64,000 nucleotides of DNA from positions 2,232,001 through 2,296,000 of the forward strand of contig NZ_VIVR01000001.1 in assembly GCF_007828955.1 (NCBI RefSeq), written 5' to 3'. The stretch comes from Kitasatospora atroaurantiaca. Its GTDB lineage: Bacteria > Actinomycetota > Actinomycetes > Streptomycetales > Streptomycetaceae. The notes under the pieces were generated by a model. The model saw only the letters and a program-made list of their open reading frames with translations. It ran no database searches and was not told where the DNA came from. The translations under genes were made by a program, and so were the position numbers. Each line of letters opens with the position of its first letter. The stretch's first letter is position 1. Positions 1-64,000 of the stretch are shown here, piece by piece.

Positions 1-609
1 GCCCACGGCATTTCCGGTCCCTTGGCGCTACTGTCGACCGTGATGAGACACGGCATCAGAATGCCCGGCCAGGCCGACACGATCGCTTGGATCTGCACCT
101 GGCTGGACCGGCACCGGCAGGGCGCCGGGGCACGGGCCTGGTGGCCGGGCATGCTCTCCCGGGCCGAGTGGCAGGCCGGGGCGGTCAGCCAGCGCGGCCC
201 GCAGCGGCCGTCCTGGTGCTACGGCACCCCCGGCCAGGCCCGAGCCCAGCAACTCGCCGGCCTCGCCCTCGACGACACCGACCGGCAGCAGCTCGCGGAA
301 GATGCCCTCGCCGGGTGCGTCAGCGACCCGGCCCAGCTGTTCGACCTCACCGACGCCACCCTCTGCCACGGCTGGGCCGGGCTCCTGCTGACCACCTGGC
401 GGGCTGCCGCGGATGCCCGCGATGACCGGCTCGCCCGCCAGCTGCCGAGGCTGCGGGCCCTGATGGACCGTTACCTGCACGGCGGCGGCCAGCCGGAGGC
501 CGCCGGACTGCTCGAAGGCACAGCCGGGCTCCGGCTCGCCCAGCACACCACCACAGTGACCACCCCGCCCGCCTCTCGTTGGGACGCCTGCCTGCTTCTG
601 GCCGGCTGA
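1..609 (+). CDS. LanC-like lanthionine cyclase, C-terminal part (5' end outside window)
   Basis: LanC-family proteins are zinc enzymes that close thioether rings in lanthipeptides by adding Cys thiols to dehydrated Ser/Thr. The frame is open from base 1, so the N-terminal part lies outside the window. Visible motifs are AHGISGPLALL at residues 1-11, WCYGTPG (first Cys ligand at residue 73) and LCHGWAG (Cys122-His123). These are the family's conserved His region and its three zinc ligands. The stop is followed 37 bases later by a methyltransferase gene in the same direction, as expected for a class I lanthipeptide cluster. The family call is firm; the product is unknown. Confidence 0.85.
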   Translation, partial: AHGISGPLALLSTVMRHGIRMPGQADTIAWICTWLDRHRQGAGARAWWPGMLSRAEWQAGAVSQRGPQRPSWCYGTPGQARAQQLAGLALDDTDRQQLAEDALAGCVSDPAQLFDLTDATLCHGWAGLLLTTWRAAADARDDRLARQLPRLRALMDRYLHGGGQPEAAGLLEGTAGLRLAQHTTTVTTPPASRWDACLLLAG

Positions 610-646
610 CCGCGGCCCGCCCTGCTACGGAAGGACACCCACCCTG

Positions 647-1852
647 ATGAGCACCGCCACCCCCGCCTCGCCGAACACGCTGCGGGACCAGATGGTCGAC
701 AGCATCGCGGCCACCCACCCGCTCACCGCAGAGGTCGAGGACGCCCTGCGGGCGGTTCCCCGGCACGAGTTCGTGCCCGATGCCACCGCCGAGCAGGCGT
801 ACGCCGACCAGAGCGTGACTATCAAGCCCAATCCGGCCGGCGGCCTGCCGCTCAGCTGTGCCTCGGTGCCGTCGCTGGTCGCCGACATGCTGGTGTGGCT
901 GCGGCCCGAGAAGGGCGACACCGTCGTGGAGATCGGCGCCGGCACCGGCTACAACGCCGCCCTGCTGGCCCATCTGGTCGGCCCCACCGGCAGGGTCGTC
1001 ACCCTCGACATCGACGAGGACGTGACCGCGCACGCCCGCAAGGCGCTGGAGGCCACCGGCAACACCGCCATCACCGTGCTCACCCGCGACGGCGCCCTCG
1101 GCGCCCCCGAGCACGGACACCCCGCCCGGATGATCGTCACCGTCGGCGCCTGGGACGTCCCCGCCGCCTGGTGGGACCAGCTGGAACCCGGCGCCCGCCT
1201 CGTCGTCCCGCTCAGCTGGCGCGGCCAGGCCCGCTGCCTCGGCCTCGACCGCCAGGGCGACCGGATGGTGTCCGACGTGGTCGAGCTGTGCGGCTTCGTC
1301 CCCATGCTCGGCCAGGACGGCGAACGCACCGCCACCATCGACACCGACGGCCTGGTCGCGCTGCACTTCGACGCCGACCAGCCGATCGACCCCGCCGTCC
1401 TGCGAGGCGTCCTCGACCAGCCGAAGACCGCCGTCGCCTCCGGGGTCACGGTCCCAGGCGACGAGTCCTTCGACGGGGTCTGGCTGCGGCTGAGCGCCAC
1501 CGACCCGGCCACCTGCCGCATCGCCGCCGACCGGGCCGCCGCCGACAGCGGCATGTGCAAGCCCGCCATCCCCGGCCGCAGCCCCGCCCTGGCCGAGGGT
1601 GACTCCCTCGCCTACCTCACCCTGACCCGCCGTGAGATCGAAGGCTCCGTCCGCTTCGAGCTCGGCGCGACCGGCCACGGCCCGGCCGGCCAGCACCTCG
1701 CCTTCCGCCTGTGCGAGCAGATCCGCCACTGGGACCGGGCGCGGGATGTCCGGCCCACCATCACGCTCCACCCGGCCGGGACGCCGGACGACAAGATCGG
1801 CGGCGGGTACGTCATCGACAAGCCCGGGGCCCGAATGATCATCACCTACTGA
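647..1852 (+). CDS. PCMT-type methyltransferase, FxLD lanthipeptide-system type
   Basis: 401 aa SAM-dependent O-methyltransferase of the protein-L-isoaspartate methyltransferase family. SAM motif I is EIGAGTGYN at residues 95-103. The substrate-side motif around SCASVPS (70-76) and the extra C-terminal domain beyond about residue 210 match the long PCMT homologues found beside class I lanthipeptide enzymes. Enzymes of that group methylate Asp in a modified precursor, which can lead to succinimide or isoaspartate. The LanC-like gene just upstream supports this role; a repair enzyme is the alternative. The precursor peptide and dehydratase genes must lie left of the window. The start codon follows a GGAAGGA-like ribosome site. 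Confidence 0.75.
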   Translation: MSTATPASPNTLRDQMVDSIAATHPLTAEVEDALRAVPRHEFVPDATAEQAYADQSVTIKPNPAGGLPLSCASVPSLVADMLVWLRPEKGDTVVEIGAGTGYNAALLAHLVGPTGRVVTLDIDEDVTAHARKALEATGNTAITVLTRDGALGAPEHGHPARMIVTVGAWDVPAAWWDQLEPGARLVVPLSWRGQARCLGLDRQGDRMVSDVVELCGFVPMLGQDGERTATIDTDGLVALHFDADQPIDPAVLRGVLDQPKTAVASGVTVPGDESFDGVWLRLSATDPATCRIAADRAAADSGMCKPAIPGRSPALAEGDSLAYLTLTRREIEGSVRFELGATGHGPAGQHLAFRLCEQIRHWDRARDVRPTITLHPAGTPDDKIGGGYVIDKPGARMIITY

Positions 1853-1897
1853 CGGGCGCTATCCCTCGGTGATCACTCCGCCGGCGCGCCGATCGCC

Positions 1898-1949
1898 GAG
1901 ACCCCCATCGCCGATTCACCCTTTCGGGTGAATCGGCGATGGGGGTCTC
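1898..1949 (+). terminator. 24-bp perfect stem-loop, likely terminator
   Basis: Arms 1898-1921 and 1926-1949 are perfect inverted repeats around the 4-nt loop TTTC. It lies 46 bases after the methyltransferase stop. There is no U-tract, which is common for actinomycete terminators. Confidence 0.7.
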
Positions 1950-2102
1950 CAGTCGCATCTGGTCCGCTGGCCGTGACGGGCCCCAGCTTGGCAGTCAGGG
2001 CTGTGCCGGAAGGGCTACGACGCCGCCTCCGGCCTCATGGGGTCAGCCCTCCACAGTCGTCGCGGGCAGGCTGTCTTGGGCAGGTGAATCGGGAGCCACT
2101 CC

Positions 2103-2138
2103 GCTCAGCGCACTACCGGATGTGGCCGTGCGCTGAGC
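2103..2138. terminator. 11-bp inverted repeat in the 1950-2229 gap
   Basis: Arms GCTCAGCGCAC (2103-2113) and its complement (2128-2138) surround a 14-nt loop. It lies downstream of the minus-strand VOC gene, for which it may be the terminator. Nothing else was recognised in this roughly 280-base gap. Confidence 0.4.
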
Positions 2139-2229
2139 AGGGTGGCGTGATCGAAGACCGACTACTCCAGTCGGCCGAGCGTCAGGTGCCGGAACCGGTA
2201 CGAGGACATCCTCAACCTGCAGGGGCGGC

Positions 2230-2607
2230 TCATTCGCGTTCGGTGTGCAGCTCCAGGTAGTGAGGGTTGTGCATGACGCCGAGGATGTTGCCGAACGGGT
2301 CGAGCGCGGCTCCGGCCCGGAAGTCGCCGTAGTTCCGCAGCGGCTCGTGCTCCTTCGCGCCGAGTTCCAGCAGCCGCGCCATCACCGCGTCGACGTCGTC
2401 AACGTGCCAGTACGCGACCACGCCGGCCGGGGCGGAGGGAGTGCGCGAGATGCCGAACTCCTGCAGGTAGTCACCGAGCCGGAACTCGATGTACTCGGGC
2501 CGTTCGAAGTACGGCTCCACGCCCAGGACTTCGGTGTACCAGTCACGCGCGGCGGCCAGGTCGTCGGCGTGGTAACGGATGGTTGCGAGGCCGCGGAATG
2601 TCGTCAT
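2230..2607 (-). CDS. VOC (glyoxalase/bleomycin-resistance fold) family protein
   Basis: 125 aa. The two-module beta-alpha-beta-beta-beta layout of the vicinal oxygen chelate superfamily is readable: ARDWYTEVLGVEPYF opens module one, and VDDVDAVMARLLELGAK leads to the terminal LDPFGNILGVMHNPHY, a typical VOC ending. These proteins bind metals or small ligands (antibiotics, glyoxal adducts) as dioxygenases, isomerases or resistance proteins; the substrate cannot be read. The ATG at 2607 gives the usual family N-terminus; an in-frame ATG at 2628 would add seven residues. It stands alone, convergent with the lanthipeptide genes. Confidence 0.8.
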   Translation of the reverse strand: MTTFRGLATIRYHADDLAAARDWYTEVLGVEPYFERPEYIEFRLGDYLQEFGISRTPSAPAGVVAYWHVDDVDAVMARLLELGAKEHEPLRNYGDFRAGAALDPFGNILGVMHNPHYLELHTERE

Positions 2608-2829
2608 GTGGGCCAGTCTGCACCGCATATAGGTCAGTTTCTGTCCTCATGTGCAGACTGCCCGCCCGTGTCCCCGCTCCGGTGAACCTGCCTGGCGCTG
2701 CGTCGCTCGAACGAGGTACGAGCGGCAGGGGCGGCCGATCCCGTGCATCGCCAACTCAGGAGCAATTCACGAGTTCGCAAATGGCTCTCGATCTCGTTGC
2801 CCAAGTGGCTCTCGCTCTACCTGTCGAAA

Positions 2830-3072
2830 ACACCTCTGCCTTGGCGGGATTGTCGATCTCGCGGCGGACGTCGGAGCGGGAGGTCTTCAGCTCGCAGACG
2901 TCGATGTCGCCGCGCCGCGGGAGTTCCAGAGTCCGATGTGGACGAGGTCGGCGCGGCGGTTGCTGTTCGGGGCTGTGACCTCGGTGAGGCAGACCGCTCC
3001 GGCCCAGGTGTCGTCGGGCCTGATGAAGTGCCGGTGGAGGAGACCCAGCAGCTCGGGGTCGTCCGGGAGGGT
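2830..3072 (-). pseudogene. Frameshifted remnant of a MmcB/nuclease-like conserved protein
   Basis: On the minus strand one frame reads ELLGLLHRHFIRPDD, then TEVTAPNSNRRADLVHIGLW, and runs into a stop just after NSRG. The continuation CELKTSRSDVRREIDNPAKAE sits in another frame, so the gene is broken by a frameshift near 2908-2920, and homology ends near 2830. The 'RRADLVHIGLW...CELKTSRSD' pattern resembles MmcB/restriction-nuclease-fold proteins common on actinomycete mobile elements; this assignment is from memory. No ribosome site or intact start was found. Confidence 0.55.
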
Positions 3073-3165
3073 TCGCCAGCAGTCACAAGTTATCCATTTT
3101 TGACGTTATGACAGTAATTGTCCCAGGCAAGGGCGCCACCAGGTAGAGGTTTCACGGCACTTCCC

Positions 3166-4347
3166 TCACGCCGCCCGGACCGCGTGCGGGTGACAACGCG
3201 GACAACGCCCCACCCTCCCGTCAGCCCGCGTCGTCCAGCGGCGCGCTGGCTCCGGCCCGTCGCACTCGCCGCACCACTCCGGCAGGACCACCACTGGCCG
3301 CGCGGGCACGGGCGGTTGCCGGTGATCGGCATGCCGTCCAAGGTCCCGCCAGGCGGGCTGCGTCCGGGCCATGTCTTCGGCCAGCGCGATGACGTCCGCG
3401 AGATCCCAGTCCGCAGCGAGGAGTTCGCCGGCCGAGGCCGCGACCGTGCGGTGCGCCGCAGGGTTCTTGCGACCGCCCCGCGCGGCCTGCCAGGCATCGG
3501 CCGCCTGCTGCGCCTGGCCGCTGCTGTTGTCGTTGCCCGGTGCCGTGTTCTCTCTCTCGTCCGGGTCCACAGCGGCGGGTTTCCGAGCCGCCCGGGACGG
3601 ACGGGGAGAGAGAGGAGTTTCGTCTTGTTGAACTACGTCTTGTTCCACCCCGGTGGGGCGGGGTACCGGCCCCCGCCGGGGCGGGGTACGTACCCCGCTG
3701 GAACGGGGTACCGGAAACAAGCCTCCGTCCGGCGTTTGCCCAGGTCGCGCCGTACCCCGCTGCAGCGGGGTACGTACCCCGCTAGCCGGGGGTGCCGCCT
3801 GGCCGTTCTTCCTCGGCGGGCGCCGCTTGGCTGCCTCCTTCCGCAACCGGGCCATCTCCTTCGCCTGCTCGGCAATCCAGGCCCGCCGCTGCCCCTGCCA
3901 CGCGGCAAGGTCGTCCGGCCGGGCGCGACGCAGCGCGTAGTACTCCGAAGCGGCCAGCGGCCCGACATATGACGGTTCGGGGGTCTGATGGATGACGTAA
4001 CGGTTGCGGGCGCGCAGGCCGTTGGAGTAACGCGACTGCTCAACGGTGACGGCCCCAATGACGACCAGCTCGTCGAGGTACGGGGTAATCGACTCCGACT
4101 TGGAGAACCCAGCCCACTCAGCCAGCACATCAAGTGCCGGCCAGACCTCGGTGTCGCCCCGCTGGACGTTGATGTGCATCGCCAGGCGGCAGTACAGGGC
4201 CACGGCCCGGTCAGAGACACAGGAGATGAGCACCCAGTCACCGATCTGGGAGTACGGGGCACGTCGGCCGATTTGCACTTCGATCTGTTCATCCAGCTCG
4301 GCCGGATCTGGCATGGCGGATCCGGCTGCGGACGTATTCACGGTCAC
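3166..4347 (-). CDS. Winged-helix replication-initiator-like protein
   Basis: 393 aa. Residues about 30-120 form a helix-turn-helix/winged-helix region (ALYCRLAMHIN, WPALDVLAEWAGFSKS, LDELVVIGAVTVE) of the type in phage O-like and plasmid Rep proteins. A basic linker holds repeated GVRTP/RGT units, encoded by palindromic DNA at 3658-3782. The C-terminus has a zinc-ribbon-like pattern, CGEC...CPRCH. Similar proteins occur on actinomycete integrative elements and are usually annotated only as HTH proteins. Binding to the repeats inside its own gene, as lambda O does, is an inference. The GTG/ATG choice at the N-terminus is uncertain. Confidence 0.6.
   Translation of the reverse strand: MTVNTSAAGSAMPDPAELDEQIEVQIGRRAPYSQIGDWVLISCVSDRAVALYCRLAMHINVQRGDTEVWPALDVLAEWAGFSKSESITPYLDELVVIGAVTVEQSRYSNGLRARNRYVIHQTPEPSYVGPLAASEYYALRRARPDDLAAWQGQRRAWIAEQAKEMARLRKEAAKRRPPRKNGQAAPPASGVRTPLQRGTARPGQTPDGGLFPVPRSSGVRTPPRRGPVPRPTGVEQDVVQQDETPLSPRPSRAARKPAAVDPDERENTAPGNDNSSGQAQQAADAWQAARGGRKNPAAHRTVAASAGELLAADWDLADVIALAEDMARTQPAWRDLGRHADHRQPPVPARPVVVLPEWCGECDGPEPARRWTTRADGRVGRCPRCHPHAVRAA
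3658..3782. repeat. Iteron-like GCGGGGTAC array inside the Rep-like gene
   Basis: The 9-mer GCGGGGTAC or its complement occurs at 3658, 3681, 3690 (rc), 3752 (rc), 3765 and 3774 (rc), with an 8/9 copy at 3703. Copies 3681-3698 and 3765-3782 are identical 18-bp perfect palindromes, GCGGGGTACGTACCCCGC. A candidate replication origin or binding array. Confidence 0.6.
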
Positions 4348-4405
4348 GTGCGGTGGTCCCCAGCGTTCGTCGCTGCGCGAGCAGCGGAGACGGGAGTGGC
4401 AGACG

Positions 4406-4431
4406 CCGCCCGGGTACGGGCCCGGGCGGCC
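4406..4431 (-). terminator. Hairpin after the 63-aa minus-strand gene
   Basis: Ten-bp arms (4406-4415 and 4422-4431) around a 6-nt loop lie immediately downstream of the stop at 4439. Likely the terminator of the two-gene minus-strand unit 4854-4439. Confidence 0.55.
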
Positions 4432-4438
4432 GGGGGGC

Positions 4439-4630
4439 TCAGCGGCCGAGGAGCTCGTCGAGCGTGCGACGCGCGGTGACTGCGGGCATGGTGCCGGTCA
4501 CGCTGTACTGCTTCGAATCGGGGTGATAGTGCGTCTCAACGTGCTCGAAGCCCGCGGCCTCGGCCTTCTCGGCGCAGCGGATGACACGGTCGGACGCGCC
4601 GGGGCCGTCGAAGTGTGCGATTCGGCTCAC
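4439..4630 (-). CDS. Small hypothetical protein (63 aa)
   Basis: A 63-aa protein whose GTG start overlaps the stop of the upstream 75-aa gene (GTGA), indicating translational coupling. No family was recognised. The sequence is His/Glu-rich in the middle (FEHVETHYHPDS) and has no membrane segment or signal peptide. It lies between the HTH gene and the Rep-like gene, all in one direction, so it is probably part of the element's replication/regulation unit. Confidence 0.55.
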   Translation of the reverse strand: MSRIAHFDGPGASDRVIRCAEKAEAAGFEHVETHYHPDSKQYSVTGTMPAVTARRTLDELLGR

Positions 4631-4854
4631 GCCGCCACCATCCAGGCCGGGGTGATGTCACGGAGCGCAGTGCCGGCGAGCTCGGTCAGCAGTCCCCATG
4701 CGGCGGGCCGGTCGAGCTGGGCCGGCGAGTAGGCGGCGACGATACCGTCGACGGTTCGGACAGCCTTGAGCGGCAGGTCGGCATCGTCGGGGAGGGCAGG
4801 CGTGAGCGCGGCCGGCTCCGGGGCGCTCTTGGGCATGGCGAAGTTAGGTGCCAT
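4627..4854 (-). CDS. Small hypothetical protein (75 aa)
   Basis: 75 aa, Ala/Pro-rich N-terminus, no recognised domain. It is the first gene of a coupled pair with the 63-aa gene, sharing a GTGA overlap. Its ATG at 4854 lies 126 bases after the HTH gene's stop. Codon use matches its neighbours. Function unknown. Confidence 0.5.
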   Translation of the reverse strand: MAPNFAMPKSAPEPAALTPALPDDADLPLKAVRTVDGIVAAYSPAQLDRPAAWGLLTELAGTALRDITPAWMVAA

Positions 4855-4980
4855 GATGGCGGTGCTCCAGTTCTGCGCCCTGGTTGTCGAGACCGGGTTG
4901 GGCGCGGTTGGTGTTCGAGGGCTCGGTGTTAGCGCACCGGGCCCTTCTTGATGCCCGCCTGGATGCGGGCGCGTGCGGCA

Positions 4981-5277
4981 CTATTCGTCGGCTGGCTTGT
5001 CCTTGGCCTTGCCCCGGGTACCGGCCTCAATCTGCTGAACTCGGGCAACGGAGATTCCGAGGGTCTTCGCGATAGTCCGATAGCTGACCTGCTGATTGCG
5101 CAGATCAACGACTGCCGCCTGCCTGATTTCCCGCAGGCGCGAGTGCTGCAGGGGCCACTGGGCGAGGAGTGCTCCCGCCCGGCGCGCTCGCTCGGTCGGG
5201 TCCTCCACGGCTTCGAGGGAGTCGACCGTCTCAACCACGCGCTTCACCTCCTCTTCCTCGTGTGCTTCTTCGGTCAC
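4981..5277 (-). CDS. Small HTH DNA-binding protein (sigma-70 region 4-like)
   Basis: 98 aa. A very acidic N-terminus leads to a helix-turn-helix at about residues 62-85: VSYRTIAKTLGISVARVQQI. This resembles sigma region 4 or a resolvase-type HTH, without polymerase-binding regions. The GTG start at 5277 is preceded by GGGAG at good spacing. The palindromic promoter at 5309-5348 lies directly upstream, so it is a candidate autoregulator and operator pair; that is inferred from position only. Such genes are frequent on Streptomyces integrative elements. Confidence 0.65.
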   Translation of the reverse strand: MTEEAHEEEEVKRVVETVDSLEAVEDPTERARRAGALLAQWPLQHSRLREIRQAAVVDLRNQQVSYRTIAKTLGISVARVQQIEAGTRGKAKDKPADE

Positions 5278-5308
5278 GGCTGCTCCCTTCGTTCAGGGGA
5301 GCGCGTTC

Positions 5309-5348
5309 CGATAGACACCGTACAGCGATCGCTGTACGGTGTCTATCG
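5309..5348. promoter_or_regulatory. 40-bp perfect palindrome with symmetric divergent promoter hexamers
   Basis: Bases 5309-5328 are the exact reverse complement of 5329-5348. Because of the symmetry, both strands carry TAGACA, a 17-bp spacer, then TACGGT; on + these are 5312-5317 and 5335-5340. Both resemble vegetative -35/-10 boxes. The site lies between the minus-strand HTH gene and the plus-strand genes from 5472. A further GCTGTACGG copy follows at 5352-5360, inside a second 7-bp inverted repeat (5347-5366). Confidence 0.7.
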
Positions 5349-5471
5349 TCCGCTGTACGGCGGACGCGAACGGACCCCCGTGCGCTCAACAACAGAACGG
5401 CCCCGGTCGGGCTCTGACACACCGACCGGGGCCAGCCCACCCTCCAGCCAGCAAGCAAGAGAGGGCAGACC

Positions 5472-5699
5472 ATGCCCGATCGTATCCAGCAGGACCCTGA
5501 CCGGGGCAGCATCCCGGCCGGACCCAGCCCCCTCCCGGCGCGCGCCCCCGGCGCGCTCTACCCGGGCAACTCCACGTGCCGCCGCCCGGCTGCGACCACC
5601 CGCCGCCCCCAGCTCTCCCGGCCGACGCGGCCGTTCGGAGCGCCGGACCTCGGCATCGACATCATCGCGTCCAACCCCACGGACGGAGATGACCAGTGA
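5472..5699 (+). CDS. Small hypothetical protein (75 aa)
   Basis: 75 aa, Pro/Arg-rich and of low complexity (PAGPSPLPARAPG), with no recognised domain. The ATG follows a GAGAGGGCAG ribosome site, and its stop overlaps the GTG of the next gene (GTGA). First plus-strand gene after the palindromic promoter. Probably translated; function unknown. Confidence 0.5.
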   Translation: MPDRIQQDPDRGSIPAGPSPLPARAPGALYPGNSTCRRPAATTRRPQLSRPTRPFGAPDLGIDIIASNPTDGDDQ

Positions 5700-5938
5700 G
5701 CGACTGGGACAACGAGCGGTGGCTGCCGAAGCTCCCAGGCCAGCGCAAGGGCCCGCCGCCCCCACCGCCCGCGCCCGAGCCCACAGAGGACCGGGCCTGG
5801 TGCCGCGGCTGCCACTTCGACTTCCCGTTCAGCGAGCTGCGCGAATGCGCCGAGCGCCTGCTGTGCGGCGACTGCGCCGAAGCGGACGACCAGAAGGCCG
5901 ACCATCGGCTCACCCAGCAGCTGGCGTACGCCGCCTGA
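5696..5938 (+). CDS. Small zinc-ribbon-like protein (80 aa)
   Basis: 80 aa with a proline stretch at residues 18-28, then WCRGCHFDFPFSEL and LLCGDC, a CxxC...CxxC pattern consistent with a zinc ribbon. No enzymatic motif. It starts with a GTG overlapping the stop of the previous gene, so it is coupled to it. It stands just upstream of the membrane-protein run; small zinc-ribbon genes are common in such elements. Confidence 0.6.
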   Translation: MSDWDNERWLPKLPGQRKGPPPPPPAPEPTEDRAWCRGCHFDFPFSELRECAERLLCGDCAEADDQKADHRLTQQLAYAA

Positions 5939-6037
5939 CGCTCCCCCTCAGACCGGCCGGGGCGGCCATCCCCTCACCGCCCCGGCCTCCACCGGTGTGC
6001 CCGCACGCCCCCACCACGCCCTCGGAAGGCTCATCTC

Positions 6038-7153
6038 GTGAAGCGCATCGTCTGGTGGCTGGCCATGGCCATCATCGCGCCCGCCGCCGCAGGCATCACC
6101 GCCTGGTCCCTGTACTACGTCGCCATGTTCTTCGGCGTGCCCCAGTGGCTGGCCGTGACCACCGCCCTGGTCTACGACGGCGTCGCCCTGGGCTGCCTCT
6201 ACCTTGCGAGCGAGGCGGTCAGGGCCGCGCTGTCCGCGGCCGGCCCGCTGGCCGCGACTTTCGTCATGGCCGGGATCTCCGTCTACCTCAACGTGTTCCA
6301 CGCCCAGCTGATCCACGGCGGCACGCCCGCCGCGCTTTTCTTCGCGACCCCGACGTTCGGCCTCCTGGTCCTGTCGCACCTCGCCTGGTCCGGCACCCGC
6401 AACCGGGCGAGGGCCGCCCGCGGCGACACCCCGCTTCGGTTGCCGGCCTACGGCGTGCTGACCTGGCTCCTCGCTCACGAGCACGCCGGGAAGGCGCTGA
6501 AGAAGAGCGCCGAGGAGCGTGTCACCGGCGCGTCATCCATGGCTCCCGCCGTTGCACCGCGCCGCACCGCCCGCGAGGTACTGGTCGAGAAGTTCGCCTC
6601 CCTTGACCCAGTCGACGCCGTCCAGCTGCTGGCTGGCGCGAACCCGCACCTGGATCCCGCAGAGCTGGCCGAGCTCGCGCAGCAGTATGGCAAGCAGATG
6701 ACCGCAACGGATGTGGCGCTCATCCTCGGCGGGGAGCGCATCACCGTGCAGCGCGTCGCCGTGCCTGCCCCGCGGCCGGCACCGGCCGCAGCGGTACAGC
6801 CCTCCGTTGTGCCGCCCGCGCCGCAGCTCCCGCCTCCGCCTGCGGCGACACCGCCCATGCCTCTCGCGCCACCCGCCCCGGTACCCGCCGCACCCGCGCC
6901 GCAGGGCGCAGCGGCAGGCCAGGGCCTCGCCAAGGCCGAGCTGGTGCGCCAGACCGCCGCGCTGCTCGGCCACGGGGCGACGGCGCGCATCATCGCTGAG
7001 GCCGTCATGGCACAGCACGGCATCGCCGCCGACGCCTCGTACGTCCGCACGGTGCAGGCCCGTGACCGCAAGGCCGCGGCGAAGCAGGCCACGAAGGAGC
7101 CCCTGCCGGTGCAGGACCCGCTGATCGGCAAGGGCCGGAACGGCTACCTGTGA
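6038..7153 (+). CDS. DUF2637-type membrane protein with C-terminal HTH-like region (Spd-like)
   Basis: 371 aa. Four hydrophobic segments fill residues about 5-125 (for example WLAMAIIAPAAAGITAW and LAATFVMAGISVYL), matching DUF2637 proteins of Streptomyces plasmids and conjugative elements. A soluble region follows (about 160-240), a Pro/Ala linker (about 245-305), and a C-terminal segment (LVRQTAALLGHGATARIIAE) that looks like a helix-turn-helix. In related elements the neighbouring membrane proteins serve plasmid spread between hyphal compartments; that role is inferred here. The next small gene overlaps its stop (TGATG). Confidence 0.65.
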   Translation: MKRIVWWLAMAIIAPAAAGITAWSLYYVAMFFGVPQWLAVTTALVYDGVALGCLYLASEAVRAALSAAGPLAATFVMAGISVYLNVFHAQLIHGGTPAALFFATPTFGLLVLSHLAWSGTRNRARAARGDTPLRLPAYGVLTWLLAHEHAGKALKKSAEERVTGASSMAPAVAPRRTAREVLVEKFASLDPVDAVQLLAGANPHLDPAELAELAQQYGKQMTATDVALILGGERITVQRVAVPAPRPAPAAAVQPSVVPPAPQLPPPPAATPPMPLAPPAPVPAAPAPQGAAAGQGLAKAELVRQTAALLGHGATARIIAEAVMAQHGIAADASYVRTVQARDRKAAAKQATKEPLPVQDPLIGKGRNGYL

Positions 7154-7260
7154 TGCGGATCGTCGAGGTGCTCTGCCAGCTGCTCTACCCGGTCTCCGCC
7201 GCCGGTGCGGCGTATGCGCTGCGCCACGTGCCACGCGCCCGCCGCCCGTACTCGCCCTGA
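7153..7260 (+). CDS. Micro-protein (35 aa), coupled
   Basis: A 35-codon frame starts at the ATG overlapping the DUF2637 gene's stop (TGATG) and ends at a TGA at 7258-7260. The peptide begins MRIVEVLCQLLYPVSAAGAA and has a short hydrophobic stretch, then an Arg-rich tail. Only the coupled start and its position between membrane-protein genes support it. Possibly a Spd-like small membrane peptide. Confidence 0.4.
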   Translation: MRIVEVLCQLLYPVSAAGAAYALRHVPRARRPYSP

Positions 7261-7290
7261 TCCGACCCTCCTCCCCGAAGGCGCACCGCC

Positions 7291-8097
7291 GTGACCGACC
7301 TGCTGCCCGCTGTCCCTGACGCCCAACCGATCGAGCCGTCAGCCGTCATCCCCGGACCACCCGCCGTCCCGCACAAGTCCATCGCCGAGCCGGTCCTGCT
7401 GGTCTCGGCTCGGACCGTCGACGACCTGACCCAGGTCCCCGATCTGACCGTCGCCCCAGAACCGGAGTGGGAGCAGCGCGACAGGAACCGGCGCGTTCGC
7501 GAGCGCAGCTGGCCGCGGTGGGCGCTGACTGATGACGAGCCTCCGCCCGAGCCCCGGCCGCAGGGGCCGAAGCCCGAGCCCGCAGCGCACGACAAGACCC
7601 GGCGCGCCCGTCGGCAGCGCCGCATCCGAGTCGCACGCGTCGCTGAGAGCACGCCCGAGGCGCCCGCCTGCCCCGAGGAAATCGCAGAGCCGCCAGTGGA
7701 GGAGCCTTCCGAGCCCCAAGGTCGAGAGCGCCGGTTCAGCCTGTACCCCCGGCGCCGCCGGCTCAGCGCACCCGACCACCGGACCAGGCGGCAACGACGG
7801 AGCGACCGCCTCAAGAACCTGGCCACCCTGAGCCTCGGGGCCGGCATCGGCTGGCAGTGCTACCTCGGGCCGGCCTACACGGGGATCATCCACACCATCG
7901 GGCAGGCCAGTCCCAAGTGGGCTGTCGGTTTCGGCCTGGTGATGGTTTTCGGGGGCCTGGTCATCGACGACAACCTCCGCCAGGGCGTGAGCGTCGGAGA
8001 CGCCACCGTCCTCGGCCTCGCCTACATCACCGTGGCCCGGGTCCCTCTGGGCACTGCCCTCCTCGCCCTGGCTCTCTATGCCCCCGGCACCCTCTGA
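7291..8097 (+). CDS. Spd-like membrane protein with long charged N-terminus
   Basis: 268 aa. Residues 1-165 are charged and Pro/Glu/Arg-rich with no recognisable fold. The C-terminal 100 residues contain about three hydrophobic segments (LSLGAGIGWQCYLGPAY, AVGFGLVMVFGGLVI, VPLGTALLALALYAP). This cytoplasmic-tail-plus-membrane design recurs in SpdB-type proteins of Streptomyces elements. It precedes two further membrane genes in the same direction, so it is probably part of one complex. Function inferred from context only. Confidence 0.55.
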   Translation: MTDLLPAVPDAQPIEPSAVIPGPPAVPHKSIAEPVLLVSARTVDDLTQVPDLTVAPEPEWEQRDRNRRVRERSWPRWALTDDEPPPEPRPQGPKPEPAAHDKTRRARRQRRIRVARVAESTPEAPACPEEIAEPPVEEPSEPQGRERRFSLYPRRRRLSAPDHRTRRQRRSDRLKNLATLSLGAGIGWQCYLGPAYTGIIHTIGQASPKWAVGFGLVMVFGGLVIDDNLRQGVSVGDATVLGLAYITVARVPLGTALLALALYAPGTL

Positions 8098-8107
8098 GGA
8101 CCTCAGC

Positions 8108-8533
8108 ATGCAGACCGGACAGATCTTCGGAGTCATCGGCTCCGGGCTCGCCGCCCTGATCGCCACCACGGTGCTGATCCTCGGGTGCCGAGGCAAGGGC
8201 AACATCAGGTTCCATCAGGAAGGAGCCGCGATCACCGGCTACGTCGCCGGGTACTTCTACTCCATCGCGGCGACGTTCTGGAGCGGCGCTGCCGCCATCA
8301 CCGGCGGCGTCACGGCTGCTCTCACCGGCCCGGGCGGCGCGTTCGGCAACGGCGGCATGGGCGGCGTCGCCCTGCTCCTCGCCGTCATCGCGTACGGCGC
8401 CAAGCTCAAGCCCGGTCTGGCCGCAGTCCTCGGCGTCGCAGCGTTCACCGTCTTCCAGCAGGCCGGCGGGATCTGGGCGACACCGGCGGTCATCGTGGCC
8501 AGCATCTCCGGGAACCTGATGGGGGTGCACTGA
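8108..8533 (+). CDS. Small integral membrane protein (141 aa)
   Basis: 141 aa with three to four hydrophobic segments: VIGSGLAALIATTVLIL near the start, a Gly/Ala-rich region at about 45-80, and VALLLAVIAYGA and AVIVASISG-type stretches later. The layout suggests a small channel-like or scaffold membrane protein. The ATG at 8108 is preferred to an upstream ATG at 8078 that lies inside the previous gene. Its stop overlaps the next ATG (TGATG), so the two are coupled. No named family recognised. Confidence 0.6.
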   Translation: MQTGQIFGVIGSGLAALIATTVLILGCRGKGNIRFHQEGAAITGYVAGYFYSIAATFWSGAAAITGGVTAALTGPGGAFGNGGMGGVALLLAVIAYGAKLKPGLAAVLGVAAFTVFQQAGGIWATPAVIVASISGNLMGVH

Positions 8534-9201
8534 TGGCCTTCCTCGACAAGGTTGAGGGCCTCATCGACAAGGCCGAGCAGCAGCAGGGCAGCAGCGGGCG
8601 TGCCTTCGACCGGCCCGACCTCAAGCCGTATGTGCACCCGCGCGGCCTGCTCAGTGCGGTCGCGTCCGGCTCCGCCGCCCTCGCACGCCGCCTCTCCCGC
8701 AAGGAGGTCATCGCCAAGGCCGTCCGCCTCGCGCGGTCCGCGGGGATCGCCACCGTGCCCGGGGTGTGCTGCGCTCTGGCGCTGGGTGCCGGCGGCTGGC
8801 TGGTGCTGCACCGGTACATGTGGGCCATCGGGGGCGCTCTGGCGGCCGGGTGGGTGGTGCTCGCGCTGATGCACAGCCGACCGACGCCGGCCCGCGCCGA
8901 GGCGGAGCCGGCCACGGAGGAAGCCCCCGCCGAGGCTGTCCCGTCGGACCCCCACGCAGCGTTCCTCCAGCACCTCCGCCAGGCCATCGGGGACCGCCCC
9001 GGAATCCACCTCCGCGAGCTCGTCACCCGGCCCCCGCTGGAGCGCTGCACGATCGCCGACATCCGGGCCCTCTGCGAGTCCCACAGGATCCCCATCCGGG
9101 CCTCCCAGAAGGTGGGCGGAGATGTGTCAGTCGGCATCCGCCTGACTGACCTGCAGGCGCTCTCCCCCGAGGAGCCCCAGGAGACCCGTCGCGCCGGGTA
9201 G
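8533..9201 (+). CDS. Spd-like membrane protein with C-terminal winged-helix-like domain
   Basis: 222 aa. Two hydrophobic segments occur at about residues 72-92 and 98-115 (LALGAGGWLVLH, ALAAGWVVLALMH). The C-terminal domain (about 140-215) reads HLRQAIGDRPGIHLRELV and CTIADIRALCESHRIPIR, like the winged-helix tails of element-encoded SpdB2-type proteins. The start overlaps the upstream stop. It is the last gene of the four-gene membrane cluster 6038-9201. Likely acts with the others at the membrane; nothing shows the exact role. Confidence 0.6.
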   Translation: MAFLDKVEGLIDKAEQQQGSSGRAFDRPDLKPYVHPRGLLSAVASGSAALARRLSRKEVIAKAVRLARSAGIATVPGVCCALALGAGGWLVLHRYMWAIGGALAAGWVVLALMHSRPTPARAEAEPATEEAPAEAVPSDPHAAFLQHLRQAIGDRPGIHLRELVTRPPLERCTIADIRALCESHRIPIRASQKVGGDVSVGIRLTDLQALSPEEPQETRRAG

Positions 9202-9329
9202 TTCTGATTCTGACCTGCGAAAACCACCTCCCGACTACCTTCCAACTACCTCACTGAGCTACCCGCCCGGCAACGCCCGTCGCCCCGACTTCCCGGCGCG
9301 GGGCGCATCACCACGAGAGGATGATCCGC

Positions 9330-9704
9330 ATGACCAGGCTCACCGTTCCCACCACGACCGTCCAGCCGATGCGGCTGTCGCAGCTGCGGTCCGCACCGGC
9401 GCCGGCTGTCCAGGAGCCGGCCGCCACCCGGGCGCTGCTCGCCCATGTCCGCACCACCCTGATGCCCGCCCCGCGAGGAGGAGGTTCGGCGATGGCCGAA
9501 GAGATCGTGCGTGTCCGTGTCCTGCTGGTGGTCGGTGACCAGGCGGAGATCGTTGCCGACGTGGAGGACCCGGCCGCGCCCGAGCGGTATCCGGCGGCGG
9601 TGATCGCCGAGGCGGTCGGCGTCTCAGTGGCCGATCTGCCGGGTCGGCGGCTGCTGGCCGAGGTCGGCCGGGACGACCGGCTCTCCGGGTGGCGGCTGGC
9701 GTGA
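9330..9704 (+). CDS. Small hypothetical protein with a strong internal start
   Basis: 124 aa from the ATG at 9330, chosen because GAGAGG (9315-9320) is well spaced from it and abuts the upstream ATG at 9321. A second ATG at 9492 follows a CGAGGAGGAGG site and would give a 70-aa protein beginning MAEEIVRVRVLLVVGD. The conserved-looking part of the sequence lies after that internal start, so the shorter form may be the main product. No family recognised. A terminator follows at 9711. Confidence 0.5.
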   Translation: MTRLTVPTTTVQPMRLSQLRSAPAPAVQEPAATRALLAHVRTTLMPAPRGGGSAMAEEIVRVRVLLVVGDQAEIVADVEDPAAPERYPAAVIAEAVGVSVADLPGRRLLAEVGRDDRLSGWRLA

Positions 9705-9710
9705 CGTCAG

Positions 9711-9743
9711 GAGCCCGGACCCGTAGGTGGGTTCGGGCTCTTT
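9711..9743 (+). terminator. Rho-independent-like terminator
   Basis: Twelve-nt arms 9711-9722 and 9729-9740 with one G-T mismatch are followed by TTT. Just after the stop at 9704. Confidence 0.7.
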
Positions 9744-9758
9744 CATCCACATTAAGTG

Positions 9759-9787
9759 TTGCCTTTGCACTGCACCACTGCTAAGCT
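9759..9787 (+). promoter_or_regulatory. Candidate vegetative promoter
   Basis: TTGCCT (9759-9764), a 17-bp spacer and TAAGCT (9782-9787) lie about 70 bases before the ATG at 9855, after the terminator of the preceding gene. The region is locally AT-richer than its surroundings. Confidence 0.5.
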
Positions 9788-9854
9788 GGAGACACAGAGG
9801 ACAAGGGGCCGCGAACCCCGACTCCTCACAACCCACTCCAGAAAGGCGGAGACC

Positions 9855-10223
9855 ATGTCCGACGAGAACGAGCGCTTCCTCCACGACCTGATGATCCACA
9901 TCGCGGTCGTCTTCGAGGCCCTGCGCACCGCCTGCGCCCACCTCCCGGTGCCCATCGCCCTCGCGGACGACCTCGACACCGACGTCACGGCCACCCTCAT
10001 GGCCGTCACCCGGGTCATCGAGATCTCCGACGAGCAGCCGATGCCGGAGCTCCGCCAGGCGCAGCTCTGCACCGGCGCCCTCCACTGGATCGCCGCCGTC
10101 GACCTCGCGGCCCTCGGCGCGCACATGGAGGGTGACATCCGGCTCCTCGCCTCGCGGATCAACCTCCACCACGCGGAGACCGCGCTCCTCGACCTCGCGT
10201 TCTGGCTCGCCGAGACCGAGTAG
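9855..10223 (+). CDS. Hypothetical all-helical protein (122 aa)
   Basis: 122 aa, predicted mostly helical with many hydrophobic heptads (LHDLMIHIAVVFEALRTA, ALHWIAAVDLAALGAH, ALLDLAFWLAE). No membrane-length segment, signal or metal motif. The ATG at 9855 follows AAAGGCGGAG, and the gene has its own promoter-like boxes and terminator (10232-10258), so it is probably a monocistronic unit. It resembles small helical proteins common in streptomycete accessory DNA; function unknown. Confidence 0.6.
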   Translation: MSDENERFLHDLMIHIAVVFEALRTACAHLPVPIALADDLDTDVTATLMAVTRVIEISDEQPMPELRQAQLCTGALHWIAAVDLAALGAHMEGDIRLLASRINLHHAETALLDLAFWLAETE

Positions 10224-10231
10224 CACCCAAC

Positions 10232-10258
10232 GAGGCCCCGGCACCCAGCCGGGGCCTC
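10232..10258 (+). terminator. Strong GC hairpin terminator
   Basis: GAGGCCCCGG / CCGGGGCCTC arms (10232-10241, 10249-10258) around a 7-nt loop, directly after the stop at 10223. Confidence 0.75.
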
Positions 10259-10281
10259 CCCCATCCCCCAGAAACACAACA

Positions 10282-10339
10282 GACCGGCGGGGCCGAGCCG
10301 AAGCTCTCACCCAAGGGGTGTCGCGAAACCCCGCCGGTC
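10282..10339 (+). promoter_or_regulatory. Nested stem-loop leader before the HTH gene
   Basis: An 11-bp perfect outer stem (10282-10292 with 10329-10339) encloses a 36-nt loop. The loop holds a second small hairpin, CACCC AAG GGGTG, near 10309-10321. It ends 28 bases before the ATG of the HTH gene. It could be a terminator, an operator or a leader RNA. Confidence 0.4.
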
Positions 10340-10367
10340 ACAACCCGCCCAGAAGGGCAGGAACACC

Positions 10368-10772
10368 ATGGTAGAACAACCGGCCGAGGGCGAGACCGTC
10401 GAAGAGATCGCCGCCCGCTACGACGTCCACCGAACCACCGTGCAGAAGAACTGGACCCGCCACCCCGACTGGCCCCAGCCCACAGGCAAACGCGGCCGCT
10501 GGCTCGTCTACGACCCCGCCGCCGTCGACACCTGGCACGACACCCGCAACACCAGACCACCCGCCGGGCTGCTCCCCGGTCGGCAGTACACCGCCATCGA
10601 GATCGAGGCCGCCACCGGCTTCACCTCCGCGAACATCCGTGCCGCCCTGTCCAAGGGCACCTGGCCACCCCCGGAGGGCAAAAGCAGCCGCGCCAACACC
10701 TGGTCCGGCGCTACCGTCGAAACCGCCATTGCAGCTCGCCGCAGCTATCGCAAGGCCGACCCGAGCGACTGA
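10368..10772 (+). CDS. Small DNA-binding protein with two HTH-like repeats
   Basis: 134 aa. Residues 9-25 (ETVEEIAARYDVHRTTVQK) form a clear helix-turn-helix followed by a wing-like WLVYDPAAVDTW. The second half (YTAIEIEAATGFTSANIRAAL) repeats the pattern, ending VETAIAARRSYR. Such double MerR/AlpA-like folds occur in excisionases and small regulators of mobile elements. The gene has its own structured leader. It could control or process the element, but no recombinase partner is visible here. Confidence 0.6.
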   Translation: MVEQPAEGETVEEIAARYDVHRTTVQKNWTRHPDWPQPTGKRGRWLVYDPAAVDTWHDTRNTRPPAGLLPGRQYTAIEIEAATGFTSANIRAALSKGTWPPPEGKSSRANTWSGATVETAIAARRSYRKADPSD

Positions 10773-10807
10773 GCGACCGTGCATATCGACAGGCCAGAGG
10801 AACAAGC

Positions 10808-11671
10808 GTGTCCAAACCCAAGAAGCTGTGCATCTTCTGCGGCCAGGCCAGCCCCATATCCCAGGAGCACCTCTGGTCAGAATGGATAGCCGGCCACACG
10901 ACCGCCCGATCACCGCTGCGAACTACCCAGGAGCACGGGTTCACACATCGAGCCCCGGGCACGGTCACGGTCGACCCGGCGACCACCCGCCACAGCAAGC
11001 AGCCACTGCTCAACCTGCGTGTTCGAGAGGTCTGCAGGTCCTGCAACACGGGGTGGATGAGCCGCCTCGACGCGCACGTGAAGCCGATCATCCTGGGCAT
11101 GATGCGCAGCGAGCCTTGCCTTCTTGATCCTCTTCAAGCAACCGACCTTGCGACCTGGACGGTGATGAAGAGCTTCGTCAACGAGTTCGCCGGCCGACCG
11201 GGCGACGACCCGACGCCGCGTCCCGCATCCACTCCGGAGATGCGGCGCTATGTCATGGAACATCAGACGCCACCCCCGCTCAGCCTCGTATGGGCCGGGC
11301 ACGGCCATCACACGGGCGACCTTCACCTGCACATCGCTGCGGCCAGGCTGCACATCGTGACGTCCGCGGAAGCGACGGAAGAGATCTCTGGCACGATGAC
11401 GAGCTTCACTGTCGAGCACCTGACACTCCTTGCATGGACAGTTGACCGCCGGGAGCCAACCCCACCGGTCCTGCCGCACGCCACATGGCCGATGCTCTGG
11501 CCCGCACCCGCCGCAGTCCGCTGGCCTTCTGTGACCCGGCTCACGGACAGAGAGATTGCCGCACCGGTCGCGCAACACAACCGCCGGTACCCAGTGCTTC
11601 CATTCCACCTGATCAGTCAGCGTGATAACCCGGCGCGCGAGAGATCAGCCGACGGGTTGGCTTCCCCGTGA
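10808..11671 (+). CDS. HNH/treble-clef zinc-finger-like protein
   Basis: 287 aa. The N-terminus has CIFCG (residues 8-12), then SQEHLWSEWI, and later VCRSCNTGWMSRLD. The CxxC...EH...CxxCN order is that of treble-clef HNH-like proteins, some of which are nucleases. The EH...CN arrangement could provide the catalytic His and metal site, but the rest of the protein has no recognised domain. The GTG start follows a GAGGAACAAG site. The gene stands alone just upstream of the Ro/Y-RNA locus, and no toxin, methylase or immunity partner is adjacent. An anti-phage role is possible but unproven. Confidence 0.55.
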   Translation: MSKPKKLCIFCGQASPISQEHLWSEWIAGHTTARSPLRTTQEHGFTHRAPGTVTVDPATTRHSKQPLLNLRVREVCRSCNTGWMSRLDAHVKPIILGMMRSEPCLLDPLQATDLATWTVMKSFVNEFAGRPGDDPTPRPASTPEMRRYVMEHQTPPPLSLVWAGHGHHTGDLHLHIAAARLHIVTSAEATEEISGTMTSFTVEHLTLLAWTVDRREPTPPVLPHATWPMLWPAPAAVRWPSVTRLTDREIAAPVAQHNRRYPVLPFHLISQRDNPARERSADGLASP

Positions 11672-11773
11672 CCCGAACGAAGGCAGTCAGCTGACCTGAC
11701 GGGATGCCACACCTGTGGTATTCCCGCGATATCAAGTAGAACCGCGCCACCGTCAGCCGCTACCTTCGGAGTT

Positions 11774-11909
11774 GTCCAGGTGCGCAGGCCGGGGTTACTT
11801 CCTCTTGTAAAGGCGTGACCCGGGTTCGAATCCCGGCCGCCGGTTCGTCCGGCGGTAGCTCAGCGGCCCAGAGCGCGTACGTTGCCTCAGCCGACCTCGA
11901 TCTCTGGAC
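11774..11909 (+). ncRNA. Y-RNA-like RNA 1 with permuted tRNA-like module
   Basis: A terminal stem GTCCAG/CTGGAC closes 136 nt. The conserved segment GTGCGCAGG follows the 5' strand, and GATCT precedes the 3' strand. Inside are a T-arm (CCGGG-TTCGAAT-CCCGG, 11820-11836), the acceptor 3' strand CCGCCGG, a 5-nt loop, the matching acceptor 5' strand CCGGCGG (11849-11855), then TA and a D-arm (GCTC...GAGC). This is tRNA order cut at the anticodon side and joined at the acceptor end. Bacterial Y RNAs (YrlA) next to Ro genes are known to mimic tRNA in this way. Boundaries are read from the stem only. Confidence 0.8.
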
Positions 11910-11929
11910 TCACAACTTCATGCGTTGCA

Positions 11930-12002
11930 CCTCCCGGTGCGCAGGGCCACGGCTACTTCTTTGGAAAAGTTCACGCCGCAGTCCGCTTCTGATCTCGGGA
12001 GG
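11930..12002 (+). ncRNA. Y-RNA-like RNA 2, short form without tRNA-like module
   Basis: A perfect 7-bp stem CCTCCCG/CGGGAGG (11930-11936, 11996-12002) encloses the same 5' block GTGCGCAGG...GGCTACTTC and the 3' GATCT found in its two neighbours. It has no T-arm, acceptor or D-arm. The shared blocks next to the closing stem make it a third, minimal Y-RNA-like unit, probably only the Ro-binding part. It could alternatively be a decayed copy. Confidence 0.6.
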
Positions 12003-12012
12003 CCACAGCATC

Positions 12013-12162
12013 GGGGCGCCCGGTGCGCAGGCAGCGGATACTTCATGGGAAACTGACGGTCACGGGTTCGAATCCCGTCCGGCCAGCAACGTCTGGCCGG
12101 TAGCTCAGCCTGGTAGAGCATCAGTACGAAACACCGCCGCCGACTCCGATCTCGGGCGTCCC
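12013..12162 (+). ncRNA. Y-RNA-like RNA 3 with permuted tRNA-like module
   Basis: A 10-bp closing stem (12013-12022 with 12153-12162, one G-U) encloses GTGCGCAGG...GGATACTTC on the 5' side and GATCT on the 3' side. The tRNA-like part has a T-arm ACGGG-TTCGAAT-CCCGT (12062-12078), acceptor 3' strand CCGGCCA, an 8-nt loop, acceptor 5' strand TGGCCGG (12094-12100), TA, and a D-arm GCTC-AGCCTGGTA-GAGC. All stems pair perfectly. It ends 12 nt before a terminator hairpin that leads into the Ro gene. Confidence 0.8.
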
Positions 12163-12174
12163 ACTGCTGAGCCT

Positions 12175-12199
12175 CCCCTCCTTCGCGAGGGGTTTTCCT
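12175..12199 (+). terminator. Intrinsic terminator of the Y-RNA unit overlapping the Ro ribosome site
   Basis: CCCCTC/GAGGGG arms (12175-12180, 12187-12192) are followed by TTTTCCTT. The 3' arm GAGGGG is also the only good ribosome-binding site for the Ro start at 12200, seven bases away. Confidence 0.65.
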
Positions 12200-13819
12200 T
12201 TGTCCCGCTTCAATACCCGCACCGCCCGCGCATCCGGCACCTCGCCCGTGACCACCACCGGGCAGACCACCCGCACCCACGAGGGCGCGACCGGACACCT
12301 CCGCGACGACAAGTCGGAGCTCTTCCTCCTCGCCGTGTCCCACAAGGTCACGACCGACACCTTCTACGAGAACGCCAGCGACCGCGACGACCGGTACCAG
12401 CGGCTCGTCCGCAAGCTCGCCGCCGAGGACCCGGCATGGACCTCCGCCTTCCTCAGCTGGCTGCGCACCGCGGGAAACATGCGGACCGCCGCCCTCGTCG
12501 GCGCCGCCGAGTTCACCGCCGAGCGCCGCCTGCGCAAGCTCGACGGCTACTCCCGCCAGGTCATCGCCTCCGTGCTCCAGCGCCCTGACGAGCCCGGCGA
12601 GTTCCTCGCCTACTGGACCAGCCACTACGGCCGCAACATCCCGCAGCCCGTCAAGCGCGGCATCGAGGACGCCCTCGGCCGTCTCTACACCGAGCGCGCC
12701 CTGCTGAAGTACGACACCGACAGCAAGGGCTACCGGTTCGGCGACGTCATCGAGCTGACCCATCCCTCGCCCTCCGCCGTCTGGCAGGGCGACCTGTTCA
12801 AGCACGCCATCGACCGGCGGCACGGCCGCGGCGACGACATCCCCGAGTCCCTGCAGGTCCTCCAGACCCGCGCGTTCCTGATGACCATGCCCGTCGGCGA
12901 GCGCCGCTCGTTCCTCGCCCTGCCCAACGCGCCCACGGTGCTGAAGGACGCGGGCATGACCTGGGAAGCCGTGGCCGGCTGGCTGCAGGGCCCGATGGAC
13001 GCAGTCGCGTGGGAGGCCGTCATCCCGTCAATGGGCCTGATGGCTCTCGTCCGCAACCTCCGCAACTTCGACCAGGCCGGGGTCTCCGACGAGGTCGCCG
13101 AGCAGGTCGCCTCCCGGATCGCGGACCCGGCAGAGGTCGCCCGGTCCCGCATGTTCCCGTTCCGCTTCTGGGCCGGGTACAAGCACGTCCCGTCGCTGCG
13201 CTGGGGCCACGCCCTAGAGAAGGCCCTCACCGCGTCCCTGGCCAACGTGCCCGCTCTGCCCGGCCGCACCCTGATCCTCGTCGACCGGTCCCCGTCGATG
13301 TTCCCCGGCTACGGCTACTCCACGCCGAACCAGTCGGAGATCCCCCTCGCCGAGCAGGCCGCCGTGTTCGGGTCCGCCCTCGCGCTGCGCGCCGCCGCCC
13401 CGACGCTGGTCGAGTTCGGCGGCAAGAGCCGCGAGATCACGGTGCCGAAGGGCGGCAGCGTGCTGCGCCTCGTTGAGGCTTTCGGCCAGGACGGCGGCAC
13501 GGACATCCCGAAGGCCGTGAAGCAGCACTACGCGGGCCACGACCGGGTTGTCATCGTCACCGACGAGCAGACCCGGCCCGGCTACCTGCCGTCCAACATG
13601 CTCTCGTACGGCGGGATGCGCGAGACTGCGATCGACGACCTGATCCCCAAGCACGTCCCGGTCTACATGTGGAACATGGCGGGCTACAAGCCGGGCGCCA
13701 TGCCGTCCGGCATCGCGAACCGGCACACCCTGGGCGGGCTCAGCGACGTCGCGTTCGCCCTGATCCCGCTGCTCGACGCCGGCCGCAACGCGACCTGGCC
13801 GTGGGTGTCTGGTCGGTGA
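12200..13819 (+). CDS. rsr: Ro60 orthologue (TROVE + von Willebrand A domain)
   Basis: 539 aa, the normal length for bacterial Ro proteins. Ro forms a HEAT-repeat ring that binds Y RNAs on its outside and misfolded RNA ends in its hole, and in bacteria it works with exoribonucleases in RNA turnover and stress survival. The TROVE region spans about residues 20-330. The vWA domain follows, with the MIDAS motif VDRSPSMF near 360, GGTDIPKAV and VTDEQ. The TTG start at 12200 gives the usual MSRFNTRT N-terminus with GAGGGG seven bases upstream. Three Y-RNA-like genes lie immediately upstream. No RtcB or RNase gene is adjacent. Confidence 0.9.
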   Translation: MSRFNTRTARASGTSPVTTTGQTTRTHEGATGHLRDDKSELFLLAVSHKVTTDTFYENASDRDDRYQRLVRKLAAEDPAWTSAFLSWLRTAGNMRTAALVGAAEFTAERRLRKLDGYSRQVIASVLQRPDEPGEFLAYWTSHYGRNIPQPVKRGIEDALGRLYTERALLKYDTDSKGYRFGDVIELTHPSPSAVWQGDLFKHAIDRRHGRGDDIPESLQVLQTRAFLMTMPVGERRSFLALPNAPTVLKDAGMTWEAVAGWLQGPMDAVAWEAVIPSMGLMALVRNLRNFDQAGVSDEVAEQVASRIADPAEVARSRMFPFRFWAGYKHVPSLRWGHALEKALTASLANVPALPGRTLILVDRSPSMFPGYGYSTPNQSEIPLAEQAAVFGSALALRAAAPTLVEFGGKSREITVPKGGSVLRLVEAFGQDGGTDIPKAVKQHYAGHDRVVIVTDEQTRPGYLPSNMLSYGGMRETAIDDLIPKHVPVYMWNMAGYKPGAMPSGIANRHTLGGLSDVAFALIPLLDAGRNATWPWVSGR

Positions 13820-13837
13820 TCTGCTGACCAACCCTGG

Positions 13838-13867
13838 GGCGCCTCTGGAATCGCCTCCAGAGGCGCC
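13838..13867 (+). terminator. Terminator after the Ro gene
   Basis: Twelve-bp perfect arms 13838-13849 and 13856-13867 around a 6-nt loop. It lies between the Ro stop and the convergent gene ending at 13881, so it may serve both. Confidence 0.7.
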
Positions 13868-13880
13868 TCATTCTTGGCTC

Positions 13881-14519
13881 CTATCGCCAGGGGCGGTGCC
13901 ACCTCCACACCTGCCACCAGGGGACAGTTGGCGTGGCGACGACTTCCGCACCTCGCGAATCGAGGTACTGCCTCGCCGAATCCAGATAGGCGCTCAGCGC
14001 CGTGTTGCTCGCAGCGCTTGACGCTTCGAAAGCTGCGCGGTGCAGAGCAGGGTCGATGCCCGGCGTGATCCTCCGGAGAGAGTTCCGCCACTCTGTGCAC
14101 TGGCGGCTCGCGTCGACGACCTTCAGGAGCGCAGTCCGTGCTCGCTCGCTCTCGTTCCCCGGTAGGGCAAGTCTCACCGCTGCCCAGGCCTCCATGCCCT
14201 CCATCAACAGCTCATCGGTCCTGGGGTTTTCGATGCTTCGCAGGCCTGCCGCCCTCTCCTCGGGACGCAGTGCCGCGACTACCGCGAGAGCGACACCTTC
14301 TCGCATCACCTGTTTGCTCAGGCGATCGAGAACCCCGGCATAGGTCACCAGTGCTGCCTGGCGTCGAGCCCACATCGCGTCGTCGCGGGCGCTCGCCACC
14401 TGCATTCGCATTGCCTCGACTTGACCGCGAGCCTGTGTGGCTGCGCCGGAGCGCGCTGCGTAGCCGCCGACAACCGCGCCGCCCAGACCGATGATCGCGC
14501 CAACTATCTGTGGATCCAC
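13881..14519 (-). CDS. Membrane-anchored hypothetical protein (212 aa)
   Basis: 212 aa. An N-terminal hydrophobic helix (IVGAIIGLGGAVVGGYAA) could anchor it. A coiled-coil-like stretch follows (about 28-60), then a helical body and a Trp-rich end (PWWQVWRWHRPW). No named family. It is transcribed toward the Ro gene and away from the prophage late genes, so it may belong to neither. A prophage-encoded exclusion protein at the edge of the late operon would fit the design, but nothing proves it. Confidence 0.5.
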   Translation of the reverse strand: MDPQIVGAIIGLGGAVVGGYAARSGAATQARGQVEAMRMQVASARDDAMWARRQAALVTYAGVLDRLSKQVMREGVALAVVAALRPEERAAGLRSIENPRTDELLMEGMEAWAAVRLALPGNESERARTALLKVVDASRQCTEWRNSLRRITPGIDPALHRAAFEASSAASNTALSAYLDSARQYLDSRGAEVVATPTVPWWQVWRWHRPWR

Positions 14520-14654
14520 CCGCGCAGTGTGGCACGCGTCGAGTCCGAGCGCAGTTTCCAGCCCCGAGGATCCCTCGTGCTCCCATGGGGCTGCCTACTT
14601 GGGCCGGGTACCCCTCCACCCGGCACCGCATCACCGTGCCCACCGGAGGAACTC

Positions 14655-15101
14655 ATGGCCGACCTCTGCTTCAACGTGGCCCTCGGCCGCCTCGCCTACT
14701 ATGCATCCCTTCCCGCCGCGAACGACGCCCTCATCGCCATCCCGTATGCCGCCTCCGGCCTCCCCTCGGACGCGACCCTGCGGGACTGCGCAACCGTCGC
14801 TGCGATCGCATCCGCAGGCGCCACCGAGCAGACCACCCTCGGCCGCAAGACCCTCAGCAGTGTCACCGTCACCGTCAACAACACGAACGACCGCGTTGAG
14901 CTCGACGCCGCTGACCTCTCCTGGACCGCCACGGCCGGAGCCGCAATCGCCGCGGTGGTCATCTGCTATGACCCCGACAGCACCGGCGGCGTCGACGCCG
15001 ACCTCGTCCCCCTCACGAAGCACGACGTCACGATGACGCCCGACGGCACCAACCTCTCACTGACGATCTCGGACTTCTGCCGCATCACCTCCGCCGCCTG
15101 A
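14655..15101 (+). CDS. Phage virion-associated protein (148 aa)
   Basis: 148 aa, Thr/Ala/Asp-rich with beta-strand-like segments (SVTVTVNNTNDRVELDAADLSW), the look of a phage surface or decoration protein. The ATG follows GGAGGA at 14645-14650. It is the first gene of the late operon and is followed 28 bases later by a larger virion-type gene. No enzymatic motif. Assigned from composition and position only. Confidence 0.5.
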   Translation: MADLCFNVALGRLAYYASLPAANDALIAIPYAASGLPSDATLRDCATVAAIASAGATEQTTLGRKTLSSVTVTVNNTNDRVELDAADLSWTATAGAAIAAVVICYDPDSTGGVDADLVPLTKHDVTMTPDGTNLSLTISDFCRITSAA

Positions 15102-15129
15102 CCGCCCTCCAGACCGAAGGGGGTGGCTG

Positions 15130-17178
15130 ATGGCGACCCGGTTCTGGCTGACCAACGCGGCAGCCCCCTACACACCCGCGACACGGCGCGGCGCCTGGGA
15201 CGTCGCCAGCGGCGAGGACGTGCAGCTGCTCGGCCGCAAGCCGCAGGGCTCGGCCGGCACGTCGTCCATCAACGTCGGCTCGACGTCCGCCGACCGGGAC
15301 GTCCTTCTCCACCGCTCGATCAGCGCCGGCGCGGTCAAGGCGGGCACGATCTCCGGCACGGTCGAGTGGACAATCGGCGTCAAGGAATCCAATGTCGACC
15401 TCAACGGCTTCTGGCACCTGCACGTCTACGTCACCAGCGGCGACACGGACACCCCGCGCGGCACCCTGCTGACTGACTACATCGGCAGCACGGAGTTCAC
15501 GACCACCGCGACCGGCATTGACCCGGGCGCCCAGACCGTCACCCCGGTCGCGATCCAGGTCGGCGACCGGATCGTCGTAGAGATCGGATACAGGGCGAAC
15601 GCCCTCGCAACGACGTACAACGCGACCGTCAACTACGGCAACACGGGTGGCACGGACCTTGCGGCCAGCGACACAGCGGTCACCACCGAGCCGGGCTGGG
15701 TGGAGTTCAGCGGCACCGACGGACTGTTCACCGCCGGATTCGGCACCCTCACCGACGCGTTCACCTCCTCGATCGATTCCAAGTGGACGAAGAGCGCTGG
15801 CGTCACGGCGACCGGCGGCCGTGCCCGGATCCCGACCACGACCACACTGGAGTCGCTGTACACCGCGACGGCGTACGAGATTCAGGGCACCAGCGCCGCC
15901 TTCCAGGTCCCGTCGGTCCCCGTGGCTGGGGGCGGCTCTGGGGTCAGCGTCGCCGCGTACTTGTCGGCCGGGCCGACGGTGTCCACGACCAACTTGGAGA
16001 TCGTCTACTCGCCGAACACGGGCAACTTGCAGTTCCGCAACAACGTCGGCGGATCCGACGCCTCCCCCACCAACATCACCTACGACTCCACCGCACACGC
16101 CTGGTGGCGCTTCCACGAAGCCGCCGGGTCCATCACCATGGACACCAGCCCCGACGGCGTCACCTGGACCACTAGGCGCACCATCAGCACCCTCACCCAA
16201 TGGATGCGCGTCGGCAACCAAATCCTCTACTTCGAATCCGTCCGGACGTCCGGCACCAACGACTTCGCCGAGATCGACAGCGTCAACGTCGTCGCTAACA
16301 CCACCATCGCGCTCAGCGCCGCGGGCAGCACCGAGACTGCTCAGCACCTGGCAGCCGCCAAGCAGCGCACCGCCGGGATCGCCGCTGGCATCGAGACGGC
16401 GCAGCGCCTCACCGGGGTGAAGCAGCGCACCGCCACCCTGGCCGCCGCCGTGGAGACCGCTCGGCACGTCGCCGGAACCAAGACTGCGGTCCTCGGCATC
16501 GCATACGCCACCGCCGCCACCCAGCACCCGGCCGCCGCCAAGACCCGGCAGCTCAACCCCGCCCAGGAACAAGCCTCCGCCGCCGGGCTCGTCGCCACCA
16601 AGACACGCGCCCTCTCCCCCGCCACAGCAACCGCGCAAGCCCAGCACCCCGCCGGCGCCAAACAGGCCCAGCTCGGCGCCGCCCGGCAGACCGCCACCAG
16701 CCAGACCCTCCTCACAGCCAAGACCCGATCGCTGGGCCGCGCCGCCGAGACGGAGAGCGCCCGCGTCCTGGCCGCTCCCGTCCCCGGCCTCACCCACGGC
16801 CTCGCCCTCACCGACCGCCCCGCAACCGCCTGGACCGCCAGCGCCGCCACCGCCGCCTGGGCCTGCACCGGAAGGACCGCCGCCGTGGACAGCCTCTCCA
16901 CCGAATACCTCGAAGTGGGCGTCACCTGGAGCCGTGGCGACCCCTCCACCTCCGCCGTGCAGATGGCCGTCGTGCCGCTCGGCCACGACCCGGCCGACAC
17001 CGACTGGCACACCGCGCAGTGGGACACCGATACGGCTGGACTCACAGTCGCCAAGCTTCTCGTTGGCCCCGACGGCGGGGCGCTGGCACCCACGCCCGGC
17101 CGCTACCGGGCGTGGGTGTCGATCGACGCCCCACCCGAGCACCCGGTGCTGTCCACTCCGCCATACGACATCAGCTGA
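15130..17178 (+). CDS. Large phage virion protein: lectin-like domain plus 20-residue repeats
   Basis: 682 aa. Residues about 1-195 are beta-rich (GTVEWTIGVKESNVDLNGFW). Residues about 200-395 resemble a concanavalin/laminin-G fold (AWWRFHEAAGSITMDTSPDG, with an unusually clear strand pattern). Residues 397-550 are seven to eight tandem 20-residue Ala/Thr/Lys-rich repeats of the type ETAxxLxxxKxRxxxLA. A C-terminal beta domain follows. The lectin-like fold suggests surface binding, for example a head fibre or receptor-contact protein. It sits upstream of the terminase genes, an unusual place for a tail fibre. Confidence 0.6.
   Translation: MATRFWLTNAAAPYTPATRRGAWDVASGEDVQLLGRKPQGSAGTSSINVGSTSADRDVLLHRSISAGAVKAGTISGTVEWTIGVKESNVDLNGFWHLHVYVTSGDTDTPRGTLLTDYIGSTEFTTTATGIDPGAQTVTPVAIQVGDRIVVEIGYRANALATTYNATVNYGNTGGTDLAASDTAVTTEPGWVEFSGTDGLFTAGFGTLTDAFTSSIDSKWTKSAGVTATGGRARIPTTTTLESLYTATAYEIQGTSAAFQVPSVPVAGGGSGVSVAAYLSAGPTVSTTNLEIVYSPNTGNLQFRNNVGGSDASPTNITYDSTAHAWWRFHEAAGSITMDTSPDGVTWTTRRTISTLTQWMRVGNQILYFESVRTSGTNDFAEIDSVNVVANTTIALSAAGSTETAQHLAAAKQRTAGIAAGIETAQRLTGVKQRTATLAAAVETARHVAGTKTAVLGIAYATAATQHPAAAKTRQLNPAQEQASAAGLVATKTRALSPATATAQAQHPAGAKQAQLGAARQTATSQTLLTAKTRSLGRAAETESARVLAAPVPGLTHGLALTDRPATAWTASAATAAWACTGRTAAVDSLSTEYLEVGVTWSRGDPSTSAVQMAVVPLGHDPADTDWHTAQWDTDTAGLTVAKLLVGPDGGALAPTPGRYRAWVSIDAPPEHPVLSTPPYDIS
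16318..16780 (+). repeat. Tandem 60-bp (20-residue) coding repeats
   Basis: Seven to eight diverged in-frame units of 20 codons, each ending near (K/R)xxxLxxA, within the virion protein at 15130. Divergence is high at the DNA level, so the array is old rather than a recent expansion. Confidence 0.6.
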
Positions 17179-17187
17179 GGAGCCAGG

Positions 17188-17355
17188 ATGGCCAGGAAGC
17201 AGCACACCGGATTCGTCAGTCGCGCGCAGTGGCGGCTCTTCTGGGCCTCCAAGAAGCTCCGACGATATGCGCACGACAAGGCCGTCGCGACTCCCGGCGG
17301 CCCCGTTGTCCGGTACCGGCGGCTCCCGGGCCGCAAGGGCGTCCGCCGCCGCTGA
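17188..17355 (+). CDS. Small basic phage protein (55 aa)
   Basis: 55 aa starting MARKQHTGFVSRAQWRLFWA, very rich in Arg and Lys, with a GAGGAGCCAGG ribosome site. Short proteins with a similar FVSRAQWRLF opening sit just before terminase genes in actinophages, as far as I recall; their function is unknown. A DNA-binding or head-assembly role would suit the charge. No metal ligands or HTH are seen. Confidence 0.6.
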   Translation: MARKQHTGFVSRAQWRLFWASKKLRRYAHDKAVATPGGPVVRYRRLPGRKGVRRR

Positions 17356-17416
17356 CGTTCGCAGCCTCCCGCTCCCCCCAGGCGATCATCTGCCCTGATC
17401 CGAGGGGAGCCCCGCC

Positions 17417-17878
17417 ATGCCCATCAGCCGCGCCAAGACAGCCGACATCCGCGACCGCCGTACCCGCCTCATCCGCATGAGGATCGCCGGCATCCCGTTC
17501 AAGGAGATCGCCGACGACCCGGCGTTCGACTACAAGGGAAGCGTCGGCAACGCGAAGAAGGACTTCACGCGCGCCATGCGCGAGACCGCCGCCGAGGAGA
17601 AGGAAGCCGCCGACACCTACCGGCAGCTGATGCTGGAGCGCCTCGACCACTATCTCGCCGCGCTCTCCGACCGGATCGATGCCGGTGAGCCGCGGGCCAT
17701 CGAGGTCGCCCTGCAGGTCGAGACGCAGCGCGCGAAGGTCACGGGCGCCTACGAGCCCGAGCGCATCGAGGCGACCGTCACGACGGTCAGCCCGGTGGAC
17801 GTGGAGCTCCGTGAGATGGTCAACGAGGCGAAGGCGCGGGTCGCCGCCGAGGAAGCCGCACTGCGAGGTGGGGCGTGA
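17417..17878 (+). CDS. Terminase small subunit-like protein
   Basis: 153 aa. The N-terminal half is a helix-turn-helix (LIRMRIAGIPFKEIADDPAF) of the kind that recognises pac/cos DNA. A long charged helix (ETAAEEKEAADTYRQLMLERL) for oligomer assembly follows, then a C-terminal tail that would contact the large subunit. The position just before the large terminase supports the call; sequence conservation of small terminases is always weak. Its stop overlaps the next start (GTGA). Confidence 0.65.
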   Translation: MPISRAKTADIRDRRTRLIRMRIAGIPFKEIADDPAFDYKGSVGNAKKDFTRAMRETAAEEKEAADTYRQLMLERLDHYLAALSDRIDAGEPRAIEVALQVETQRAKVTGAYEPERIEATVTTVSPVDVELREMVNEAKARVAAEEAALRGGA

Positions 17879-18333
17879 GCACGAGCCGGTACTTCTTCGA
17901 CTCCCTGGTGCCGTCCTGGCTGGGGGCCGATCCGGGCTACCGGGCCGCGCTGGGCCAGCACCTGCTGGGCCTGATGGCGCTGCAGGAGTACGAGCCGGTG
18001 TCCGAGCCCGCCGTGAGCGTCGCGCCGTGCGACATCGACCCACCGCCCGGGACGGTGCTGCTGCGAGTCGAGGTCCTGGTGGAGGAGTTCGACCTCGACA
18101 TGGGCGATGAGGAGCCCGTGGGGCAGTGGCTGGCCGAGCAGACCGATGAGCGCACCGTGCACTGCGTTCCGCTCGACGACGCCGTGTCCCACGACCTGAC
18201 CGACGACTGCCCGTGCGGGCCCCGATCCAGGCCCGAGGAGTGCCGAGACGGGAGCACGGGCTGGGTCGTCATCCACCATTCCCTCGACGGCCGCGAGTTG
18301 ACCGAGCCCGACCACGGCGCGTCCCCGGAGTAG
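17875..18333 (+). CDS. Hypothetical phage protein (152 aa)
   Basis: 152 aa, acidic, with a Cys-containing stretch CPCGPRSRPEEC near residues 104-115. It starts with a GTG overlapping the small-terminase stop and ends two bases before the GTG of the large terminase, so the three are tightly coupled. No recognised family. It could be an accessory packaging protein. Confidence 0.5.
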   Translation: MSTSRYFFDSLVPSWLGADPGYRAALGQHLLGLMALQEYEPVSEPAVSVAPCDIDPPPGTVLLRVEVLVEEFDLDMGDEEPVGQWLAEQTDERTVHCVPLDDAVSHDLTDDCPCGPRSRPEECRDGSTGWVVIHHSLDGRELTEPDHGASPE

Positions 18334-18335
18334 CC

Positions 18336-19886
18336 GTGATCGACGCCCTCACCCGGCCGCTCGACACCTACCTGGCCGGTCTCGACGGCGACACCTTCGA
18401 CCTCGCCAGGTACCTCGCCGAGCGGGTGCCCGACGTCCGCATGCTGGCGACCGCAGAGGGGCGCCGCACCCTGACGCGCCTCGACCCGCTGCTGTTCGGC
18501 CTCGTCTACCTGCGCCACCACCTGCGGGACAACGAGGGCAACGTCAGCTTCGGTGACGCACACCTCGACTGGTGCCGCGCCGCACGCGCATGGGTGCGCC
18601 CGCCGCGCACCCCGGCGGAGCAGCGGGACGCCTACGTCGCGCCGCGCAACACCGGCAAGTCGACGATGTGGTTCCTGATCCTGCCGATGTGGGCGGCCGC
18701 GCACGGCTTCATCCGCTTCATCGCCGCGTTCTCCGCCTCCGCTGCGCAGGCCGAGACGCACCTGTCCACGTTCAAGCAGGAACTCGCCACCAACGAGCGG
18801 ATCCAGGAGGACTACCCGGACCTGTGCGCCCCCGCGAAGCGCCCCTCCGGCGCGTCCGTCGCGGACACGCAGCGCATGTACGTGGCCGCGTCCGGGTTCG
18901 CGTTCGCGGCGCGCGGCATGGACTCCAGCTCGCTCGGCATGAAGGTCGGCGCGCACCGGCCGGACCTGCTGCTCCTCGACGACGTGGAGCCGGACGAGTC
19001 CTCGTACTCCGCGGACCAGGCCGGCAAGCGCCTGACCACGTTGAAGGACGCGATCCTCCCTCTCAACATCTACGCGCGCGTGGTGTTGGTGGGGACCGTC
19101 ACCATGCCCGGCTCGATCGTTCACCAGCTGGTCAAGCACGCCCGCGGTGTGGAGACAGCCGACTGGATTCGCGACGAGAGTTTCCGGGCGCACTACTCGG
19201 CGCCGATCATCCGTGGCGACGACGGCACCGAGCGGTCGATGTGGCCGGCGAAGTGGCCGCTGGGCTACCTCAAGAGCATCGAGCACACCCGGTCGTTCGC
19301 GAAGAACATGGCGAACGACCCGATGGGCATGGACGGCGACTACTGGTCGGCGGAGGACTTCCGGTACGGGGAGGACCCGCCCACGCACACGGTCCTCAGC
19401 ATCGACCCCGCGACCACCGCGAAGAGCACCTCCGACTTCACCGGCCTCGGAGTCGTCTCGTGGAGCGCCAAGGCACAGCGCTGCACCGTCCGCGCCGCGA
19501 TCCCCGTGAAGATCCCGCCCGGTGAGAAGCTGCGTGCCAGGGTCCTCGACGTTCTGGACGAGTTCCCGGAGATCGGGCTGATCATCATCGAGACGAACCA
19601 GGGCGGGGACACCTGGCTGGCGATCCTCCACGACATGCCGGTCAGGGTGAAGACCGTGACCCAGGACATCCCCAGAGAGGTCCGAGCCGCCAACGTCCTC
19701 GTCCACTACCAGCGCGGCCGAGTCCAACACGCCGGGCCACTGCGCGACCTGGAGGAGCAGATGGTCGCGTTCCCGAAGGCCCCCAATGACGACCTCGTGG
19801 ACTGCGTCGGATCCGCGATCGACCGGTTCATGCCGACCCGCGCGAAGAAGGCCGGCCCGAAGGCGGCAAGCCGCGGCTACGCCTGA
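18336..19886 (+). CDS. Terminase large subunit (DNA-packaging ATPase/nuclease)
   Basis: 516 aa from the GTG at 18336. The ATPase domain has a Walker A-like APRNTGKST (about residues 102-110), Walker B LLLLDDVEPDE (about 211-221) and a coupling-motif region VVLVGTVTMPG. The C-terminal RNase H-fold nuclease shows SIDPATT (about 355), an acidic IIIETNQGG and a final NDDLVD. These are the features of TerL, which cuts concatemers and pumps DNA into the procapsid. Length is normal. Upstream in-frame codons lie in the previous gene and are not used. Confidence 0.9.
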   Translation: MIDALTRPLDTYLAGLDGDTFDLARYLAERVPDVRMLATAEGRRTLTRLDPLLFGLVYLRHHLRDNEGNVSFGDAHLDWCRAARAWVRPPRTPAEQRDAYVAPRNTGKSTMWFLILPMWAAAHGFIRFIAAFSASAAQAETHLSTFKQELATNERIQEDYPDLCAPAKRPSGASVADTQRMYVAASGFAFAARGMDSSSLGMKVGAHRPDLLLLDDVEPDESSYSADQAGKRLTTLKDAILPLNIYARVVLVGTVTMPGSIVHQLVKHARGVETADWIRDESFRAHYSAPIIRGDDGTERSMWPAKWPLGYLKSIEHTRSFAKNMANDPMGMDGDYWSAEDFRYGEDPPTHTVLSIDPATTAKSTSDFTGLGVVSWSAKAQRCTVRAAIPVKIPPGEKLRARVLDVLDEFPEIGLIIIETNQGGDTWLAILHDMPVRVKTVTQDIPREVRAANVLVHYQRGRVQHAGPLRDLEEQMVAFPKAPNDDLVDCVGSAIDRFMPTRAKKAGPKAASRGYA

Positions 19887-19962
19887 TCGCGCGTTGCAGC
19901 CGCGTGAGGCGGCGTCCGTACCGTGATCGCGAATCCGGGGCCGGGCGATCAAGGAGGATGCG

Positions 19963-21537
19963 GTGACCGCGAGTACAGACCTGTGGGCGGGCATCACCGA
20001 ACTCAACTACACCCGGCCCGAGTACGACACGGCGCATGCCTACTACACCGGCCGCGTCAGCGAGGTCTTCAGCTCCGCCCGGGTGCGCCGCGCCCTGGAG
20101 CGGACCCACATGGGCCACCACCTGAACTACTGCAAGATCCCCGTCAACGCGGTCACCGACCGCCTCGAACTCGCAGCGGTCACCAGCACCGACCCGCTGG
20201 CCGCCAAAGTCCTCGACGCCCTCTGGGAGTTCAACAGCCTCGACCTGGAGGCCCCTAACGTCCACCGCCGCGCCGGGGAACTCGGCGACGCCTACATCAT
20301 CGCCGTGCCCATCGAGGACGAGAGCGGCAAGGTCACCGGCGTCGAGATGCACTACAACTCGCCGATGACGGTGCGGGTCTTCTACTCGGAGGAGAACCCC
20401 CGCGAGAAGGCGTTCGCGGTCAAGCGCTGGTGCGAGCGGTCCAGCCTCGGCGAGGTCGTCCGCGCCGAGGTGTACTACGACGACCGGACGCAGCGCTGGA
20501 CCACCGGCCCCGGGTCGAGCGGCCACAACGAGGCTGACTGGATGCACTGGCTCGCCGACCCCGTGGCCCCGGCCGAGGGGCAGGAACCGCCGCCAGCCGA
20601 CGACGCCTCGTGGGAGATCCCGAACAAGTCCGGCGAGATCCCGGTGTTCCACTTCAGGAGCGACCAGCCCTACGGCATCCCCGAGCACGAGGGCGCGTAC
20701 GGCTGCCAGGACGCCATCAACAAGCTGATCATCACGCACCTCTCGACCGTCGACTACCAGGCCTTCCCTCAGCGCTACGGCCTCACCGAAGCGATGACCA
20801 CCGACACCGGCGACCTGGACGCCTCCGACTTCGACGACGACGACTTCCCCGCCGACCCGGCGTCCGGCCCCACCGACTCCGGCGACGACTCCGACCTTAA
20901 GTCCGGGCCCGGCGAGATGTGGCTGCTCCGCGGCTACAAGGAGGTCGGCCAGTTCCAGGCCGCCAACCCCGGCGTCTTCTTCGACCCCGCCGCGTTCTAC
21001 ACCCGGGCGATGGCGACCCTCACCGACACCCCGCTGCGCCGCTTCGACACCACCGGGGGCGGCACTCACAACCCCTCCGGTGAGTCCCTGCGCCGCGACG
21101 AGGCACCGTTCGTGAAGAAGATCCGCAACAGGCAGCTGTCGTACGGCGCGACATGGAAGGACCTCTTCGGGTACTGCCTGCGCCTGTTCGGGATCACCGC
21201 GCCCGTGGATGTCCGCTGGGCAGCTGCCGCATCCGTCGACGACGAGGCCGGCTGGACCACCGCCGGTCTCAAGAGCAAGCTCGGAGTGCCTCAGCGGCAG
21301 CTGCTCCTGGAGGCGGGCTACACCGAGGAGCAGGTCACCGCATGGCTGGAGACCCCCACCGATGATGCCGCCGAGCTGAGCCGCCACCTCATGGACATCA
21401 GCGTCTTCTCCGAGATCGCCCAGCGCATCGGCACCGCCATCAGCCTCGGCGCCCTCGACGCGGCACAGGCCCAGGATCTCCTCAACCCGCTGATGGTCGC
21501 CCTCCTCGGGCAGCCCGAGACGGCCGCCGCGGCATGA
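19963..21537 (+). CDS. Portal protein (SPP1 gp6-like family)
   Basis: 524 aa. The opening (YYTGRVSEVFSSARVRRALE...LNYCKIPVNAVTDRLEL) is the signature start of the actinophage portal family. A Tyr/Trp-rich body and a helical C-terminus follow. Portals form the dodecameric ring at the capsid vertex through which DNA enters. The GTG follows AAGGAGG (19951-19957). Position between terminase and MuF genes confirms the call. Its stop overlaps the next ATG (ATGA). Confidence 0.88.
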   Translation: MTASTDLWAGITELNYTRPEYDTAHAYYTGRVSEVFSSARVRRALERTHMGHHLNYCKIPVNAVTDRLELAAVTSTDPLAAKVLDALWEFNSLDLEAPNVHRRAGELGDAYIIAVPIEDESGKVTGVEMHYNSPMTVRVFYSEENPREKAFAVKRWCERSSLGEVVRAEVYYDDRTQRWTTGPGSSGHNEADWMHWLADPVAPAEGQEPPPADDASWEIPNKSGEIPVFHFRSDQPYGIPEHEGAYGCQDAINKLIITHLSTVDYQAFPQRYGLTEAMTTDTGDLDASDFDDDDFPADPASGPTDSGDDSDLKSGPGEMWLLRGYKEVGQFQAANPGVFFDPAAFYTRAMATLTDTPLRRFDTTGGGTHNPSGESLRRDEAPFVKKIRNRQLSYGATWKDLFGYCLRLFGITAPVDVRWAAAASVDDEAGWTTAGLKSKLGVPQRQLLLEAGYTEEQVTAWLETPTDDAAELSRHLMDISVFSEIAQRIGTAISLGALDAAQAQDLLNPLMVALLGQPETAAAA

Positions 21538-22571
21538 GCGTCACCGCGGCGCAGCTCGCGGCGCTGGCGCAGGGCGCCCACTCTGACGAAGCGGCGGCGT
21601 TCGAGTCACGCATCGCGGACGAGGCGGCGGGCCGCGCCGATGAGCGCATGGCCGAGGCGCTCGCCTCTGCGGCCGCCCTGTGGGTGACGACGTTCGGGGA
21701 CCTCGACGCCCGCGGCTCGGGCAGTGCCCTGGCCGATCTCCTGCGCGCGGTCGCCGAGCGGGTGCAGCGAGCGCTCTCGGGCCTGGGGCGCCGCTCGCGC
21801 CGCATCCTGGCCGCGGCGATCCCCGAGGCATTGGCCCTCGGCGTCCGCCAGGCACAGGACTTCGCCCGCCGCGCCTCCGGCCACCGCGTCCACGCCGCCA
21901 CCGGCAGCGGCGCAGGCCCACTGGAGCGGACCCTGGACGCGGCCCGCGGCCTGCCGCGCATGGTCCGCGAGCAGCTCGACCGGGCCCTGCGTCTCCTCAC
22001 CCCGGAGGTCGTCGACGGCCGCACGTTCGCCGCTGTCGCCGCTGGCATGGGCGCCGCACGGTCCGCGATCTCCCGCGTCCGCGGCACCGTCGCCTGGGCC
22101 GTCCACGACGCCCTGAACACCGGCATCGGGTACGTCGCCCGCGCGCTGCGCCTTCGCCGTGTCTGGGTCGCCGAGTTCAACGCCTGCGTCCGGTGCCAGG
22201 CCTACGCCGGAGAGAGCGTCACCCTGCGCGGCACATTCAAGGGCGGCCAGTCCTGGGACCCCGCCCAGCGCCACGCCCCGGCGGCGCCGGTCGACGCGCC
22301 GCCGCTGCACATCCGCTGCCGCTGCCGGACCGCCCTCTGGTCCGAGCGGTGGCCGGTACGCGGCGAGTCCCTTCCCGACCTGCTGACACGTCAGGCCCGC
22401 GAGGCGGTCGGCAGGGGCTGGTCCCTACCCTCAGAGTCAGGCGCAGCCCGCCTGCGCGCCGCCCGCGCACTGCTCACCTCCGGCGAGCAGCTGCCGCCCG
22501 GGGTGGCGTCGGCCGCCCGCCGCGCGCTGCGCGAGGGCCGCTTCCCCTACCGCACGGCCGCCGCGATCTGA
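21534..22571 (+). CDS. MuF-like head morphogenesis protein
   Basis: 345 aa. A long helical N-terminal part precedes the MuF C-terminal domain at about residues 210-265: VWVAEFNACVRCQAYAG, then PPLHIRCRCRTALW. The Cys-Cys and HIRCRC pattern is the family hallmark. MuF proteins are minor head components attached to the portal and often injected with the DNA; some carry toxin domains, but here the protein ends in an Ala/Arg-rich helix with no known effector fold. ATGA-coupled to the portal gene. Confidence 0.85.
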   Translation: MSVTAAQLAALAQGAHSDEAAAFESRIADEAAGRADERMAEALASAAALWVTTFGDLDARGSGSALADLLRAVAERVQRALSGLGRRSRRILAAAIPEALALGVRQAQDFARRASGHRVHAATGSGAGPLERTLDAARGLPRMVREQLDRALRLLTPEVVDGRTFAAVAAGMGAARSAISRVRGTVAWAVHDALNTGIGYVARALRLRRVWVAEFNACVRCQAYAGESVTLRGTFKGGQSWDPAQRHAPAAPVDAPPLHIRCRCRTALWSERWPVRGESLPDLLTRQAREAVGRGWSLPSESGAARLRAARALLTSGEQLPPGVASAARRALREGRFPYRTAAAI

Positions 22572-22609
22572 TCACAGTCGTACCGCGCAGCGCAGCTACC
22601 GTCCCGGCC

Positions 22610-23479
22610 ATGACCGCTACCCCCGTGATGGAGGCCGCCGTGGACGCCCCGGTGATCGGTGCACCCGCACCCGCACGACCCAGCATCAGCCAGCCCCCGT
22701 GGGCCGTCCTCGGACACCGCGCGGACGGCCGCCCGATCCGCCCGATCGCGGGCGGCGCACCCGACGATGACGACACGGACGTCGATCTCGACGAGGACAC
22801 CGACCCCGACCCGGAGCCCGACGCCGACCCGGACGAGGACACCGACCCGGACGACACGGACGACACCGAGCCCGGGCCGGCCGCCGCCAAGCCGAAGCCC
22901 GGCCCGCGCAAGACCACCACACCCCAACCCGCCGCCGCGGCGGCCGCCGGTGAGGAGTGGACCCCGCCGTCCCGCGACGAGCACGAGCGGATGCGCCGCA
23001 CCCTGGCCGCCCGCAAGGCCGAGAAGCTCGACCTGCAACGGCAGCTGAACGAACTGCGCGCCAGGACCGCCGAGGCCGAGACCGAGTCGGAGAAGGCCAT
23101 CCGCGAAGCCGCCGAGCAGGGCGAGAAGAAGTTCAAGGCACCGCTCGTGCGCACCGCCGCCCGGGCCGCGCTCATCCAGGCCGGCGCACTCGCAGCCATC
23201 GACCCCTCCGACAAGGAGAAGGGCGAGGCCCGTATCCGCCGACTCCTCAAGCTCGTCGACATGGACGACGTCTCGGTGGACTCCGACACCGGGGAGGTCC
23301 TCGGCCTGGAGGACCAGATCGAGGCCATGCAGGCCGACTATCCCGAGCTGTTCGCGAAGCCTGCCCCGGAGCCCCAGAAGCTCAAGCCGCGGCCGACTGC
23401 CGCGCCGAAGAACCCGGCACCCGAGAAGCCGAAGCCGAGCTGGGAGCGTCACGCCGCTTCCGCGTTGAGGCAGAGCTGA
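22610..23479 (+). CDS. Capsid scaffolding protein
   Basis: 289 aa with typical scaffold design. A disordered Pro/Asp/Thr-rich acidic segment (about 48-110, with repeated DPDPEPD-like units) is followed by a long coiled coil (RMRRTLAARKAEKLDLQRQL...EKAIREAAEQGE) and a basic C-terminus (KPKPSWERHAA) that would bind the capsid protein. It lies directly before the capsid gene. The ATG at 22610 lacks a clear ribosome site; the ATG at 22628 is a possible alternative. Confidence 0.8.
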   Translation: MTATPVMEAAVDAPVIGAPAPARPSISQPPWAVLGHRADGRPIRPIAGGAPDDDDTDVDLDEDTDPDPEPDADPDEDTDPDDTDDTEPGPAAAKPKPGPRKTTTPQPAAAAAAGEEWTPPSRDEHERMRRTLAARKAEKLDLQRQLNELRARTAEAETESEKAIREAAEQGEKKFKAPLVRTAARAALIQAGALAAIDPSDKEKGEARIRRLLKLVDMDDVSVDSDTGEVLGLEDQIEAMQADYPELFAKPAPEPQKLKPRPTAAPKNPAPEKPKPSWERHAASALRQS

Positions 23480-23607
23480 TCACCCGCCGTACCGTCTGAC
23501 CCAGCCACCCGGTGATCGGGACCGGCTGAACGTCCGCCCGAGGCGCCCGTGATGGGGCCCGAGCCACCACCTCCGCTCACCCCATCACCCGCCCTGGAGG
23601 GCACCCC

Positions 23608-24525
23608 GTGGCACGCAACACTTTCGAACCGTGGATCCCGGAGGAGTTCGGGTCCGATGTCATCACTCGGATCGTCCAGAACTCCGTGGTCGAGGCTGTC
23701 GGCTCCCGCATTCCGATGGCCACCAACTCCCGCTCCACGCCGCGCTCGGCGGGCATGGACGTCGATGTCGTCGACAAGGGCGGCGCGTACGGCGAGGACT
23801 CCAACACCAACGACGACGTCGTCCTGACGGCGCGTAAGTTCGGCAAGGCCATCCGCATCGCCGAGGAGGACATGGACGACTCGCTCGCCGACATCCTCAA
23901 GGTGAAGATGGGCGACTGGAGCACCTCCTACGCCAAGACGCTCGACAACGCGTCCTTCGCGGTCACCGCAGCTCCGGGCACCGGCATCCCGTTCAAGAGC
24001 ATCTACTACCTGCTCTCGCAGACCGACGCAGGCCTGGGCTACACCGCCAACACGAACATCACGCAGACCGGTTCCGGCGGCGTCACCTACGACAACATCT
24101 CGCTGAGCCTGGGCAAGGTCGAAGGCGGCGACTACTTCGATCCGGCCGAGCTCATCGCCGTCGCGCACCCGTCCTTCCGGGCCAAGCTGCGTGGCGTCAA
24201 GGACCTCCAGGGCGAACCGATCTTCATCCAGGGTCTCGCCGGAACCCCCGACACGATCTTCGGTCACCAGATCAAGTGGAGCCTCGGCGCGCGGACTTCG
24301 GCCACTGCCAAGTCCTCGCCGACCGGCAACCCGCTGATCCTGTGGGTCCACCCGTCGCTGATGCTCCTCGGCGTCCGCTCCGGCCCCGAGAGCATCTTCA
24401 TCGACGGGAAGGACGGCACCGCCGCACTCACCGACGAGTCGATCCTCAAGATGCGCGCCCGCCGCGCGTTCGCCTACGGCCACCCGGCCGGCGCGGCGAT
24501 CCTTGAGAACAACAGCGGGTCCTGA
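23608..24525 (+). CDS. Major capsid protein (HK97 fold)
   Basis: 305 aa. It begins ARNTFEPWIPEEFGSDVI, then VVEAVGSRIPM, DVDVVDKGGAYGED and GKAIRIAEEDMDDS, the N-arm, E-loop and P-domain order of actinophage HK97-type capsids. It ends with KMRARRAFAYGHPAGAAIL, a usual A-domain ending. No N-terminal delta domain is fused, in keeping with the separate scaffold gene. The GTG follows GGAGGG. The stop overlaps the next ATG. Confidence 0.88.
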   Translation: MARNTFEPWIPEEFGSDVITRIVQNSVVEAVGSRIPMATNSRSTPRSAGMDVDVVDKGGAYGEDSNTNDDVVLTARKFGKAIRIAEEDMDDSLADILKVKMGDWSTSYAKTLDNASFAVTAAPGTGIPFKSIYYLLSQTDAGLGYTANTNITQTGSGGVTYDNISLSLGKVEGGDYFDPAELIAVAHPSFRAKLRGVKDLQGEPIFIQGLAGTPDTIFGHQIKWSLGARTSATAKSSPTGNPLILWVHPSLMLLGVRSGPESIFIDGKDGTAALTDESILKMRARRAFAYGHPAGAAILENNSGS

Positions 24526-24959
24526 TGGCGGCCGCCAAGGCTACGGCACAGGCCGGGGCTGAGGCCCCGGCGCCGCCCACCGTCACCGACGACAAGGCCC
24601 GCGCCGCGGAGTTCCCAGCGAAGGCCGGGCACCCCGACACCGAGGTCGACAAGCGCTCACCCGACGGCGCCGAAGGCCCCGTGCACGTCAAGGAGTTCGT
24701 CCTCCTCGGCCGCGCGGACGACCCGATCTCCGAGAGCACCCACACCGCGAACCGGGCGGCCGCCGCCCACGAAGCGATCCAGCGCGGCCTCCACCCGCAC
24801 GGCGAGGTCGAGTTCACCGGCGCCACCGACCAGCAAGACGGCCGCTCCGTGACGCTCACCTACCGCGTCCCGGTCGTCCCGTCGTCCACCGACCACAACT
24901 CGGCCGACACCACCACCCCCCGCAGCATCCTCACCCAGCAGAGCAAGGGCGACAGCTGA
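24525..24959 (+). CDS. Head-associated protein (144 aa), possible decoration protein
   Basis: 144 aa. A flexible Ala/Thr/Lys N-terminal tail (1-50) precedes a compact region with VHVKEFVLLGRADD and GRSVTLTYRVPVVP strands. The position directly after the capsid gene, with overlapping start and stop, is where decoration or head-stabilising proteins usually sit. No sequence family recognised. Confidence 0.5.
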   Translation: MAAAKATAQAGAEAPAPPTVTDDKARAAEFPAKAGHPDTEVDKRSPDGAEGPVHVKEFVLLGRADDPISESTHTANRAAAAHEAIQRGLHPHGEVEFTGATDQQDGRSVTLTYRVPVVPSSTDHNSADTTTPRSILTQQSKGDS

Positions 24960-25405
24960 TGGTCAGCGCCTGGGCAACCACCGCAACCGTCCTCGACATC
25001 ACCGGCGTCGAGGCCACGGAACAGCAGGTCGCCCAGGCGCAGGCCGCCATCGAAGTGTGCTCCGGCCGGATCTGGGACGACACCGAACGGCTACGCCGCC
25101 GGGACCTGTACTGGCTCGGCCGCGCAGTCGCCTACCAGGCCGCATGGGCAGCAGGCCAGCCCGGCCTCGAAACCCGCATGGACCTCACCTCGCAGACCCA
25201 GGATGGCGTCAGCGCCAGCCTCACCGCCGACGCCATCATCCTCGCGCCGATGGCCGCCCGCGCCATCAACCGCTGCTCCTGGCGCAAGTCCCGCACCATC
25301 CACGTCCGAAGCCCGTTCGTCGACGGCCGCGGCATCGGCGTCAACCCGCTGCTGGAGTCCACCGACGACCTCCAGACCTGGACCCCGATGCCGGGTGCGC
25401 CGTGA
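24959..25405 (+). CDS. Head-tail connector (adaptor) protein
   Basis: 148 aa. The first half (DITGVEATEQQVAQAQAAIEVCSGR, then RRDLYWLGRAVAYQAAWA) is the helical fold of gp15/gp6-type adaptors that join the portal to the head-closure protein. A strand-rich tail follows. Overlapping starts with both neighbours show it belongs to the connector operon. The identification rests on helix pattern and position. Confidence 0.7.
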   Translation: MVSAWATTATVLDITGVEATEQQVAQAQAAIEVCSGRIWDDTERLRRRDLYWLGRAVAYQAAWAAGQPGLETRMDLTSQTQDGVSASLTADAIILAPMAARAINRCSWRKSRTIHVRSPFVDGRGIGVNPLLESTDDLQTWTPMPGAP

Positions 25406-25737
25406 TCGCAACGACCTGGATCACCGTCCTGCGCGGCACTCAAGAGACCACATTCACCGATGAGATCGACACGTTCACCGAGACCGGCATCGACGCCCTG
25501 ACCCGCATCCCCGCCAGCCTCATCGAGACGACCCGCACATCCCAGACACCCGTCTCCGGAACACCCCGCGTCGTACGCGCCACCACCGCCCGGATCCGGG
25601 CCGGCACCGCCGTCCAGGCCGACGACCAGATCCGTGACGAGCGGACCGGACGCATCTACAGCATCGACCAGATCAACCAGCCCGCAGCCATCGGCATCAC
25701 AGCCGAACTGCGCCTGGATCTCACCCTCATCAACTGA
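25402..25737 (+). CDS. Head-closure (stopper) protein
   Basis: 111 aa from the GTG overlapping the previous stop. A beta-barrel-like run (WITVLRGTQETTFTDEIDT, VVRATTARIRAGTAVQADDQIRD, GRIYSIDQINQP) matches the SPP1 gp16/HK97 gp7-type head-completion proteins that retain the packaged DNA. A small hairpin at 25750-25766 follows in the gap before the next gene. Confidence 0.7.
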   Translation: MIATTWITVLRGTQETTFTDEIDTFTETGIDALTRIPASLIETTRTSQTPVSGTPRVVRATTARIRAGTAVQADDQIRDERTGRIYSIDQINQPAAIGITAELRLDLTLIN

Positions 25738-25806
25738 ACGCGGCCGCAAGCCCGGGAAGACCGGGCGGCCCACCTTGACGCCACAGATCCGGAGAGGACG
25801 GCGGCG

Positions 25807-26166
25807 ATGACGATCAGGCTCGACCCGAGCGCGGACGCACACCTCGACGCCATCCTCACGCGCGTCCTCGACCGCTGCCTGTCCGACATCGCCGACGACG
25901 CCCGCGCGTTCGCCCCCGAGAAGACCGGCGAACTGAAGGCCTCGATCTTCCACCAGACCGACGGCCTCACCGGCATCGTCGGCACGGACTGCCCCTACTG
26001 GCGCCCCGTCGAATACGGCTCCGCCGCCCACGACATCCGGCCCCGCCACAAGAAGGCCCTCTTCTGGGAAGGCGCAGCCCACCCCGTCGGCCGCGTCCGC
26101 CACCCCGGCACCGCCCCGCACCCCTACCTGCGGCCCGCGCTGCTCCAGCACCGGGAGCTGCGGTGA
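25807..26166 (+). CDS. HK97 gp10-like tail-completion protein
   Basis: 119 aa. The pattern FAPEKTGELKASIF, followed by VEYGSAAHDIRP and a final HPGTAPHPYLRPALL, is the classic gp10-family signature. These proteins act at the head-tail joint. ATGACG starts well after an AGAGGACGG ribosome site. The end overlaps the next gene (GTGA). Confidence 0.85.
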   Translation: MTIRLDPSADAHLDAILTRVLDRCLSDIADDARAFAPEKTGELKASIFHQTDGLTGIVGTDCPYWRPVEYGSAAHDIRPRHKKALFWEGAAHPVGRVRHPGTAPHPYLRPALLQHRELR

Positions 26167-26609
26167 CCACCCTGCTGCGCGCCACCACCGAGCTCGTCGC
26201 CCAGGCCTGGCTGCGCGGTGTCCTGGGCGACATCGTGGCGACCACCCTGCCCCGGGACAACGCCTCGTGGATGGCGTCCGGGTTCGTGACCGTCGCCACG
26301 GTCGGCGGCTCCGCGAACCCGTATGTCCCGCTGCGGTCCCCGGTCGTGTCCGTGGACTGCTGGGCGGTGCACCCAGGGAGCAACCGTCCGCCGTGGAACA
26401 AGGCGACCTCTCTCGCCGAGCGGGTGCAGGCCGCCTGCTGGGACCACGCCGCGACACCGCGCCTCCTCACGCTGCCGGCCAACTACCCGCAGGCCCGTGT
26501 CCTCTCCGCGTACTCCACGTACGAGGCGCGCCGTGTCCCCGACGATGCCGCCTCCTACGCCCGGATCAACCTCGGCCTGTCCGTCAACTGGGTCGAGGTG
26601 GCGTCGTGA
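26163..26609 (+). CDS. Tail terminator-like protein
   Basis: 148 aa. An alpha/beta protein opening TELVAQAWLRGV, with DCWAVHPGSNRPPWNKA and ending YARINLGLSVNWVEV. This resembles the tail-terminator (gpU/gp17) group that caps the tail tube and binds the connector. The assignment is from pattern plus its place between the gp10-like and tail-tube genes. Starts and ends in GTGA overlaps. Confidence 0.65.
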   Translation: MTTLLRATTELVAQAWLRGVLGDIVATTLPRDNASWMASGFVTVATVGGSANPYVPLRSPVVSVDCWAVHPGSNRPPWNKATSLAERVQAACWDHAATPRLLTLPANYPQARVLSAYSTYEARRVPDDAASYARINLGLSVNWVEVAS

Positions 26610-26833
26610 GCAGCCAGCGGTGGGCGCTCCAGGGGGAGGTCAGCCGTGACCTCCTCACGTGGAACGGGCGGGTCATCGTCCACAACAGCCGGGCGGAGTT
26701 GGAGTTCCTCACCGCCGGCGCGCGCGTCATCGAGTGCCCTCGCTCCATCCCGCCCGAGCAGACCCTGCCCCTGCGTGCGCACCCGCAGTTCGCCCACCAC
26801 ACCTGGCCCCTGCGACGCGAGGACTACCGATGA
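26606..26833 (+). CDS. Small phage protein (75 aa)
   Basis: 75 aa (SSQRWALQGEVSRDLLTW, ending FAHHTWPLRREDYR). Starts on a GTG inside the previous stop and is overlapped by the next ATG, so it is translated as part of the tail-joining set. No family recognised; lack of Cys or HTH gives no hint of function. Confidence 0.5.
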   Translation: MSSQRWALQGEVSRDLLTWNGRVIVHNSRAELEFLTAGARVIECPRSIPPEQTLPLRAHPQFAHHTWPLRREDYR

Positions 26834-27003
26834 CCGCCGTCCGCACCACCATCCGCCCCGACCTGGAGGTGGAGGTCTCGCCCGCCGAGCACCTCGACCT
26901 CCAGCGTCAGGGCCTGCTCGTCGAGGACCCCTCCGCCTCGGCTGGCATCACCCCCGAGCCCACCCGGGCGAACCCCGCCGCGAGCGCGGCCAAGGAGGAC
27001 TGA
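26830..27003 (+). CDS. Small phage protein (57 aa)
   Basis: 57 aa; the ATG overlaps the upstream stop. The N-terminal half (VEVSPAEHLDLQRQGLLVED) looks like a short amphipathic domain seen at the start of some phage tail genes. The rest is a Pro/Ala/Lys tail. It ends three bases before the tail-tube gene. Confidence 0.5.
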   Translation: MTAVRTTIRPDLEVEVSPAEHLDLQRQGLLVEDPSASAGITPEPTRANPAASAAKED

Positions 27004-27006
27004 CCA

Positions 27007-27567
27007 GTGAGCGTCACCACCACCAACCTGATCCTCGGCCCGGCGACCCTCTACCAGGGGACGTTCGGGGCAACCGAGCCCGCCGACACCGCCGTCAACT
27101 CCACCCCGCAGGCGTCCGCGTGGACAGACATGGGCGGCACCCAGGACGGCGTCACCCTCTCCGTGGACCAGACGTACACCGCCCTGGAGGTCGACCAGGT
27201 GGTGGACCGCGTCGGATCCCGGCTGACCAAGCGCGAGCTGACTCTGGAGACGAGCCTCGCGGAGAGCACGCTGGAGAACCTGAGCGTGGTGCTGAACGGC
27301 GGCACGGCCGCGACCGGCGCCGGATACAAGTCGTACGAGCCGCTGTTCGCCAGCTCCGCGACACAGCCGAACTACACGGCCCTCCTCTTCGACGGCTGGG
27401 GCGCGAACAGCTTCCGGCGCCGCGTCATCCTCCGCCGGACGCTCAGCACCGACGCCGTCGCCATGGCCTACACGAAGGACAAGCAGACCCTCTTCAAGAC
27501 CAAGTTCAGCGGCCACTACGTCACTTCGTCCATCGCACCGTTCCACGTCGTCGAAGCGACGTCCTGA
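27007..27567 (+). CDS. Major tail (tube) protein
   Basis: 186 aa. Opens TTNLILGPATLYQGTFG and contains DMGGTQDGVTLSVDQTY, then KRELTLETSLAESTLEN, the motifs of actinophage tail-tube proteins of the gpV/phage_TTP type. It forms the stacked hexamer rings of the tail. A 10-bp hairpin follows immediately, then the chaperone genes, an arrangement that keeps tube protein in excess over the tape measure. Confidence 0.88.
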   Translation: MSVTTTNLILGPATLYQGTFGATEPADTAVNSTPQASAWTDMGGTQDGVTLSVDQTYTALEVDQVVDRVGSRLTKRELTLETSLAESTLENLSVVLNGGTAATGAGYKSYEPLFASSATQPNYTALLFDGWGANSFRRRVILRRTLSTDAVAMAYTKDKQTLFKTKFSGHYVTSSIAPFHVVEATS

Positions 27568-27573
27568 CCCTGC

Positions 27574-27600
27574 GGCCCGGCGGCACCCGACCGCCGGGCC
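27574..27600 (+). terminator. Attenuator-like hairpin after the tail-tube gene
   Basis: GGCCCGGCGG/CCGCCGGGCC arms (27574-27583, 27591-27600) around 7 nt. Placed between the abundant tube protein and the scarce chaperones, so a partial terminator. Confidence 0.55.
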
Positions 27601-27631
27601 CGGCCCTCCACCACCTTCCAGGAGCACCCCC

Positions 27632-28039
27632 ATGGCCGCCAACACCCGCACCAGCCCCGCCAAGCGCACCCTTCCCAAGCCCGCAGACGCCCCCAAGCCA
27701 GCGGCATCGTTCGAGCCGATCCGCGTCGGCCGCAAGAAGAAGCCGGCAGACGAGGGCGTGCCGCTCTTCTACCTCACCGGCGACGACGGCGAGGAGATCG
27801 AGTACCGCATCCCGTCGAAGGTGCCCACCAGCCTCTCCCTGGAGTACCTGCGTCTCGCGCGGACGATGGGCGAGAACGCGGCGGCCCAGCGGATGCTCGA
27901 ACGGCTCCTCGGCCTTGACGCCTACCTGGCGCTGGAGCAGTCCAACGAGGTCGACGAGGACGACATGGAGAGCATCCTGCAGGCCGTCATCTCGCACGTC
28001 GCGGGCCCGGTGGACGAGTCGGGAAAAGGCCGAGCCTGA
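27632..28039 (+). CDS. Tail assembly chaperone, short form (gpG-like)
   Basis: 135 aa. A Pro/Lys/Ala-rich leader precedes the helical domain (SLSLEYLRLARTMGENAAAQRMLERLLG, then DDMESILQAVISHVAG). These chaperones coat the tape measure during tail assembly and are not in the virion. Termination at 28039 gives this form; slippage at 28021-28027 gives the longer one. The position before the tape measure is diagnostic. Confidence 0.85.
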   Translation: MAANTRTSPAKRTLPKPADAPKPAASFEPIRVGRKKKPADEGVPLFYLTGDDGEEIEYRIPSKVPTSLSLEYLRLARTMGENAAAQRMLERLLGLDAYLALEQSNEVDEDDMESILQAVISHVAGPVDESGKGRA

Positions 28040-28389
28040 CGTGGACCAGGCCTCTGGGTGAGCGGGTGGCGCAGGTCGGCTGGGTCCTGGATCACCTCGA
28101 CGACTTGCACGCCGACTTCCGGGTGTTCTACGGCATCGACCTCGATGCCGAGCCGGAGCTGAGCGGCCCGCGGTTCTTCAGCTACGCGCAGCGGGTCGCC
28201 GTGTACGGCGGGGTGATTGCGGCCCGGATCGAGGAGGCCCGCGAGGAGCAGCAGCCGGCCGCACCGGTCGCCCGGCCGGCAGTACAGCAGCAATCGGATC
28301 GGCAGCACGTGGAGTTGGCGGCGTTCCGGCTCGCATTCCCCGGACTGGTCAGCGTCTCGAAGGTGAGCCCGCAGGAGAAGGTGGAGTAG
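27632..28389 (+). CDS. Tail assembly chaperone, -1 frameshift fusion (gpGT-like)
   Basis: The heptamer GGGAAAA at 28021-28027 reads G-GGA-AAA in the gpG frame, the canonical X-XXY-YYZ slippery site. A shift to GGG-AAA opens a frame (RPSLTWTRPLGERVAQVGWV...) that runs to 28389 and adds about 120 residues with a Pro/Ala-rich middle. Without the shift this second frame has no well-placed start; the GTG at 28066 lacks a ribosome site. Lambda G-T uses the same trick. The fusion is the minor product bridging tube and tape measure. Confidence 0.82.
28021..28027 (+). promoter_or_regulatory. Programmed -1 frameshift slippery site
   Basis: GGGAAAA in the chaperone frame, 12 bases before the gpG stop. 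See the two chaperone entries. Confidence 0.8.
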
Positions 28390-31300
28390 GTGTCGTTCCG
28401 TGTCGCCGAGGGCTTCGTCGAAGTCACGATGGACAAGTCGCGGTATGAGGCTGACCTGGCCCGACTCAAGGGCCAGAAGCTCGACATTCAGGCGCTCGTC
28501 AAGCTCGACGACTCCACGGCGCGGGCTCAGCTCGCGGCGCTCGGCCGCAGCGTCGAGATCGCGTTCAAGGCGAAGCTCGATGACGCCCAGCTGCGGGCGC
28601 AGCTCGAAGCGGCGGGGAACCGGCTGAAGGTCAAGGTCACGCCGGAGCTGCAGACCAGCACCTACCTGACGCAGCTGACCCGCATCACCCGGGATCAGAT
28701 CCTGCGGGTCGTCGCGGTCCTCGACGCGAACACGTACCTGACTCAGCTCGCCAGGATCACCCGCGACCAGGTCGTCAACATCCGTGCCGACCTCAACGCC
28801 AACGCCTACCTCACGCAGCTGACCCGGATCACCCGCGACCAGCAGATCGACGTACGCGCGAACCTCATCACGGGCGACACGCGGGCCCGCCTCGACGCCC
28901 TGACCCGCAACCGCCGTGTCCGCGTGGACGTTGACGCGCAGGGCCTGTCCGGCCTGGCCGGCATGCTCGGCCGAGTCGGGTCCAGCGGCGCCAGCGCGGC
29001 CGGGAGCATCGGCATGCTCGGCGGCCGCATGGGCGCGCTCGTCACCGCCGCACTGAGCGCCCTGCCGGCCATCGCCTCGCTGGGGCAGGCCATCATCTCG
29101 ATGGGCCCGGCGGCGGCCGTTGCTGCTCCGGCGCTGGGTTCGCTGATCGCCATGTTCGGCGCCCTGAAGCTCGGCATGAGCGGGATCGGCGGCGCGTTCA
29201 AGCAGGCTTTCGCCCCAGCGGTCGGTGGTGCGGGTGGCGCAACGACCGCCACGCACGCTCTCGCTGACGCCCAGCAGGCCCTGAAGATCGCGATCCGCGA
29301 TGCGGGCGACGCGAACCGGCACGCGATCCAGCAGGTCGCCGCCGCCGAACGCGACCTCACCGCGGCCCAGCGGCAGGAACGCCAGGCGCAGCTCGACCTC
29401 ATCAAGGCCCGCAAGGAAGCCAAGGAGCAGCTCGAAGACCTTCAGAACCAGTTGGTGGACGGGGAGCTCGATCACCGGCAGGCGATCCTCGATGTCCAGA
29501 AGGCCAAGGAGGAGCTCGACAAGACGCTCGCCGACCCGAACGCGACCGAGGAGCAGAAGCAGGAGGCGCAGCTCGCCTACGACCAGGCCGTGCAGCAGCT
29601 CAAGGAGCAGGAGCTCGCGCAGGAGCGGCTCAAGGCGAAGGCCGCCGAGGCGACGAAGGCCGGTGTCGACGGCAACGAGCAGGTAGCGCAAGCGACGCAG
29701 GATGTTGCCGACGCGCAGCAGGACGTCCTCGACAAGACGCAGACCCTGGCGGAGGCCCGGATCTCTGCCGACCGGGCGGCGGAGGACGGCGCGATCCGGG
29801 TAGCGCAGGCGCAGCAGGCGATCGCGGATGCGATGGCACAGTCAGGGGCCGGCGCGGCCAAGTTCGCGAACGCCATGGCCAAGCTCGCCCCCAGCGCACG
29901 GGAGTTCGTGGATGCGGTCATCGCGCTGAAGCCCGCTTGGGACGCGCTGAAGCTGGACGTGCAGCAGGCCCTGTTCGAGGGGCTGGGTAGCAAGCTCACG
30001 AGCGTGGCACGGCAGGTGCTGCCGGACCTGCAGACCGGCCTGGTCGGCACGGCCGGGGTGCTCAACAAGATGGCCATGGCCGCGATGGACGCGGTCGACC
30101 AGCTGTCGAAGACGGGCACGCTGAAGGCGGCGTTCGCCAGCATCAACGAGGGGCTGAAGCCCCTGCAGCAGGTGCCCGCCAACCTTCTGACGATGTTCGG
30201 GACGCTGACGGCTGCGGCCGGGCCCGCCTTCCTGCGGATCACCAGCGCCATCGGCGAAGCGATGGGGAGCTTCACGCAGCGACTGTCCGCGGCGTTCTCC
30301 AACGGCAGCCTCACCAACACGATCAACAACGCCCTGAACCTGGCCGTCCAGTTCGCCAAGCTGCTGGGCGACGCGCTCGGCATCGTCGGGAACATCATGA
30401 AGGCCGCCGCGGCAGCGGGCGGGGACGCGCTCGGTGTCCTCGGCAGCGTCTTCGCCGAGCTGAAGCGGGTCACGGCCAGCCCGGAGGTCCAGGGCGCGCT
30501 GCAGGCCTTGTTCAGGACGCTGAACACCCTGGCGGGCACGGTGGCGCCGCTGGTCGGGCAGGCCCTCATGGCGCTCGGTCCGGTGCTCATGGCGCTCGGC
30601 CTGCCAGTGCAGAACCTGATCCAGCAGCTCGGCGCCGCACTCCAGCCGATCATCGCGGCGCTCGCGCCGGTACTGCTGGCCGCTGCCCAGGCGGTCGGTG
30701 GCCTGCTGAACGCCATCGCCCCCCTCCTGCCGGTCGCCGGTCAGCTGATCGCCATGCTCGGCCCCGCGATCACCCCGGTCTTTCAAACGTTCACCCAGCT
30801 CTTCGCGCAGGCAGCGCCCGTCATCCAGCAGCTGGCGAACGTCCTATCGGCTGTCCTCACGCCCATCCTCGCTCAACTGCCGACGCTGATGGTGCCGCTG
30901 ATGAACATCTGGCTGCAGCTGAACACGGCGCTTCTGCCGGTCTTCGGTCAGCTCCTGACCGCCCTCGCGCCGTCGCTGATGCAGCTCGGCCAGTCCTTCG
31001 TGCAGATCATGATCGCGCTGGCGCCCGTCCTCCAGCAGATCGGCCAGATGATCGCCACGCTGCTGCCGCCGCTGATGCAGCTCCTCGTTCCGATCATCGG
31101 CCTGGTCGGCAAGCTGGCCGCCGTGTTCGCAGGCGAGCTCGCCAGGCAGATCACCCAGATCGTGGTGCCCGCGCTGCGGATGGTCAGCCAGCTTCTCAAC
31201 GGCGACATGCGGGGCGCGTTCAACAGCTTCGGTGACGTCGTCAGCGGAATTCTCCGCATGGTCGTGAGGGAGTTCGTGCTCCTGCCGTACCGGATTCTAG

Positions 31301-31836
31301 AAGCCCTGGGCGACCTTGGCGGCCTGCTGTGGGACGCCGGGACCCAGGTGATGTCCGGGCTCATCAACGGAATCAAGAGCAAGATCAGCGCCCTGACGAA
31401 CACCCTCGGCGGCATCACCGACTGGATCAAGGAGCACAAGGGGCCGCCCGAGAAGGACGCCATCCTCCTCACCCCCGCCGGCCAGCTGCTCATGGACGGC
31501 CTCATGGCCGGCATCGCTAACCGGATTCCTGATCTGACCGCGCAGCTGCAGGGCGTCACTGCCCAGATCGGCCTGACCCGACTGGGTCCGCAAGTCCCTG
31601 GCCTGCTGGCGCCGGGTGCGGTCGTCGCCGGCCCCGGTCAGTCGCTGGGCGGTACTGCGGGTCTGGCTGCCGGTCCTGTTGCAGCCCCTGCAGCGGCGGG
31701 TGTGACGATCCAGGCGATCAACATCACCGGCAGCTTCGACCTGTCGTCGGCGGCCGAACGCCGACGGGTCGCGGACGCCCTCGTGGTGGAGATCAAGGAA
31801 TCGCTGCGTGACTTCGACCGCGGGAGGAGCCGCTGA
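28390..31836 (+). CDS. Tape measure protein
   Basis: 1148 aa, the longest gene, as expected. Its length sets tail length. Residues 20-170 are helical with three 24-residue repeats (YLTQLTRITRDQ units). Glycine/alanine-rich hydrophobic stretches at about 195-265 follow. A coiled coil spans about 275-480 (DLTAAQRQERQAQLDLIKARKE), and a long hydrophobic Leu/Pro region about 690-930 could insert in the host membrane. The C-terminus (ITDWIKEHKGPPEKDAILL) is the family's usual end. No lysozyme or peptidase motif was seen. GTG start right after the chaperone stop. Confidence 0.9.
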   Translation: MSFRVAEGFVEVTMDKSRYEADLARLKGQKLDIQALVKLDDSTARAQLAALGRSVEIAFKAKLDDAQLRAQLEAAGNRLKVKVTPELQTSTYLTQLTRITRDQILRVVAVLDANTYLTQLARITRDQVVNIRADLNANAYLTQLTRITRDQQIDVRANLITGDTRARLDALTRNRRVRVDVDAQGLSGLAGMLGRVGSSGASAAGSIGMLGGRMGALVTAALSALPAIASLGQAIISMGPAAAVAAPALGSLIAMFGALKLGMSGIGGAFKQAFAPAVGGAGGATTATHALADAQQALKIAIRDAGDANRHAIQQVAAAERDLTAAQRQERQAQLDLIKARKEAKEQLEDLQNQLVDGELDHRQAILDVQKAKEELDKTLADPNATEEQKQEAQLAYDQAVQQLKEQELAQERLKAKAAEATKAGVDGNEQVAQATQDVADAQQDVLDKTQTLAEARISADRAAEDGAIRVAQAQQAIADAMAQSGAGAAKFANAMAKLAPSAREFVDAVIALKPAWDALKLDVQQALFEGLGSKLTSVARQVLPDLQTGLVGTAGVLNKMAMAAMDAVDQLSKTGTLKAAFASINEGLKPLQQVPANLLTMFGTLTAAAGPAFLRITSAIGEAMGSFTQRLSAAFSNGSLTNTINNALNLAVQFAKLLGDALGIVGNIMKAAAAAGGDALGVLGSVFAELKRVTASPEVQGALQALFRTLNTLAGTVAPLVGQALMALGPVLMALGLPVQNLIQQLGAALQPIIAALAPVLLAAAQAVGGLLNAIAPLLPVAGQLIAMLGPAITPVFQTFTQLFAQAAPVIQQLANVLSAVLTPILAQLPTLMVPLMNIWLQLNTALLPVFGQLLTALAPSLMQLGQSFVQIMIALAPVLQQIGQMIATLLPPLMQLLVPIIGLVGKLAAVFAGELARQITQIVVPALRMVSQLLNGDMRGAFNSFGDVVSGILRMVVREFVLLPYRILEALGDLGGLLWDAGTQVMSGLINGIKSKISALTNTLGGITDWIKEHKGPPEKDAILLTPAGQLLMDGLMAGIANRIPDLTAQLQGVTAQIGLTRLGPQVPGLLAPGAVVAGPGQSLGGTAGLAAGPVAAPAAAGVTIQAINITGSFDLSSAAERRRVADALVVEIKESLRDFDRGRSR
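28660..28875 (+). repeat. Three 72-bp tandem repeats in the tape measure gene
   Basis: Units 28660-28731, 28732-28803 and 28804-28875 encode (T/A)YLTQL(T/A)RITRDQ followed by variable 12-residue segments. Each adds one helical rung to the tape measure. Confidence 0.7.
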
Positions 31837-33053
31837 TGACCGGCACATGGGGTACCGTCCAGCTCTCCCGCACGACCCTGCGCGAGACGTTCACCGTCGC
31901 CGAAGGGTCCAGCGACGCACGCACCCTGGACCTGGACGGGCAGGAGTCCAACCCGCCGCTCACCCGCAGCGTGCTGGTGGCCCGTCACGACAACATCCTC
32001 GCCATGGAGCAGGGCGTGCCGCTGCCTGTGACGTGGACGGACAAGCCGGAGCGCAACGGCTACTACAGCGTCAAGACCGCTGGCGCCGCGCTGCGGGAGT
32101 ACGTCAACGACACGGTGACGTCCAGCTGGAAGATCGCACTGGAGCGCCTCGGCGCAGCCTCCGAGGTCGACCTGCAGAGCAGGCTCACCGGCGTCGTCCG
32201 CCTCAACGACTTCTCCCTGACCGGGGAGACGTGGCACGCCCCGCCGATCGGCCACACCACCTACTACACCGGCGCGACCAGCCCCTCCACCATGACCCGC
32301 ACGGGTGCTGACGGTGCGATGACCGTGTACCGCAGCATCCCCACCAACGCCTCCCCCCGCTGGGGCTGCGACCCGGCTGCGTACCTTGCCGGCCGGGTCC
32401 GGATCAACGACACGCTGGCGGCGACCGGCACTGGCTTCGAGATCGAGGGCACCGAGCAGCCGCTGCCCGTCGCCGCCTGGACGCTCGGAAACGCCCTCGT
32501 CAACATCGTGCCCAGCGCCAGCGCTGGGGTCCTGGACGTGCAGGCCTACACGGGCGGCGCCTGGCACTCCAAGCTGTGGAACGTCACAGTGGGCGGCGCC
32601 AACGTCGCGGCATGGGACAGCGCCGCAATCCTGCGCAACGACCCGGAGCAGTGCGTGCTGCGGCTCACCGCCCCGCGCTCGCCCGGCCGCGTCACCCTCG
32701 ACCTCACCCTGCGGCGGGGCTCGCGCACCGTCGAGGGCTACCTGCAGTCCGGCGCGGCCGCGACCCTCGCTGTGTACCTGCGCACCACCGAGACGAACAC
32801 CTCGGTGGCCGCGTCCGGGTACGTCGTCGCCACCAACAACGACGCCGACGGCAACAAGTTCGCCGCCGGGTCCGCCAGGTCGTTCACCGCGCACGCCAAC
32901 GGCGGCGTCTCCAAGACCTCGACCGCCACCCTCGACTTCTGGCTCGGCGTCGTCGCCGGCGGCAGCTCCGCCGTGTCCGGCGACGCCGCCACAGACCTAC
33001 GCAACATGTACATCGGGGCCCTGGCGGAGCAGACCTACACAGTGAGGCGCTGA
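31836..33053 (+). CDS. Distal tail/minor tail protein
   Basis: 405 aa, beta-rich throughout: GTWGTVQLSRTTLRETFTV at the start, then a central WKIALERLGAASEVDLQS and a C-terminal LSVYLRTTETNT-like barrel. The place between tape measure and tail-tip gene is that of the distal tail (Dit-like) protein joining tube and tip. Its ATG overlaps the tape measure stop (TGATG). Exact family not recognised. Confidence 0.7.
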   Translation: MTGTWGTVQLSRTTLRETFTVAEGSSDARTLDLDGQESNPPLTRSVLVARHDNILAMEQGVPLPVTWTDKPERNGYYSVKTAGAALREYVNDTVTSSWKIALERLGAASEVDLQSRLTGVVRLNDFSLTGETWHAPPIGHTTYYTGATSPSTMTRTGADGAMTVYRSIPTNASPRWGCDPAAYLAGRVRINDTLAATGTGFEIEGTEQPLPVAAWTLGNALVNIVPSASAGVLDVQAYTGGAWHSKLWNVTVGGANVAAWDSAAILRNDPEQCVLRLTAPRSPGRVTLDLTLRRGSRTVEGYLQSGAAATLAVYLRTTETNTSVAASGYVVATNNDADGNKFAAGSARSFTAHANGGVSKTSTATLDFWLGVVAGGSSAVSGDAATDLRNMYIGALAEQTYTVRR

Positions 33054-33054
33054 C

Positions 33055-35847
33055 GTGCCCGTAACCGACGTCCTCACCGCACTCGGCCGCTGGCAGATCG
33101 AACTCCTGCCGACAACCCCCCGCGAAGTCCTCGACGCCGTCGCACAGCTCGGGCACGTCGCCATCGTGGCCGGCCGCGTCGACCCACGGACCCACGGCGA
33201 CAACCTGCTCGCCGCGGCCCGCTACGTCGGGGTCGTCCGGACGAAGGTCCTCGCCGACGACGGCCGCACCCGCACCCCGGGTGACAAGGTCCAGATCGGC
33301 GGCGCCAGCATGGCGTTCTGGCTGGGCGATGAGGACGACAAGGGCGCGGTGATCGAGAACGCCACCACGTTCGCGTCCGCCTCCTTCGCAACCGCAGTCC
33401 GCGGGCTGCTGCCCGCCTCAGGCGCGGTCACCGAGGGCACCCTGTACTCGGTCACGGGCACGTACTCCGGGACGCACCAGTGGCAGTCCCCCCGCAAGGC
33501 GATCCAGTACGTCTGCGACACCATGTCCAGCACGTCGGTGCCGGTGTCGTGGCGGGTGAACGGCAACGGCACCCTCGACGCCGGACCCGAGTCGAACCTG
33601 TTCGTCACCACACCCTCGTGCGCGATCGTCAGCCGCGGCGCCGGCCAGGACATGAGCCTCCTCGCCCTGCCCGGCCAGCTGAACCTCGCGACGGACGTGG
33701 AGGATTTCACGACGCGTGTCGTGCTGCTGGCGCAGGGCGAGGGCGCGTCCACGGCGACCGGCTCGGCGAACATCAGCCCCGGGCTGAACCCGTACAAGGA
33801 CATCCACGGCAACACGGTCGCGCTGACGCGCATGGTGTCGGAGTCCGGCACCAGCCAGGTCAACGCCACGATCCGGGCGCAGCTCGCCCTCTCCCAGTTC
33901 GTCGCCGCGCACAACGCGCTGACGTTGACCACCGCGGACTACGACGTCGACGGCAGCTTCGCGCCGGGTGACTACGTGTGGGCGTACGACCCGGACAAGG
34001 GCCTCGTCGACACGGCGAACGAGATCGTGTTCCGGGGCCTCCGTCTCAACCCGATCAAGCTCCAGGTCACGGAGACGACGTGGCCTGTGACGGACGGGCA
34101 CACGGTGGCGTACCGGTCCGCCGCCGGTGTGTGGACGGATCTCACGGACTACGTCCAGTTCGAGCAGCAGGGCACGACTCAGGTCGTCGTCGGGGACTTT
34201 GAGCGGCAGCTGGCCAACTCCTCGGCAGAGCCGGTTGGGTCCCGGCCGACCGCCGACACCTCGATCCCAGGCGTCCCGACGTTCATCACCCCGTTCTCCG
34301 GGGCCGCGTACCTCGACAACAGGGGCTTCACCCGAAGCAAGGTCATCGTCTCCTGGAACGCCCCCAACAACACCGACGGCTCCACGATCCTCGACGGCGA
34401 CCACTACGAGGTCCGCTACGCCGTCGACACCGACCTCATCTACCCCGCGACGTGGGCGCAGCTCTCCCAAGTCCGGTGGGAAGACCTGCAGGAGTGGCGG
34501 CAGCCGTTCGCCGCGCCGACCGGGCACTGGGACATCGCGTACGTCGCCTGGGGCACCACCACCGTGCAGCTGCAGGACCTTGCGCCCGGTGTCGGCTACG
34601 ACGTGCAGATCCGTGCCGTCGACAAGGCCGGCAACGCCGGGGCGTGGTCCGGGACCACCACCTTCATCGCGACGGCCGACAACATCCCGCCCAGCACGCC
34701 CGCGGCCCCGTCCGTGGCCGGCTCGCGGATCGCCCTGCAGATCACGCATACGCTCGGCAAGGCGACGGGCGGCACCTACAACCTGGAGTCGGACCTCCAC
34801 CATCTGGAGATCCATGTCGAGTACGAGCCGACGTTCACGCCGTCGCCGACCACCCTGAAGGGCAAGGTCTCCGCGACGGCGGGCATGATCCAGGCGCAGA
34901 TCCCCGTCGTCACCACCGTGCAGGTCGAAGAGACGTCCACCCGGTACGTGCGGGTCGTCGCCGTCGACATCGCGGGCAACAAGTCCGCCCCATCCGTCGC
35001 CGCGTCCGCGACCGCGCTGCTGATCGACGATGCGCACATCTCTGACCTGACCGTCACCAAGGTCACCGCCGGCACCATCTCGGCGGACTGGATCGTCGGC
35101 GCCCGCATCAAGACCGCCGACACCGGTACCCGCGTCGAACTCAACTCCAGTGGCCTGCAGGCGTACAACGCCAACGGCGACCAGACCGTCAACGTCGCGG
35201 CCGCCGATGGCTCGGTCAGCATCATCGGCCAGCTGAAGTCCGGCACGTCCGGCCACCGCATCGAGATCAACCCGACCGCCACGCTCCTGCCCGAGATCCG
35301 CATGTACGCCAACAGCGGCTCCAACTACGGTTACCTCAACGCCGTGAGCTTCGGGTCAGACGCCAGCGTCGGCCTCAACTCCGGCACCTTCACCGTCGGC
35401 GCGGACACCCTCTTTGAGCGCCTCTACATGACCGAGAACAGCATCCAACTCGCGGTGGTGAAGACCGACCAGAGCCGGTTCGGCGGCTACGTCGCCCTCA
35501 ACCGAAGCAACGCCAGCATCGGCAACACAGACGGCACCACCGACGCCTTCGTCGCCGTCGGCAGCGACAACCGCATCACCATGGGCGGCAAGTGGGGCAA
35601 CTACGTCGCGGCCAGCTCCACCGACGCCATCTTCACCGGGTACCAGGACGTCGGCGGCTTCGCGATCTTCAGCTACCTGTACGGCCCGACCATGGCATCG
35701 ACCATGGCACCACTGGTCACACTCACTGACACCGGAAGCGTCAAGTCCTCGCAGGTCACCGCCAGCAACAGCACCGGCTTCACCGTCTCTCTCAGCGCGA
35801 CCTCATCGGCCGGCAGCTTCATCGCCTTCTGGGTCTTCCGGGTCTAA
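33055..35847 (+). CDS. Tail tip (hub) protein with fibronectin III domains
   Basis: 930 aa. The N-terminal 370 residues look like a tail-hub domain. Two fibronectin type III-like domains follow, at about 415-545 (KVIVSWNAPNNTDGSTILDG ... YDVQIRAVDKAGNAG) and 550-660 (VRVVAVDIAGNKS). The region 665-705 (DDAHISDLTVTKVTAGTIS) is the linker found in Tal/J-like tip proteins, and a beta-rich C-terminal region would contact the host. GTG start one base after the previous stop. Hub identity from layout and position. Confidence 0.78.
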   Translation: MPVTDVLTALGRWQIELLPTTPREVLDAVAQLGHVAIVAGRVDPRTHGDNLLAAARYVGVVRTKVLADDGRTRTPGDKVQIGGASMAFWLGDEDDKGAVIENATTFASASFATAVRGLLPASGAVTEGTLYSVTGTYSGTHQWQSPRKAIQYVCDTMSSTSVPVSWRVNGNGTLDAGPESNLFVTTPSCAIVSRGAGQDMSLLALPGQLNLATDVEDFTTRVVLLAQGEGASTATGSANISPGLNPYKDIHGNTVALTRMVSESGTSQVNATIRAQLALSQFVAAHNALTLTTADYDVDGSFAPGDYVWAYDPDKGLVDTANEIVFRGLRLNPIKLQVTETTWPVTDGHTVAYRSAAGVWTDLTDYVQFEQQGTTQVVVGDFERQLANSSAEPVGSRPTADTSIPGVPTFITPFSGAAYLDNRGFTRSKVIVSWNAPNNTDGSTILDGDHYEVRYAVDTDLIYPATWAQLSQVRWEDLQEWRQPFAAPTGHWDIAYVAWGTTTVQLQDLAPGVGYDVQIRAVDKAGNAGAWSGTTTFIATADNIPPSTPAAPSVAGSRIALQITHTLGKATGGTYNLESDLHHLEIHVEYEPTFTPSPTTLKGKVSATAGMIQAQIPVVTTVQVEETSTRYVRVVAVDIAGNKSAPSVAASATALLIDDAHISDLTVTKVTAGTISADWIVGARIKTADTGTRVELNSSGLQAYNANGDQTVNVAAADGSVSIIGQLKSGTSGHRIEINPTATLLPEIRMYANSGSNYGYLNAVSFGSDASVGLNSGTFTVGADTLFERLYMTENSIQLAVVKTDQSRFGGYVALNRSNASIGNTDGTTDAFVAVGSDNRITMGGKWGNYVAASSTDAIFTGYQDVGGFAIFSYLYGPTMASTMAPLVTLTDTGSVKSSQVTASNSTGFTVSLSATSSAGSFIAFWVFRV

Positions 35848-35856
35848 GGAGCCTCC

Positions 35857-36327
35857 ATGCAGACCACGTACACGATCGCGGATGTCCAGGCCGTCCGGCT
35901 CGGCGACATGGACGCCTTCCGCGTGGTCTTCCGCAGGGACGACGGTCTCCTGCACGGACTTCTCTTCCCGGCCGACACCCTCGCCTGGCGGTCTGCGGAG
36001 CTCGGTATCGACCCCGCTGACACCGAGACGCTGCTCGACATCGTCCTCCACGAGCCTTTTGTCACCAGTGATCCACCCGTCGGCGAAGGCTCCCAAGCGC
36101 CCGCCCGTGAGCCGCACCTCGCGCGGATCGCCGAGGCAAAGCGCCGCGTCACCATCACCACCCGCCCCGATGGCCCGGCTGATCCGCTCGACGTCATCCG
36201 CCGGCACGTCGTCCACCCGGACCGCGTCCGGGACATCCAGCACCGGCTTCGCGGCATCCGGCCGACCGAACCGCCCATCGACGACTCCGCTACCCGCCGC
36301 CACAACGACCCGCACTGGACTGCCTGA
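35857..36327 (+). CDS. Phage protein of the tail-tip region (156 aa)
   Basis: 156 aa. Starts MQTTYTIADVQAVRLGDMDA after AGGAG; ends with HLRGIRPTE-like basic tail. No recognised domain or signal. ATG of the fibre gene overlaps its stop. Probably a small tail-tip component or fibre assembly factor. Confidence 0.5.
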   Translation: MQTTYTIADVQAVRLGDMDAFRVVFRRDDGLLHGLLFPADTLAWRSAELGIDPADTETLLDIVLHEPFVTSDPPVGEGSQAPAREPHLARIAEAKRRVTITTRPDGPADPLDVIRRHVVHPDRVRDIQHRLRGIRPTEPPIDDSATRRHNDPHWTA

Positions 36328-37577
36328 TGTCGACCACCACCACGCGCCTCGGCCTGTACAAGACCGCCTCGGACGGCTCCGAGCTCGTCAACGTCGTCAC
36401 CGACCTCCTCAACAACCTGGACGCGCTCGACCTCGCTGCGGGCTCGCAGGTCGTCACCTCCTCGACCAGGCCGTCCAGCCCGTTCTCGGGCAAGCACATC
36501 CTGGAGTCCGACACCTCCTACCGGTCCTACTTCCACAACGGGACGGCCCCGGCGTCCGGCGGCTGGGTCGAGTACCCGAACAACAGCGGGACGTACGGCG
36601 GGCAGGTGTGGGCCAGCCGCGCCACGAACGCCACCACCCTGCGCGTGGCCAACACCTTCGGCGGGGGCAACACCGCGGCCTCCGTCCTCACCGAGCACGC
36701 CGCGGCCGCCGGCGTCGCCTACGGCGCCCGCGTCTCCGGCGACAGCCAGGACCGGATCCAGATCCGCGCGGACGGGCGCATCGACCTCGGCCCCGGCTCG
36801 GGTGCCCGCGACACCAGCTGGTACCGGTCCGCAGCCGGCGAAATCACCAGCGACGGGGCGTTCCGGCTGCCTTCGACAACCGACGTCAGTCTCAGCTCGA
36901 CCGGCCACGCGTTCCAGATCGGGCCCAGCTCCGGGCTCAACGTGCGCATGGACAACAACGAGATCCAGGCCGTCAATAACGGGGCGGCGTCAATCCTGCT
37001 GCTCCAGGCGGACAGCGGCCCGGCGAGCTTCTTCGGCAACGCCGCTTCACCTACCACCTACACCTTGACCGTCAATGGGAACCTCACGGTCAATGGCGTC
37101 GGCCAGGTGCTGTTCGCGAGGAAGACCGCCGACGAATCCGTGACGAGCAGCACGACCCTGCAGGACGACAATCACCTGACCGTTGCCGTCGCGGCCAACG
37201 CCGTCTATGAGTTCGAGCTGATGCTCATGGCGCAGACCGCGAACAGCGACGTTGCCGGGGACATCAAGGTTGGGTTCACGTTCCCGTCCGCCGCAACGCT
37301 TCACTTCACCGGCACGGGTCCGAACAATGCTGACTTGAGCGGCGCTACGTCGAGCAACTCGAACGGCGAGTGGATTGCCCGTAACGGTGCCACCTCCGGC
37401 TCCACCACCATTCCCTACGGCATGTCCGGCATCGCCATCGGCGTCCTCCTCAAGGGCCTTCTCATCACCGGCGCGAACGCGGGGAACCTGCAACTCCAGT
37501 GGGCGCAGAACGCGTCGGACCCCGACGCGCTGACGATGCTGACCGGAAGCTGGATGAGGGCCGACCGCGTCGCCTGA
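36327..37577 (+). CDS. Tail fibre/receptor-binding protein
   Basis: 416 aa. The N-terminus (STTTTRLGLYKTASDGSELV, then VVTDLLNNLDALDLAAG) is the attachment segment of many actinophage fibres. A beta-helix-like middle (about 140-250) follows, then a C-terminal domain from about 260 (ARKTADESVTSSTTLQDDNH...) of the jelly-roll type seen at fibre tips. It is the last plus-strand gene before the opposed glycosylation cassette, and its stop meets the convergent gene's stop. Receptor unknown. Confidence 0.78.
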   Translation: MSTTTTRLGLYKTASDGSELVNVVTDLLNNLDALDLAAGSQVVTSSTRPSSPFSGKHILESDTSYRSYFHNGTAPASGGWVEYPNNSGTYGGQVWASRATNATTLRVANTFGGGNTAASVLTEHAAAAGVAYGARVSGDSQDRIQIRADGRIDLGPGSGARDTSWYRSAAGEITSDGAFRLPSTTDVSLSSTGHAFQIGPSSGLNVRMDNNEIQAVNNGAASILLLQADSGPASFFGNAASPTTYTLTVNGNLTVNGVGQVLFARKTADESVTSSTTLQDDNHLTVAVAANAVYEFELMLMAQTANSDVAGDIKVGFTFPSAATLHFTGTGPNNADLSGATSSNSNGEWIARNGATSGSTTIPYGMSGIAIGVLLKGLLITGANAGNLQLQWAQNASDPDALTMLTGSWMRADRVA

Positions 37578-37775
37578 TCAGTACTCTGCGGGCTGCGCGG
37601 GGGGAGACGTCAGGTCGGCGATCTGCCCCCGCAGGGTCGCGTTCTCTTCCTCCAACTGCTGGTTGCGTTCTTCCAGGTCGACGATGGCAATGTCCCTGAG
37701 GATGATGTCGTTGAGCATGTTGCCGGCGCGGGCCTGGTAGACGGGGAGCGCCTTGTTCGGGTCGATGGTTGCCAT
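37578..37775 (-). CDS. Small coiled-coil protein (65 aa)
   Basis: 65 aa. After MATIDPNKALPVYQARAGNM comes a heptad helix (IAIVDLEERNQQLEEENATLRGQIADL) that should form a coiled coil, and a Pro tail. It is the last gene of the minus-strand cassette. In similar actinophage loci a short coiled-coil gene accompanies fibre genes; a structural or assembly role is inferred. Confidence 0.6.
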   Translation of the reverse strand: MATIDPNKALPVYQARAGNMLNDIILRDIAIVDLEERNQQLEEENATLRGQIADLTSPPAQPAEY

Positions 37776-37799
37776 GGTGCTGCCTTCCTTGTGCGGGGT

Positions 37800-38396
37800 T
37801 CAGGTGGCGGCGTCGCCGCGGTCGGGCTGGCCGCTGGTGTTCTGGCCGTGCGCGTTCCAGATCCAGGTCCTGCGCGGGTGGTGGACGATGCGGCCGCCCT
37901 GGGCGATGCACTCCACGGTGAACTGGAAGTCCTCGCCGTAGCGCTCGCCGTGGATGCGCGCGCCGGGCGGGGGCTCGCGGAAACCAACGGCCTGCGCGAG
38001 CCCCGTGCGGACCAGGGTGGTGATGGTGGTCTGGGTCGGGTGCTCGGGGTCGAAAACCTTCCCGAAGTGCGGCAGCGGGTCGTGGCCGAAGCCGATGGCC
38101 TCGTACCAGCTGAAGCAGTAGTCCGCGCCCGTGCGCTCGGCACAGGCCATCAGCTCCGCCAGGTGGTTGGGCTTCATCTGGTCGTCGGAGTCGAGGAACG
38201 CCACCCACTCCGTCGTGACCTTCATCAGACCGCGATGGCGGGTCGCGGCGGCGCCGGCCCGGTCGAGGTCCTGCTCGACGACAACGGCTGCCGCAGGCAG
38301 GGTCTGCCCGAGCACGCTGCCGACGGCCCGCTTGGTCATGCCGTTGCGGACCCGCGCGGGGTGGGTCGGCAGGACGACGGTGATTCTTCGCTGCAT
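37800..38396 (-). CDS. Family 2-type glycosyltransferase (GT-A fold)
   Basis: 198 aa from the ATG at 38396. Opens ITVVLPTHPARVRNGMTKRAVGSVL and has the metal-binding acidic motif FLDSDD (about residue 71), characteristic of inverting GT-A enzymes, and a later GERYGEDFQF. The protein is short for the family, so it may act on a phage protein or small acceptor. One of three glycosyltransferases in this cassette. Confidence 0.75.
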   Translation of the reverse strand: MQRRITVVLPTHPARVRNGMTKRAVGSVLGQTLPAAAVVVEQDLDRAGAAATRHRGLMKVTTEWVAFLDSDDQMKPNHLAELMACAERTGADYCFSWYEAIGFGHDPLPHFGKVFDPEHPTQTTITTLVRTGLAQAVGFREPPPGARIHGERYGEDFQFTVECIAQGGRIVHHPRRTWIWNAHGQNTSGQPDRGDAAT

Positions 38397-38398
38397 GG

Positions 38399-38662
38399 TC
38401 ACTCCTCGGAGATCTCGGCACGGCATCGGGTGAGGGCGAAGTCGAGGAGGCCCATCAGGCGGTGGTAGGGCAGGGAGTCCCCGTCGGGGAGCAGGGTCCC
38501 GATCTGGGTCACGCCCCTGCCCTCGTCGTCGATGCGTTGGCAGGCGACAACGATGACCCACTCCGTCGGGAGGCCCTCGAACTCCTCTACTTCCAGGACA
38601 GCGTGCAGCGCCGCCTCCAACCGCTCGTAGGCCGCCCGGGCGGTGGGGTTCCGCTCAGCCAC
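38399..38662 (-). CDS. Hypothetical protein (87 aa)
   Basis: 87 aa (ARAAYERLEAALHAVLEVEE, then WVIVVACQRIDDEGRGV and LLDFALTRCRAEISEE). No catalytic motif. It lies two bases upstream of the glycosyltransferase start and overlaps the epimerase stop, so it is co-transcribed. Function unknown. Confidence 0.55.
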   Translation of the reverse strand: MAERNPTARAAYERLEAALHAVLEVEEFEGLPTEWVIVVACQRIDDEGRGVTQIGTLLPDGDSLPYHRLMGLLDFALTRCRAEISEE

Positions 38663-39536
38663 GGCCGACCTCCAGAGCCCGGCGCACGCCCTCTTCCAGG
38701 CTCACCCGGGGCCGGTAGAACCCGAGCAGCCGGGCCGGGTCGGCGACGCGGTACTGCACTCCGTCCGGAGCGTCGAGGCGGTGCTTCAACTGCGGCCGGT
38801 ACCCGGCCTCGCGGCACACGATCTCGGCCAGCTCGTCGAAGCTCGTCGCCCGGCCGGTCCCGAGGTTCACCGGGCCGGTCACGTCCTGGTCCACTGCGGC
38901 CAGCGTGGCGGCCACGACATCGTCGATGTGGATCCAGTCGCGCACCTGCCGGCCCGAGCCCCAGATCTCGTACGGGTCCTCGCGTCGCAGCGCCCGGCCG
39001 ATGAACGCCGGGAAGGGGTAGGCCGGTGACTGGCTGGGACCGTACCCGGACATCGGGCGCAGCACGTGCACGCGGCAGCCCTCCGCCTCGGCGTACGGCA
39101 CGAGCTGCTCGCCGGTGAGCTTCGCGAGCCCGTACGTTGCGTCCGGCCGGCCGGGCCTGGCGAGGTCGATGTCGTCCTCGGTGAGCCGGTGCCCGGAGCC
39201 CTCGCCCTGCAGCTCCACCGGGTAGGCCGCAGAGCTGGAGTAGTAGACGGCCCTCGGAGTCTTCGTGGCCGCGAGCCAGCGCATGAACCACGAGTCCAAG
39301 GCCAGGTTCGTCGCGACGCCGAGCGGCGAGCCGTCAATGGAGGCGCGGCCGCCCACGATCGCGGCGCAGTGAATCGCCAGCTCGTAGCGGGTGCGGTCAC
39401 GGCGGAAGAACTCCAGGGCGTCGCCGATGTGCGCGGCCCGCAGGTCACATGTCGTCACGGTGTGGCCGCGCCGGTCCAGCTCGCGGTGGAGGTGGCGGCC
39501 GATGAAACCGGCCGAGCCGGTGAGGAGGACTCGCAT
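38655..39536 (-). CDS. NAD-dependent nucleotide-sugar epimerase/dehydratase (SDR)
   Basis: 293 aa. Extended SDR with the NAD motif LLTGSAGFIGRHL at residues 5-17, YSSSAAY with the catalytic Ser region, and YGLAK (Y-x-x-x-K), then RDWIHIDDVV. Such enzymes convert NDP-sugars (for example to rhamnose, fucose or galactose forms) for glycosylation. The ATG at 39536 is chosen over the long upstream frame because the family N-terminus begins exactly there. It supplies sugars for the three transferases in the cassette. Confidence 0.85.
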   Translation of the reverse strand: MRVLLTGSAGFIGRHLHRELDRRGHTVTTCDLRAAHIGDALEFFRRDRTRYELAIHCAAIVGGRASIDGSPLGVATNLALDSWFMRWLAATKTPRAVYYSSSAAYPVELQGEGSGHRLTEDDIDLARPGRPDATYGLAKLTGEQLVPYAEAEGCRVHVLRPMSGYGPSQSPAYPFPAFIGRALRREDPYEIWGSGRQVRDWIHIDDVVAATLAAVDQDVTGPVNLGTGRATSFDELAEIVCREAGYRPQLKHRLDAPDGVQYRVADPARLLGFYRPRVSLEEGVRRALEVGRG

Positions 39537-39538
39537 TG

Positions 39539-40624
39539 TCAGAACACCTCGACGTCGAACTCGGCGTTGTAGTTGGGCTGTGGCCAGCCGTACGGCTGGG
39601 CGGGGCGCCAGCCGCACCGGGACCGGTCCTCTGCGACAGAGGCCGCGATCCGGGCGCAAGACTCCTCGGGCCAGCGGCCCCGTTCCACGGCGGCCGCCGA
39701 CACCTTGACCGCGGAGCCGTGGACCCCGTCGCCTTTCCAGGTGTGGTTGCGGAAGGGGATGCCGGCCCGGCTGGTCCAGTCGACCGACCAGGACTCCGTC
39801 TTGCGGCCGCGGCGCCGCCCAGTGCGGACCTTCTCCAGTTGCAGCTCGACCATGTGGGTGTCGCCCTCGGGCATCGTCACGCGGCCGGGCCTCGGCTGCC
39901 CGATCTTGTCGTACTCGTGGCGGACCGGGCCGAGCCACCGGTCGAGGAGGTTGATGACCGTTGAGCCCTGCTGCCAGCGTGGTGTGCTGCGGCTCCACTC
40001 GTCGCGCTTGGCCCACAGCTTCCACGACAGCCGGCCGTCGCCGATGTCCAGGCCCGTGACGCGGGAGTCATAGCCGCGCGGGTTGAGGCGGCGTTGGAGC
40101 CAGGTGCCGTGGTCTTCGGTGTGGAGGTAGAGGGCGAAGATCGGGTTGATCCGCAGGTGGACGGCGAGGACGTGCTCGCTGCCTGCGTTGCCGACCTTGA
40201 GCTCGATGCTGGCGCCGCCGAAGGACTTCCCGAGGATGAGCTGCCCCCCGATGGTTCCGGTAGGGCCGGCGGGCCAGCGGCCGGGGACGGTAGGCGGGAT
40301 GTACGGCCCGGTGTGCTCGGTCTTGGCGGGTGGTGGGGTGTCGCTGAACGGGCCGGTGTAGCGGGCGCCGATGCTCCACTGCGAGGGGTCGAGGGCGGCT
40401 TGGGGGTTGGGGCGGAGGCCGCAGCGGTGGCAGGCGACCCAGCGGGCTGCCCGGTCGCTACTGCCATCGGGCCCGTAGCCGTCGACGACGGGACGGTGCC
40501 CGAAGACGCGGCAGAGGAGGATCAGGCGGGGCAGGCCGCCGAGCCAGAAGCTCCGGTTGCTGACGGTCCCGGCCTTGTGGCCGTCCACCTTCTCGTTGTT
40601 GAGGGCGTGCCAGCGCAGGCTCAC
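39539..40624 (-). CDS. Phage hypothetical protein (361 aa)
   Basis: 361 aa. An N-terminal zinc-binding-like pair CHRCG (residues 65-69) is followed by a beta-rich body (GTIGGQLILGKSFGGASIELKV) and a C-terminal Trp/Tyr region ending FDVEVF. No enzyme motif recognised. It overlaps the methyltransferase stop (ATGA) and sits between the methyltransferase and epimerase genes, so it probably belongs to the glycosylation cassette. Confidence 0.5.
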   Translation of the reverse strand: MSLRWHALNNEKVDGHKAGTVSNRSFWLGGLPRLILLCRVFGHRPVVDGYGPDGSSDRAARWVACHRCGLRPNPQAALDPSQWSIGARYTGPFSDTPPPAKTEHTGPYIPPTVPGRWPAGPTGTIGGQLILGKSFGGASIELKVGNAGSEHVLAVHLRINPIFALYLHTEDHGTWLQRRLNPRGYDSRVTGLDIGDGRLSWKLWAKRDEWSRSTPRWQQGSTVINLLDRWLGPVRHEYDKIGQPRPGRVTMPEGDTHMVELQLEKVRTGRRRGRKTESWSVDWTSRAGIPFRNHTWKGDGVHGSAVKVSAAAVERGRWPEESCARIAASVAEDRSRCGWRPAQPYGWPQPNYNAEFDVEVF

Positions 40625-41247
40625 GACCGCTCCCCGAGGATCAACTGGAACTGCCCGACGGTTTCGTGGCGCAGCACGGTGTAGCCGCCCTGTTCGATGA
40701 GCGCCCGGTAGCCATCGTGGTCAAACGCCCATGCGTGGCATTCGTCGTGGGACTCCGGAGTCTCGTTCCACGGGCTCGACGCCACCAGGTAGCGGGAGTG
40801 CTTGCCGATCCAGCGGACGGCCCTGTGCGGGTCGGCGAGGTGCTCCAAGACCTCGGTGGTCACCGTGGTGAGGCCGAATCGCACGATCGAGGAGTCGGCG
40901 CCGAACACATCGAGCGCCTCGGCCCGAACGCCACGCTCTGCCCAGCCTGCCGAGTTGGAGGGCTGGAAGTCGTAGCCCCAGGCGTCGATGTCTCCGAGGT
41001 GGCCCAGCAGCGACAGCAACCCGCCGTCACCGCAGCCGAGATCGGAGACCGTGTGGTGCCCGATGGGCTCGCCACTGGTGTTCTTGCGCCAGCACTTCAG
41101 CGCCGCTGCGTTAACCAACTCGGCGGCCATCTCCAGCCGGGGTCGGTGCACGGGCTGTTCGAGGTGCGGGGCCCGCTCACGGTGCTCGTGGAACTCAGGC
41201 GTGGAGACGTGCGGCACGTCGTCCGTGAAGAGCTTCCACTCGGTCAC
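40621..41247 (-). CDS. SAM-dependent methyltransferase (class I)
   Basis: 208 aa from the GTG at 41247. Motif I VSDLGCGDGGLLSLLGHLG (about 69-87), then YDFQPSN, and the post-motif VTTEVLEHLADPHRAV. This is a small-molecule or sugar methyltransferase type. The GTG overlaps the 55-aa gene's stop (GTGA). In the cassette it could methylate the sugar attached to a virion protein; target not readable. Confidence 0.75.
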   Translation of the reverse strand: MTEWKLFTDDVPHVSTPEFHEHRERAPHLEQPVHRPRLEMAAELVNAAALKCWRKNTSGEPIGHHTVSDLGCGDGGLLSLLGHLGDIDAWGYDFQPSNSAGWAERGVRAEALDVFGADSSIVRFGLTTVTTEVLEHLADPHRAVRWIGKHSRYLVASSPWNETPESHDECHAWAFDHDGYRALIEQGGYTVLRHETVGQFQLILGERS

Positions 41248-41411
41248 GACGCAGTCCCCTCGATGGCAGCCACAACAGCGGCAGCCAGGGGCGCGACCCA
41301 CTCCGCGTACTCGCTCTCGGGGTCGACCTCGTTCAGCCCGTAGTCCCAGAAGTCGAAGGCTCGGATCGCCTGCTCGGCGGCAGTCTGCTTGTTCTTGTTG
41401 CCCTTAGCCAC
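41244..41411 (-). CDS. Small hypothetical protein (55 aa)
   Basis: A 55-codon frame from a GTG at 41411 to a TGA at 41244-41246, overlapping the genes on both sides. The sequence (MAKGNKNKQTAAEQAIRAFD...) has a Lys/Asn-rich start and a hydrophobic VAPLAAAVVAAIE end. It is supported only by perfect overlaps with neighbours. Function unknown. Confidence 0.45.
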   Translation of the reverse strand: MAKGNKNKQTAAEQAIRAFDFWDYGLNEVDPESEYAEWVAPLAAAVVAAIEGTAS

Positions 41412-42102
41412 GCTGGTACTCCTTGATCTGCTGGACCCAGCGGCCCAGACCGTTGGCCCGCCATGCCTCGAACACGGCTCGGTCGGTGTCCATGAGCTCG
41501 TCGGTGTTGCACTCGGCGTAGCCCTGATCCCATGCGGCGTGGCCAGCGATGGGGTGGCAGTGCTCGACCACCACGTCGGGCAGGTAGGTGATGGCGTCGA
41601 GGGCCCGGCCGAGGGCGAGCCACGAGTTGTCGATCCACAGGTGGGTCAGGCCGGGCGGGATCATGTGGCCGGCCGCCAGGATGATGTCCGACGTCATCGC
41701 GACCTGCGTGGGCAGGTTCGGGCCCTGGATGAGGTCGTTGCCGTACACGATCCCCGTGCCGAGCTGGTCGAGCGCCTCGATGTATCGGGTATCCCAGCCA
41801 ACCGTGCGCGGCCGGTGGTCATCCCCTTGGAAGCCCACGGCCTTGGACCGCCCGGCCTGGTACGGCGCGACCATGTTCAGCGTCCCGCCCAGGCGCAGCC
41901 GTGGCCCGATGAGCAGCAGGAAGCGCGGGTCACCGGCTGCCCAGCTGTGGCGCTGCTCGTAGCTCGGCAGGTACGGGTCGTCGTCGTCGACCACGGCGAG
42001 CAGCACGGTGTCCGCCGTGCACGTCTCCTTGAAGGCGAGCCACAGCGCCCAGAGGTTGTCTGGCCGGCCCCGGGTCGGCACGATGATGGTCAGGTCAGAC
42101 AC
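41404..42102 (-). CDS. Glycosyltransferase (GT-A type)
   Basis: 232 aa. Opens SDLTIIVPTRGRPDNLWALW, with the acidic VVDDDDPYLPSY around residues 37-48 (metal/donor site) and later WIDNSWLALGRALDAI. Typical of small phage or bacterial glycosyltransferases that modify surface structures. Overlaps the 55-aa gene by eight bases. The donor sugar cannot be read. Confidence 0.75.
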   Translation of the reverse strand: MSDLTIIVPTRGRPDNLWALWLAFKETCTADTVLLAVVDDDDPYLPSYEQRHSWAAGDPRFLLLIGPRLRLGGTLNMVAPYQAGRSKAVGFQGDDHRPRTVGWDTRYIEALDQLGTGIVYGNDLIQGPNLPTQVAMTSDIILAAGHMIPPGLTHLWIDNSWLALGRALDAITYLPDVVVEHCHPIAGHAAWDQGYAECNTDELMDTDRAVFEAWRANGLGRWVQQIKEYQRG

Positions 42103-42112
42103 GGTTCTCCCC

Positions 42113-42511
42113 TCAAAGCCACACGACAGCAGCCGTGTTGATCAGCAGGTGGATGGTGTTGTCCGCGATGATCAGAAGCCAGACCGCCAGCCACGCCGGA
42201 GTCTCGACCGGGTAACCCGTGCCAGAGCACTCACGCCACGGACGCCGGTACTCCTTAGCGCCCATCAGGTTCTTCGCCCAGCAGACATGGCGGGCGAGCC
42301 GGTAATGGTCGATGAGCGCGTGCGTTACCACGATCACTGCCAACGCGGGGATCGATCTGGTGACCGCGATGTACGGGAGACCGTAGGTGAGGGCATGGGC
42401 CCAGGCGGGCCACCACCGTTTGGTCTTCTCGTTGGCCATCCAGTGGCTCTGCAAGAGGTAGTCCCCGCAGAGGTGCGCCAGCAGAATCCCGAGTACCGCT
42501 CCGCCTGTCAT
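42113..42511 (-). CDS. DUF3307-type membrane protein
   Basis: 132 aa. The start GILLAHLCGDYLLQSHWMA and VTHALIDHYRLARHV are the DUF3307 signature. Four hydrophobic segments are visible (1-20, 40-66, 105-116, 120-132). The ATG at 42511 overlaps the glycosyltransferase stop (ATGA). DUF3307 proteins occur in phages and mobile elements with unknown function; a lipid-carrier or membrane-anchor role in glycosylation is speculation. Confidence 0.75.
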   Translation of the reverse strand: MTGGAVLGILLAHLCGDYLLQSHWMANEKTKRWWPAWAHALTYGLPYIAVTRSIPALAVIVVTHALIDHYRLARHVCWAKNLMGAKEYRRPWRECSGTGYPVETPAWLAVWLLIIADNTIHLLINTAAVVWL

Positions 42512-43542
42512 CCCTCGATCACCTTCGCCCACGCCCCGACGTTGCCCTCGACCGTCCAGTCGGCGGCCTGGCGGCGGCCAGCGGCGCCCATCTCCTCGCG
42601 CATGGCCCGGTCGTTGACGAGCTCGCGCAGGTATCGGCCCCACTCGTGGTCGTGCTTGACGAGGAAGCCGGTTTCGCCGTGGCGCACGAACTCGGCGTAG
42701 GGCCCGTAGTCGGATGCGACGACCGGGATGCCGAGCGCTGCCGCTTCGAGGGGGCGCAGTGCTGACTTGCTGGCGTTGAAGACGTGCGGGCGCAGCGGGG
42801 CGAGCATCACGTCGTAGTCGATGCGGCGCCAGTACTCGGGGACGGACTGCGTCCATTCGGTGAACCGGACCCGGTCGCTGATGCCCCAGTCCTTGGCGTA
42901 GTTGGTGCCCATGAGGTGCAGCTCGGTGTGCGGGTTGCGCTCCATGATGCGCCGCAGGTGGGTGCCGATCTGGGTGATGTCCATCTGGTGGGTGGAGGAT
43001 CCGCCCCAGCCGATCGTCACGGTGTCGTCGCCGCTGCTGGGCCGCTCGTGGTCGAGCAGCCACGCCGGCAGGTAGTTGGGGATGACGTGGATCGGCGCGG
43101 CGGTGTGCTGGCGGACGACAGAGGCGAGTGCCTCGGTGGAGACGGTGACGGCGTCGGCGACTGCCAGGTTCGTCAGCAGGTTGGCGCGGATGTGCGGCTG
43201 GCTGAAGAAGGCGTGCGCCCGGGTGTTGCTGGGGTCGATGTCGAGGAGGTCATCGTCCAGCTCGTAGATCAGCCGCGGGCGTCGGGATGCGCGGGCGGTG
43301 TTCTGCCACAGCAGAGTCGGCCCGGGGTTGCAGGTCCGCTGCGCGATGACCGTCTTGAACAGGTCCGGGTCGATGAGAAGTTCACCCTGCCGGCCCTTGG
43401 GGATGCGGTCGGAGTAGCCGGAGGCGACACCGTGCCGGGCGAGCTCGCCCAGGGGGACCTCGATGCGCAGGTGCCCGCATCCGTTGCGGTCGGCGAGCCA
43501 GCCGAAGACGTCACGCTGGGTCTGGGGAACGGTGCTGCCCAT
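42508..43542 (-). CDS. Glycosyltransferase (GT-B type)
   Basis: 344 aa. The first gene of the minus-strand cassette. It has a GT4-like C-terminal domain: IGWGGSSTHQMDI, MLAPLRPHVFNASKSALRPLEAAALGIPVVASDYG, and FVRHGETGFLV. The SKSALRPLEAAALG region is the nucleotide-sugar E-x7-E-type site. The N-terminal half (LIYELDDDLLDID, then LAVADAVTVSTEAL) completes a two-domain GT-B fold. A leader hairpin lies upstream at 43580-43613. Confidence 0.85.
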   Translation of the reverse strand: MGSTVPQTQRDVFGWLADRNGCGHLRIEVPLGELARHGVASGYSDRIPKGRQGELLIDPDLFKTVIAQRTCNPGPTLLWQNTARASRRPRLIYELDDDLLDIDPSNTRAHAFFSQPHIRANLLTNLAVADAVTVSTEALASVVRQHTAAPIHVIPNYLPAWLLDHERPSSGDDTVTIGWGGSSTHQMDITQIGTHLRRIMERNPHTELHLMGTNYAKDWGISDRVRFTEWTQSVPEYWRRIDYDVMLAPLRPHVFNASKSALRPLEAAALGIPVVASDYGPYAEFVRHGETGFLVKHDHEWGRYLRELVNDRAMREEMGAAGRRQAADWTVEGNVGAWAKVIEG

Positions 43543-43579
43543 TGCTGGGTCCTCCGGAGCGGGCTGTAGCGGGCTGGCG

Positions 43580-43613
43580 GCGGGGCCCGTGCCCGCTACA
43601 GACCGGGCCCCGC
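43580..43613. other. 10-bp hairpin in the divergent gap 43543-43848
   Basis: GCGGGGCCCG/CGGGCCCCGC arms around a 14-nt loop. It lies between the divergent glycosyltransferase and protease genes, so it may be in a leader or be part of a promoter operator. The rest of the roughly 300-base gap shows nothing recognisable. Confidence 0.35.
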
Positions 43614-43848
43614 GTGGCGGCCGGGCCCTCGGAGGCCGGTCGCGGGCCAGACCCTAGGCGCGGTCCTTCGCAGCGGTGGAAATGCAGGTCAGAGGGCATG
43701 GCCGCATCACGAGCGATCGTGTGGGGCTGGTGAGTCTGGGGGTGCGGGCCCGGTGCGCTGGTGAGCGCCGAGCCGGGATGGAGGGTCACGGATCACGGCG
43801 CTGACCTGCACCGGGCCCGTGCCGACATCGACCCTCTGGAGTCCCCGC

Positions 43849-44748
43849 ATGGCAGGACCAGCTCAGGACGCGGACCACCCCGAATCATCCACGGCCGCGG
43901 GCGTGGCACTCAACAGACCACATTCACCGGGCATCTGTCTCGGCCGCCACGTCGACCACGACCCGCGCTCCCTCGCGTACGCGCACGGCGTGCTCCCCAA
44001 GTCGGCCATCAAGGACGCCAACTGGACCCGCCGCATCCCCGTCCTGAACCAGGGCAACCTCGGCTCCTGCACGGCCAACGCCGCCACCGGCGCGCTCGGC
44101 ACGGACTCCGCCGGGCGCACCGCCACCACCACGGTGACCATCAGCCCAGCCGGCGCGGCCGCCTCCCGCGGCTACTTCACCGCAGGCGAGCACCAGCTCG
44201 ACGAGCAGTTCGCCGTCGCCCTGTACAGCCTGGCGACGCGCCTCGACAGCTTCCCCGGGGCCTACCCGCCGCAGGACACCGGATCATCCGGCCTCGGCGC
44301 CGCGAAGGCACTGAAGGCGCTCGGCCTCGCGACCGGCTACAGCCACGCGTTCTCCCTCCAGGCGCTCGCGTCCGCGCTGCAGACCGGCCCGGTCATCATC
44401 GGCATCCCCTGGCGCCGCTCGATGTTCACCCCGGCCGCCGACGGCCGCATCCCCGTCGACCAGGCCTCCGGTGTCGCGGGCGGGCACGAGGTGGAGATCG
44501 TCGCGTACGACGCGCACCTGGACGAGTACTGGGTCACCAACAGCTGGGGCGAGAGCTGGGGGAGCGCAGGCCGCGCCTACCTCACCGCGGCGGACCTTCG
44601 CTGGCTGCTCTCCCAGCACGGCGACGTCACCGTGCCCGCCTGGGCGCCCGCAACACCCGCACCAACTCCGGGCCCGGCGCCGCACATCCCAGCCGAGGTA
44701 CAGCTCGCGACTGCAGCCCGCGCGTGGCTCGCCGACAGGGGCCTGTGA
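43849..44748 (+). CDS. Papain-like (C1) cysteine peptidase in the prophage lysis region
   Basis: 299 aa from the ATG at 43849, which has GGAG seven bases upstream (an in-frame GTG at 43819 is also possible). The catalytic set of papain is complete: oxyanion Gln68 and Cys74 ([11 protein letters not shown]), His213 ([11 protein letters not shown]) and Asn231 with the NSWGESWG motif. No secretion signal is seen. C1 peptidases are rare in phages; here it sits first in the plus-strand unit with DUF1906 and amidase genes, suggesting a role in cell-wall or virion protein cleavage. Substrate unknown. Confidence 0.8.
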
Positions 44749-44749
44749 C

Positions 44750-45397
44750 ATGGCCACCGGAGTCGACTACGCGTGGGACCACCCCGGCGGCGCCGCCCTC
44801 CAAGCTGTCGGGGCTACCTTCGCAGCCCGCTACCTCAGCCACGACACCAGCAAGGCCATCACCCGGGCCGAGGCCGACGACCTCGCCGCGCACGGCATCT
44901 GGCTGGTCGTCGTCTTCGAGGACAGCGCCCAACGCCCGCTCGCCGGCCGGGCGGCAGGCGTCGCCGACGCCCAGCTCGCCGTCGCCCAGGCCTGGGCCGC
45001 GGGCATCCCCGCCGGCCGACCGATCTACTTCGCCGCGGACTTCGACGTCACCGCCGACCAGCAGGGCGCCATCAACGACTACCTACAGGGCGCGGCCTCC
45101 GTGCTGGGCGTCGACCGGGTCGGCGTGTACGGCGGGTACCGCACGGTGCAGCGCGCCCTGGACGCCGGAGTATGCCGGTGGGCGTGGCAGGCCGACGCCT
45201 GGTCCGGCGGCCAGTGGGACGCCCGGGCGCACATCCGCCAGACCGACGGCACCACCACCATCAACGCCGTCGAATGCGACTGGAACACCGCCATGACTGC
45301 CGACTACGGCCAGTGGATGCCCGGCGTCAGCCCGGCTACCCCCAACGTGGCGCAGCCCCCGGCAGGCCGACGGCGACTCGACGAAGAGGTGAGGTAG
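44750..45397 (+). CDS. DUF1906 (Rv2525c-like glycoside hydrolase-like) protein
   Basis: 215 aa. Begins TGVDYAWDHPGG and contains TFAARYLSHDTSK, RPIYFAADFDVT and GVYGGYRTVQRAL, the motifs of the DUF1906 TIM-barrel domain, which is related to wall-active hydrolases. Phage versions are thought to be endolysin components. It ends in the peptide GRRRLDEEVR, shared with the amidase that follows. The ATG overlaps the previous stop region (TGACATG). Confidence 0.8.
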   Translation: MATGVDYAWDHPGGAALQAVGATFAARYLSHDTSKAITRAEADDLAAHGIWLVVVFEDSAQRPLAGRAAGVADAQLAVAQAWAAGIPAGRPIYFAADFDVTADQQGAINDYLQGAASVLGVDRVGVYGGYRTVQRALDAGVCRWAWQADAWSGGQWDARAHIRQTDGTTTINAVECDWNTAMTADYGQWMPGVSPATPNVAQPPAGRRRLDEEVR

Positions 45398-45399
45398 CC

Positions 45400-46104
45400 G
45401 TGACCCTGACCGGCCCGCAGAAGATCCCCGGAGCGCTCCTCGACCTGTTCTTCGGCGACGGCCAGTACTCCGGCGCCGGCATGGAGGCCAACTGCGGTGT
45501 CCTGCACACCACCGAGGGCCCGACGCTCTACGACTACGACTCCGGTGCGAAGGCGCCGCAGGTCACAGGCGTCCCCGACATGGCCGGACGCCGGATCGTC
45601 TGGCACCAGCACTTCGGCGTCGACGAGTCCGCCCGCGCCCTGGTCAACGCCCCCGGCGGCGTCCAGACCAACATGGCCAACTGCTTCCAGATCGAGCTCG
45701 TGGGCACCTGCGACACGGACAACGCCCAGACGTGGAGCCTCGGATCGAAGACGCTGCACGCCGGCGTCGACTACATCTACTGGCCGGACGCCCCTCACTG
45801 GGCGCTCGCCGAAGTCGCCTGGCTGCTGCGCTGGCTGTCCGACCAGCACGGCATCCCGCTGACCTCCGGCCTGCGCTTCGAGGCGTACCCGGCCAGCTCC
45901 GGCGCGAACAACGGCGTCCGCATGACCTTCGACCAGTGGACGAGCTTCACCGGCTGGTGCGGCCACATGCATGTCCCCGAGAACACCCACGGCGACCCCG
46001 GGGACATCGACATCACCCAGCTCCTGGCACTCGCCACCGGCACCCCCAACCCCTCCCCGGCGCCCGCCAGCGGCCGCCGGCGACTCGACGAAGAAGTGAG
46101 GTAG
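45400..46104 (+). CDS. N-acetylmuramoyl-L-alanine amidase (endolysin)
   Basis: 234 aa. Zinc amidase of the amidase_2/PGRP type: CGVLHTTEG (zinc His36), IELVG (about 99-103) and the closing GHMHVPENTHGDPGDID with His191/His197 and Asp. It cleaves the bond between muramic acid and the stem peptide to lyse the host. GTG start three bases after the DUF1906 stop. It ends in GRRRLDEEVR like the preceding protein; the tail may be a wall-binding or targeting tag. Confidence 0.88.
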   Translation: MTLTGPQKIPGALLDLFFGDGQYSGAGMEANCGVLHTTEGPTLYDYDSGAKAPQVTGVPDMAGRRIVWHQHFGVDESARALVNAPGGVQTNMANCFQIELVGTCDTDNAQTWSLGSKTLHAGVDYIYWPDAPHWALAEVAWLLRWLSDQHGIPLTSGLRFEAYPASSGANNGVRMTFDQWTSFTGWCGHMHVPENTHGDPGDIDITQLLALATGTPNPSPAPASGRRRLDEEVR

Positions 46105-46109
46105 AGCGC

Positions 46110-46493
46110 ATGGCTCTTGTGATCGGCGAGGTCAAGCCCGGATTCGCCACCGGCCCGAACGGCGCCCCAAACCCCGCCCTGACCGGCAACGCCACCCTGC
46201 TGGTCCTCCCGCCCGTCTGGGACAGCAGCCCCGAGATCGGCTGGGGCCGAGTCTTCTACGGCTTCGGATCCGACTTCGGCAACGCCAAGCTCCGCGTCGC
46301 GATCCACAACTCCAACGCCAAGGGCGGCTGGCGGATCAACATCATCGACGTCCCCTCGGACGGCGCTGTCACCCGCATCGACGCGTGGGCAGGCGACGAC
46401 AAGATCAGCATCTGCCGCGTCCCCCGCACCGCCGACGACAAGGCCGACTCCATCCCCGTCGGCTACCGCATCGAAGCCGTCCTCAAGCCCTGA
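46110..46493 (+). CDS. Hypothetical beta-rich phage protein (127 aa)
   Basis: 127 aa (LVIGEVKPGFATGPNGAPN, then WGRVFYGFGSDFGNAKLRV, ending GYRIEAVLKP). Looks like a compact beta-sandwich without signal peptide. It lies between amidase and holin genes, so it could be a lysis accessory or carbohydrate-binding part. No family recognised. Confidence 0.5.
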   Translation: MALVIGEVKPGFATGPNGAPNPALTGNATLLVLPPVWDSSPEIGWGRVFYGFGSDFGNAKLRVAIHNSNAKGGWRINIIDVPSDGAVTRIDAWAGDDKISICRVPRTADDKADSIPVGYRIEAVLKP

Positions 46494-46555
46494 CCCAACA
46501 CGAGTGGCGCCAACCTCGCCCCCACCGCCCCACCACCCACTGATCAGGAGACATC

Positions 46556-46933
46556 ATGCGCATCCTCGGCAGAGAGCCCGCCCTCCTCCTCGCACTGGTA
46601 GCCGTCGTCGTCAAAACCGGTGCCGCGTTCGGACTGCACGTCAGCACCGACCAGCAGGCAGCGATCAACGCAGCAGCCGCCGCCCTGGTCGGCCTGATCG
46701 TCGCCTTCATGGCACACGACGGCGTAGCCGCCGCCATCCTCGGCGCAGCACAGGCGCTCCTCGCGCTCGCTGTCGGGCTCGGCCTGCACTGGTCCGCCGA
46801 CCAGCAGGCCGTCACCATGTCTCTGATCGCCGTCCTGATCAGCATGTTCGTCCGAACCCAGATCACTGCGCCCGTCCCTCCACCGCTGTTGTCCGCCGGC
46901 CCCGCTGCCAACTCCGCCAGCACGGAGCGCTGA
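46556..46933 (+). CDS. Holin-like membrane protein
   Basis: 125 aa with three to four hydrophobic segments (LLLALVAVVVKTGAAFGL, AAALVGLIVAFMA, AILGAAQALLALAVGL, MSLIAVLISMFV) and a short polar C-terminus. This and its place after the amidase are typical of phage holins, which make the pore that releases endolysin. ATG follows a CAGGAGACATC site. Confidence 0.7.
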   Translation: MRILGREPALLLALVAVVVKTGAAFGLHVSTDQQAAINAAAAALVGLIVAFMAHDGVAAAILGAAQALLALAVGLGLHWSADQQAVTMSLIAVLISMFVRTQITAPVPPPLLSAGPAANSASTER

Positions 46934-47022
46934 GTGAGCGCCGCTGCGGCCCCGCCTGTTGCCACCGCCGGGCCGCACGGCGCTCAGAGACCACATGTCG
47001 ACTCGATCGGGGGGAGGGTGAA

Positions 47023-47376
47023 TTGGCTGACGATGATCTGACAGTGGGTGAACTCGGGCGGATGGTGGGGGCGCTCCGCACGGACCTCCAGCAGATGATC
47101 GCCGGGATCAACTCTCGCCTCGACCGGGTCGTCTCCACCGACGTCTACACCCTCCAGTCAGCCCACGTTGACCAGCGGATCGCGGACCTCGTCCGTGAGG
47201 TTCAGGTCACACGGTCCGACCTCAAGGCATTGGAGGACGCGTTGGAGGCGTACAAGCTGGCCGAAGCTGCCCGCCGCGAACGAGAACGCCAGGCCCGGCT
47301 CTACCAGATGATCGTGCCGGTCCTGCTCGCCCTTCTCTCCGCAGCGGTCGCAATCTGGGCGGCGACCACCTCATGA
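47023..47376 (+). CDS. Coiled-coil membrane protein, possible second holin/antiholin
   Basis: 117 aa from the TTG at 47023 with GGGGAGGG nine bases upstream. A coiled-coil region (TVGELGRMVGALRTDLQQMIAGI, then LVREVQVTRSDLKALEDAL) leads to a single C-terminal membrane segment (MIVPVLLALLSAAVAIWA). Small coiled-coil proteins with one C-terminal TM frequently follow holins in actinophages. Possible XhlA-like lysis protein. Confidence 0.65.
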   Translation: MADDDLTVGELGRMVGALRTDLQQMIAGINSRLDRVVSTDVYTLQSAHVDQRIADLVREVQVTRSDLKALEDALEAYKLAEAARRERERQARLYQMIVPVLLALLSAAVAIWAATTS

Positions 47377-47640
47377 CCGAACGCCGCAGCGTCCTGCGCG
47401 CAGAGACACTCGTGCTCATCACCGCAGTCGTCACGCTCCATTTCGTCGCCTGCCGCGCCGTATAGGTCGTCCAGCTCAGCGCGGAGCTGCGTGACGCCAA
47501 CCTCGCGCGCGACATCCTGGCCCGCCAGGTCCAACAGCTCGGCCATCCCCGATGGCCGGCCCACCCGGCACCTGCGGCGACTCGGGCCTCGCCGGACCAC
47601 CAAGACCCGAAGGCCGTAGGGGCCAGCGGAAATGCCCGGT
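47373..47640 (+). pseudogene. Decayed collagen-like membrane protein of the prophage
   Basis: The ATG at 47373 overlaps the previous stop. The frame codes 30 residues including a membrane helix (ETLVLITAVVTLHFVA) and stops at a TAG (47463). Past the TAG the same frame continues as VVQLSAELRDANLARDIL and QVQQLG, a coiled coil. The Gly-X-Y part (AGPPGTCGDSGLAGPP) is in another frame near 47560-47620. Streptomyces phages often carry a gene of TM, coiled coil and Gly-X-Y collagen repeats at this place; here it is broken by the amber codon and a frameshift. The end point is approximate. Confidence 0.5.
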
Positions 47641-47780
47641 CGCGACGCGTCCACCCCGACCCCGGTACCGGGCCCGTCCGGACCTGCTGGCGAGGCTTCG
47701 GCACGGCCTCTTCTACGAGCCCCCACCTACGTGCCGATCACGCCCCCGATGCTCCTTCGGAAGCTTCGGTAGCGCGCCGG

Positions 47781-48191
47781 CTAACTGCGTTCGCGGAGCA
47801 CGAGGTAGGCCGCCGCCACGACCTTGCAGTCCGTCGGTGTTCCGGCGCGGGTCGAGCCGTTGAGCTGCGCGAGGACGCTGTATTCCGTCTCCCCGGTGAC
47901 CCCGTTCTTGCGGAGGTCTTCCAGCGCGGCGTAGGTGAGGCCGGCAAGCTCGGCCTGGTCCTGGGTGCAGTTGGGGGACCACAGGTTGAGGAGCTGCTGG
48001 TAGTCGGCAGCCGGTCGGTTGCCGCCGTCGAGGGCGGCGAGTTTCTGCGCCGGGGTGGGGTCCGGCGTGGCGGGCTCCTGGTCATCGCTGAGCAGGCTGC
48101 AGCCCGCTCCGCCGATGATGACTGCGGCGATAAGCCCGAGACAGCCAACGAGGGGCGTGGGGGTGGCGCTGGGTTGCTGCTGGCTGGCCAT
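47781..48191 (-). CDS. Small exported or lipoprotein-like hypothetical (136 aa)
   Basis: 136 aa. An N-terminal membrane segment (LVGCLGLIAAVIIGGAGCSLLS) ends in a possible lipobox GGAGCS. The rest is a soluble domain (PAQKLAALDGG..., DYQQLLNLWSPNC) with two or more Cys. Common in streptomycete chromosomes, function unknown. It is transcribed toward the prophage end. Hairpin 48281-48309 lies upstream. Confidence 0.6.
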   Translation of the reverse strand: MASQQQPSATPTPLVGCLGLIAAVIIGGAGCSLLSDDQEPATPDPTPAQKLAALDGGNRPAADYQQLLNLWSPNCTQDQAELAGLTYAALEDLRKNGVTGETEYSVLAQLNGSTRAGTPTDCKVVAAAYLVLRERS

Positions 48192-48280
48192 GTCGCTGTC
48201 CTCTGCTCGCGGTGAGACGGCACAGAGTGGCAGCGGCCGCCGGTGGAACGCTCCGGAGTTGCCGAGTCGTTACGCCAAAA

Positions 48281-48309
48281 CGCTCCCGCCTGTTCAACAG
48301 GCGGGAGCG
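48281..48309. terminator. Strong hairpin between two minus-strand genes
   Basis: CGCTCCCGCCTG/CAGGCGGGAGCG arms with a 5-nt loop, downstream of the broken minus-strand gene ending at 48319. Confidence 0.7.
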
Positions 48310-48318
48310 CTCAGGCGA

Positions 48319-48557
48319 TCAGGCCGCAGCAATGACAGGCCGCGCCCGCTCGTTGAGGTCGGCGACGAGGCGGTGCTGACCGACGGGCTGCATAGGCCGC
48401 TGCAGATCGACGACGGCCTCGACCGCCCGGCTGGACTTCACCTTGCCCGCGCCGCAGGCCGGCCGCGTACTCGCTCGCCGCAGTGTCGGCCGCCAGGGCG
48501 GCACGCTGCAGGTCGACCAGCTCCGCGGGAAGTTCGAGGGCTTTCGCCACCCCCACA
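48319..48557 (-). pseudogene. Frameshifted small gene remnant
   Basis: On the minus strand a GTG near 48557 opens VAKALELPAELVDLQRAALAADTAASEYAAGLR. After a frame change near 48450 the matching second half reads AVEAVVDLQRPMQPVGQHRL...VIAAA and stops at 48319. Each half looks protein-coding in its own frame, and neither continues in the other. Short proteins starting AKALELPAELVDLQRA are, in my memory, common in streptomycetes. Likely a one-base indel. Confidence 0.45.
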
Positions 48558-48616
48558 TCGTACGGCCCGCATGTGACAAGATCCTCAGCCACCACCCCAT
48601 GGCGAGAGGCAGCACC

Positions 48617-49147
48617 TTGAGCGAGTGGACCGTCCACGGCAGCCGCACCATCTACACCAGCCCCTGGGTCGAGCTCGACCTCGTCGACGTCGAACCGCCG
48701 GGCCAACCTCGCTACGAACACCACCTCGTGAAGTGGGCGCCGGTCGCAGCAACCGTCGTCCTCAACCAGCGTGACGCGGTGCTGATGATGTGGCGCCACC
48801 GCTTCGCCACCGACACCTGGAACTGGGAGATCCCCTCCGGCATCGTCGAGGACGGCGAGTCATTGGAGGCCGCCGCCGTACGGGAAGTCGAGGAAGAGAC
48901 CGGCTGGCGCGTCACCGACGTGCAGCCGCTTGCCTACAACCAGCCCGTCGGCGGCATGAGCAACGCCGAGCACCATGTCTTCCTCGCCCGCGACGCCCAG
49001 TACATCGCCCCGCCGGTCGATACCCACGAGGCTGACCGCATCGAGTGGATCCCCCTGGACCGCATCCAGGGCATGATCGACCGGCGGGAGATCGTCGCAG
49101 GCGTCGCCGTCACCGGCCTCCTGCAGCTCCTCGCCCGCTGGCCCTAG
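48617..49147 (+). CDS. Nudix hydrolase
   Basis: 176 aa from the TTG at 48617, with GAGAGG seven bases upstream. That start gives the family-like MSEWTVHGSRTIYTSPWV; an ATG at 48599 is the alternative. The Nudix box is intact: GIVEDGESLEAAAVREVEEETGW (G-x5-E-x7-REVxEETGW). It hydrolyses nucleoside diphosphates linked to another moiety, probably ADP-ribose-like substrates, as in MutT relatives with WELPSG-like WEIPSG. It ends inside the sequence CTAGATGATC that reappears, inverted, at 49970. Confidence 0.85.
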   Translation: MSEWTVHGSRTIYTSPWVELDLVDVEPPGQPRYEHHLVKWAPVAATVVLNQRDAVLMMWRHRFATDTWNWEIPSGIVEDGESLEAAAVREVEEETGWRVTDVQPLAYNQPVGGMSNAEHHVFLARDAQYIAPPVDTHEADRIEWIPLDRIQGMIDRREIVAGVAVTGLLQLLARWP

Positions 49148-49165
49148 ATGATCTAGTCCAAGGGG

Positions 49166-49390
49166 TCAGTGATCGTAGGCGATCAGTGAGCGTAGGACGG
49201 TTTGTCCGGTGGCGTCGTTGTGCCAGATCGCGGCGGTCAGCGCGAGGATGCGTTGCATGACGCGGGCTATGACACCTCCGGGTGTGCGCCCTCGGTGCCG
49301 TTCGAGGTCAAGCTGTCCCTTGAAGGTCTCGTTGATCGATTCGATGACCTGTCGCAGCGGCTTGAACAGGGCTGCGCCAGGCCGTTCCCG
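49166..49390 (-). pseudogene. IS982-family transposase, C-terminal remnant
   Basis: On the minus strand, from about 49390, the frame reads RPGAALFKPLRQVIESINE, then KGQLDLERHRGRTPGGV and ends AAIWHN...RSLIAYDH at 49166. This is the end of an IS982-type DDE transposase (the family's E region and its usual last residues). Some 75 of about 290 residues remain and no start exists, so it is inactive. One copy of the inverted repeat adjoins its stop. Confidence 0.7.
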
Positions 49391-49460
49391 TTCACGATCT
49401 TGGACACCCTCGTTCTCGTCTCCGCAGGCACCCCTTGGACCACACCACCAGGAGGAACCA

Positions 49461-49850
49461 GTGTCATACCCGCAACTGCTCACCCCCGAGGAGAGGCTCG
49501 CCGACGCGAAGAAGCTGTTGAGCCTCCCGCGTATCGTCGTGATCTGCGGCTCCACCCGCTTCATGACCGAGATGAACGAGGCCGATCTGCGGGAGACCAA
49601 AGCCGGAAAGATTATCGTCAAACCGGGCTGTGACATGAAGTCGCCGCACGAACTTTGGTCCGATCCTGTCGAGGCCGAGGCGCTGAAGGCTCGACTCGAC
49701 GATCTGCACCGGGCGAAGATCCGGCTCGCTGATGAGGTGCTCGTAGTCGGCGACTACATCGGAGACAGCACCCGAGCCGAAATCGCCTACGCCCGGTCGC
49801 TGGGCAAGCCCGTGCGGTTCACGCACCCCGAAGTCGACCCTGACGCCTGA
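49461..49850 (+). CDS. Nucleoside 2-deoxyribosyltransferase-like protein
   Basis: 129 aa from the GTG at 49461, with AGGAGGA upstream. Contains IVVICGSTRFMTEM, then ADEVLVVGDYIGDSTRAEIAYA, the Rossmann-like motifs of the nucleoside deoxyribosyltransferase/DUF4406 group; the Glu in STRAEIAYA would be the nucleophile. Such proteins are frequent in phages and mobile DNA, where they may act in nucleotide salvage or signalling. It lies between two inverted repeat copies, next to the transposase remnant, and so may be a passenger. Confidence 0.7.
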   Translation: MSYPQLLTPEERLADAKKLLSLPRIVVICGSTRFMTEMNEADLRETKAGKIIVKPGCDMKSPHELWSDPVEAEALKARLDDLHRAKIRLADEVLVVGDYIGDSTRAEIAYARSLGKPVRFTHPEVDPDA

Positions 49851-49965
49851 CCGCCCGCTGCCACCTCGACAACCAGGGCCGACAGCCCGCCGCCTGACCG
49901 TCTCGTGGTGGCTTCGGCCGCCGCCCACCCCACACCCTCCGCAGGCATCCCTTGGAATTGATCAT

Positions 49966-51396
49966 CTAGGCGGGCAGCGCAGGCACCGACGCCGCAATCG
50001 CCTCACGCAGATCCCGCACTGCGGGCATCCGAACCGCCCGCGCCGGGATGGCCGCCGCGACCTCCCGGGCCCGCGAGACGACGATGCCCGTCCGATGCTC
50101 GGCCGGGAGCATCTCCAGCGTCTGCACGGCAACCTGCGCGGCCGTCGCGACCTCGCCCACGTGGATGAGCCCGGCGGTCTGGTCCAGGGCGATCAGCGCG
50201 CGGTCGAGGTGCTCGATGGGGGCGTACATCGTCAGCGCCTCATCAAGAGCAGCCTGCGCGCGGCGGGTATCGCCGAGCACGGTGTGCATGCTGCCGATGT
50301 GCCAGCGCATCTGACGCTCCGTATAGCCGTACGCAGTGTCGCTCTTCTGGTCGGCGCCGAGGCGGGCGAAAGCACGCTCAGCGATCTGCATCGCCTGCCG
50401 GGCGTCGTCGGCCCGTCCGAGCCTCGCGAGCGAACGCGCCTCCAACGCTGGCGCCCACGCTGCAGTAGCGCACGCGGTGTTGCCCGCCACGAGGCGGGCG
50501 CGCTCCGCCAGGTCGGCCGCGGCCTGCGGCGACCCGAAGTAGAACGGGATCACAGCCTCCCGCGCCAGCAGCCACGCGCGGAGCGCCCGGTCGCCGGTCT
50601 CCTCTGCGGCGAGCTGGGCGCACCGGAACCACGAGCGGGCCTCACGCTGCTCGCCCAACGCGACGAGAGCCATGCCCGCAGTGCCGGCCAGCTGCGCGGC
50701 GACGTGGCACAGGCGGGTCCGGTAGTCGGCGGCCTGGCGGCGGGCGAGGAGCTGCTGCACCTCGACGAAGTCCAGCACCGACTCGGCGAGGAGCTGCCCG
50801 GGTGGGCTCATCTGGTAGGCGTGGCCGTACTCGACGGCGGACCGTTCCCACTGCTCCATCGTCATCTCGCTGAGCGTTTCGTTCAGCGTCTCGGCCATGG
50901 TCTCGCGTACGTCGGCGAGCGCGTTCAGCGCCGGGGCGGACAGGTGCAGACCGGCGCCGGTCAGGAGGGTGCGGAGTAGGGTCCGCCGCTCGGCGGTCTC
51001 CTCGCGGGACGCTGGGGCGTCATCCGGTGGCGGGGTTGCGCGCGTGGGCCTGACCGGGGCGTCGGGTGTGGTGCCCGGGGTGTAGTCCGTAGCGAAGCCG
51101 AGCCGGTCGGGGCGCGTCTCGTACAGCTGGCACAGCCCGTCGAGGTGCCCCTCCCCGGGGCGGGTGCTGCCGTTCTCCCACGCGGACAGTTGTTGCACCG
51201 TCAGTCGGCCCCGGACGGCCGCGTATGCGGTCACTGCGGCGTCCAGCGTCCACCCTTGAGCGAGCCGGTAAGCCTGCAGCCGCGAGATACCGCACTCGGT
51301 AGTGATCTGGTGAGCGAGCTGCCAGGGCGTCCAGCCGTCGAGCGCTGCCTGCTGGCGGAGCCGGTCGGCGACAGGCCGGGGATTCGGACGGGCCAT
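49966..51396 (-). CDS. HTH regulator with TPR-like repeats
   Basis: 476 aa from the ATG at 51396. The N-terminal half (to about 95) holds an HTH-like region (RLTVQQLSAWENGSTRPGEGHL), and from about 130 onward the protein is a helical array of TPR-type units (ALGEQREARSWFRCAQLAAE, ALEARSLARLGRADDARQAM). Proteins of this design in Streptomyces are pleiotropic or sporulation-linked regulators with a set of small partner genes. Three such small genes lie divergently upstream (51586-52188). Its stop overlaps the inverted repeat at 49970. Confidence 0.7.
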   Translation of the reverse strand: MARPNPRPVADRLRQQAALDGWTPWQLAHQITTECGISRLQAYRLAQGWTLDAAVTAYAAVRGRLTVQQLSAWENGSTRPGEGHLDGLCQLYETRPDRLGFATDYTPGTTPDAPVRPTRATPPPDDAPASREETAERRTLLRTLLTGAGLHLSAPALNALADVRETMAETLNETLSEMTMEQWERSAVEYGHAYQMSPPGQLLAESVLDFVEVQQLLARRQAADYRTRLCHVAAQLAGTAGMALVALGEQREARSWFRCAQLAAEETGDRALRAWLLAREAVIPFYFGSPQAAADLAERARLVAGNTACATAAWAPALEARSLARLGRADDARQAMQIAERAFARLGADQKSDTAYGYTERQMRWHIGSMHTVLGDTRRAQAALDEALTMYAPIEHLDRALIALDQTAGLIHVGEVATAAQVAVQTLEMLPAEHRTGIVVSRAREVAAAIPARAVRMPAVRDLREAIAASVPALPA

Positions 51397-51585
51397 GGGC
51401 GGGCTCCAGCATCGCGGGCGGAGGGTGCTCTCCCACCGTAGCCGGGCCTGGACTACCCGGGTGACGGCTTTCACGGGCCCGCCGTGATGAACCGACAGTC
51501 CGTCATGTGCGGGCCGTGAAGCCGTACCAGTTTCACGAGTTCCTCGTCATTGCCCCCTCATCCCAGCCTGGCCGATGCTCTGCCC

Positions 51586-51822
51586 ATGACGATCAGCACC
51601 TCACCCAGTACGACTCTGGTCGAGTTCAGGCCGCTGGTCGGACAGTCACGGAGAATCCATGTCAACGGCGAGCAGCTGCACGGCCGCAGATGCGTTGACT
51701 GCAACGGCGCCGACGGCAAGCTCGTGCCTGCTGGGCACGTCTACACGGACGCAGGCGAAGGCGCCTCGCCGTACGGGTGGCCCGTCGTGGTGCACTCCGA
51801 GCACCTGGCGGCCGGCCAGTGA
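51586..51822 (+). CDS. Small Cys-pair protein next to the regulator (78 aa)
   Basis: 78 aa from the ATG at 51586. It has CVDCNGADGKL near residues 36-46, and ends PVVVHSEHLAAGQ. A zinc-knuckle-like CxxC is present but no second pair. It is the first of three overlapping small genes divergent from the HTH-TPR gene, an arrangement repeated across streptomycetes. Its stop overlaps the next GTG. Confidence 0.6.
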   Translation: MTISTSPSTTLVEFRPLVGQSRRIHVNGEQLHGRRCVDCNGADGKLVPAGHVYTDAGEGASPYGWPVVVHSEHLAAGQ

Positions 51823-52037
51823 GCGCCGACGGACGGTACATCCCCGAACAGCTGCCCGAGCGTCCCCGGGATGGCAAGCGCCCCTTGCCCGGCCTGTGGG
51901 TGATCCGGGACACGAAGACGGGGAAGCTGGTCCTCGACAGCATCGGGGAGCTCGATCTGTACAGCACGGAAGACGGCGCCAACGGGTGGATCCGCGGCAA
52001 CAAGTACTTGTCGGAGGTCGGCTGTGGCCGCCCCTGA
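51819..52037 (+). CDS. Small conserved-type protein (72 aa)
   Basis: 72 aa from a GTG in the previous stop. It reads SADGRYIPEQLPERP... and PGLWVIRDTKTGKLVLDS and has no Cys or membrane segment. It lies in the middle of the three-gene set. Such proteins with the LWVIRDTKTGKL pattern seem frequent next to HTH-TPR regulators in this group. Function unknown. Confidence 0.6.
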   Translation: MSADGRYIPEQLPERPRDGKRPLPGLWVIRDTKTGKLVLDSIGELDLYSTEDGANGWIRGNKYLSEVGCGRP

Positions 52038-52188
52038 GCCCGAGCTGACGTACGGCTACTGCATTCACTGCGGGGACTACGCGTACGGCCGGTACCGGTG
52101 GCCGATCAACGACCGCGCCGAAGCCATCGACCAGCACCAGGGATGCCCGTCAATCGTCCTGGAAGAGGCGCGTGAGGGGGCACGCTGA
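52024..52188 (+). CDS. Small zinc-binding-like protein (54 aa, DUF7848-like)
   Basis: 54 aa from the GTG at 52024, overlapping the previous gene by 14 bases. YGYCIHCGDYAYGRYRW with a later HQGCPS suggests a small zinc finger. Third member of the divergent small-gene set beside the HTH-TPR regulator. DUF assignment is from memory. Confidence 0.55.
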   Translation: MAAPEPELTYGYCIHCGDYAYGRYRWPINDRAEAIDQHQGCPSIVLEEAREGAR

Positions 52189-52189
52189 G

Positions 52190-52305
52190 AGCGCGGGAAA
52201 CGCGCACGAGCGCGTCCAGTGACGGGCTATTGGATCCGAGCTCGGTGCGGTAGATGGTGTGCCGATCGATCCCGGCCTGCTGGCCGAGTCGCTCCTGGGA
52301 AATCC
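52190..52305 (-). pseudogene. XRE-type HTH fragment
   Basis: On the minus strand the frame reads GISQERLGQQAGIDRHTIYR, then ELGSNSPSLDALVRVSRALSV, a clear Cro/CI-type HTH. The 5' part has no start codon or N-terminus. It lies in the gap 52189-52479. It is a truncated regulator, not a complete gene. Confidence 0.55.
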
Positions 52306-52479
52306 CTTTGCAGCACGGAGGCACCTGATGCGGCGCCCGACCTATCGTCGTTCGTCGAGTACCCAAGCTGGTTGATCGGTCGGCATCTAACCAACCTGGA
52401 CCTGATCGAATGTCTGCCGCAAATATGAGGCAGATGGCCAGGGACTGGCCCATCGGGGGGATCACTACCGGAGAGCAGC

Positions 52480-52757
52480 TTGACGACGAGACAACACGCC
52501 TTCACAGCGGCCGACAACGTCGACTCTGCGCCATCGCGTCGAGCAGCGGGCGTGCGGTGACTGCCGATCCATGGGAAGAGGTCGAGGCCGCCATCGAAGA
52601 CCTCCGAGACGCGCTCGCGCGTATCGACGTCACGCTGCCGGGGCTGGTCATCGATGTGCCGAGCGTGATGGCAGGACACCCACTCGTGAACCTCGGAAGC
52701 GCCAACGCAACCGTCGTCAAGAAGATCGCGGCTGCCGTACGAGGAAGCTCGATGTGA
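52480..52757 (+). pseudogene. Diverged, frameshifted copy of the gene at 54553
   Basis: A TTG at 52480 starts MTTRQHAFTAADNV in one frame and stops. The matching body (DPWEEVEAAIEDLRDAL, LVIDVPSVMAGHPLVNLGSA, KKIAAAVR) is in another frame, so the reading frame changes between about 52520 and 52557. It is about 85% identical in protein to the intact gene at 54553. A GTG at 52557 could still yield a 66-aa product. Confidence 0.6.
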
Positions 52758-52790
52758 GCATCGTGGTCAGGAGCGCACCAGGAACGACGA

Positions 52791-52824
52791 ACCCCCTCGC
52801 TGAGCTATCGCTCTGCGAGGGGGT
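52791..52824. terminator. 10-bp hairpin between converging genes
   Basis: ACCCCCTCGC/GCGAGGGGGT arms around 14 nt, between the plus-strand copy and the minus-strand gene ending at 52834. Confidence 0.65.
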
Positions 52825-52833
52825 CATCTCGGT

Positions 52834-53280
52834 CTACGGCTTTTGCTGCACGAACAGGCCGCGCCCGATAAGTATCTCCAGGTATGCATTGAGCTCCTGC
52901 CGGGCCTGCTCGGACATCTCGCCGTCGCGAATCTGCCAGATGAACTCACGCTCCGCCTCCACCGGATTGCACGTTCGGCCACGGGGCATCGCCTCCTCGG
53001 TGACGAAGACGTACCTGGCCTCCGCTACGCCTGTCGGAAGGTCGTCCGGGGGGCGGAGCCTATCGATCTCGGGATCCCAATTCTGAAGCCACATCATCTG
53101 GTTGAAGAACTCTGCGTGGAATGCGTTCAGCTGCTCGCAGCACAGCTCGCTCAGGTGTCCCTCGGCGAACCAGCCAATCAGTTCGCCTTCCCGCTCGATA
53201 AGGTGGTAGGCCTTGCCCGGCGGAAGATCCTTGGCTGGTCTGATCTCGTAGAGAAAACGCTCGATAGGTACGAGTGACAT
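52834..53280 (-). CDS. Hypothetical protein (148 aa), possible DUF6879-like
   Basis: 148 aa from the ATG at 53280, with GAGGGGG upstream. The sequence (IERFLYEIRPAKDLPPGKAY, then CCEQLNAFHAEFFNQMMWL, ending LIGRGLFVQQKP) is mixed alpha/beta with no catalytic motif. It sits next to an XRE regulator gene. Family not certain; function unknown. Confidence 0.5.
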   Translation of the reverse strand: MSLVPIERFLYEIRPAKDLPPGKAYHLIEREGELIGWFAEGHLSELCCEQLNAFHAEFFNQMMWLQNWDPEIDRLRPPDDLPTGVAEARYVFVTEEAMPRGRTCNPVEAEREFIWQIRDGEMSEQARQELNAYLEILIGRGLFVQQKP

Positions 53281-53430
53281 GTGAACCCCCTCTGGGCAGC
53301 GTGCCGGCACGATGCGGCTCGCCCGGTTGAGCACGCCCCGGGCGGATCATCAGAATCCCACGTCACACGGCAGCTCACCAGTATCCACAGAAATCTGACG
53401 CTGCGTAATATTTACTGGTCATGAGCCTGA

Positions 53431-53964
53431 CTAAGGCTTCTCGACGGACTGGATATCGTGATGAGTCCAGACGTCGCGCGCTAGCCGCTGCATTCGCTCC
53501 CAAAACGCGAAGTCCCTGGACAACTGCTCGGGCGAGACACCTTCCGCGGCCTTGAAGACCATCACTACCTCCACCCCACCGTCACCCCCCGGAGAGGCAC
53601 TGATGACGTCGGAATCTACGACCCTGCCACTGCCGAGCGCCCACTTGGCACGCTCGGAAAGCCCAGCAGGAAGCTCCCCCGTGGGTACGGGGATTGTGGA
53701 CCTGAGGGCCGGCTCCGGACGCGGGTCGCCGCCCGCAAGTACATCCTCAACACAGTCCTCGGCCCAGCCCAGGGCGCGGGCGACACCGCGATGCGTCGGC
53801 TGAACCTTCAGATACTTCCGACTTCCTCGTTCCAGTGTCTTGATCGTGGACAAGCCTACGCCGACGGCTGTCGCCAGCTCGTTCTGCGTCATGCCGGCGT
53901 CCTGGCGCGCAACGGCGACTGCGCGTCCGAGCCTGGCCCAGTCTTGCTCCATGCGGGCCATCAT
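53431..53964 (-). CDS. XRE-family regulator (177 aa)
   Basis: Start at the ATG at 53964. Residues about 12-75 are a Cro/CI HTH: RLGRAVAVARQDAGMTQNELATAVGVG, then STIKTLERGSR. The C-terminal part has no recognised domain but contains GVEVVMVFKAAEGVSPEQLSRD. It lies between the small hypothetical gene (minus) and the plus-strand small genes 54211-54819, so it may regulate one of them. Confidence 0.7.
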   Translation of the reverse strand: MMARMEQDWARLGRAVAVARQDAGMTQNELATAVGVGLSTIKTLERGSRKYLKVQPTHRGVARALGWAEDCVEDVLAGGDPRPEPALRSTIPVPTGELPAGLSERAKWALGSGRVVDSDVISASPGGDGGVEVVMVFKAAEGVSPEQLSRDFAFWERMQRLARDVWTHHDIQSVEKP

Positions 53965-54210
53965 GCCGCATACATCCCCCGGACGGGATAGCTCCACCGT
54001 CAAACTTGAGACCTCCCCAAGGTTCCGAAGTCCGAGAGTTGACCCCCACGCGTCAATCCTGGCCCGAAAGGGCGAGCTCCCAGCCCTACCGGCGGCTAAA
54101 GGGGTTGAGACTTGACCCTAACCATGGTTACCTGAGCGCGCGATACCGGACGGCTCGCCACTCGGCCTCGCGTCCGTTGCCTGGCCCTCACCCCACATCT
54201 GAGGAGCCCC

Positions 54211-54537
54211 ATGCCTACACCTGCCGACCATGTTCGCGAAGTCGAACGGCTGATCGCCAAGGCCGCCTGCCTCGCCGACTCCCTGGACCCGACGGGTTGG
54301 CTCAGCGCGACCCTGGCCAGAGCCCAAACCCACCTCGCGCTCGCCGCCTCTGCAGCGCCGACTGCCGCTTCCGTCACACCTGAGCGCTCGACCGCCCCCG
54401 GCCCCAGCCGGGAGTGCCTCCTCCACGCCACCCGCACCACAGACACCGACCTCGACCACGAGCTGGCTTGCCTCCTTGAGGACATGCGGCCCGCTGGACA
54501 ACAGGACGACGGCGAGCTCGGCGCACTGCCCGGGTGA
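54211..54537 (+). CDS. Small hypothetical protein (108 aa)
   Basis: 108 aa, Ala/Thr-rich and helical (REVERLIAKAACLADSL, LARAQTHLALAA). The ATG follows a GAGGAGCCCC site. Sixteen bases after its stop lies the TTG start of the next gene. No signature; it forms a small unit with that gene. Confidence 0.55.
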   Translation: MPTPADHVREVERLIAKAACLADSLDPTGWLSATLARAQTHLALAASAAPTAASVTPERSTAPGPSRECLLHATRTTDTDLDHELACLLEDMRPAGQQDDGELGALPG

Positions 54538-54552
54538 CCAACGGAGAGCAAG

Positions 54553-54819
54553 TTGACGACGAGACAGCACAGCTTCGTGCCAGCGGCCAGCGTCGGCACC
54601 GCATCAGCACGTCCAGCGCTATCAGCCGATCCCTGGGCAGAAATCGAGACCGCCATCGAGGACCTACGTGACGCGCTTGAGAGCATCGACGCCGCCCTGC
54701 CAGGGCTGGTCATCGATCTGCCGAGCGTGATGGCAGGGCATCCTCTCGTGAACCTCGGAAGCGCCAACGCGACCGCCCTCAAGAAGATCGCAGCCGCCCT
54801 CCGGCAAAGCCAGAAGTGA
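54553..54819 (+). CDS. Small hypothetical protein (88 aa), intact paralogue
   Basis: 88 aa from the TTG at 54553 with CGGAGAGCAAG upstream. The conserved body is DPWAEIETAIEDLRDALESI, then LVIDLPSVMAGHPLVNLGSA and LKKIAAALRQS. The same opening and body recur at 52480 in broken form. An amphipathic-helix-plus-motif protein with no known function. Such proteins often sit next to XRE genes in streptomycetes. Confidence 0.6.
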   Translation: MTTRQHSFVPAASVGTASARPALSADPWAEIETAIEDLRDALESIDAALPGLVIDLPSVMAGHPLVNLGSANATALKKIAAALRQSQK

Positions 54820-54827
54820 AGACCCGC

Positions 54828-55793
54828 TCAGGCACCGCCAGCATCCTTCCAGCGACAGGCCAGTTCGAAGAGCGTCTGGGCATCGAACAACGCCTTCAGC
54901 TCAGCGATGGCCTCCGCCATGGCTCGCGGGCGGATCTCAAGCCGGCGGGCGATCTGCTGCTGGCTCTCACCAGCGGCCAGCCCACGCAGGATGGCAACCT
55001 TCCGCCCGTCGAGGCGCGCAGGGCAGTTTCCCACGTCGCCCCACGGGGTCGCGCGCTTCCAGTCCTGCTCGAACTTCCGGGCAACGAAGCCTGCGACCCC
55101 GGGGTCGTTCACCACGTAGGCGACGGTCTCGGCCGAGTCCGTGAGGATCCCGTCCCCCGGGATCACTGCGATTCGGCGGTCAATGATGATCATTCGCTCG
55201 AAGTGCTCATCCAGGGTCCGGATCTCGGCGCCGGCCGCGGTCATCACGTCAACGAAGTCGTCCATCGCAGCGCCCGTACGCGCGTGCTCGTGGTAGAGCG
55301 TGTGCATGGTGACGCCTCGACGAAGTGCGGCGAGGTCCCGACCAACGGCCTCCCGAATGATCTCGGGGCGTCGTGGGCCGCCCGGCTGACACACCAGCAA
55401 CTCGGAACCGCATCCGCCCAGGATCTGCTCAAGCCGCCAGTTGATCGCCTCCGAGCCGCGGTAGTACTCGATTAGGCCCGCGGTCTCTGCTGCCCGGTGG
55501 TCGAAGGAGTACCTCAGCGGCCTGAGCGCCTCGGAGACGGCAGACGCCTGCTCAAGCATCGCCGCCGCACCGGAGAAGAGCGAGGCCTCCCATCGGGCGC
55601 CGACATATTGCGGATCCACGAGCACGAAGCCCTGTGCGGGATCATCCCGGATCAGACCAAGGTTCCGAAGGAGCCGCACGGCCTCCTCGTCACCGTCGCT
55701 CGGCTGGGTCCCGGTCGTCGCCATACGGGCGTACAGCTCTCTGGCCTCATCGCTGATGACGGCATGCGGCGGGGGCACCGTTGGCCCGACCAC
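54828..55793 (-). CDS. LuxR-type regulator with TrmB-like sensor region
   Basis: 321 aa. The N-terminal part (ARELYARMATTGTQ, LRNLGLI) resembles a small HTH. A central sensor-like domain follows (about 60-250; EYYRGSEAINWRLEQIL, then FERMIIIDRRIAVIPGD). The C-terminal HTH is at about 270-310 (KVAILRGLAAGESQQQIARRLEIRPRAMAEAIAEL), of LuxR type. The divergent gene 280 bases upstream codes for a secreted Thr-Pro-rich peptide, which makes a peptide-linked regulator plausible. Confidence 0.7.
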   Translation of the reverse strand: MVGPTVPPPHAVISDEARELYARMATTGTQPSDGDEEAVRLLRNLGLIRDDPAQGFVLVDPQYVGARWEASLFSGAAAMLEQASAVSEALRPLRYSFDHRAAETAGLIEYYRGSEAINWRLEQILGGCGSELLVCQPGGPRRPEIIREAVGRDLAALRRGVTMHTLYHEHARTGAAMDDFVDVMTAAGAEIRTLDEHFERMIIIDRRIAVIPGDGILTDSAETVAYVVNDPGVAGFVARKFEQDWKRATPWGDVGNCPARLDGRKVAILRGLAAGESQQQIARRLEIRPRAMAEAIAELKALFDAQTLFELACRWKDAGGA

Positions 55794-55894
55794 GGAACCT
55801 CCTCAAGTTGCGCGCATCTTTATGCGGTCGCAGCTTATTACGCCACGCTTCCCTTCCCCTGGCAACCAGCGGTGCGCAAGGATTGCAAGCGAAC

Positions 55895-55909
55895 TTGATG
55901 CACCATCAA
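55895..55909. promoter_or_regulatory. Small palindrome in the regulator-peptide gap
   Basis: TTGATG-CAC-CATCAA at 55895-55909 lies between the LuxR-type gene and the secreted peptide gene. The position and symmetry allow an operator. Nothing else stands out in the 55794-56073 gap. Confidence 0.3.
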
Positions 55910-56073
55910 CAAGCCACGGCAGCCGCGCCGCCACCCAGCGAATCGGCCACAGGCCAGCAGCCGCAGAAGATGGGGGACGGAAAAGTTGACACCAGCACGC
56001 ACGTCCGAATGTGCTTGGGGAAGCAGAGGCGATCTCAACACATCGCCACCCAGCCGTTCACCCGAGGAACCAC

Positions 56074-56268
<195 letters not shown>

Positions 56269-56359
56269 CCAACCGCGCCGGTCTGCCGGCCCACGCGGCG
56301 CAGCGCCAGCCCCGCCGTAGCCCGGCCGGGCTCCACCCTTGCCCAGTGGAGCCAGCCGC

Positions 56360-56803
56360 GTGAGTCTCCCACTCCCCTTCCCCCAGCGCAGCCACTTCTG
56401 GTGGCGAGACTCCGCGGCGGGTCCGAGCCCGCTGACAAGCACTCTCAGTTGGGCAGATCACTTCGTGGCCAACGAGCGCCCCATCCTGCTACCCGATCTC
56501 GCCCGCGAGCGCATCGAGCTCGCGCGGGTCGACCTATCTGACGCAGTCATGACGAACCTGATCAGGGCGAGCAACGCCGACCTGGTACTTATGGTCGAGA
56601 GGCTGCGCGGATCGCTGGCCGACATGATCCGCCTTCAGGCGATGGCCCCGGCTGCACAGGCGGTACTGGACTCGGCCGAGGATGCCGACCTGGCCGTAGC
56701 ACAGCGCGCCGAGCTGGTGCTGATGGTGGAGGGACTGCGCGGGGCGCTGACCGACGCGGTCGACGAAGCCGCGCGGGCAACCGGCTCCCGAAAGGCGTGC
56801 TGA
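56360..56803 (+). CDS. Hypothetical protein with internal repeat (about 147 aa)
   Basis: Open frame from the GTG near 56360. Two similar stretches, NADLVLMVERLRGSLADMIR and RAELVLMVEGLRGALTDAVDE, suggest a helical duplication. The N-terminal 50 residues look less protein-like, so the real start may be further in. No other signal. Low confidence as a gene. Confidence 0.4.
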   Translation: MSLPLPFPQRSHFWWRDSAAGPSPLTSTLSWADHFVANERPILLPDLARERIELARVDLSDAVMTNLIRASNADLVLMVERLRGSLADMIRLQAMAPAAQAVLDSAEDADLAVAQRAELVLMVEGLRGALTDAVDEAARATGSRKAC

Positions 56804-56861
56804 CCAGCCGATCCTGACGTCAACCCCTCGGAGCTCAACACCCCCATATGTGTAACAAGTA

Positions 56862-57423
56862 GGGGCTGGTGTACCCGGGCGTCGGCTGGGCGCTCTGGCG
56901 GGACGCGGAGGCACTGCCCGACGAGCTGGTCTTCCACGTCAACTACCTGGGCGGGGACATGCCCACCTTCGCCCTGAACTTCTCCCGGCCCGGGGCGGAG
57001 GTGGTCGCCCAGTACTACGCCTTCCTGCGGCTCGGCCGCGAGGGCTACCGCGCCGTGCAGCAGGCCTGCCGGGACGTGGCGCAGTACGTCGCCGCCGGCG
57101 TCGAGAAGATGGGCTGCTTCCGGCTCATCACCCGCGGCGACCAGCTTCCCGTCTTCGCCTTCACCACCACCGAGGACGTCAACTTCGACGTGTTCGACGT
57201 CTCCCGTCGGCTGCGCGAGCGCGGCTGGCAGGTCCCCGCGTACACCTTCCCGGAAAACCGGACGGACCTCTCGGTGCTCCGGGTGGTCTGCCGCAACGGG
57301 TTCTCCATCGACCTGGCCGACCTGCTGCTCGCCGACCTCGCCCGCCTTGTTCCGGAGCTCAAGAGCCAGCCCGCACCGCTGAGCAGCCTCGGGGTGCCCG
57401 CCCGGGCCGCCTTCCATCACTGA
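56862..57423 (+). pseudogene. gadB: Glutamate decarboxylase, C-terminal 3'-fragment
   Basis: The frame reads LVYPGVGWALWRD, then LVFHVNYLGGDMPTFALNFSR and GAEVVAQYYAFLRLG, the hallmark C-terminal half of PLP-dependent glutamate decarboxylase. Only about 185 of some 465 residues are present; the PLP lysine region is upstream and missing. No start codon or ribosome site fits, and sequence before 56862 is unlike the family. The break coincides with the change from accessory to conserved core genes, so it looks like an insertion or deletion junction. Confidence 0.8.
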
Positions 57424-57447
57424 GCGCCGCACGAGCCGCTCGGCGGC

Positions 57448-58530
<1,083 letters not shown>

Positions 58531-58656
58531 CCCTCTCTGGGCCGCGCGCGGCTCGTGGGGGGAGCCGCGCCACACGGGACTGGGATACCCATCAGTGTGG
58601 GGTACGCCACACCGATGGGCCGAGAGTCGTGCGCGGACTTTCTCGCGGCGGCGGGG

Positions 58657-60558
58657 TCAGAGCCCGGCGGCGCCGCGGCTGCGCAGCTGCTGCGCGTACT
58701 GCTGGAGCGCCCAGAGTTCGCCCTGGACGGCGCTCAACTCCTCGGCGGTGGCCCGGTTGCCGAGCCGCTGGAGCTGGGCGCGGACCTCGGCGATGCGGCG
58801 GTCCACGGCCTGCATCCGGAGCTTGACCAGGAACTCGCCCGCGTAGATGGCGTCGGCCGCACGGCGGGTGCGGATCGGCTCCACGGTCAACTCGGTGACC
58901 AGGTTGCGCACCTGGTCGTCCGGGCAGACCTCGCGGACGGCTGCGGTGAAGTCGGGCAGGGTGGCCCCGTACGCGGCGCCGCCGGCCTTGCGGACGGCCT
59001 GGCGGACGGCGGTGTACGGCGGGGTGGGGAACTCCTCGTCGCCGTAGTTGTCGAAGGCCGGGCTGACCAGCTCGGGGTGCTGGAGGGACAGCTTGAGCAG
59101 CTCGCGCTCCACGAACTGGGCCGGGTCCTTCGGGTTCAACCGGTAGGCGGGGCGCTGTGGTTGGACCGGCTGAGGGGCGTCCTGGCGGCGGAGCTGCTGG
59201 CGGGGCTGCTGCTGGTTCTCGCGCTGCCAGCGGGCCAGCTGGGAGATCCGGCGGACCACGAACTGCTCGTCCAGGATGCCGAGCAGGCCGGCGAGTTGGA
59301 CGGCGTACTCGTGCTGGATCGAGCGGTCCTTGATCTTCACGATGATCTGGGACGCCTCTTCGAGCGCGGCCGCGCGCCCCTCGGCGGTGTCCACCCGGTG
59401 CCGGGCGACGGCCGAGCGGAGGGCGAACTCGAAGAGCGGGACGGGGTGTTCGATGAGCTCACGGACGGCTTCGTCGCCCTTGGCGAGGCGCAGCTCGCAC
59501 GGGTCCATGCCGCCCGGGGTGATGGCGATGGAGGTACGGGCGGCGAACTTCTGGTCGTCCTCGAAGGCGCGCAGGGCGGCCTTCTGGCCGGCGGCGTCGC
59601 CGTCGAAGGTGAAGACGGTCTCGCCGCGGTACTGGGAGGTGTCCATCAGCAGCCGACGGATGATCTTGATGTGATCCTCGGCGAAGGCGGTGCCGCAGGT
59701 GGCCACCGCCGTTGTCACGCCAGCGAGATGACAGGCCATCACATCCGTGTAGCCCTCGACCACCACGGCCCGGCCGGTCTTGGCGATGTCCTTCTTGGCG
59801 AGGTCGATGCCGTAGAGGACGTTGGACTTCTTGTAGATCGGCGTCTCGGGGGTGTTGAGATACTTCGGCCCGTTGTCGTCCTCGCGCAGGCGGCGGGCGC
59901 CGAAGCCGATCACCTCGCCGGTGGTGTCACGGATCGGCCAGACCAGGCGGCCACGGAAGCGGTCGATCAGGCCGCCGCGCTGGCCCTGCGAGGCCAGGCC
60001 GCCGAGCAGGATCTCCTTGTCGGTGAAGCCCTTGCCGCGCAGGTAGCGGACCAGGTGCTCCCAGCCGGCCGGGGCGTAGCCGACACCGAAGTGCTTGGCG
60101 GCGTCGGCGTCGAAGCCTCGCTCGGCGAGGAAGCGGCGGCCGATCTCGGCCTCCGCGGAGTCCAGCTGCTCCTGGAACCAGGCGGCCGCGACCTTGTGGG
60201 CCTCGACCAGGCGGGTGCGCTCGCCCTGCTGGTGGCGGGGCGAGTAGCCGCCCTCCTCGTAGCGGAGGGTGATGTTCGCCTGGCCGGCCATCCGCTCGAC
60301 GGCCTCGGCGAAGGAGAAGTGCTCGATCTTCATCAGGAAGGAGATCGTGTCGCCGCTCTCGCCGCAGCCGAAGCAGTGGAAGACGCCCTTGCCCGGGTGG
60401 ACGTAGAAGGAGGCCGACTTCTCGTCGTGGAACGGACAGACGCCCTTGAGCTGGCTGCCGCCGCCGTTGGTCAGCTGGACGTAGTCGCCGACGACCGCGT
60501 CGATGGGCAGTGCGTTGCGCACCGCCTGTACATCCTCGTCCCTGATCCGCCCAGCCAC
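58657..60558 (-). CDS. dnaG: DNA primase
   Basis: 633 aa, normal length. The N-terminal zinc finger is CPFH at residues 41-44 with CFGC at 62-65. The Toprim catalytic core shows VVVEGYTDVMACHL (about 264) and FTFDGDAAGQKA (about 316, DxD). The C-terminal helicase-binding domain follows a Gln/Arg/Pro linker (about 430-470). It makes RNA primers for replication. The neighbours sigma factor and dgt, all on the minus strand, match the conserved streptomycete order. Confidence 0.93.
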   Translation of the reverse strand: MAGRIRDEDVQAVRNALPIDAVVGDYVQLTNGGGSQLKGVCPFHDEKSASFYVHPGKGVFHCFGCGESGDTISFLMKIEHFSFAEAVERMAGQANITLRYEEGGYSPRHQQGERTRLVEAHKVAAAWFQEQLDSAEAEIGRRFLAERGFDADAAKHFGVGYAPAGWEHLVRYLRGKGFTDKEILLGGLASQGQRGGLIDRFRGRLVWPIRDTTGEVIGFGARRLREDDNGPKYLNTPETPIYKKSNVLYGIDLAKKDIAKTGRAVVVEGYTDVMACHLAGVTTAVATCGTAFAEDHIKIIRRLLMDTSQYRGETVFTFDGDAAGQKAALRAFEDDQKFAARTSIAITPGGMDPCELRLAKGDEAVRELIEHPVPLFEFALRSAVARHRVDTAEGRAAALEEASQIIVKIKDRSIQHEYAVQLAGLLGILDEQFVVRRISQLARWQRENQQQPRQQLRRQDAPQPVQPQRPAYRLNPKDPAQFVERELLKLSLQHPELVSPAFDNYGDEEFPTPPYTAVRQAVRKAGGAAYGATLPDFTAAVREVCPDDQVRNLVTELTVEPIRTRRAADAIYAGEFLVKLRMQAVDRRIAEVRAQLQRLGNRATAEELSAVQGELWALQQYAQQLRSRGAAGL

Positions 60559-60623
60559 CCCGGAAGTCTACGGCCTTACCACGGTGATCCAGGATGACCG
60601 GCGACCCGGCTCGCGCGCGGTGC

Positions 60624-61922
60624 TCACGTCCAGGCCTGCCCGACCATCCGGGAGTGCAGCGCGAGTGCCGAGGCGTCGGTCAGCGTGGCGATCTGGTCGA
60701 TCACCGCCCGGAGCGCCGCCCGGTCGTCCTCCGCCTCCTCGTACAGCGCCCGGAAGACGGGGTCGAGGCCCTCGGGCGCGCGCTGGCCCAGGACGTACGC
60801 CAGCTCGGCGATCACGATGCGCTGGCGGGCGCGCAGCTGCGCCTGCTCGTCGCGCTGCATCACGTACCGGACGGCGACGGCCTTGAGCACGGCGCACTCC
60901 ACCCGGACGCCGGGCGGCACGACCAGCTCGGCGGCGTACCTGGTGAGCGGGCCGGGGCCGTAGCGCGCCCTGGTGGCCTGCTCGGCGGCCAGGCAGAAGC
61001 GGCCGATCAGCTGGCTGGTGAGGTCCTTGAGGCCGGCCCGGGCCCTGGCCGAGCCGTCGTACGACTTCGGCCACCATTCCTGGGCCTGGAGACGGTCGAG
61101 GGCCTCGCCGAACTCCTCCGCGGCGGCCTCCGGCGCGTACCGCTCGGCGATCTTGAACAGCTCGGCACGCTCCTCGACGGAGCGCAGGGCCGACGGGTCG
61201 ATGTGGCCGGCCTGCAGGCCGTCCTCGACGTCGTGGGTGGAGTAGGCGACGTCGTCGGACCAGTCCATGACCGTGGCCTCGAAGCACTTGCGGTCGGCGG
61301 GCGCGCCGGTGCGCAGCCAGCGGAAGACCGGCAGGTCGTCGGCGTAGACGCCGTACTTGGTGGAGGTGGGGTTGGTGGGGTGGCCGCCGCGCGGCCAGGG
61401 GTACTTGGTGGCGGCGTCGAGCGCGGCCCGGCTCAGGTTGAGCCCGACGCTGCGGCCCGGCCAGGGGGCCAGCCGTGCAGGGGCCTCGTCCAGCGGGGCG
61501 AAGCGCTTGGGCTCCAGGCGGGTGAGGATGCGCAGTGACTGGGCGTTGCCCTCGAAGCCGCCGCAGGCCTCGGCGGCCTGGTCGAGCGCCTCCTCGCCGG
61601 TGTGGCCGAAGGGCGGGTGTCCTATGTCGTGGGCCAGGCAGCCGGTCTCCACCAGGTCCGGGTCGCAGCCGAGTGCCGCGCCGAGCTCGCGGCCGACCTG
61701 GGCGCACTCCAGCGAGTGCGTCAGCCTGGTCCGCGGGAAGTCGCTGCGCATCGGGGCGACCACCTGGGTGGTGCCCGCCAGCCGGCGCAGCGCGGCGGAG
61801 TGCAGAACACGGGCGCGGTCACGCTGGAAGGCCGTACGGCCCGGACGCTTGTCCGGTTCGGGCACCCAGCGGGCCTCGGCGGAGGGGTCGTACGGAGTGG
61901 TGCGGTGCGCGGTGTCGTCCAT
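60624..61922 (-). CDS. dgt: Deoxyguanosinetriphosphate triphosphohydrolase-like protein
   Basis: 432 aa HD-domain dNTPase. The motif is [15 protein letters not shown] (His69), [15 protein letters not shown] (His98-Asp99), and [17 protein letters not shown] with the final Asp. It cleaves dNTPs to deoxynucleosides and tripolyphosphate, controlling nucleotide pools. It stands 65 bases upstream of dnaG, same strand, as is usual in actinobacteria. Confidence 0.9.
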
Positions 61923-61996
61923 ATACCCGTCACCGTACGCCCGGTGACTGACGTTCCACCGGCGCGCCGCGCAATCGGAGCTCCGTCCGGGAAAGT

Positions 61997-62042
61997 TGCA
62001 GAGGAATCTCTGCAGAGACCTCTATGCAGAGAGTCCTCTGCA
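61997..62042. promoter_or_regulatory. Two identical palindromic operators before the winged-helix gene
   Basis: TGCAGAG-4 nt-CTCTGCA occurs at 61997-62014 and again at 62025-62042, 28 bases centre to centre, plus an extra half site between them. They end 15 bases before the ATG at 62058; a -10-like TAGGGT lies at 62046-62051. Best candidate is the binding site of the downstream regulator itself. Confidence 0.75.
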
Positions 62043-62057
62043 CTCTAGGGTGAAGCC

Positions 62058-62654
62058 ATGAACGAACCCGAAGCCCAGCGCCGGATCGACGCCGGCAGCC
62101 TGCGGGGGCTGGCCCACCCGCTGCGCATGCGCATCCTGGAGGCGCTCAACGGCGGCGGCCCGGCCACCTCGGCCCGGCTCTCCGAGCGCCTCGGCGAGAG
62201 CACCGGCACCATCAGCTGGCACCTGCGCCACCTCGCCGAGCACGGCTTCATCGAGGAGGAGGTGGGCCGCGGCACCAAGCGGGAGCGCTGGTGGCGAGTG
62301 GTCCGCCGGAAGAACGTGCTCCACACCACGGACTTCGCCGAGGACGCGGAGTCGCGCGGGGCGCTCTCGGTCTATCTGCAGGAGATGCTCCAGCTCCAGT
62401 TCCAGCGGGTCTCCGACTCGCTGGCCGCCGAGTGGGAGGGCGAGTGGCGAGGCGCCGGCACGATCTCCGACTGGAACAACCTGCGCCTGACGCCCGCTCA
62501 GCTGCGCGCGCTCAACGACGAGCTGATGGCCGTCGTCACCCGCCACACCCCGGACCCGGACGCCGAGCCCGACCCGGACGCCCGGCCCGTCATCGTCCAG
62601 ATCCACGCCCTGCCCCGAGCGGGCGCCACTCCGGAAGGAACCGAGACAGCATGA
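62058..62654 (+). CDS. ArsR-type winged-helix transcriptional regulator
   Basis: 198 aa. Residues about 10-80 form the winged helix (LRGLAHPLRMRILEALNG, ARLSERLGESTGTISWHLRHLAEHGFIEEE) of the ArsR/HTH_20 group. The C-terminal part (ALSVYLQEMLQLQFQRVSDSL) likely senses a ligand or dimerises. It has no Cys metal site, so it probably senses a small molecule. Twin palindromes lie upstream, and its stop overlaps the MFS transporter start (ATGA). The pair looks like a drug-responsive efflux operon. Confidence 0.85.
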   Translation: MNEPEAQRRIDAGSLRGLAHPLRMRILEALNGGGPATSARLSERLGESTGTISWHLRHLAEHGFIEEEVGRGTKRERWWRVVRRKNVLHTTDFAEDAESRGALSVYLQEMLQLQFQRVSDSLAAEWEGEWRGAGTISDWNNLRLTPAQLRALNDELMAVVTRHTPDPDAEPDPDARPVIVQIHALPRAGATPEGTETA

Positions 62655-63964
62655 GCGACGCACTCACCCACGGCCTGCTCCGCCGCCACCGCGACTTCCG
62701 TCTGCTGTGGCTCGGCGAGACCGCCAACAAGTTCGGCTCCGCCGTCACGGGCCTGGCCATGCCGCTGATCGCCGTCGCCACGCTGCACGCCTCCACCTTC
62801 CAGGTGAGTCTGCTCAGCGCCGCCGGCTGGCTGCCCTGGCTGATCATCGGCCTGCCGGTCGGGGTCTGGGTGGACCGGATGAGATCCCGGCCGATCATGC
62901 TCGCCGCCACGGCCGCCTCGCTCTTAACCCTCGCCGGCGTTCCGATCGCCGCCCACGCCGGCCTCCTGACGATGACCCAGCTGATCGTCGTCGCGCTGGC
63001 CACCGGAGCCGCCGGGGTCTTCTTCCAGACCGCGTACACCGCCTATCTGCCCACCCTGCTGGAGCCCGCCGACCGCGCCGAGGGCAACGCCAAGCTGCAC
63101 GGCAGCGCCTCCGCCGCCGGGATCGTCGGGCTGGGCTCGGGCGGCCTGATCGCCCAGCTGGCCGGACCGGTGAACGGGCTGCTCGCGAACACCTGCACCT
63201 TCCTGCTCTCGCTCTGGTGCACCGGGCGGATCCGGCACCGCGAGCCGGTCCGCGAGCGGGGCGACGGGCCGCGTCGGTCGCTGCGCAAGGAGGTCGGCGA
63301 GGGCCTGCGGCTGGTGGCCGGCGATGTGTGGTTCCGTACGTTCACCCTGTTCGGCGCCTCCGCCAACCTGGCGCTGACGGGATACCAGTCGATCCTGGTG
63401 GTCTTCCTGATCCGCGAGGTCGGGCTGGAGTCGGGGGCGGTGGGCGTCCTGGTGGCCGTCGCCTCGACCGGCGGCATCGTCGGCGCGATGCTGGCCCGAC
63501 GGGTGGCCGCCCGGATGGGGACGGCACGGGCCATGCTCTTCTTCGAGTTCGTGCTGCCGCTGCTCACCCTGCTCATCCCGCTCACCACCGACGGCGCGGG
63601 GCTGCTGCTCTACGTGCTCGGCGGGTTCGGGGTCTCGGCCGGGGTGGTGGCCGGAAATATCATCAAGTCGACCTTCCAGCAGCGCTACTGCCCGCCCGAC
63701 CTGCTCGGCCGGCTCTCCGCCAGCAGCGCGGTGCTCAACTTCGGCAGCATCCCGGTGGGCGCGCTGCTCGGCGGCCTGCTCGGCACCGAGCTCGGCCTCC
63801 GCCCGGCGATGTGGCTGATGACGGCCGCGGTTCCGCTGGCCGCCCTGATCCTGTGGTTCTCCCCGGTCCGGCGCTGCCGGGACCTCCCGGACGAGCAGAT
63901 GCCGACGAGCGGACCGGCGGACGGCCCGGAGCCGGTCAGGCGGCCCGTGGCACAAGCCTGCTGA
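62651..63964 (+). CDS. MFS efflux transporter
   Basis: 437 aa with about twelve hydrophobic segments. The start LLRRHRDFRLLWLGETANKFGS and the loop GVWVDRMRSRP (motif A, residues 71-81) mark an MFS exporter of the MFS_3 enterobactin/macrolide-export type. The C-terminus is soluble. It shares an ATGA overlap with the regulator and should be under its control. Substrate unknown. Confidence 0.85.
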   Translation: MSDALTHGLLRRHRDFRLLWLGETANKFGSAVTGLAMPLIAVATLHASTFQVSLLSAAGWLPWLIIGLPVGVWVDRMRSRPIMLAATAASLLTLAGVPIAAHAGLLTMTQLIVVALATGAAGVFFQTAYTAYLPTLLEPADRAEGNAKLHGSASAAGIVGLGSGGLIAQLAGPVNGLLANTCTFLLSLWCTGRIRHREPVRERGDGPRRSLRKEVGEGLRLVAGDVWFRTFTLFGASANLALTGYQSILVVFLIREVGLESGAVGVLVAVASTGGIVGAMLARRVAARMGTARAMLFFEFVLPLLTLLIPLTTDGAGLLLYVLGGFGVSAGVVAGNIIKSTFQQRYCPPDLLGRLSASSAVLNFGSIPVGALLGGLLGTELGLRPAMWLMTAAVPLAALILWFSPVRRCRDLPDEQMPTSGPADGPEPVRRPVAQAC

Positions 63965-64000
63965 CCGACGCGGTGTAGCGGTCGAGGACCAGCCGGACCA
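63936..64000 (-). CDS. Possible 3' end of a convergent gene (partial)
   Basis: On the minus strand the frame VRLVLDRYTASVSRLVPRAA ends with a TGA at 63936-63938 and is open to the window edge. It would overlap the MFS gene's end by 29 bases. Only 20 codons are visible, so it is a guess. Confidence 0.3.
   Translation of the reverse strand, partial: VRLVLDRYTASVSRLVPRAA

What the first reader, a model, noticed from the sequence alone, without database searches (positions are those of the whole stretch)
11774..12162. Three tandem Y-RNA-like genes, two with a circularly permuted tRNA-like module, upstream of a Ro60 gene
Seen: three units share GTGCGCAGG beside the 5' closing strand, a TACTTC block, and GATCT beside the 3' closing strand. 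Units 1 and 3 contain, in order, T-arm (loop TTCGAAT), acceptor 3' strand, a 5- or 8-nt loop, acceptor 5' strand, TA, D-arm; both 7-bp acceptor stems pair perfectly. Known: bacterial Y RNAs (YrlA) beside Ro genes mimic tRNA. Inference: this is a three-RNA Ro RNP locus, a richer set than the usual one or two Y RNAs.
Basis: partly seen in the sequence, partly recalled or inferred. Interest (0 to 1): 0.85.

Follow-up and report, generated by a model that had tools for sequence, protein, structure and literature searches.

The report
Three Y RNA genes beside Ro60
A virus integrated in a soil bacterium's chromosome carries the gene for the RNA-binding ring protein Ro60 together with three small RNA genes, two of which imitate an inside-out transfer RNA and one of which does not; related bacteria and phages carry one to six such genes, which suggests that one protein is fitted with several kinds of RNA attachment.

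Summary
Three structured units (11774-11909, 11930-12002, 12013-12162) precede a Ro60/TROVE gene (12200-13819). Units 1 and 3 match Rfam YrlA (27.7 and 54.8 bits, both under the gathering score of 69) and carry a circularly permuted tRNA-like module; unit 2 has none. Compensatory changes support scaffold and modules.

(1) The locus lies in a prophage, 4.4 kb upstream of the terminase gene. (2) The same chromosome has a second Ro locus with the same full-short-full order; two models found no units elsewhere in it. (3) Arrays are common: 37 of 55 main-clade Kitasatospora-set loci have three units, and 20 of 33 non-redundant IMG/VR loci have three or more, up to six. The short unit is unlikely to be a relic: it is the only unit the scan found in 11 of 11 loci of a divergent Ro group.

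Best reading: modular Y RNAs, probably transcribed from one conserved promoter, give Ro both tRNA-mimic tethers and a tether-less RNA. Structure is supported; transcription, Ro binding and the PNPase link are inferred. New variant of a known kind.

The parts
11761..11766 (+). -10-like hexamer TACCTT of the array's promoter
   Evidence: TANNNT within 22 nt upstream of the first unit in 90 of 124 distinct bacterial Ro loci (62 at one and the same distance, which the window shares), about 1.4 expected from local background; upstream regions listed. Function inferred; a sigma-70 consensus scan found no promoter here
11774..11909 (+). Unit 1: Y RNA (YrlA-like) with permuted tRNA-like module
   Evidence: Rfam YrlA 27.7 bits E 0.004; model R2 122 bits (the row is in the model); acceptor stem 7/7; alignment A1 of 49 homologues with changes on both sides in 6 of 30 pairs. 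Anticodon-stem position only 1/5 paired
11930..12002 (+). Unit 2: short Y RNA without tRNA-like module
   Evidence: Model R1 78 bits (the row is in the model); same outer helix, TGCG, TACTTC and GATC elements; outer helix varies with compensation among 28 hand-picked short units, 6 of 8 pairs changed on both sides (their ends were mostly chosen by pairing)
12013..12162 (+). Unit 3: Y RNA (YrlA-like) with permuted tRNA-like module
   Evidence: Rfam YrlA 54.8 bits E 6.1e-11; model R2, built from unit 1 sequences only, finds it at 88 bits, E 1.4e-18; acceptor 7/7, anticodon-stem position 5/5
12175..12192 (+). Hairpin CCCCTC-CTTCGC-GAGGGG followed by TTTT, overlapping the likely ribosome-binding site of Ro
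   Evidence: terminator-like site; fold. A regulatory role is not supported beyond base composition
12200..13819 (+). Ro60 / Rsr orthologue (TROVE + vWFA), TTG start
   Evidence: Pfam TROVE 3.7e-14; AlphaFold2 model pLDDT 80.7 matches D. radiodurans Rsr 2nvo, Foldseek E 1.5e-12, VIA Z 22.6, and human Ro60 9nen, Z 22.9
18213..19886 (+). Prophage terminase large subunit
   Evidence: phrog_38 3.9e-64
19963..21537 (+). Prophage portal protein
   Evidence: phrog_104 1.8e-58; SPP1_portal 5.8e-10
23608..24525 (+). Prophage major head protein
   Evidence: phrog_10 1.3e-24
28390..31836 (+). Prophage tape measure protein
   Evidence: phrog_6090 5.9e-104
4627..55793 (.). Extent of the provirus as held by IMG/VR (UViG 2818991273_000004, 51,167 bp)
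   Evidence: L241 is letter-for-letter window 6200-19816; the ends are computed from the contig range. Exact ends unproven: the longest exact direct repeat between the two flanks tested is 15 nt

Best explanation
This is a prophage-borne Ro ribonucleoprotein locus. One conserved promoter directly upstream of unit 1 probably drives an RNA that yields three Y RNAs; the median spacers of 23 and 9 nt in three-unit loci leave little room for further promoters. Each RNA has the same basal scaffold: a 7-bp end helix with a bulged U, a TGCG/GATC internal loop, an inner stem and the TACTTC element. By the known behaviour of bacterial Y RNAs, Ro should bind this basal stem. Units 1 and 3 carry, in place of the upper loop, a tRNA turned inside out: the Y RNA scaffold sits where the anticodon loop would be and the acceptor stem is closed by a short loop, so the module offers a tRNA-like surface that can tether PNPase or pose as tRNA. 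Unit 2 has no module; I infer that it stabilises or gates Ro without recruiting the tethered partner. Ro would thus exist as a mixture of RNPs with different attachments. Shown: sequence, covariation, linkage, conserved promoter spacing, prophage context. Inferred: transcription, processing, Ro binding, PNPase tethering, the role of unit 2. Confidence: identity as Y RNAs about 0.92, division of labour about 0.5.
For: YrlA matches and Ro fold. Covariation with shuffle controls: unit 1, 6 of 30 pairs and 25 cells changed on both sides (4/500 and 0/500 shuffles reach these); unit 3, 9 of 32 pairs (0/500); long unit 2, 7 of 24 pairs (0/500). End helix with the 3' strand located by its GATC and not by pairing: 38 of 101 distinct pairs match at 6 or 7 of 7, shuffled mean 10.3, maximum 19. 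Acceptor stem: 61 of 71 distinct modules pair at 6 or 7 of 7, shuffled mean 11.8, maximum 20. Anticodon-stem position in exact tRNA geometry (5-nt variable loop, one nt at position 26): 79 of 102 pair at 4 or 5 of 5, shuffled mean 24.6, maximum 35. Same full-short-full order at the chromosome's other Ro locus; no units found elsewhere by R1 and R2. Position effect in 55 three-unit bacterial loci: module scored full at position 1 in 48, position 2 in 3, position 3 in 34. One short unit, and no other, found by the scan in 11 of 11 loci of a divergent Ro group, several with a promoter-like sequence before it. Promoter spacing. Prophage genes. That YrlA binds Rsr by the basal stem and PNPase by the tRNA-like domain is from PMC8394870 (passages seen).
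Against: No RNA data for this locus. Both Rfam scores are below the gathering score, and the Rfam model also rings on ordinary tRNA pairs. The measure 'further standard pair types' does not stand out from shuffles for units 1 and 3 (41/500 and 85/500). Part of the end-helix evidence is circular: unit 3 ends and the scanned units were chosen by pairing, and A1, A2 and A4 by patterns that fix most end-helix letters. In A2 and A4 that helix does not vary at its eight outer pairs, so it says nothing there. Unit 1 of the window lacks the anticodon-stem pairing (1 of 5). Single-sequence folds are weak. The number of units varies between relatives, so three is not essential. ARAGORN calls two tRNAs here. 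34 of 124 loci lack the TANNNT.
Confidence: 0.82

Rival explanations
1. Units 1 and 3 are ordinary tRNA genes (Thr and Met) in a prophage, as a gene finder would report.
For: ARAGORN reports tRNA-Thr 11777-11844 and tRNA-Met 12017-12087.
Against: No match to Rfam tRNA (RF00005) even at E up to 1, while YrlA matches. In both units the real D-arm lies downstream of the T-arm and outside the ARAGORN call (it starts at about 11858 and 12103), and the acceptor stem is closed by a 5- or 8-nt loop. Three 'tRNA' genes annotated directly upstream of phage Ro genes likewise have no RF00005 match at E up to 0.01.
Confidence: 0.02
2. Circularly permuted tRNA genes that are cut and joined into working tRNAs.
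For: The order of arms is that of permuted tRNA genes, and the anticodon-stem position pairs in 79 of 102 cases.
Against: The place of the anticodon loop is taken by the conserved 5' and 3' halves of the Ro scaffold; the acceptor-closing loop is short (5 nt commonest, 3-25 nt range); window unit 1 lacks the anticodon stem.
Confidence: 0.02
3. The array is not a set of RNAs but a structured 5' leader that controls Ro expression.
For: The units lie upstream of and in the direction of Ro; a terminator-like hairpin overlaps the ribosome-binding site, and many related leaders contain GCCTCC ahead of a G-rich ribosome-binding site.
Against: Pairing with the ribosome-binding site is little better than composition predicts: 110 of 117 against 92.5 expected. 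A full unit ends about 2.3 kb upstream of Ro in L146 (42-180, E 1.9e-27), and model R2 matches downstream of Ro in phage Atuin (L114 4550-4694, 5.9e-11).
Confidence: 0.08
4. Unit 2 is a decayed Y RNA that has lost its module and is kept by chance.
For: Module content at position 2 varies: none (A2), a hairpin, or a hairpin with T-arm (19 of 29 long forms, A4).
Against: CCTCCCGGTG stands upstream of Ro in 80 of 84 Streptomycetaceae loci examined; a short unit is the only unit found by the scan in 11 of 11 loci of a divergent Ro group; 113 of 140 loci with units hold at least one unit scored as module-less.
Confidence: 0.05

Closest known systems
YrlA (Rfam RF02553), bacterial Y RNA-like RNA
   Same: Basal stem closed by the two ends; permuted tRNA-like upper domain with T-arm, acceptor stem and D-arm; lies beside a Ro gene (description in PMC8394870, passages seen)
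   Different: Scores below the gathering threshold; the Rfam match starts and ends inside the unit, so most of the end helix lies outside it; in tandem with a module-less unit
rsr-yrlBA-rtcBA operon of Salmonella
   Same: A Ro gene with more than one Y RNA (PMC7790460, passages seen)
   Different: There the Y RNA genes stand between rsr and rtcBA in the operon's name and RtcR controls it; here they precede Ro, and no rtcBA appeared among the proteins examined (not all were). Whether yrlB lacks a tRNA-like domain was not checked
RYPER (Ro/Y RNA/PNPase) of Deinococcus radiodurans
   Same: Ro orthologue of the same fold (2nvo, Z 22.6); expected mode of action
   Different: No biochemical test here; PNPase tethering is assumed by analogy (PMC4726728 and PMC8058203, passages seen)
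Phage-encoded Ro proteins and putative phage Y RNAs
   Same: Ro proteins are annotated in actinobacteriophages; a solved phage Ro60 (9l5y, Thermus phage phiLo) is among the closest structures; Listeria phage CKA15 has three highly transcribed noncoding regions within 2 kb of a putative Rsr gene (PMC12282133, passages seen)
   Different: Array anatomy and the alternation of module-bearing and short units were not described in the passages seen

Membership tests
YrlA-type Y RNA (units 1 and 3) | Basal stem formed by the 5' and 3' ends | tested here: met
   38 of 101 distinct end pairs, located without using pairing, match at 6-7 of 7, shuffled mean 10.3, maximum 19; helix 1 of A1 97.5% and of A3 99.2% of cells paired (A3 ends chosen by pairing)
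YrlA-type Y RNA (units 1 and 3) | Permuted tRNA-like domain: T-arm, acceptor stem, D-arm | tested here: met
   61 of 71 distinct modules with acceptor 6-7 of 7 paired, shuffled mean 11.8; both window units 7/7
YrlA-type Y RNA (units 1 and 3) | Linked to a Ro/Rsr gene | tested here: met
   TROVE gene 12200-13819
YrlA-type Y RNA (units 1 and 3) | Bound by Ro/Rsr; domain tethers PNPase | not testable with these tools
   needs pull-down or in vitro binding
Rfam RF02553 annotation criterion | Reaches the curated gathering score (69 bits) | tested here: not met
   54.8 and 27.7 bits; no match over the cut-off in the genome. I therefore call units 1 and 3 YrlA-like, a divergent actinobacterial group, not RF02553 members by its own rule
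YrlA-type Y RNA (unit 2) | tRNA-like domain | tested here: not met
   73 nt, no T-arm found; no RF02553 match at E up to 1. Filed as a Y RNA scaffold without module, not as YrlA
tRNA (RF00005) | Match to the tRNA covariance model | tested here: not met
   no RF00005 match at E up to 1 in 10500-13500, although ARAGORN calls two
Ro60 / TROVE | TROVE domain over the curated cut-off | tested here: met
   53.2 bits, cut-off 23
Ro60 / TROVE | Helical ring plus vWFA fold | tested here: met
   2nvo Z 22.6 over 448 residues, 9nen Z 22.9 over 447, 1yvp Z 18.8 over 462; the next rows are proteins matched over 145-172 residues, mostly vWFA-type domains, at Z 13.7 or less
Ro60 / TROVE | MIDAS-type DxSxS motif | tested here: met
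   D362, S364, S366 invariant in A6 (19 rows) and A7 (21 rows); the motif itself is recalled
Prophage | Phage packaging, head and tail genes in the same region | tested here: met
   terminase, portal, head, tape measure; region is an IMG/VR viral contig
Prophage | Integrase and attachment repeats | tested here: inconclusive
   no integrase among the proteins scanned (not all ORFs scanned); longest exact repeat between 1-9000 and 46000-64000 is 15 nt

The most novel reading that the evidence does not exclude
Ro in actinobacteria and their phages is a chassis with interchangeable RNA attachments. Arrays of one to six co-transcribed Y RNAs supply a fixed Ro-binding scaffold with different upper modules (permuted tRNA, hairpin with T-arm, plain hairpin, none), and phages and prophages take up this kit, often among tRNA genes (four of the eight phage loci read), to guard or spare tRNA during infection: the tRNA-like module would act as decoy or adaptor against tRNA-cutting host defences, the module-less RNA as the ground state of the ring.
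Probability: 0.2. Interest if true: 0.82.

Novelty: new variant of a known kind. Interest (0 to 1): 0.55.

Why it matters
In the passages I could read, the working model is one Y RNA that tethers Ro to one nuclease (PMC8394870, PMC8058203). Here the same Ro locus holds RNAs with and without the tethering module in a conserved order, so nature has already made the control that separates Ro binding from tethering. Because one Kitasatospora-type chromosome has both a host array and a prophage array, exchange and competition between two Ro systems can be tested in one cell. The models also mark Y RNA genes that fall under Rfam's threshold or are labelled as tRNAs in phage records.

Tried and rejected
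Translational switch: the unit 2 end helix (CACCTCCC/GGGAGG) resembles the anti-ribosome-binding site of 16S rRNA (recalled), and many leaders of Ro contain GCCTCC. Pairing to the ribosome-binding site was 110 of 117 against 92.5 expected from shuffled leaders, so I do not claim a switch.

Homologues of the window's phage proteins in the held Ro loci: the first searches found none, with short flanks. With 20 kb around 11 loci only three non-Ro matches appeared, in L193, L194 and L201; L194 and L201 proved to lie in prophages. In L193, L198, L199 and L202 six proteins scanned gave no packaging or tail family; one of them (L193 10861-11526) was given on the wrong strand, so five were fairly tested. 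The other five loci were not scanned.

Rfam hits elsewhere in the genome: the matches at 2440646 and 3837662 overlap tandem tRNA pairs; the one at 6646546 has no tRNA call and was not followed. R1 and R2 do not repeat it; R2's only match outside the two Ro loci is at the tRNA-Gly pair (150 candidates scored in each).

Attachment sites: none over 15 nt. Sigma-70 consensus promoter: none.

Literature: Chen 2014, Sim and Wolin 2018 and Wang 2018 are not held, so what they say about numbers of Y RNAs per locus is unchecked. Searches with Streptomyces or Kitasatospora and Y RNA terms (19 and 35 are capped lists) listed no paper on such RNAs.

Rows dropped before counts: L064 from A1 and L099 from A2; unit 1 candidates outside 140-156 nt from A1; one predicted pair of A4 left out; L107 and L108 (broken Ro) from the groups; phages and from the three-unit count; L246 and L270 (under 700 nt upstream) and redundant loci (46 to 44 to 33); 28 short units hand-picked for A5. 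L117-L145 are the best-scoring loci, not all; the eight phage loci are 8 of the 68 records. The scans miss units visible by eye (e.g. unit 1 of L059 and L068; most units of phages L111 and L113); in the divergent group L102 was scored 't' through a chance TTCGA, L106 is cut by its contig end, and L096 has a degenerate second motif. One search used looser rules; I quote.

Full report
What is there. The window (7.87 Mb chromosome; window = G000:C1:2232001-2296000) comes from a Streptomycetaceae genome. Three units lie at 11774-11909, 11930-12002 and 12013-12162, followed by a Ro60/TROVE gene at 12200-13819.

Are they Y RNAs? Rfam YrlA matches unit 3 (54.8 bits, E 6.1e-11) and unit 1 (27.7 bits, E 0.004); both are under the gathering score of 69, and unit 2 has no match. 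No tRNA model matches at E up to 1, although ARAGORN calls two tRNAs. A model built from unit 1 sequences only (R2) finds unit 3 at E 1.4e-18. In the whole genome R1 and R2 find six units, three at each of two Ro loci, plus one match at a tandem tRNA-Gly pair. The window rows are in the training sets of R1 (unit 2) and R2 (unit 1), so only unit 3 is an independent find in the window.

Scaffold. Alignments of unit 1 (A1, 49 rows), short unit 2 (A2, 21), full unit 3 (A3, 33) and long unit 2 (A4, 29) give closely similar folds: outer helix with a bulged base on the 3' side, TGCG and GATC facing each other, an inner stem, then TACTTC. Pairs with changes on both sides: 6 of 30 (A1; 4/500 shuffles reach it), 9 of 32 (A3; 0/500), 7 of 24 (A4; 0/500); the measure 'further standard pair types' is less clear (41/500, 85/500, 2/500). 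In A2 only 1 of 15 pairs changes on both sides.

How far the end helix is tested. A1, A2 and A4 rows were found by patterns that fix most end-helix letters, and unit 3 ends and scanned units were chosen by pairing. So the invariance of the unit 2 helix in A2 and A4, and the result that 6 of 8 outer pairs change on both sides in 28 hand-picked diverse short units (91.8% of cells paired, shuffled 73.7%, 0/500; the innermost pair fails in 13 of 28), are partly built in. Two counts free of this: with the 3' strand located by the first GATC downstream, 38 of 101 distinct end pairs match at 6 or 7 of 7, shuffled mean 10.3, maximum 19 (a wrong GATC dilutes the count); and CCTCCCGGTG is present upstream of Ro in 80 of 84 Streptomycetaceae loci, while units of 120 nt or less not scored full carry CCTCCCG in 73 of 95 cases.

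tRNA-like module. Locating modules by T-arm and D-arm start alone, 61 of 71 distinct modules pair 6 or 7 of 7 acceptor positions; shuffled partners give a mean of 11.8 and a maximum of 20. At the place of the anticodon stem, with a 5-nt variable loop and one nucleotide at position 26, 79 of 102 pair at 4 or 5 of 5; shuffled mean 24.6, maximum 35. The register with a 4-nt loop and no gap gives 74, one with 6 and 2 gives 56, and the other nine registers give 0 to 19, as expected for one continuous stem. The module is thus a tRNA turned inside out, with the Ro scaffold where the anticodon loop would be. Window unit 3 fits (5 of 5); window unit 1 does not (1 of 5). Neither unit shows the T-arm in its single-sequence minimum-energy fold.

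Unit 2 is unlikely to be a relic. In 55 three-unit bacterial loci the module is scored full at position 1 in 48, position 2 in 3 and position 3 in 34 ('full' is a crude rule, and 15 more at position 3 have a T-arm but fail it). All 11 loci of a divergent Ro group have exactly one unit by the scan, 10 scored module-less and one scored otherwise through a chance TTCGA; one of them is cut by its contig end and one has a degenerate second motif. Of 140 loci with any unit, 113 hold at least one unit scored module-less.

How common are arrays? Ro was matched in 59 of 70 genomes of the genus set (some only as fragments), 118 of 197 of the order set and 8 of 296 of the phylum set, seven of these eight in the own family with the own genome. 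Units per locus by the scan: Kitasatospora-set main clade, 55 loci: three in 37, two in 15, four in 2, one in 1; 20 of the best-scoring order-set loci (L126-L145): three in 13, two in 7; nine window-like ones (L117-L125): three in 1, two in 6, one in 2; 40 named loci: three in 4, two in 21, one in 12, none in 3. These sets overlap in part. Control: 335 units in 145 loci against 77 in 725 shuffles.

Viruses. Eight actinobacteriophage loci (8 of the 68 records with a Ro match) hold 2 to 5 units by the scan (shuffled mean 0.2). Of 33 non-redundant IMG/VR loci, 20 have three or more and 11 four or more, up to six; two have none (shuffled mean 0.10). Records of Alone3, Frankenweenie and VanLee label places directly upstream of Ro as tRNA-Ser, -Pro and -Arg; these have no RF00005 match at E up to 0.01, while YrlA or R2 matches overlap them. 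In four of the eight (pSt2308, BRock, Alone3, Atuin) Ro sits within a cluster of tRNA genes.

Prophage context. Downstream of Ro lie terminase, portal, head and tape measure genes, and IMG/VR holds the same DNA as a 51,167-bp viral contig that would span window 4627-55793. Two further Ro loci lie 3.6 and 4.7 kb upstream of the terminase of other prophages: L194 (terminase phrog_2, portal phrog_2662) and L201 (terminase phrog_19179 and phrog_9; its portal is of the window's family phrog_104, at 23% identity). The Ro tree puts the window protein with L117 (100/98), inside a 21-row clade, apart from the host's own Ro (L009), so it is not a recent copy of it. Long phage branches make the deeper order uncertain.

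Expression. TANNNT stands within 22 nt upstream of the first unit in 90 of 124 distinct bacterial loci, 62 at one distance, with about 1.4 expected. In the window it is TACCTT at 11761-11766, at that distance. The spacers have a median of 23 nt (unit 1-2, range 11-103) and 9 nt (unit 2-3, range 4-103). One transcript with later processing is the simplest reading; it is not shown. A suspected ribosome-binding-site switch did not clearly exceed composition.

Protein. The AlphaFold2 model (pLDDT 80.7, 21 sequences) matches Rsr of D. radiodurans and human Ro60 well above the single-domain matches that follow. The DxSxS residues are invariant in 19 and 21 aligned rows. H188, which I take to be the Y-RNA-contacting histidine that PMC4030889 describes for Ro60 (passage seen), is invariant in the 19 rows and nearly so (90% or more) in the 21; that equivalence is my own reading.

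Mechanism. From PMC8394870, PMC4726728 and PMC8058203 (passages seen): bacterial Ro is tethered by Y RNA to PNPase, the basal stem binding Ro and the tRNA-like domain PNPase, and the complex degrades structured RNA. Applied here, units 1 and 3 are tethers and unit 2 a Ro-bound RNA without tether. PMC7790460 (passages seen) also suggests that the tRNA-like domain could inhibit a tRNA-cutting nuclease; the phage contexts make that worth testing. These steps are inference.

Verdict. A new variant of a known kind: a modular Y RNA array, here on a prophage.

Noticed in passing
window 11777-11844 and 12017-12087: ARAGORN reports tRNA-Thr and tRNA-Met that are parts of Y RNA units 1 and 3; annotation pipelines may mislabel them.
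   Followed up: yes
L112 2178-2251, L111 2155-2245, L113 2204-2275: Phage records Alone3, Frankenweenie and VanLee annotate tRNA-Ser, -Pro and -Arg directly upstream of Ro; these overlap Y RNA units and have no Rfam tRNA match at E up to 0.01.
   Followed up: partly
window 11930-12002: The end helix of unit 2, CCTCCCGG/CTCGGGAGG, is kept almost unchanged in Streptomycetaceae (CCTCCCGGTG upstream of Ro in 80 of 84 loci) while other units' helices covary; CACCTCC equals the anti-ribosome-binding site of 16S rRNA (recalled). Reason unknown.
   Followed up: partly
upstream of unit 1 in Streptomycetaceae loci: A second conserved block, TTCGGATGC or similar: TTCG begins 29 nt before the -10-like hexamer in 34 loci. 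It does not look like TTGACA, so an unusual sigma factor or an activator may be involved.
   Followed up: partly
L146 42-180: In Streptomyces piniterrae a full unit (R2 125 bits) ends about 2.3 kb upstream of Ro, 2.0 kb before the short-full pair: an array split by other sequence.
   Followed up: no
L076 (oriented 583-730) and L088 (oriented 579-722): Two Kitasatospora-set loci have a second copy of unit 1, giving four units.
   Followed up: no
L009 793-1623: Near the chromosomal Ro lies a Methyltransf_4 gene (PF02390, 1.2e-41), which reads as TrmB, the tRNA m7G46 methyltransferase (name recalled).
   Followed up: no
window 12200, L194, L201: Ro loci lie 3.6 to 4.7 kb upstream of the terminase gene in three prophages with different terminase families, as if this were a favoured cargo site.
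   Followed up: partly
L109, L110, L112, L114: In four isolated phages Ro sits inside tRNA gene clusters.
   Followed up: no
A4 (long unit 2): 19 of 29 long unit 2 sequences carry a T-arm directly after a covarying hairpin and without D-arm, a further module type.
   Followed up: partly
G000:C1:6646546-6646650 (L012 247-351): A weak YrlA match (32.6 bits) far from Ro and without a tRNA call; not matched by R1 or R2.
   Followed up: no
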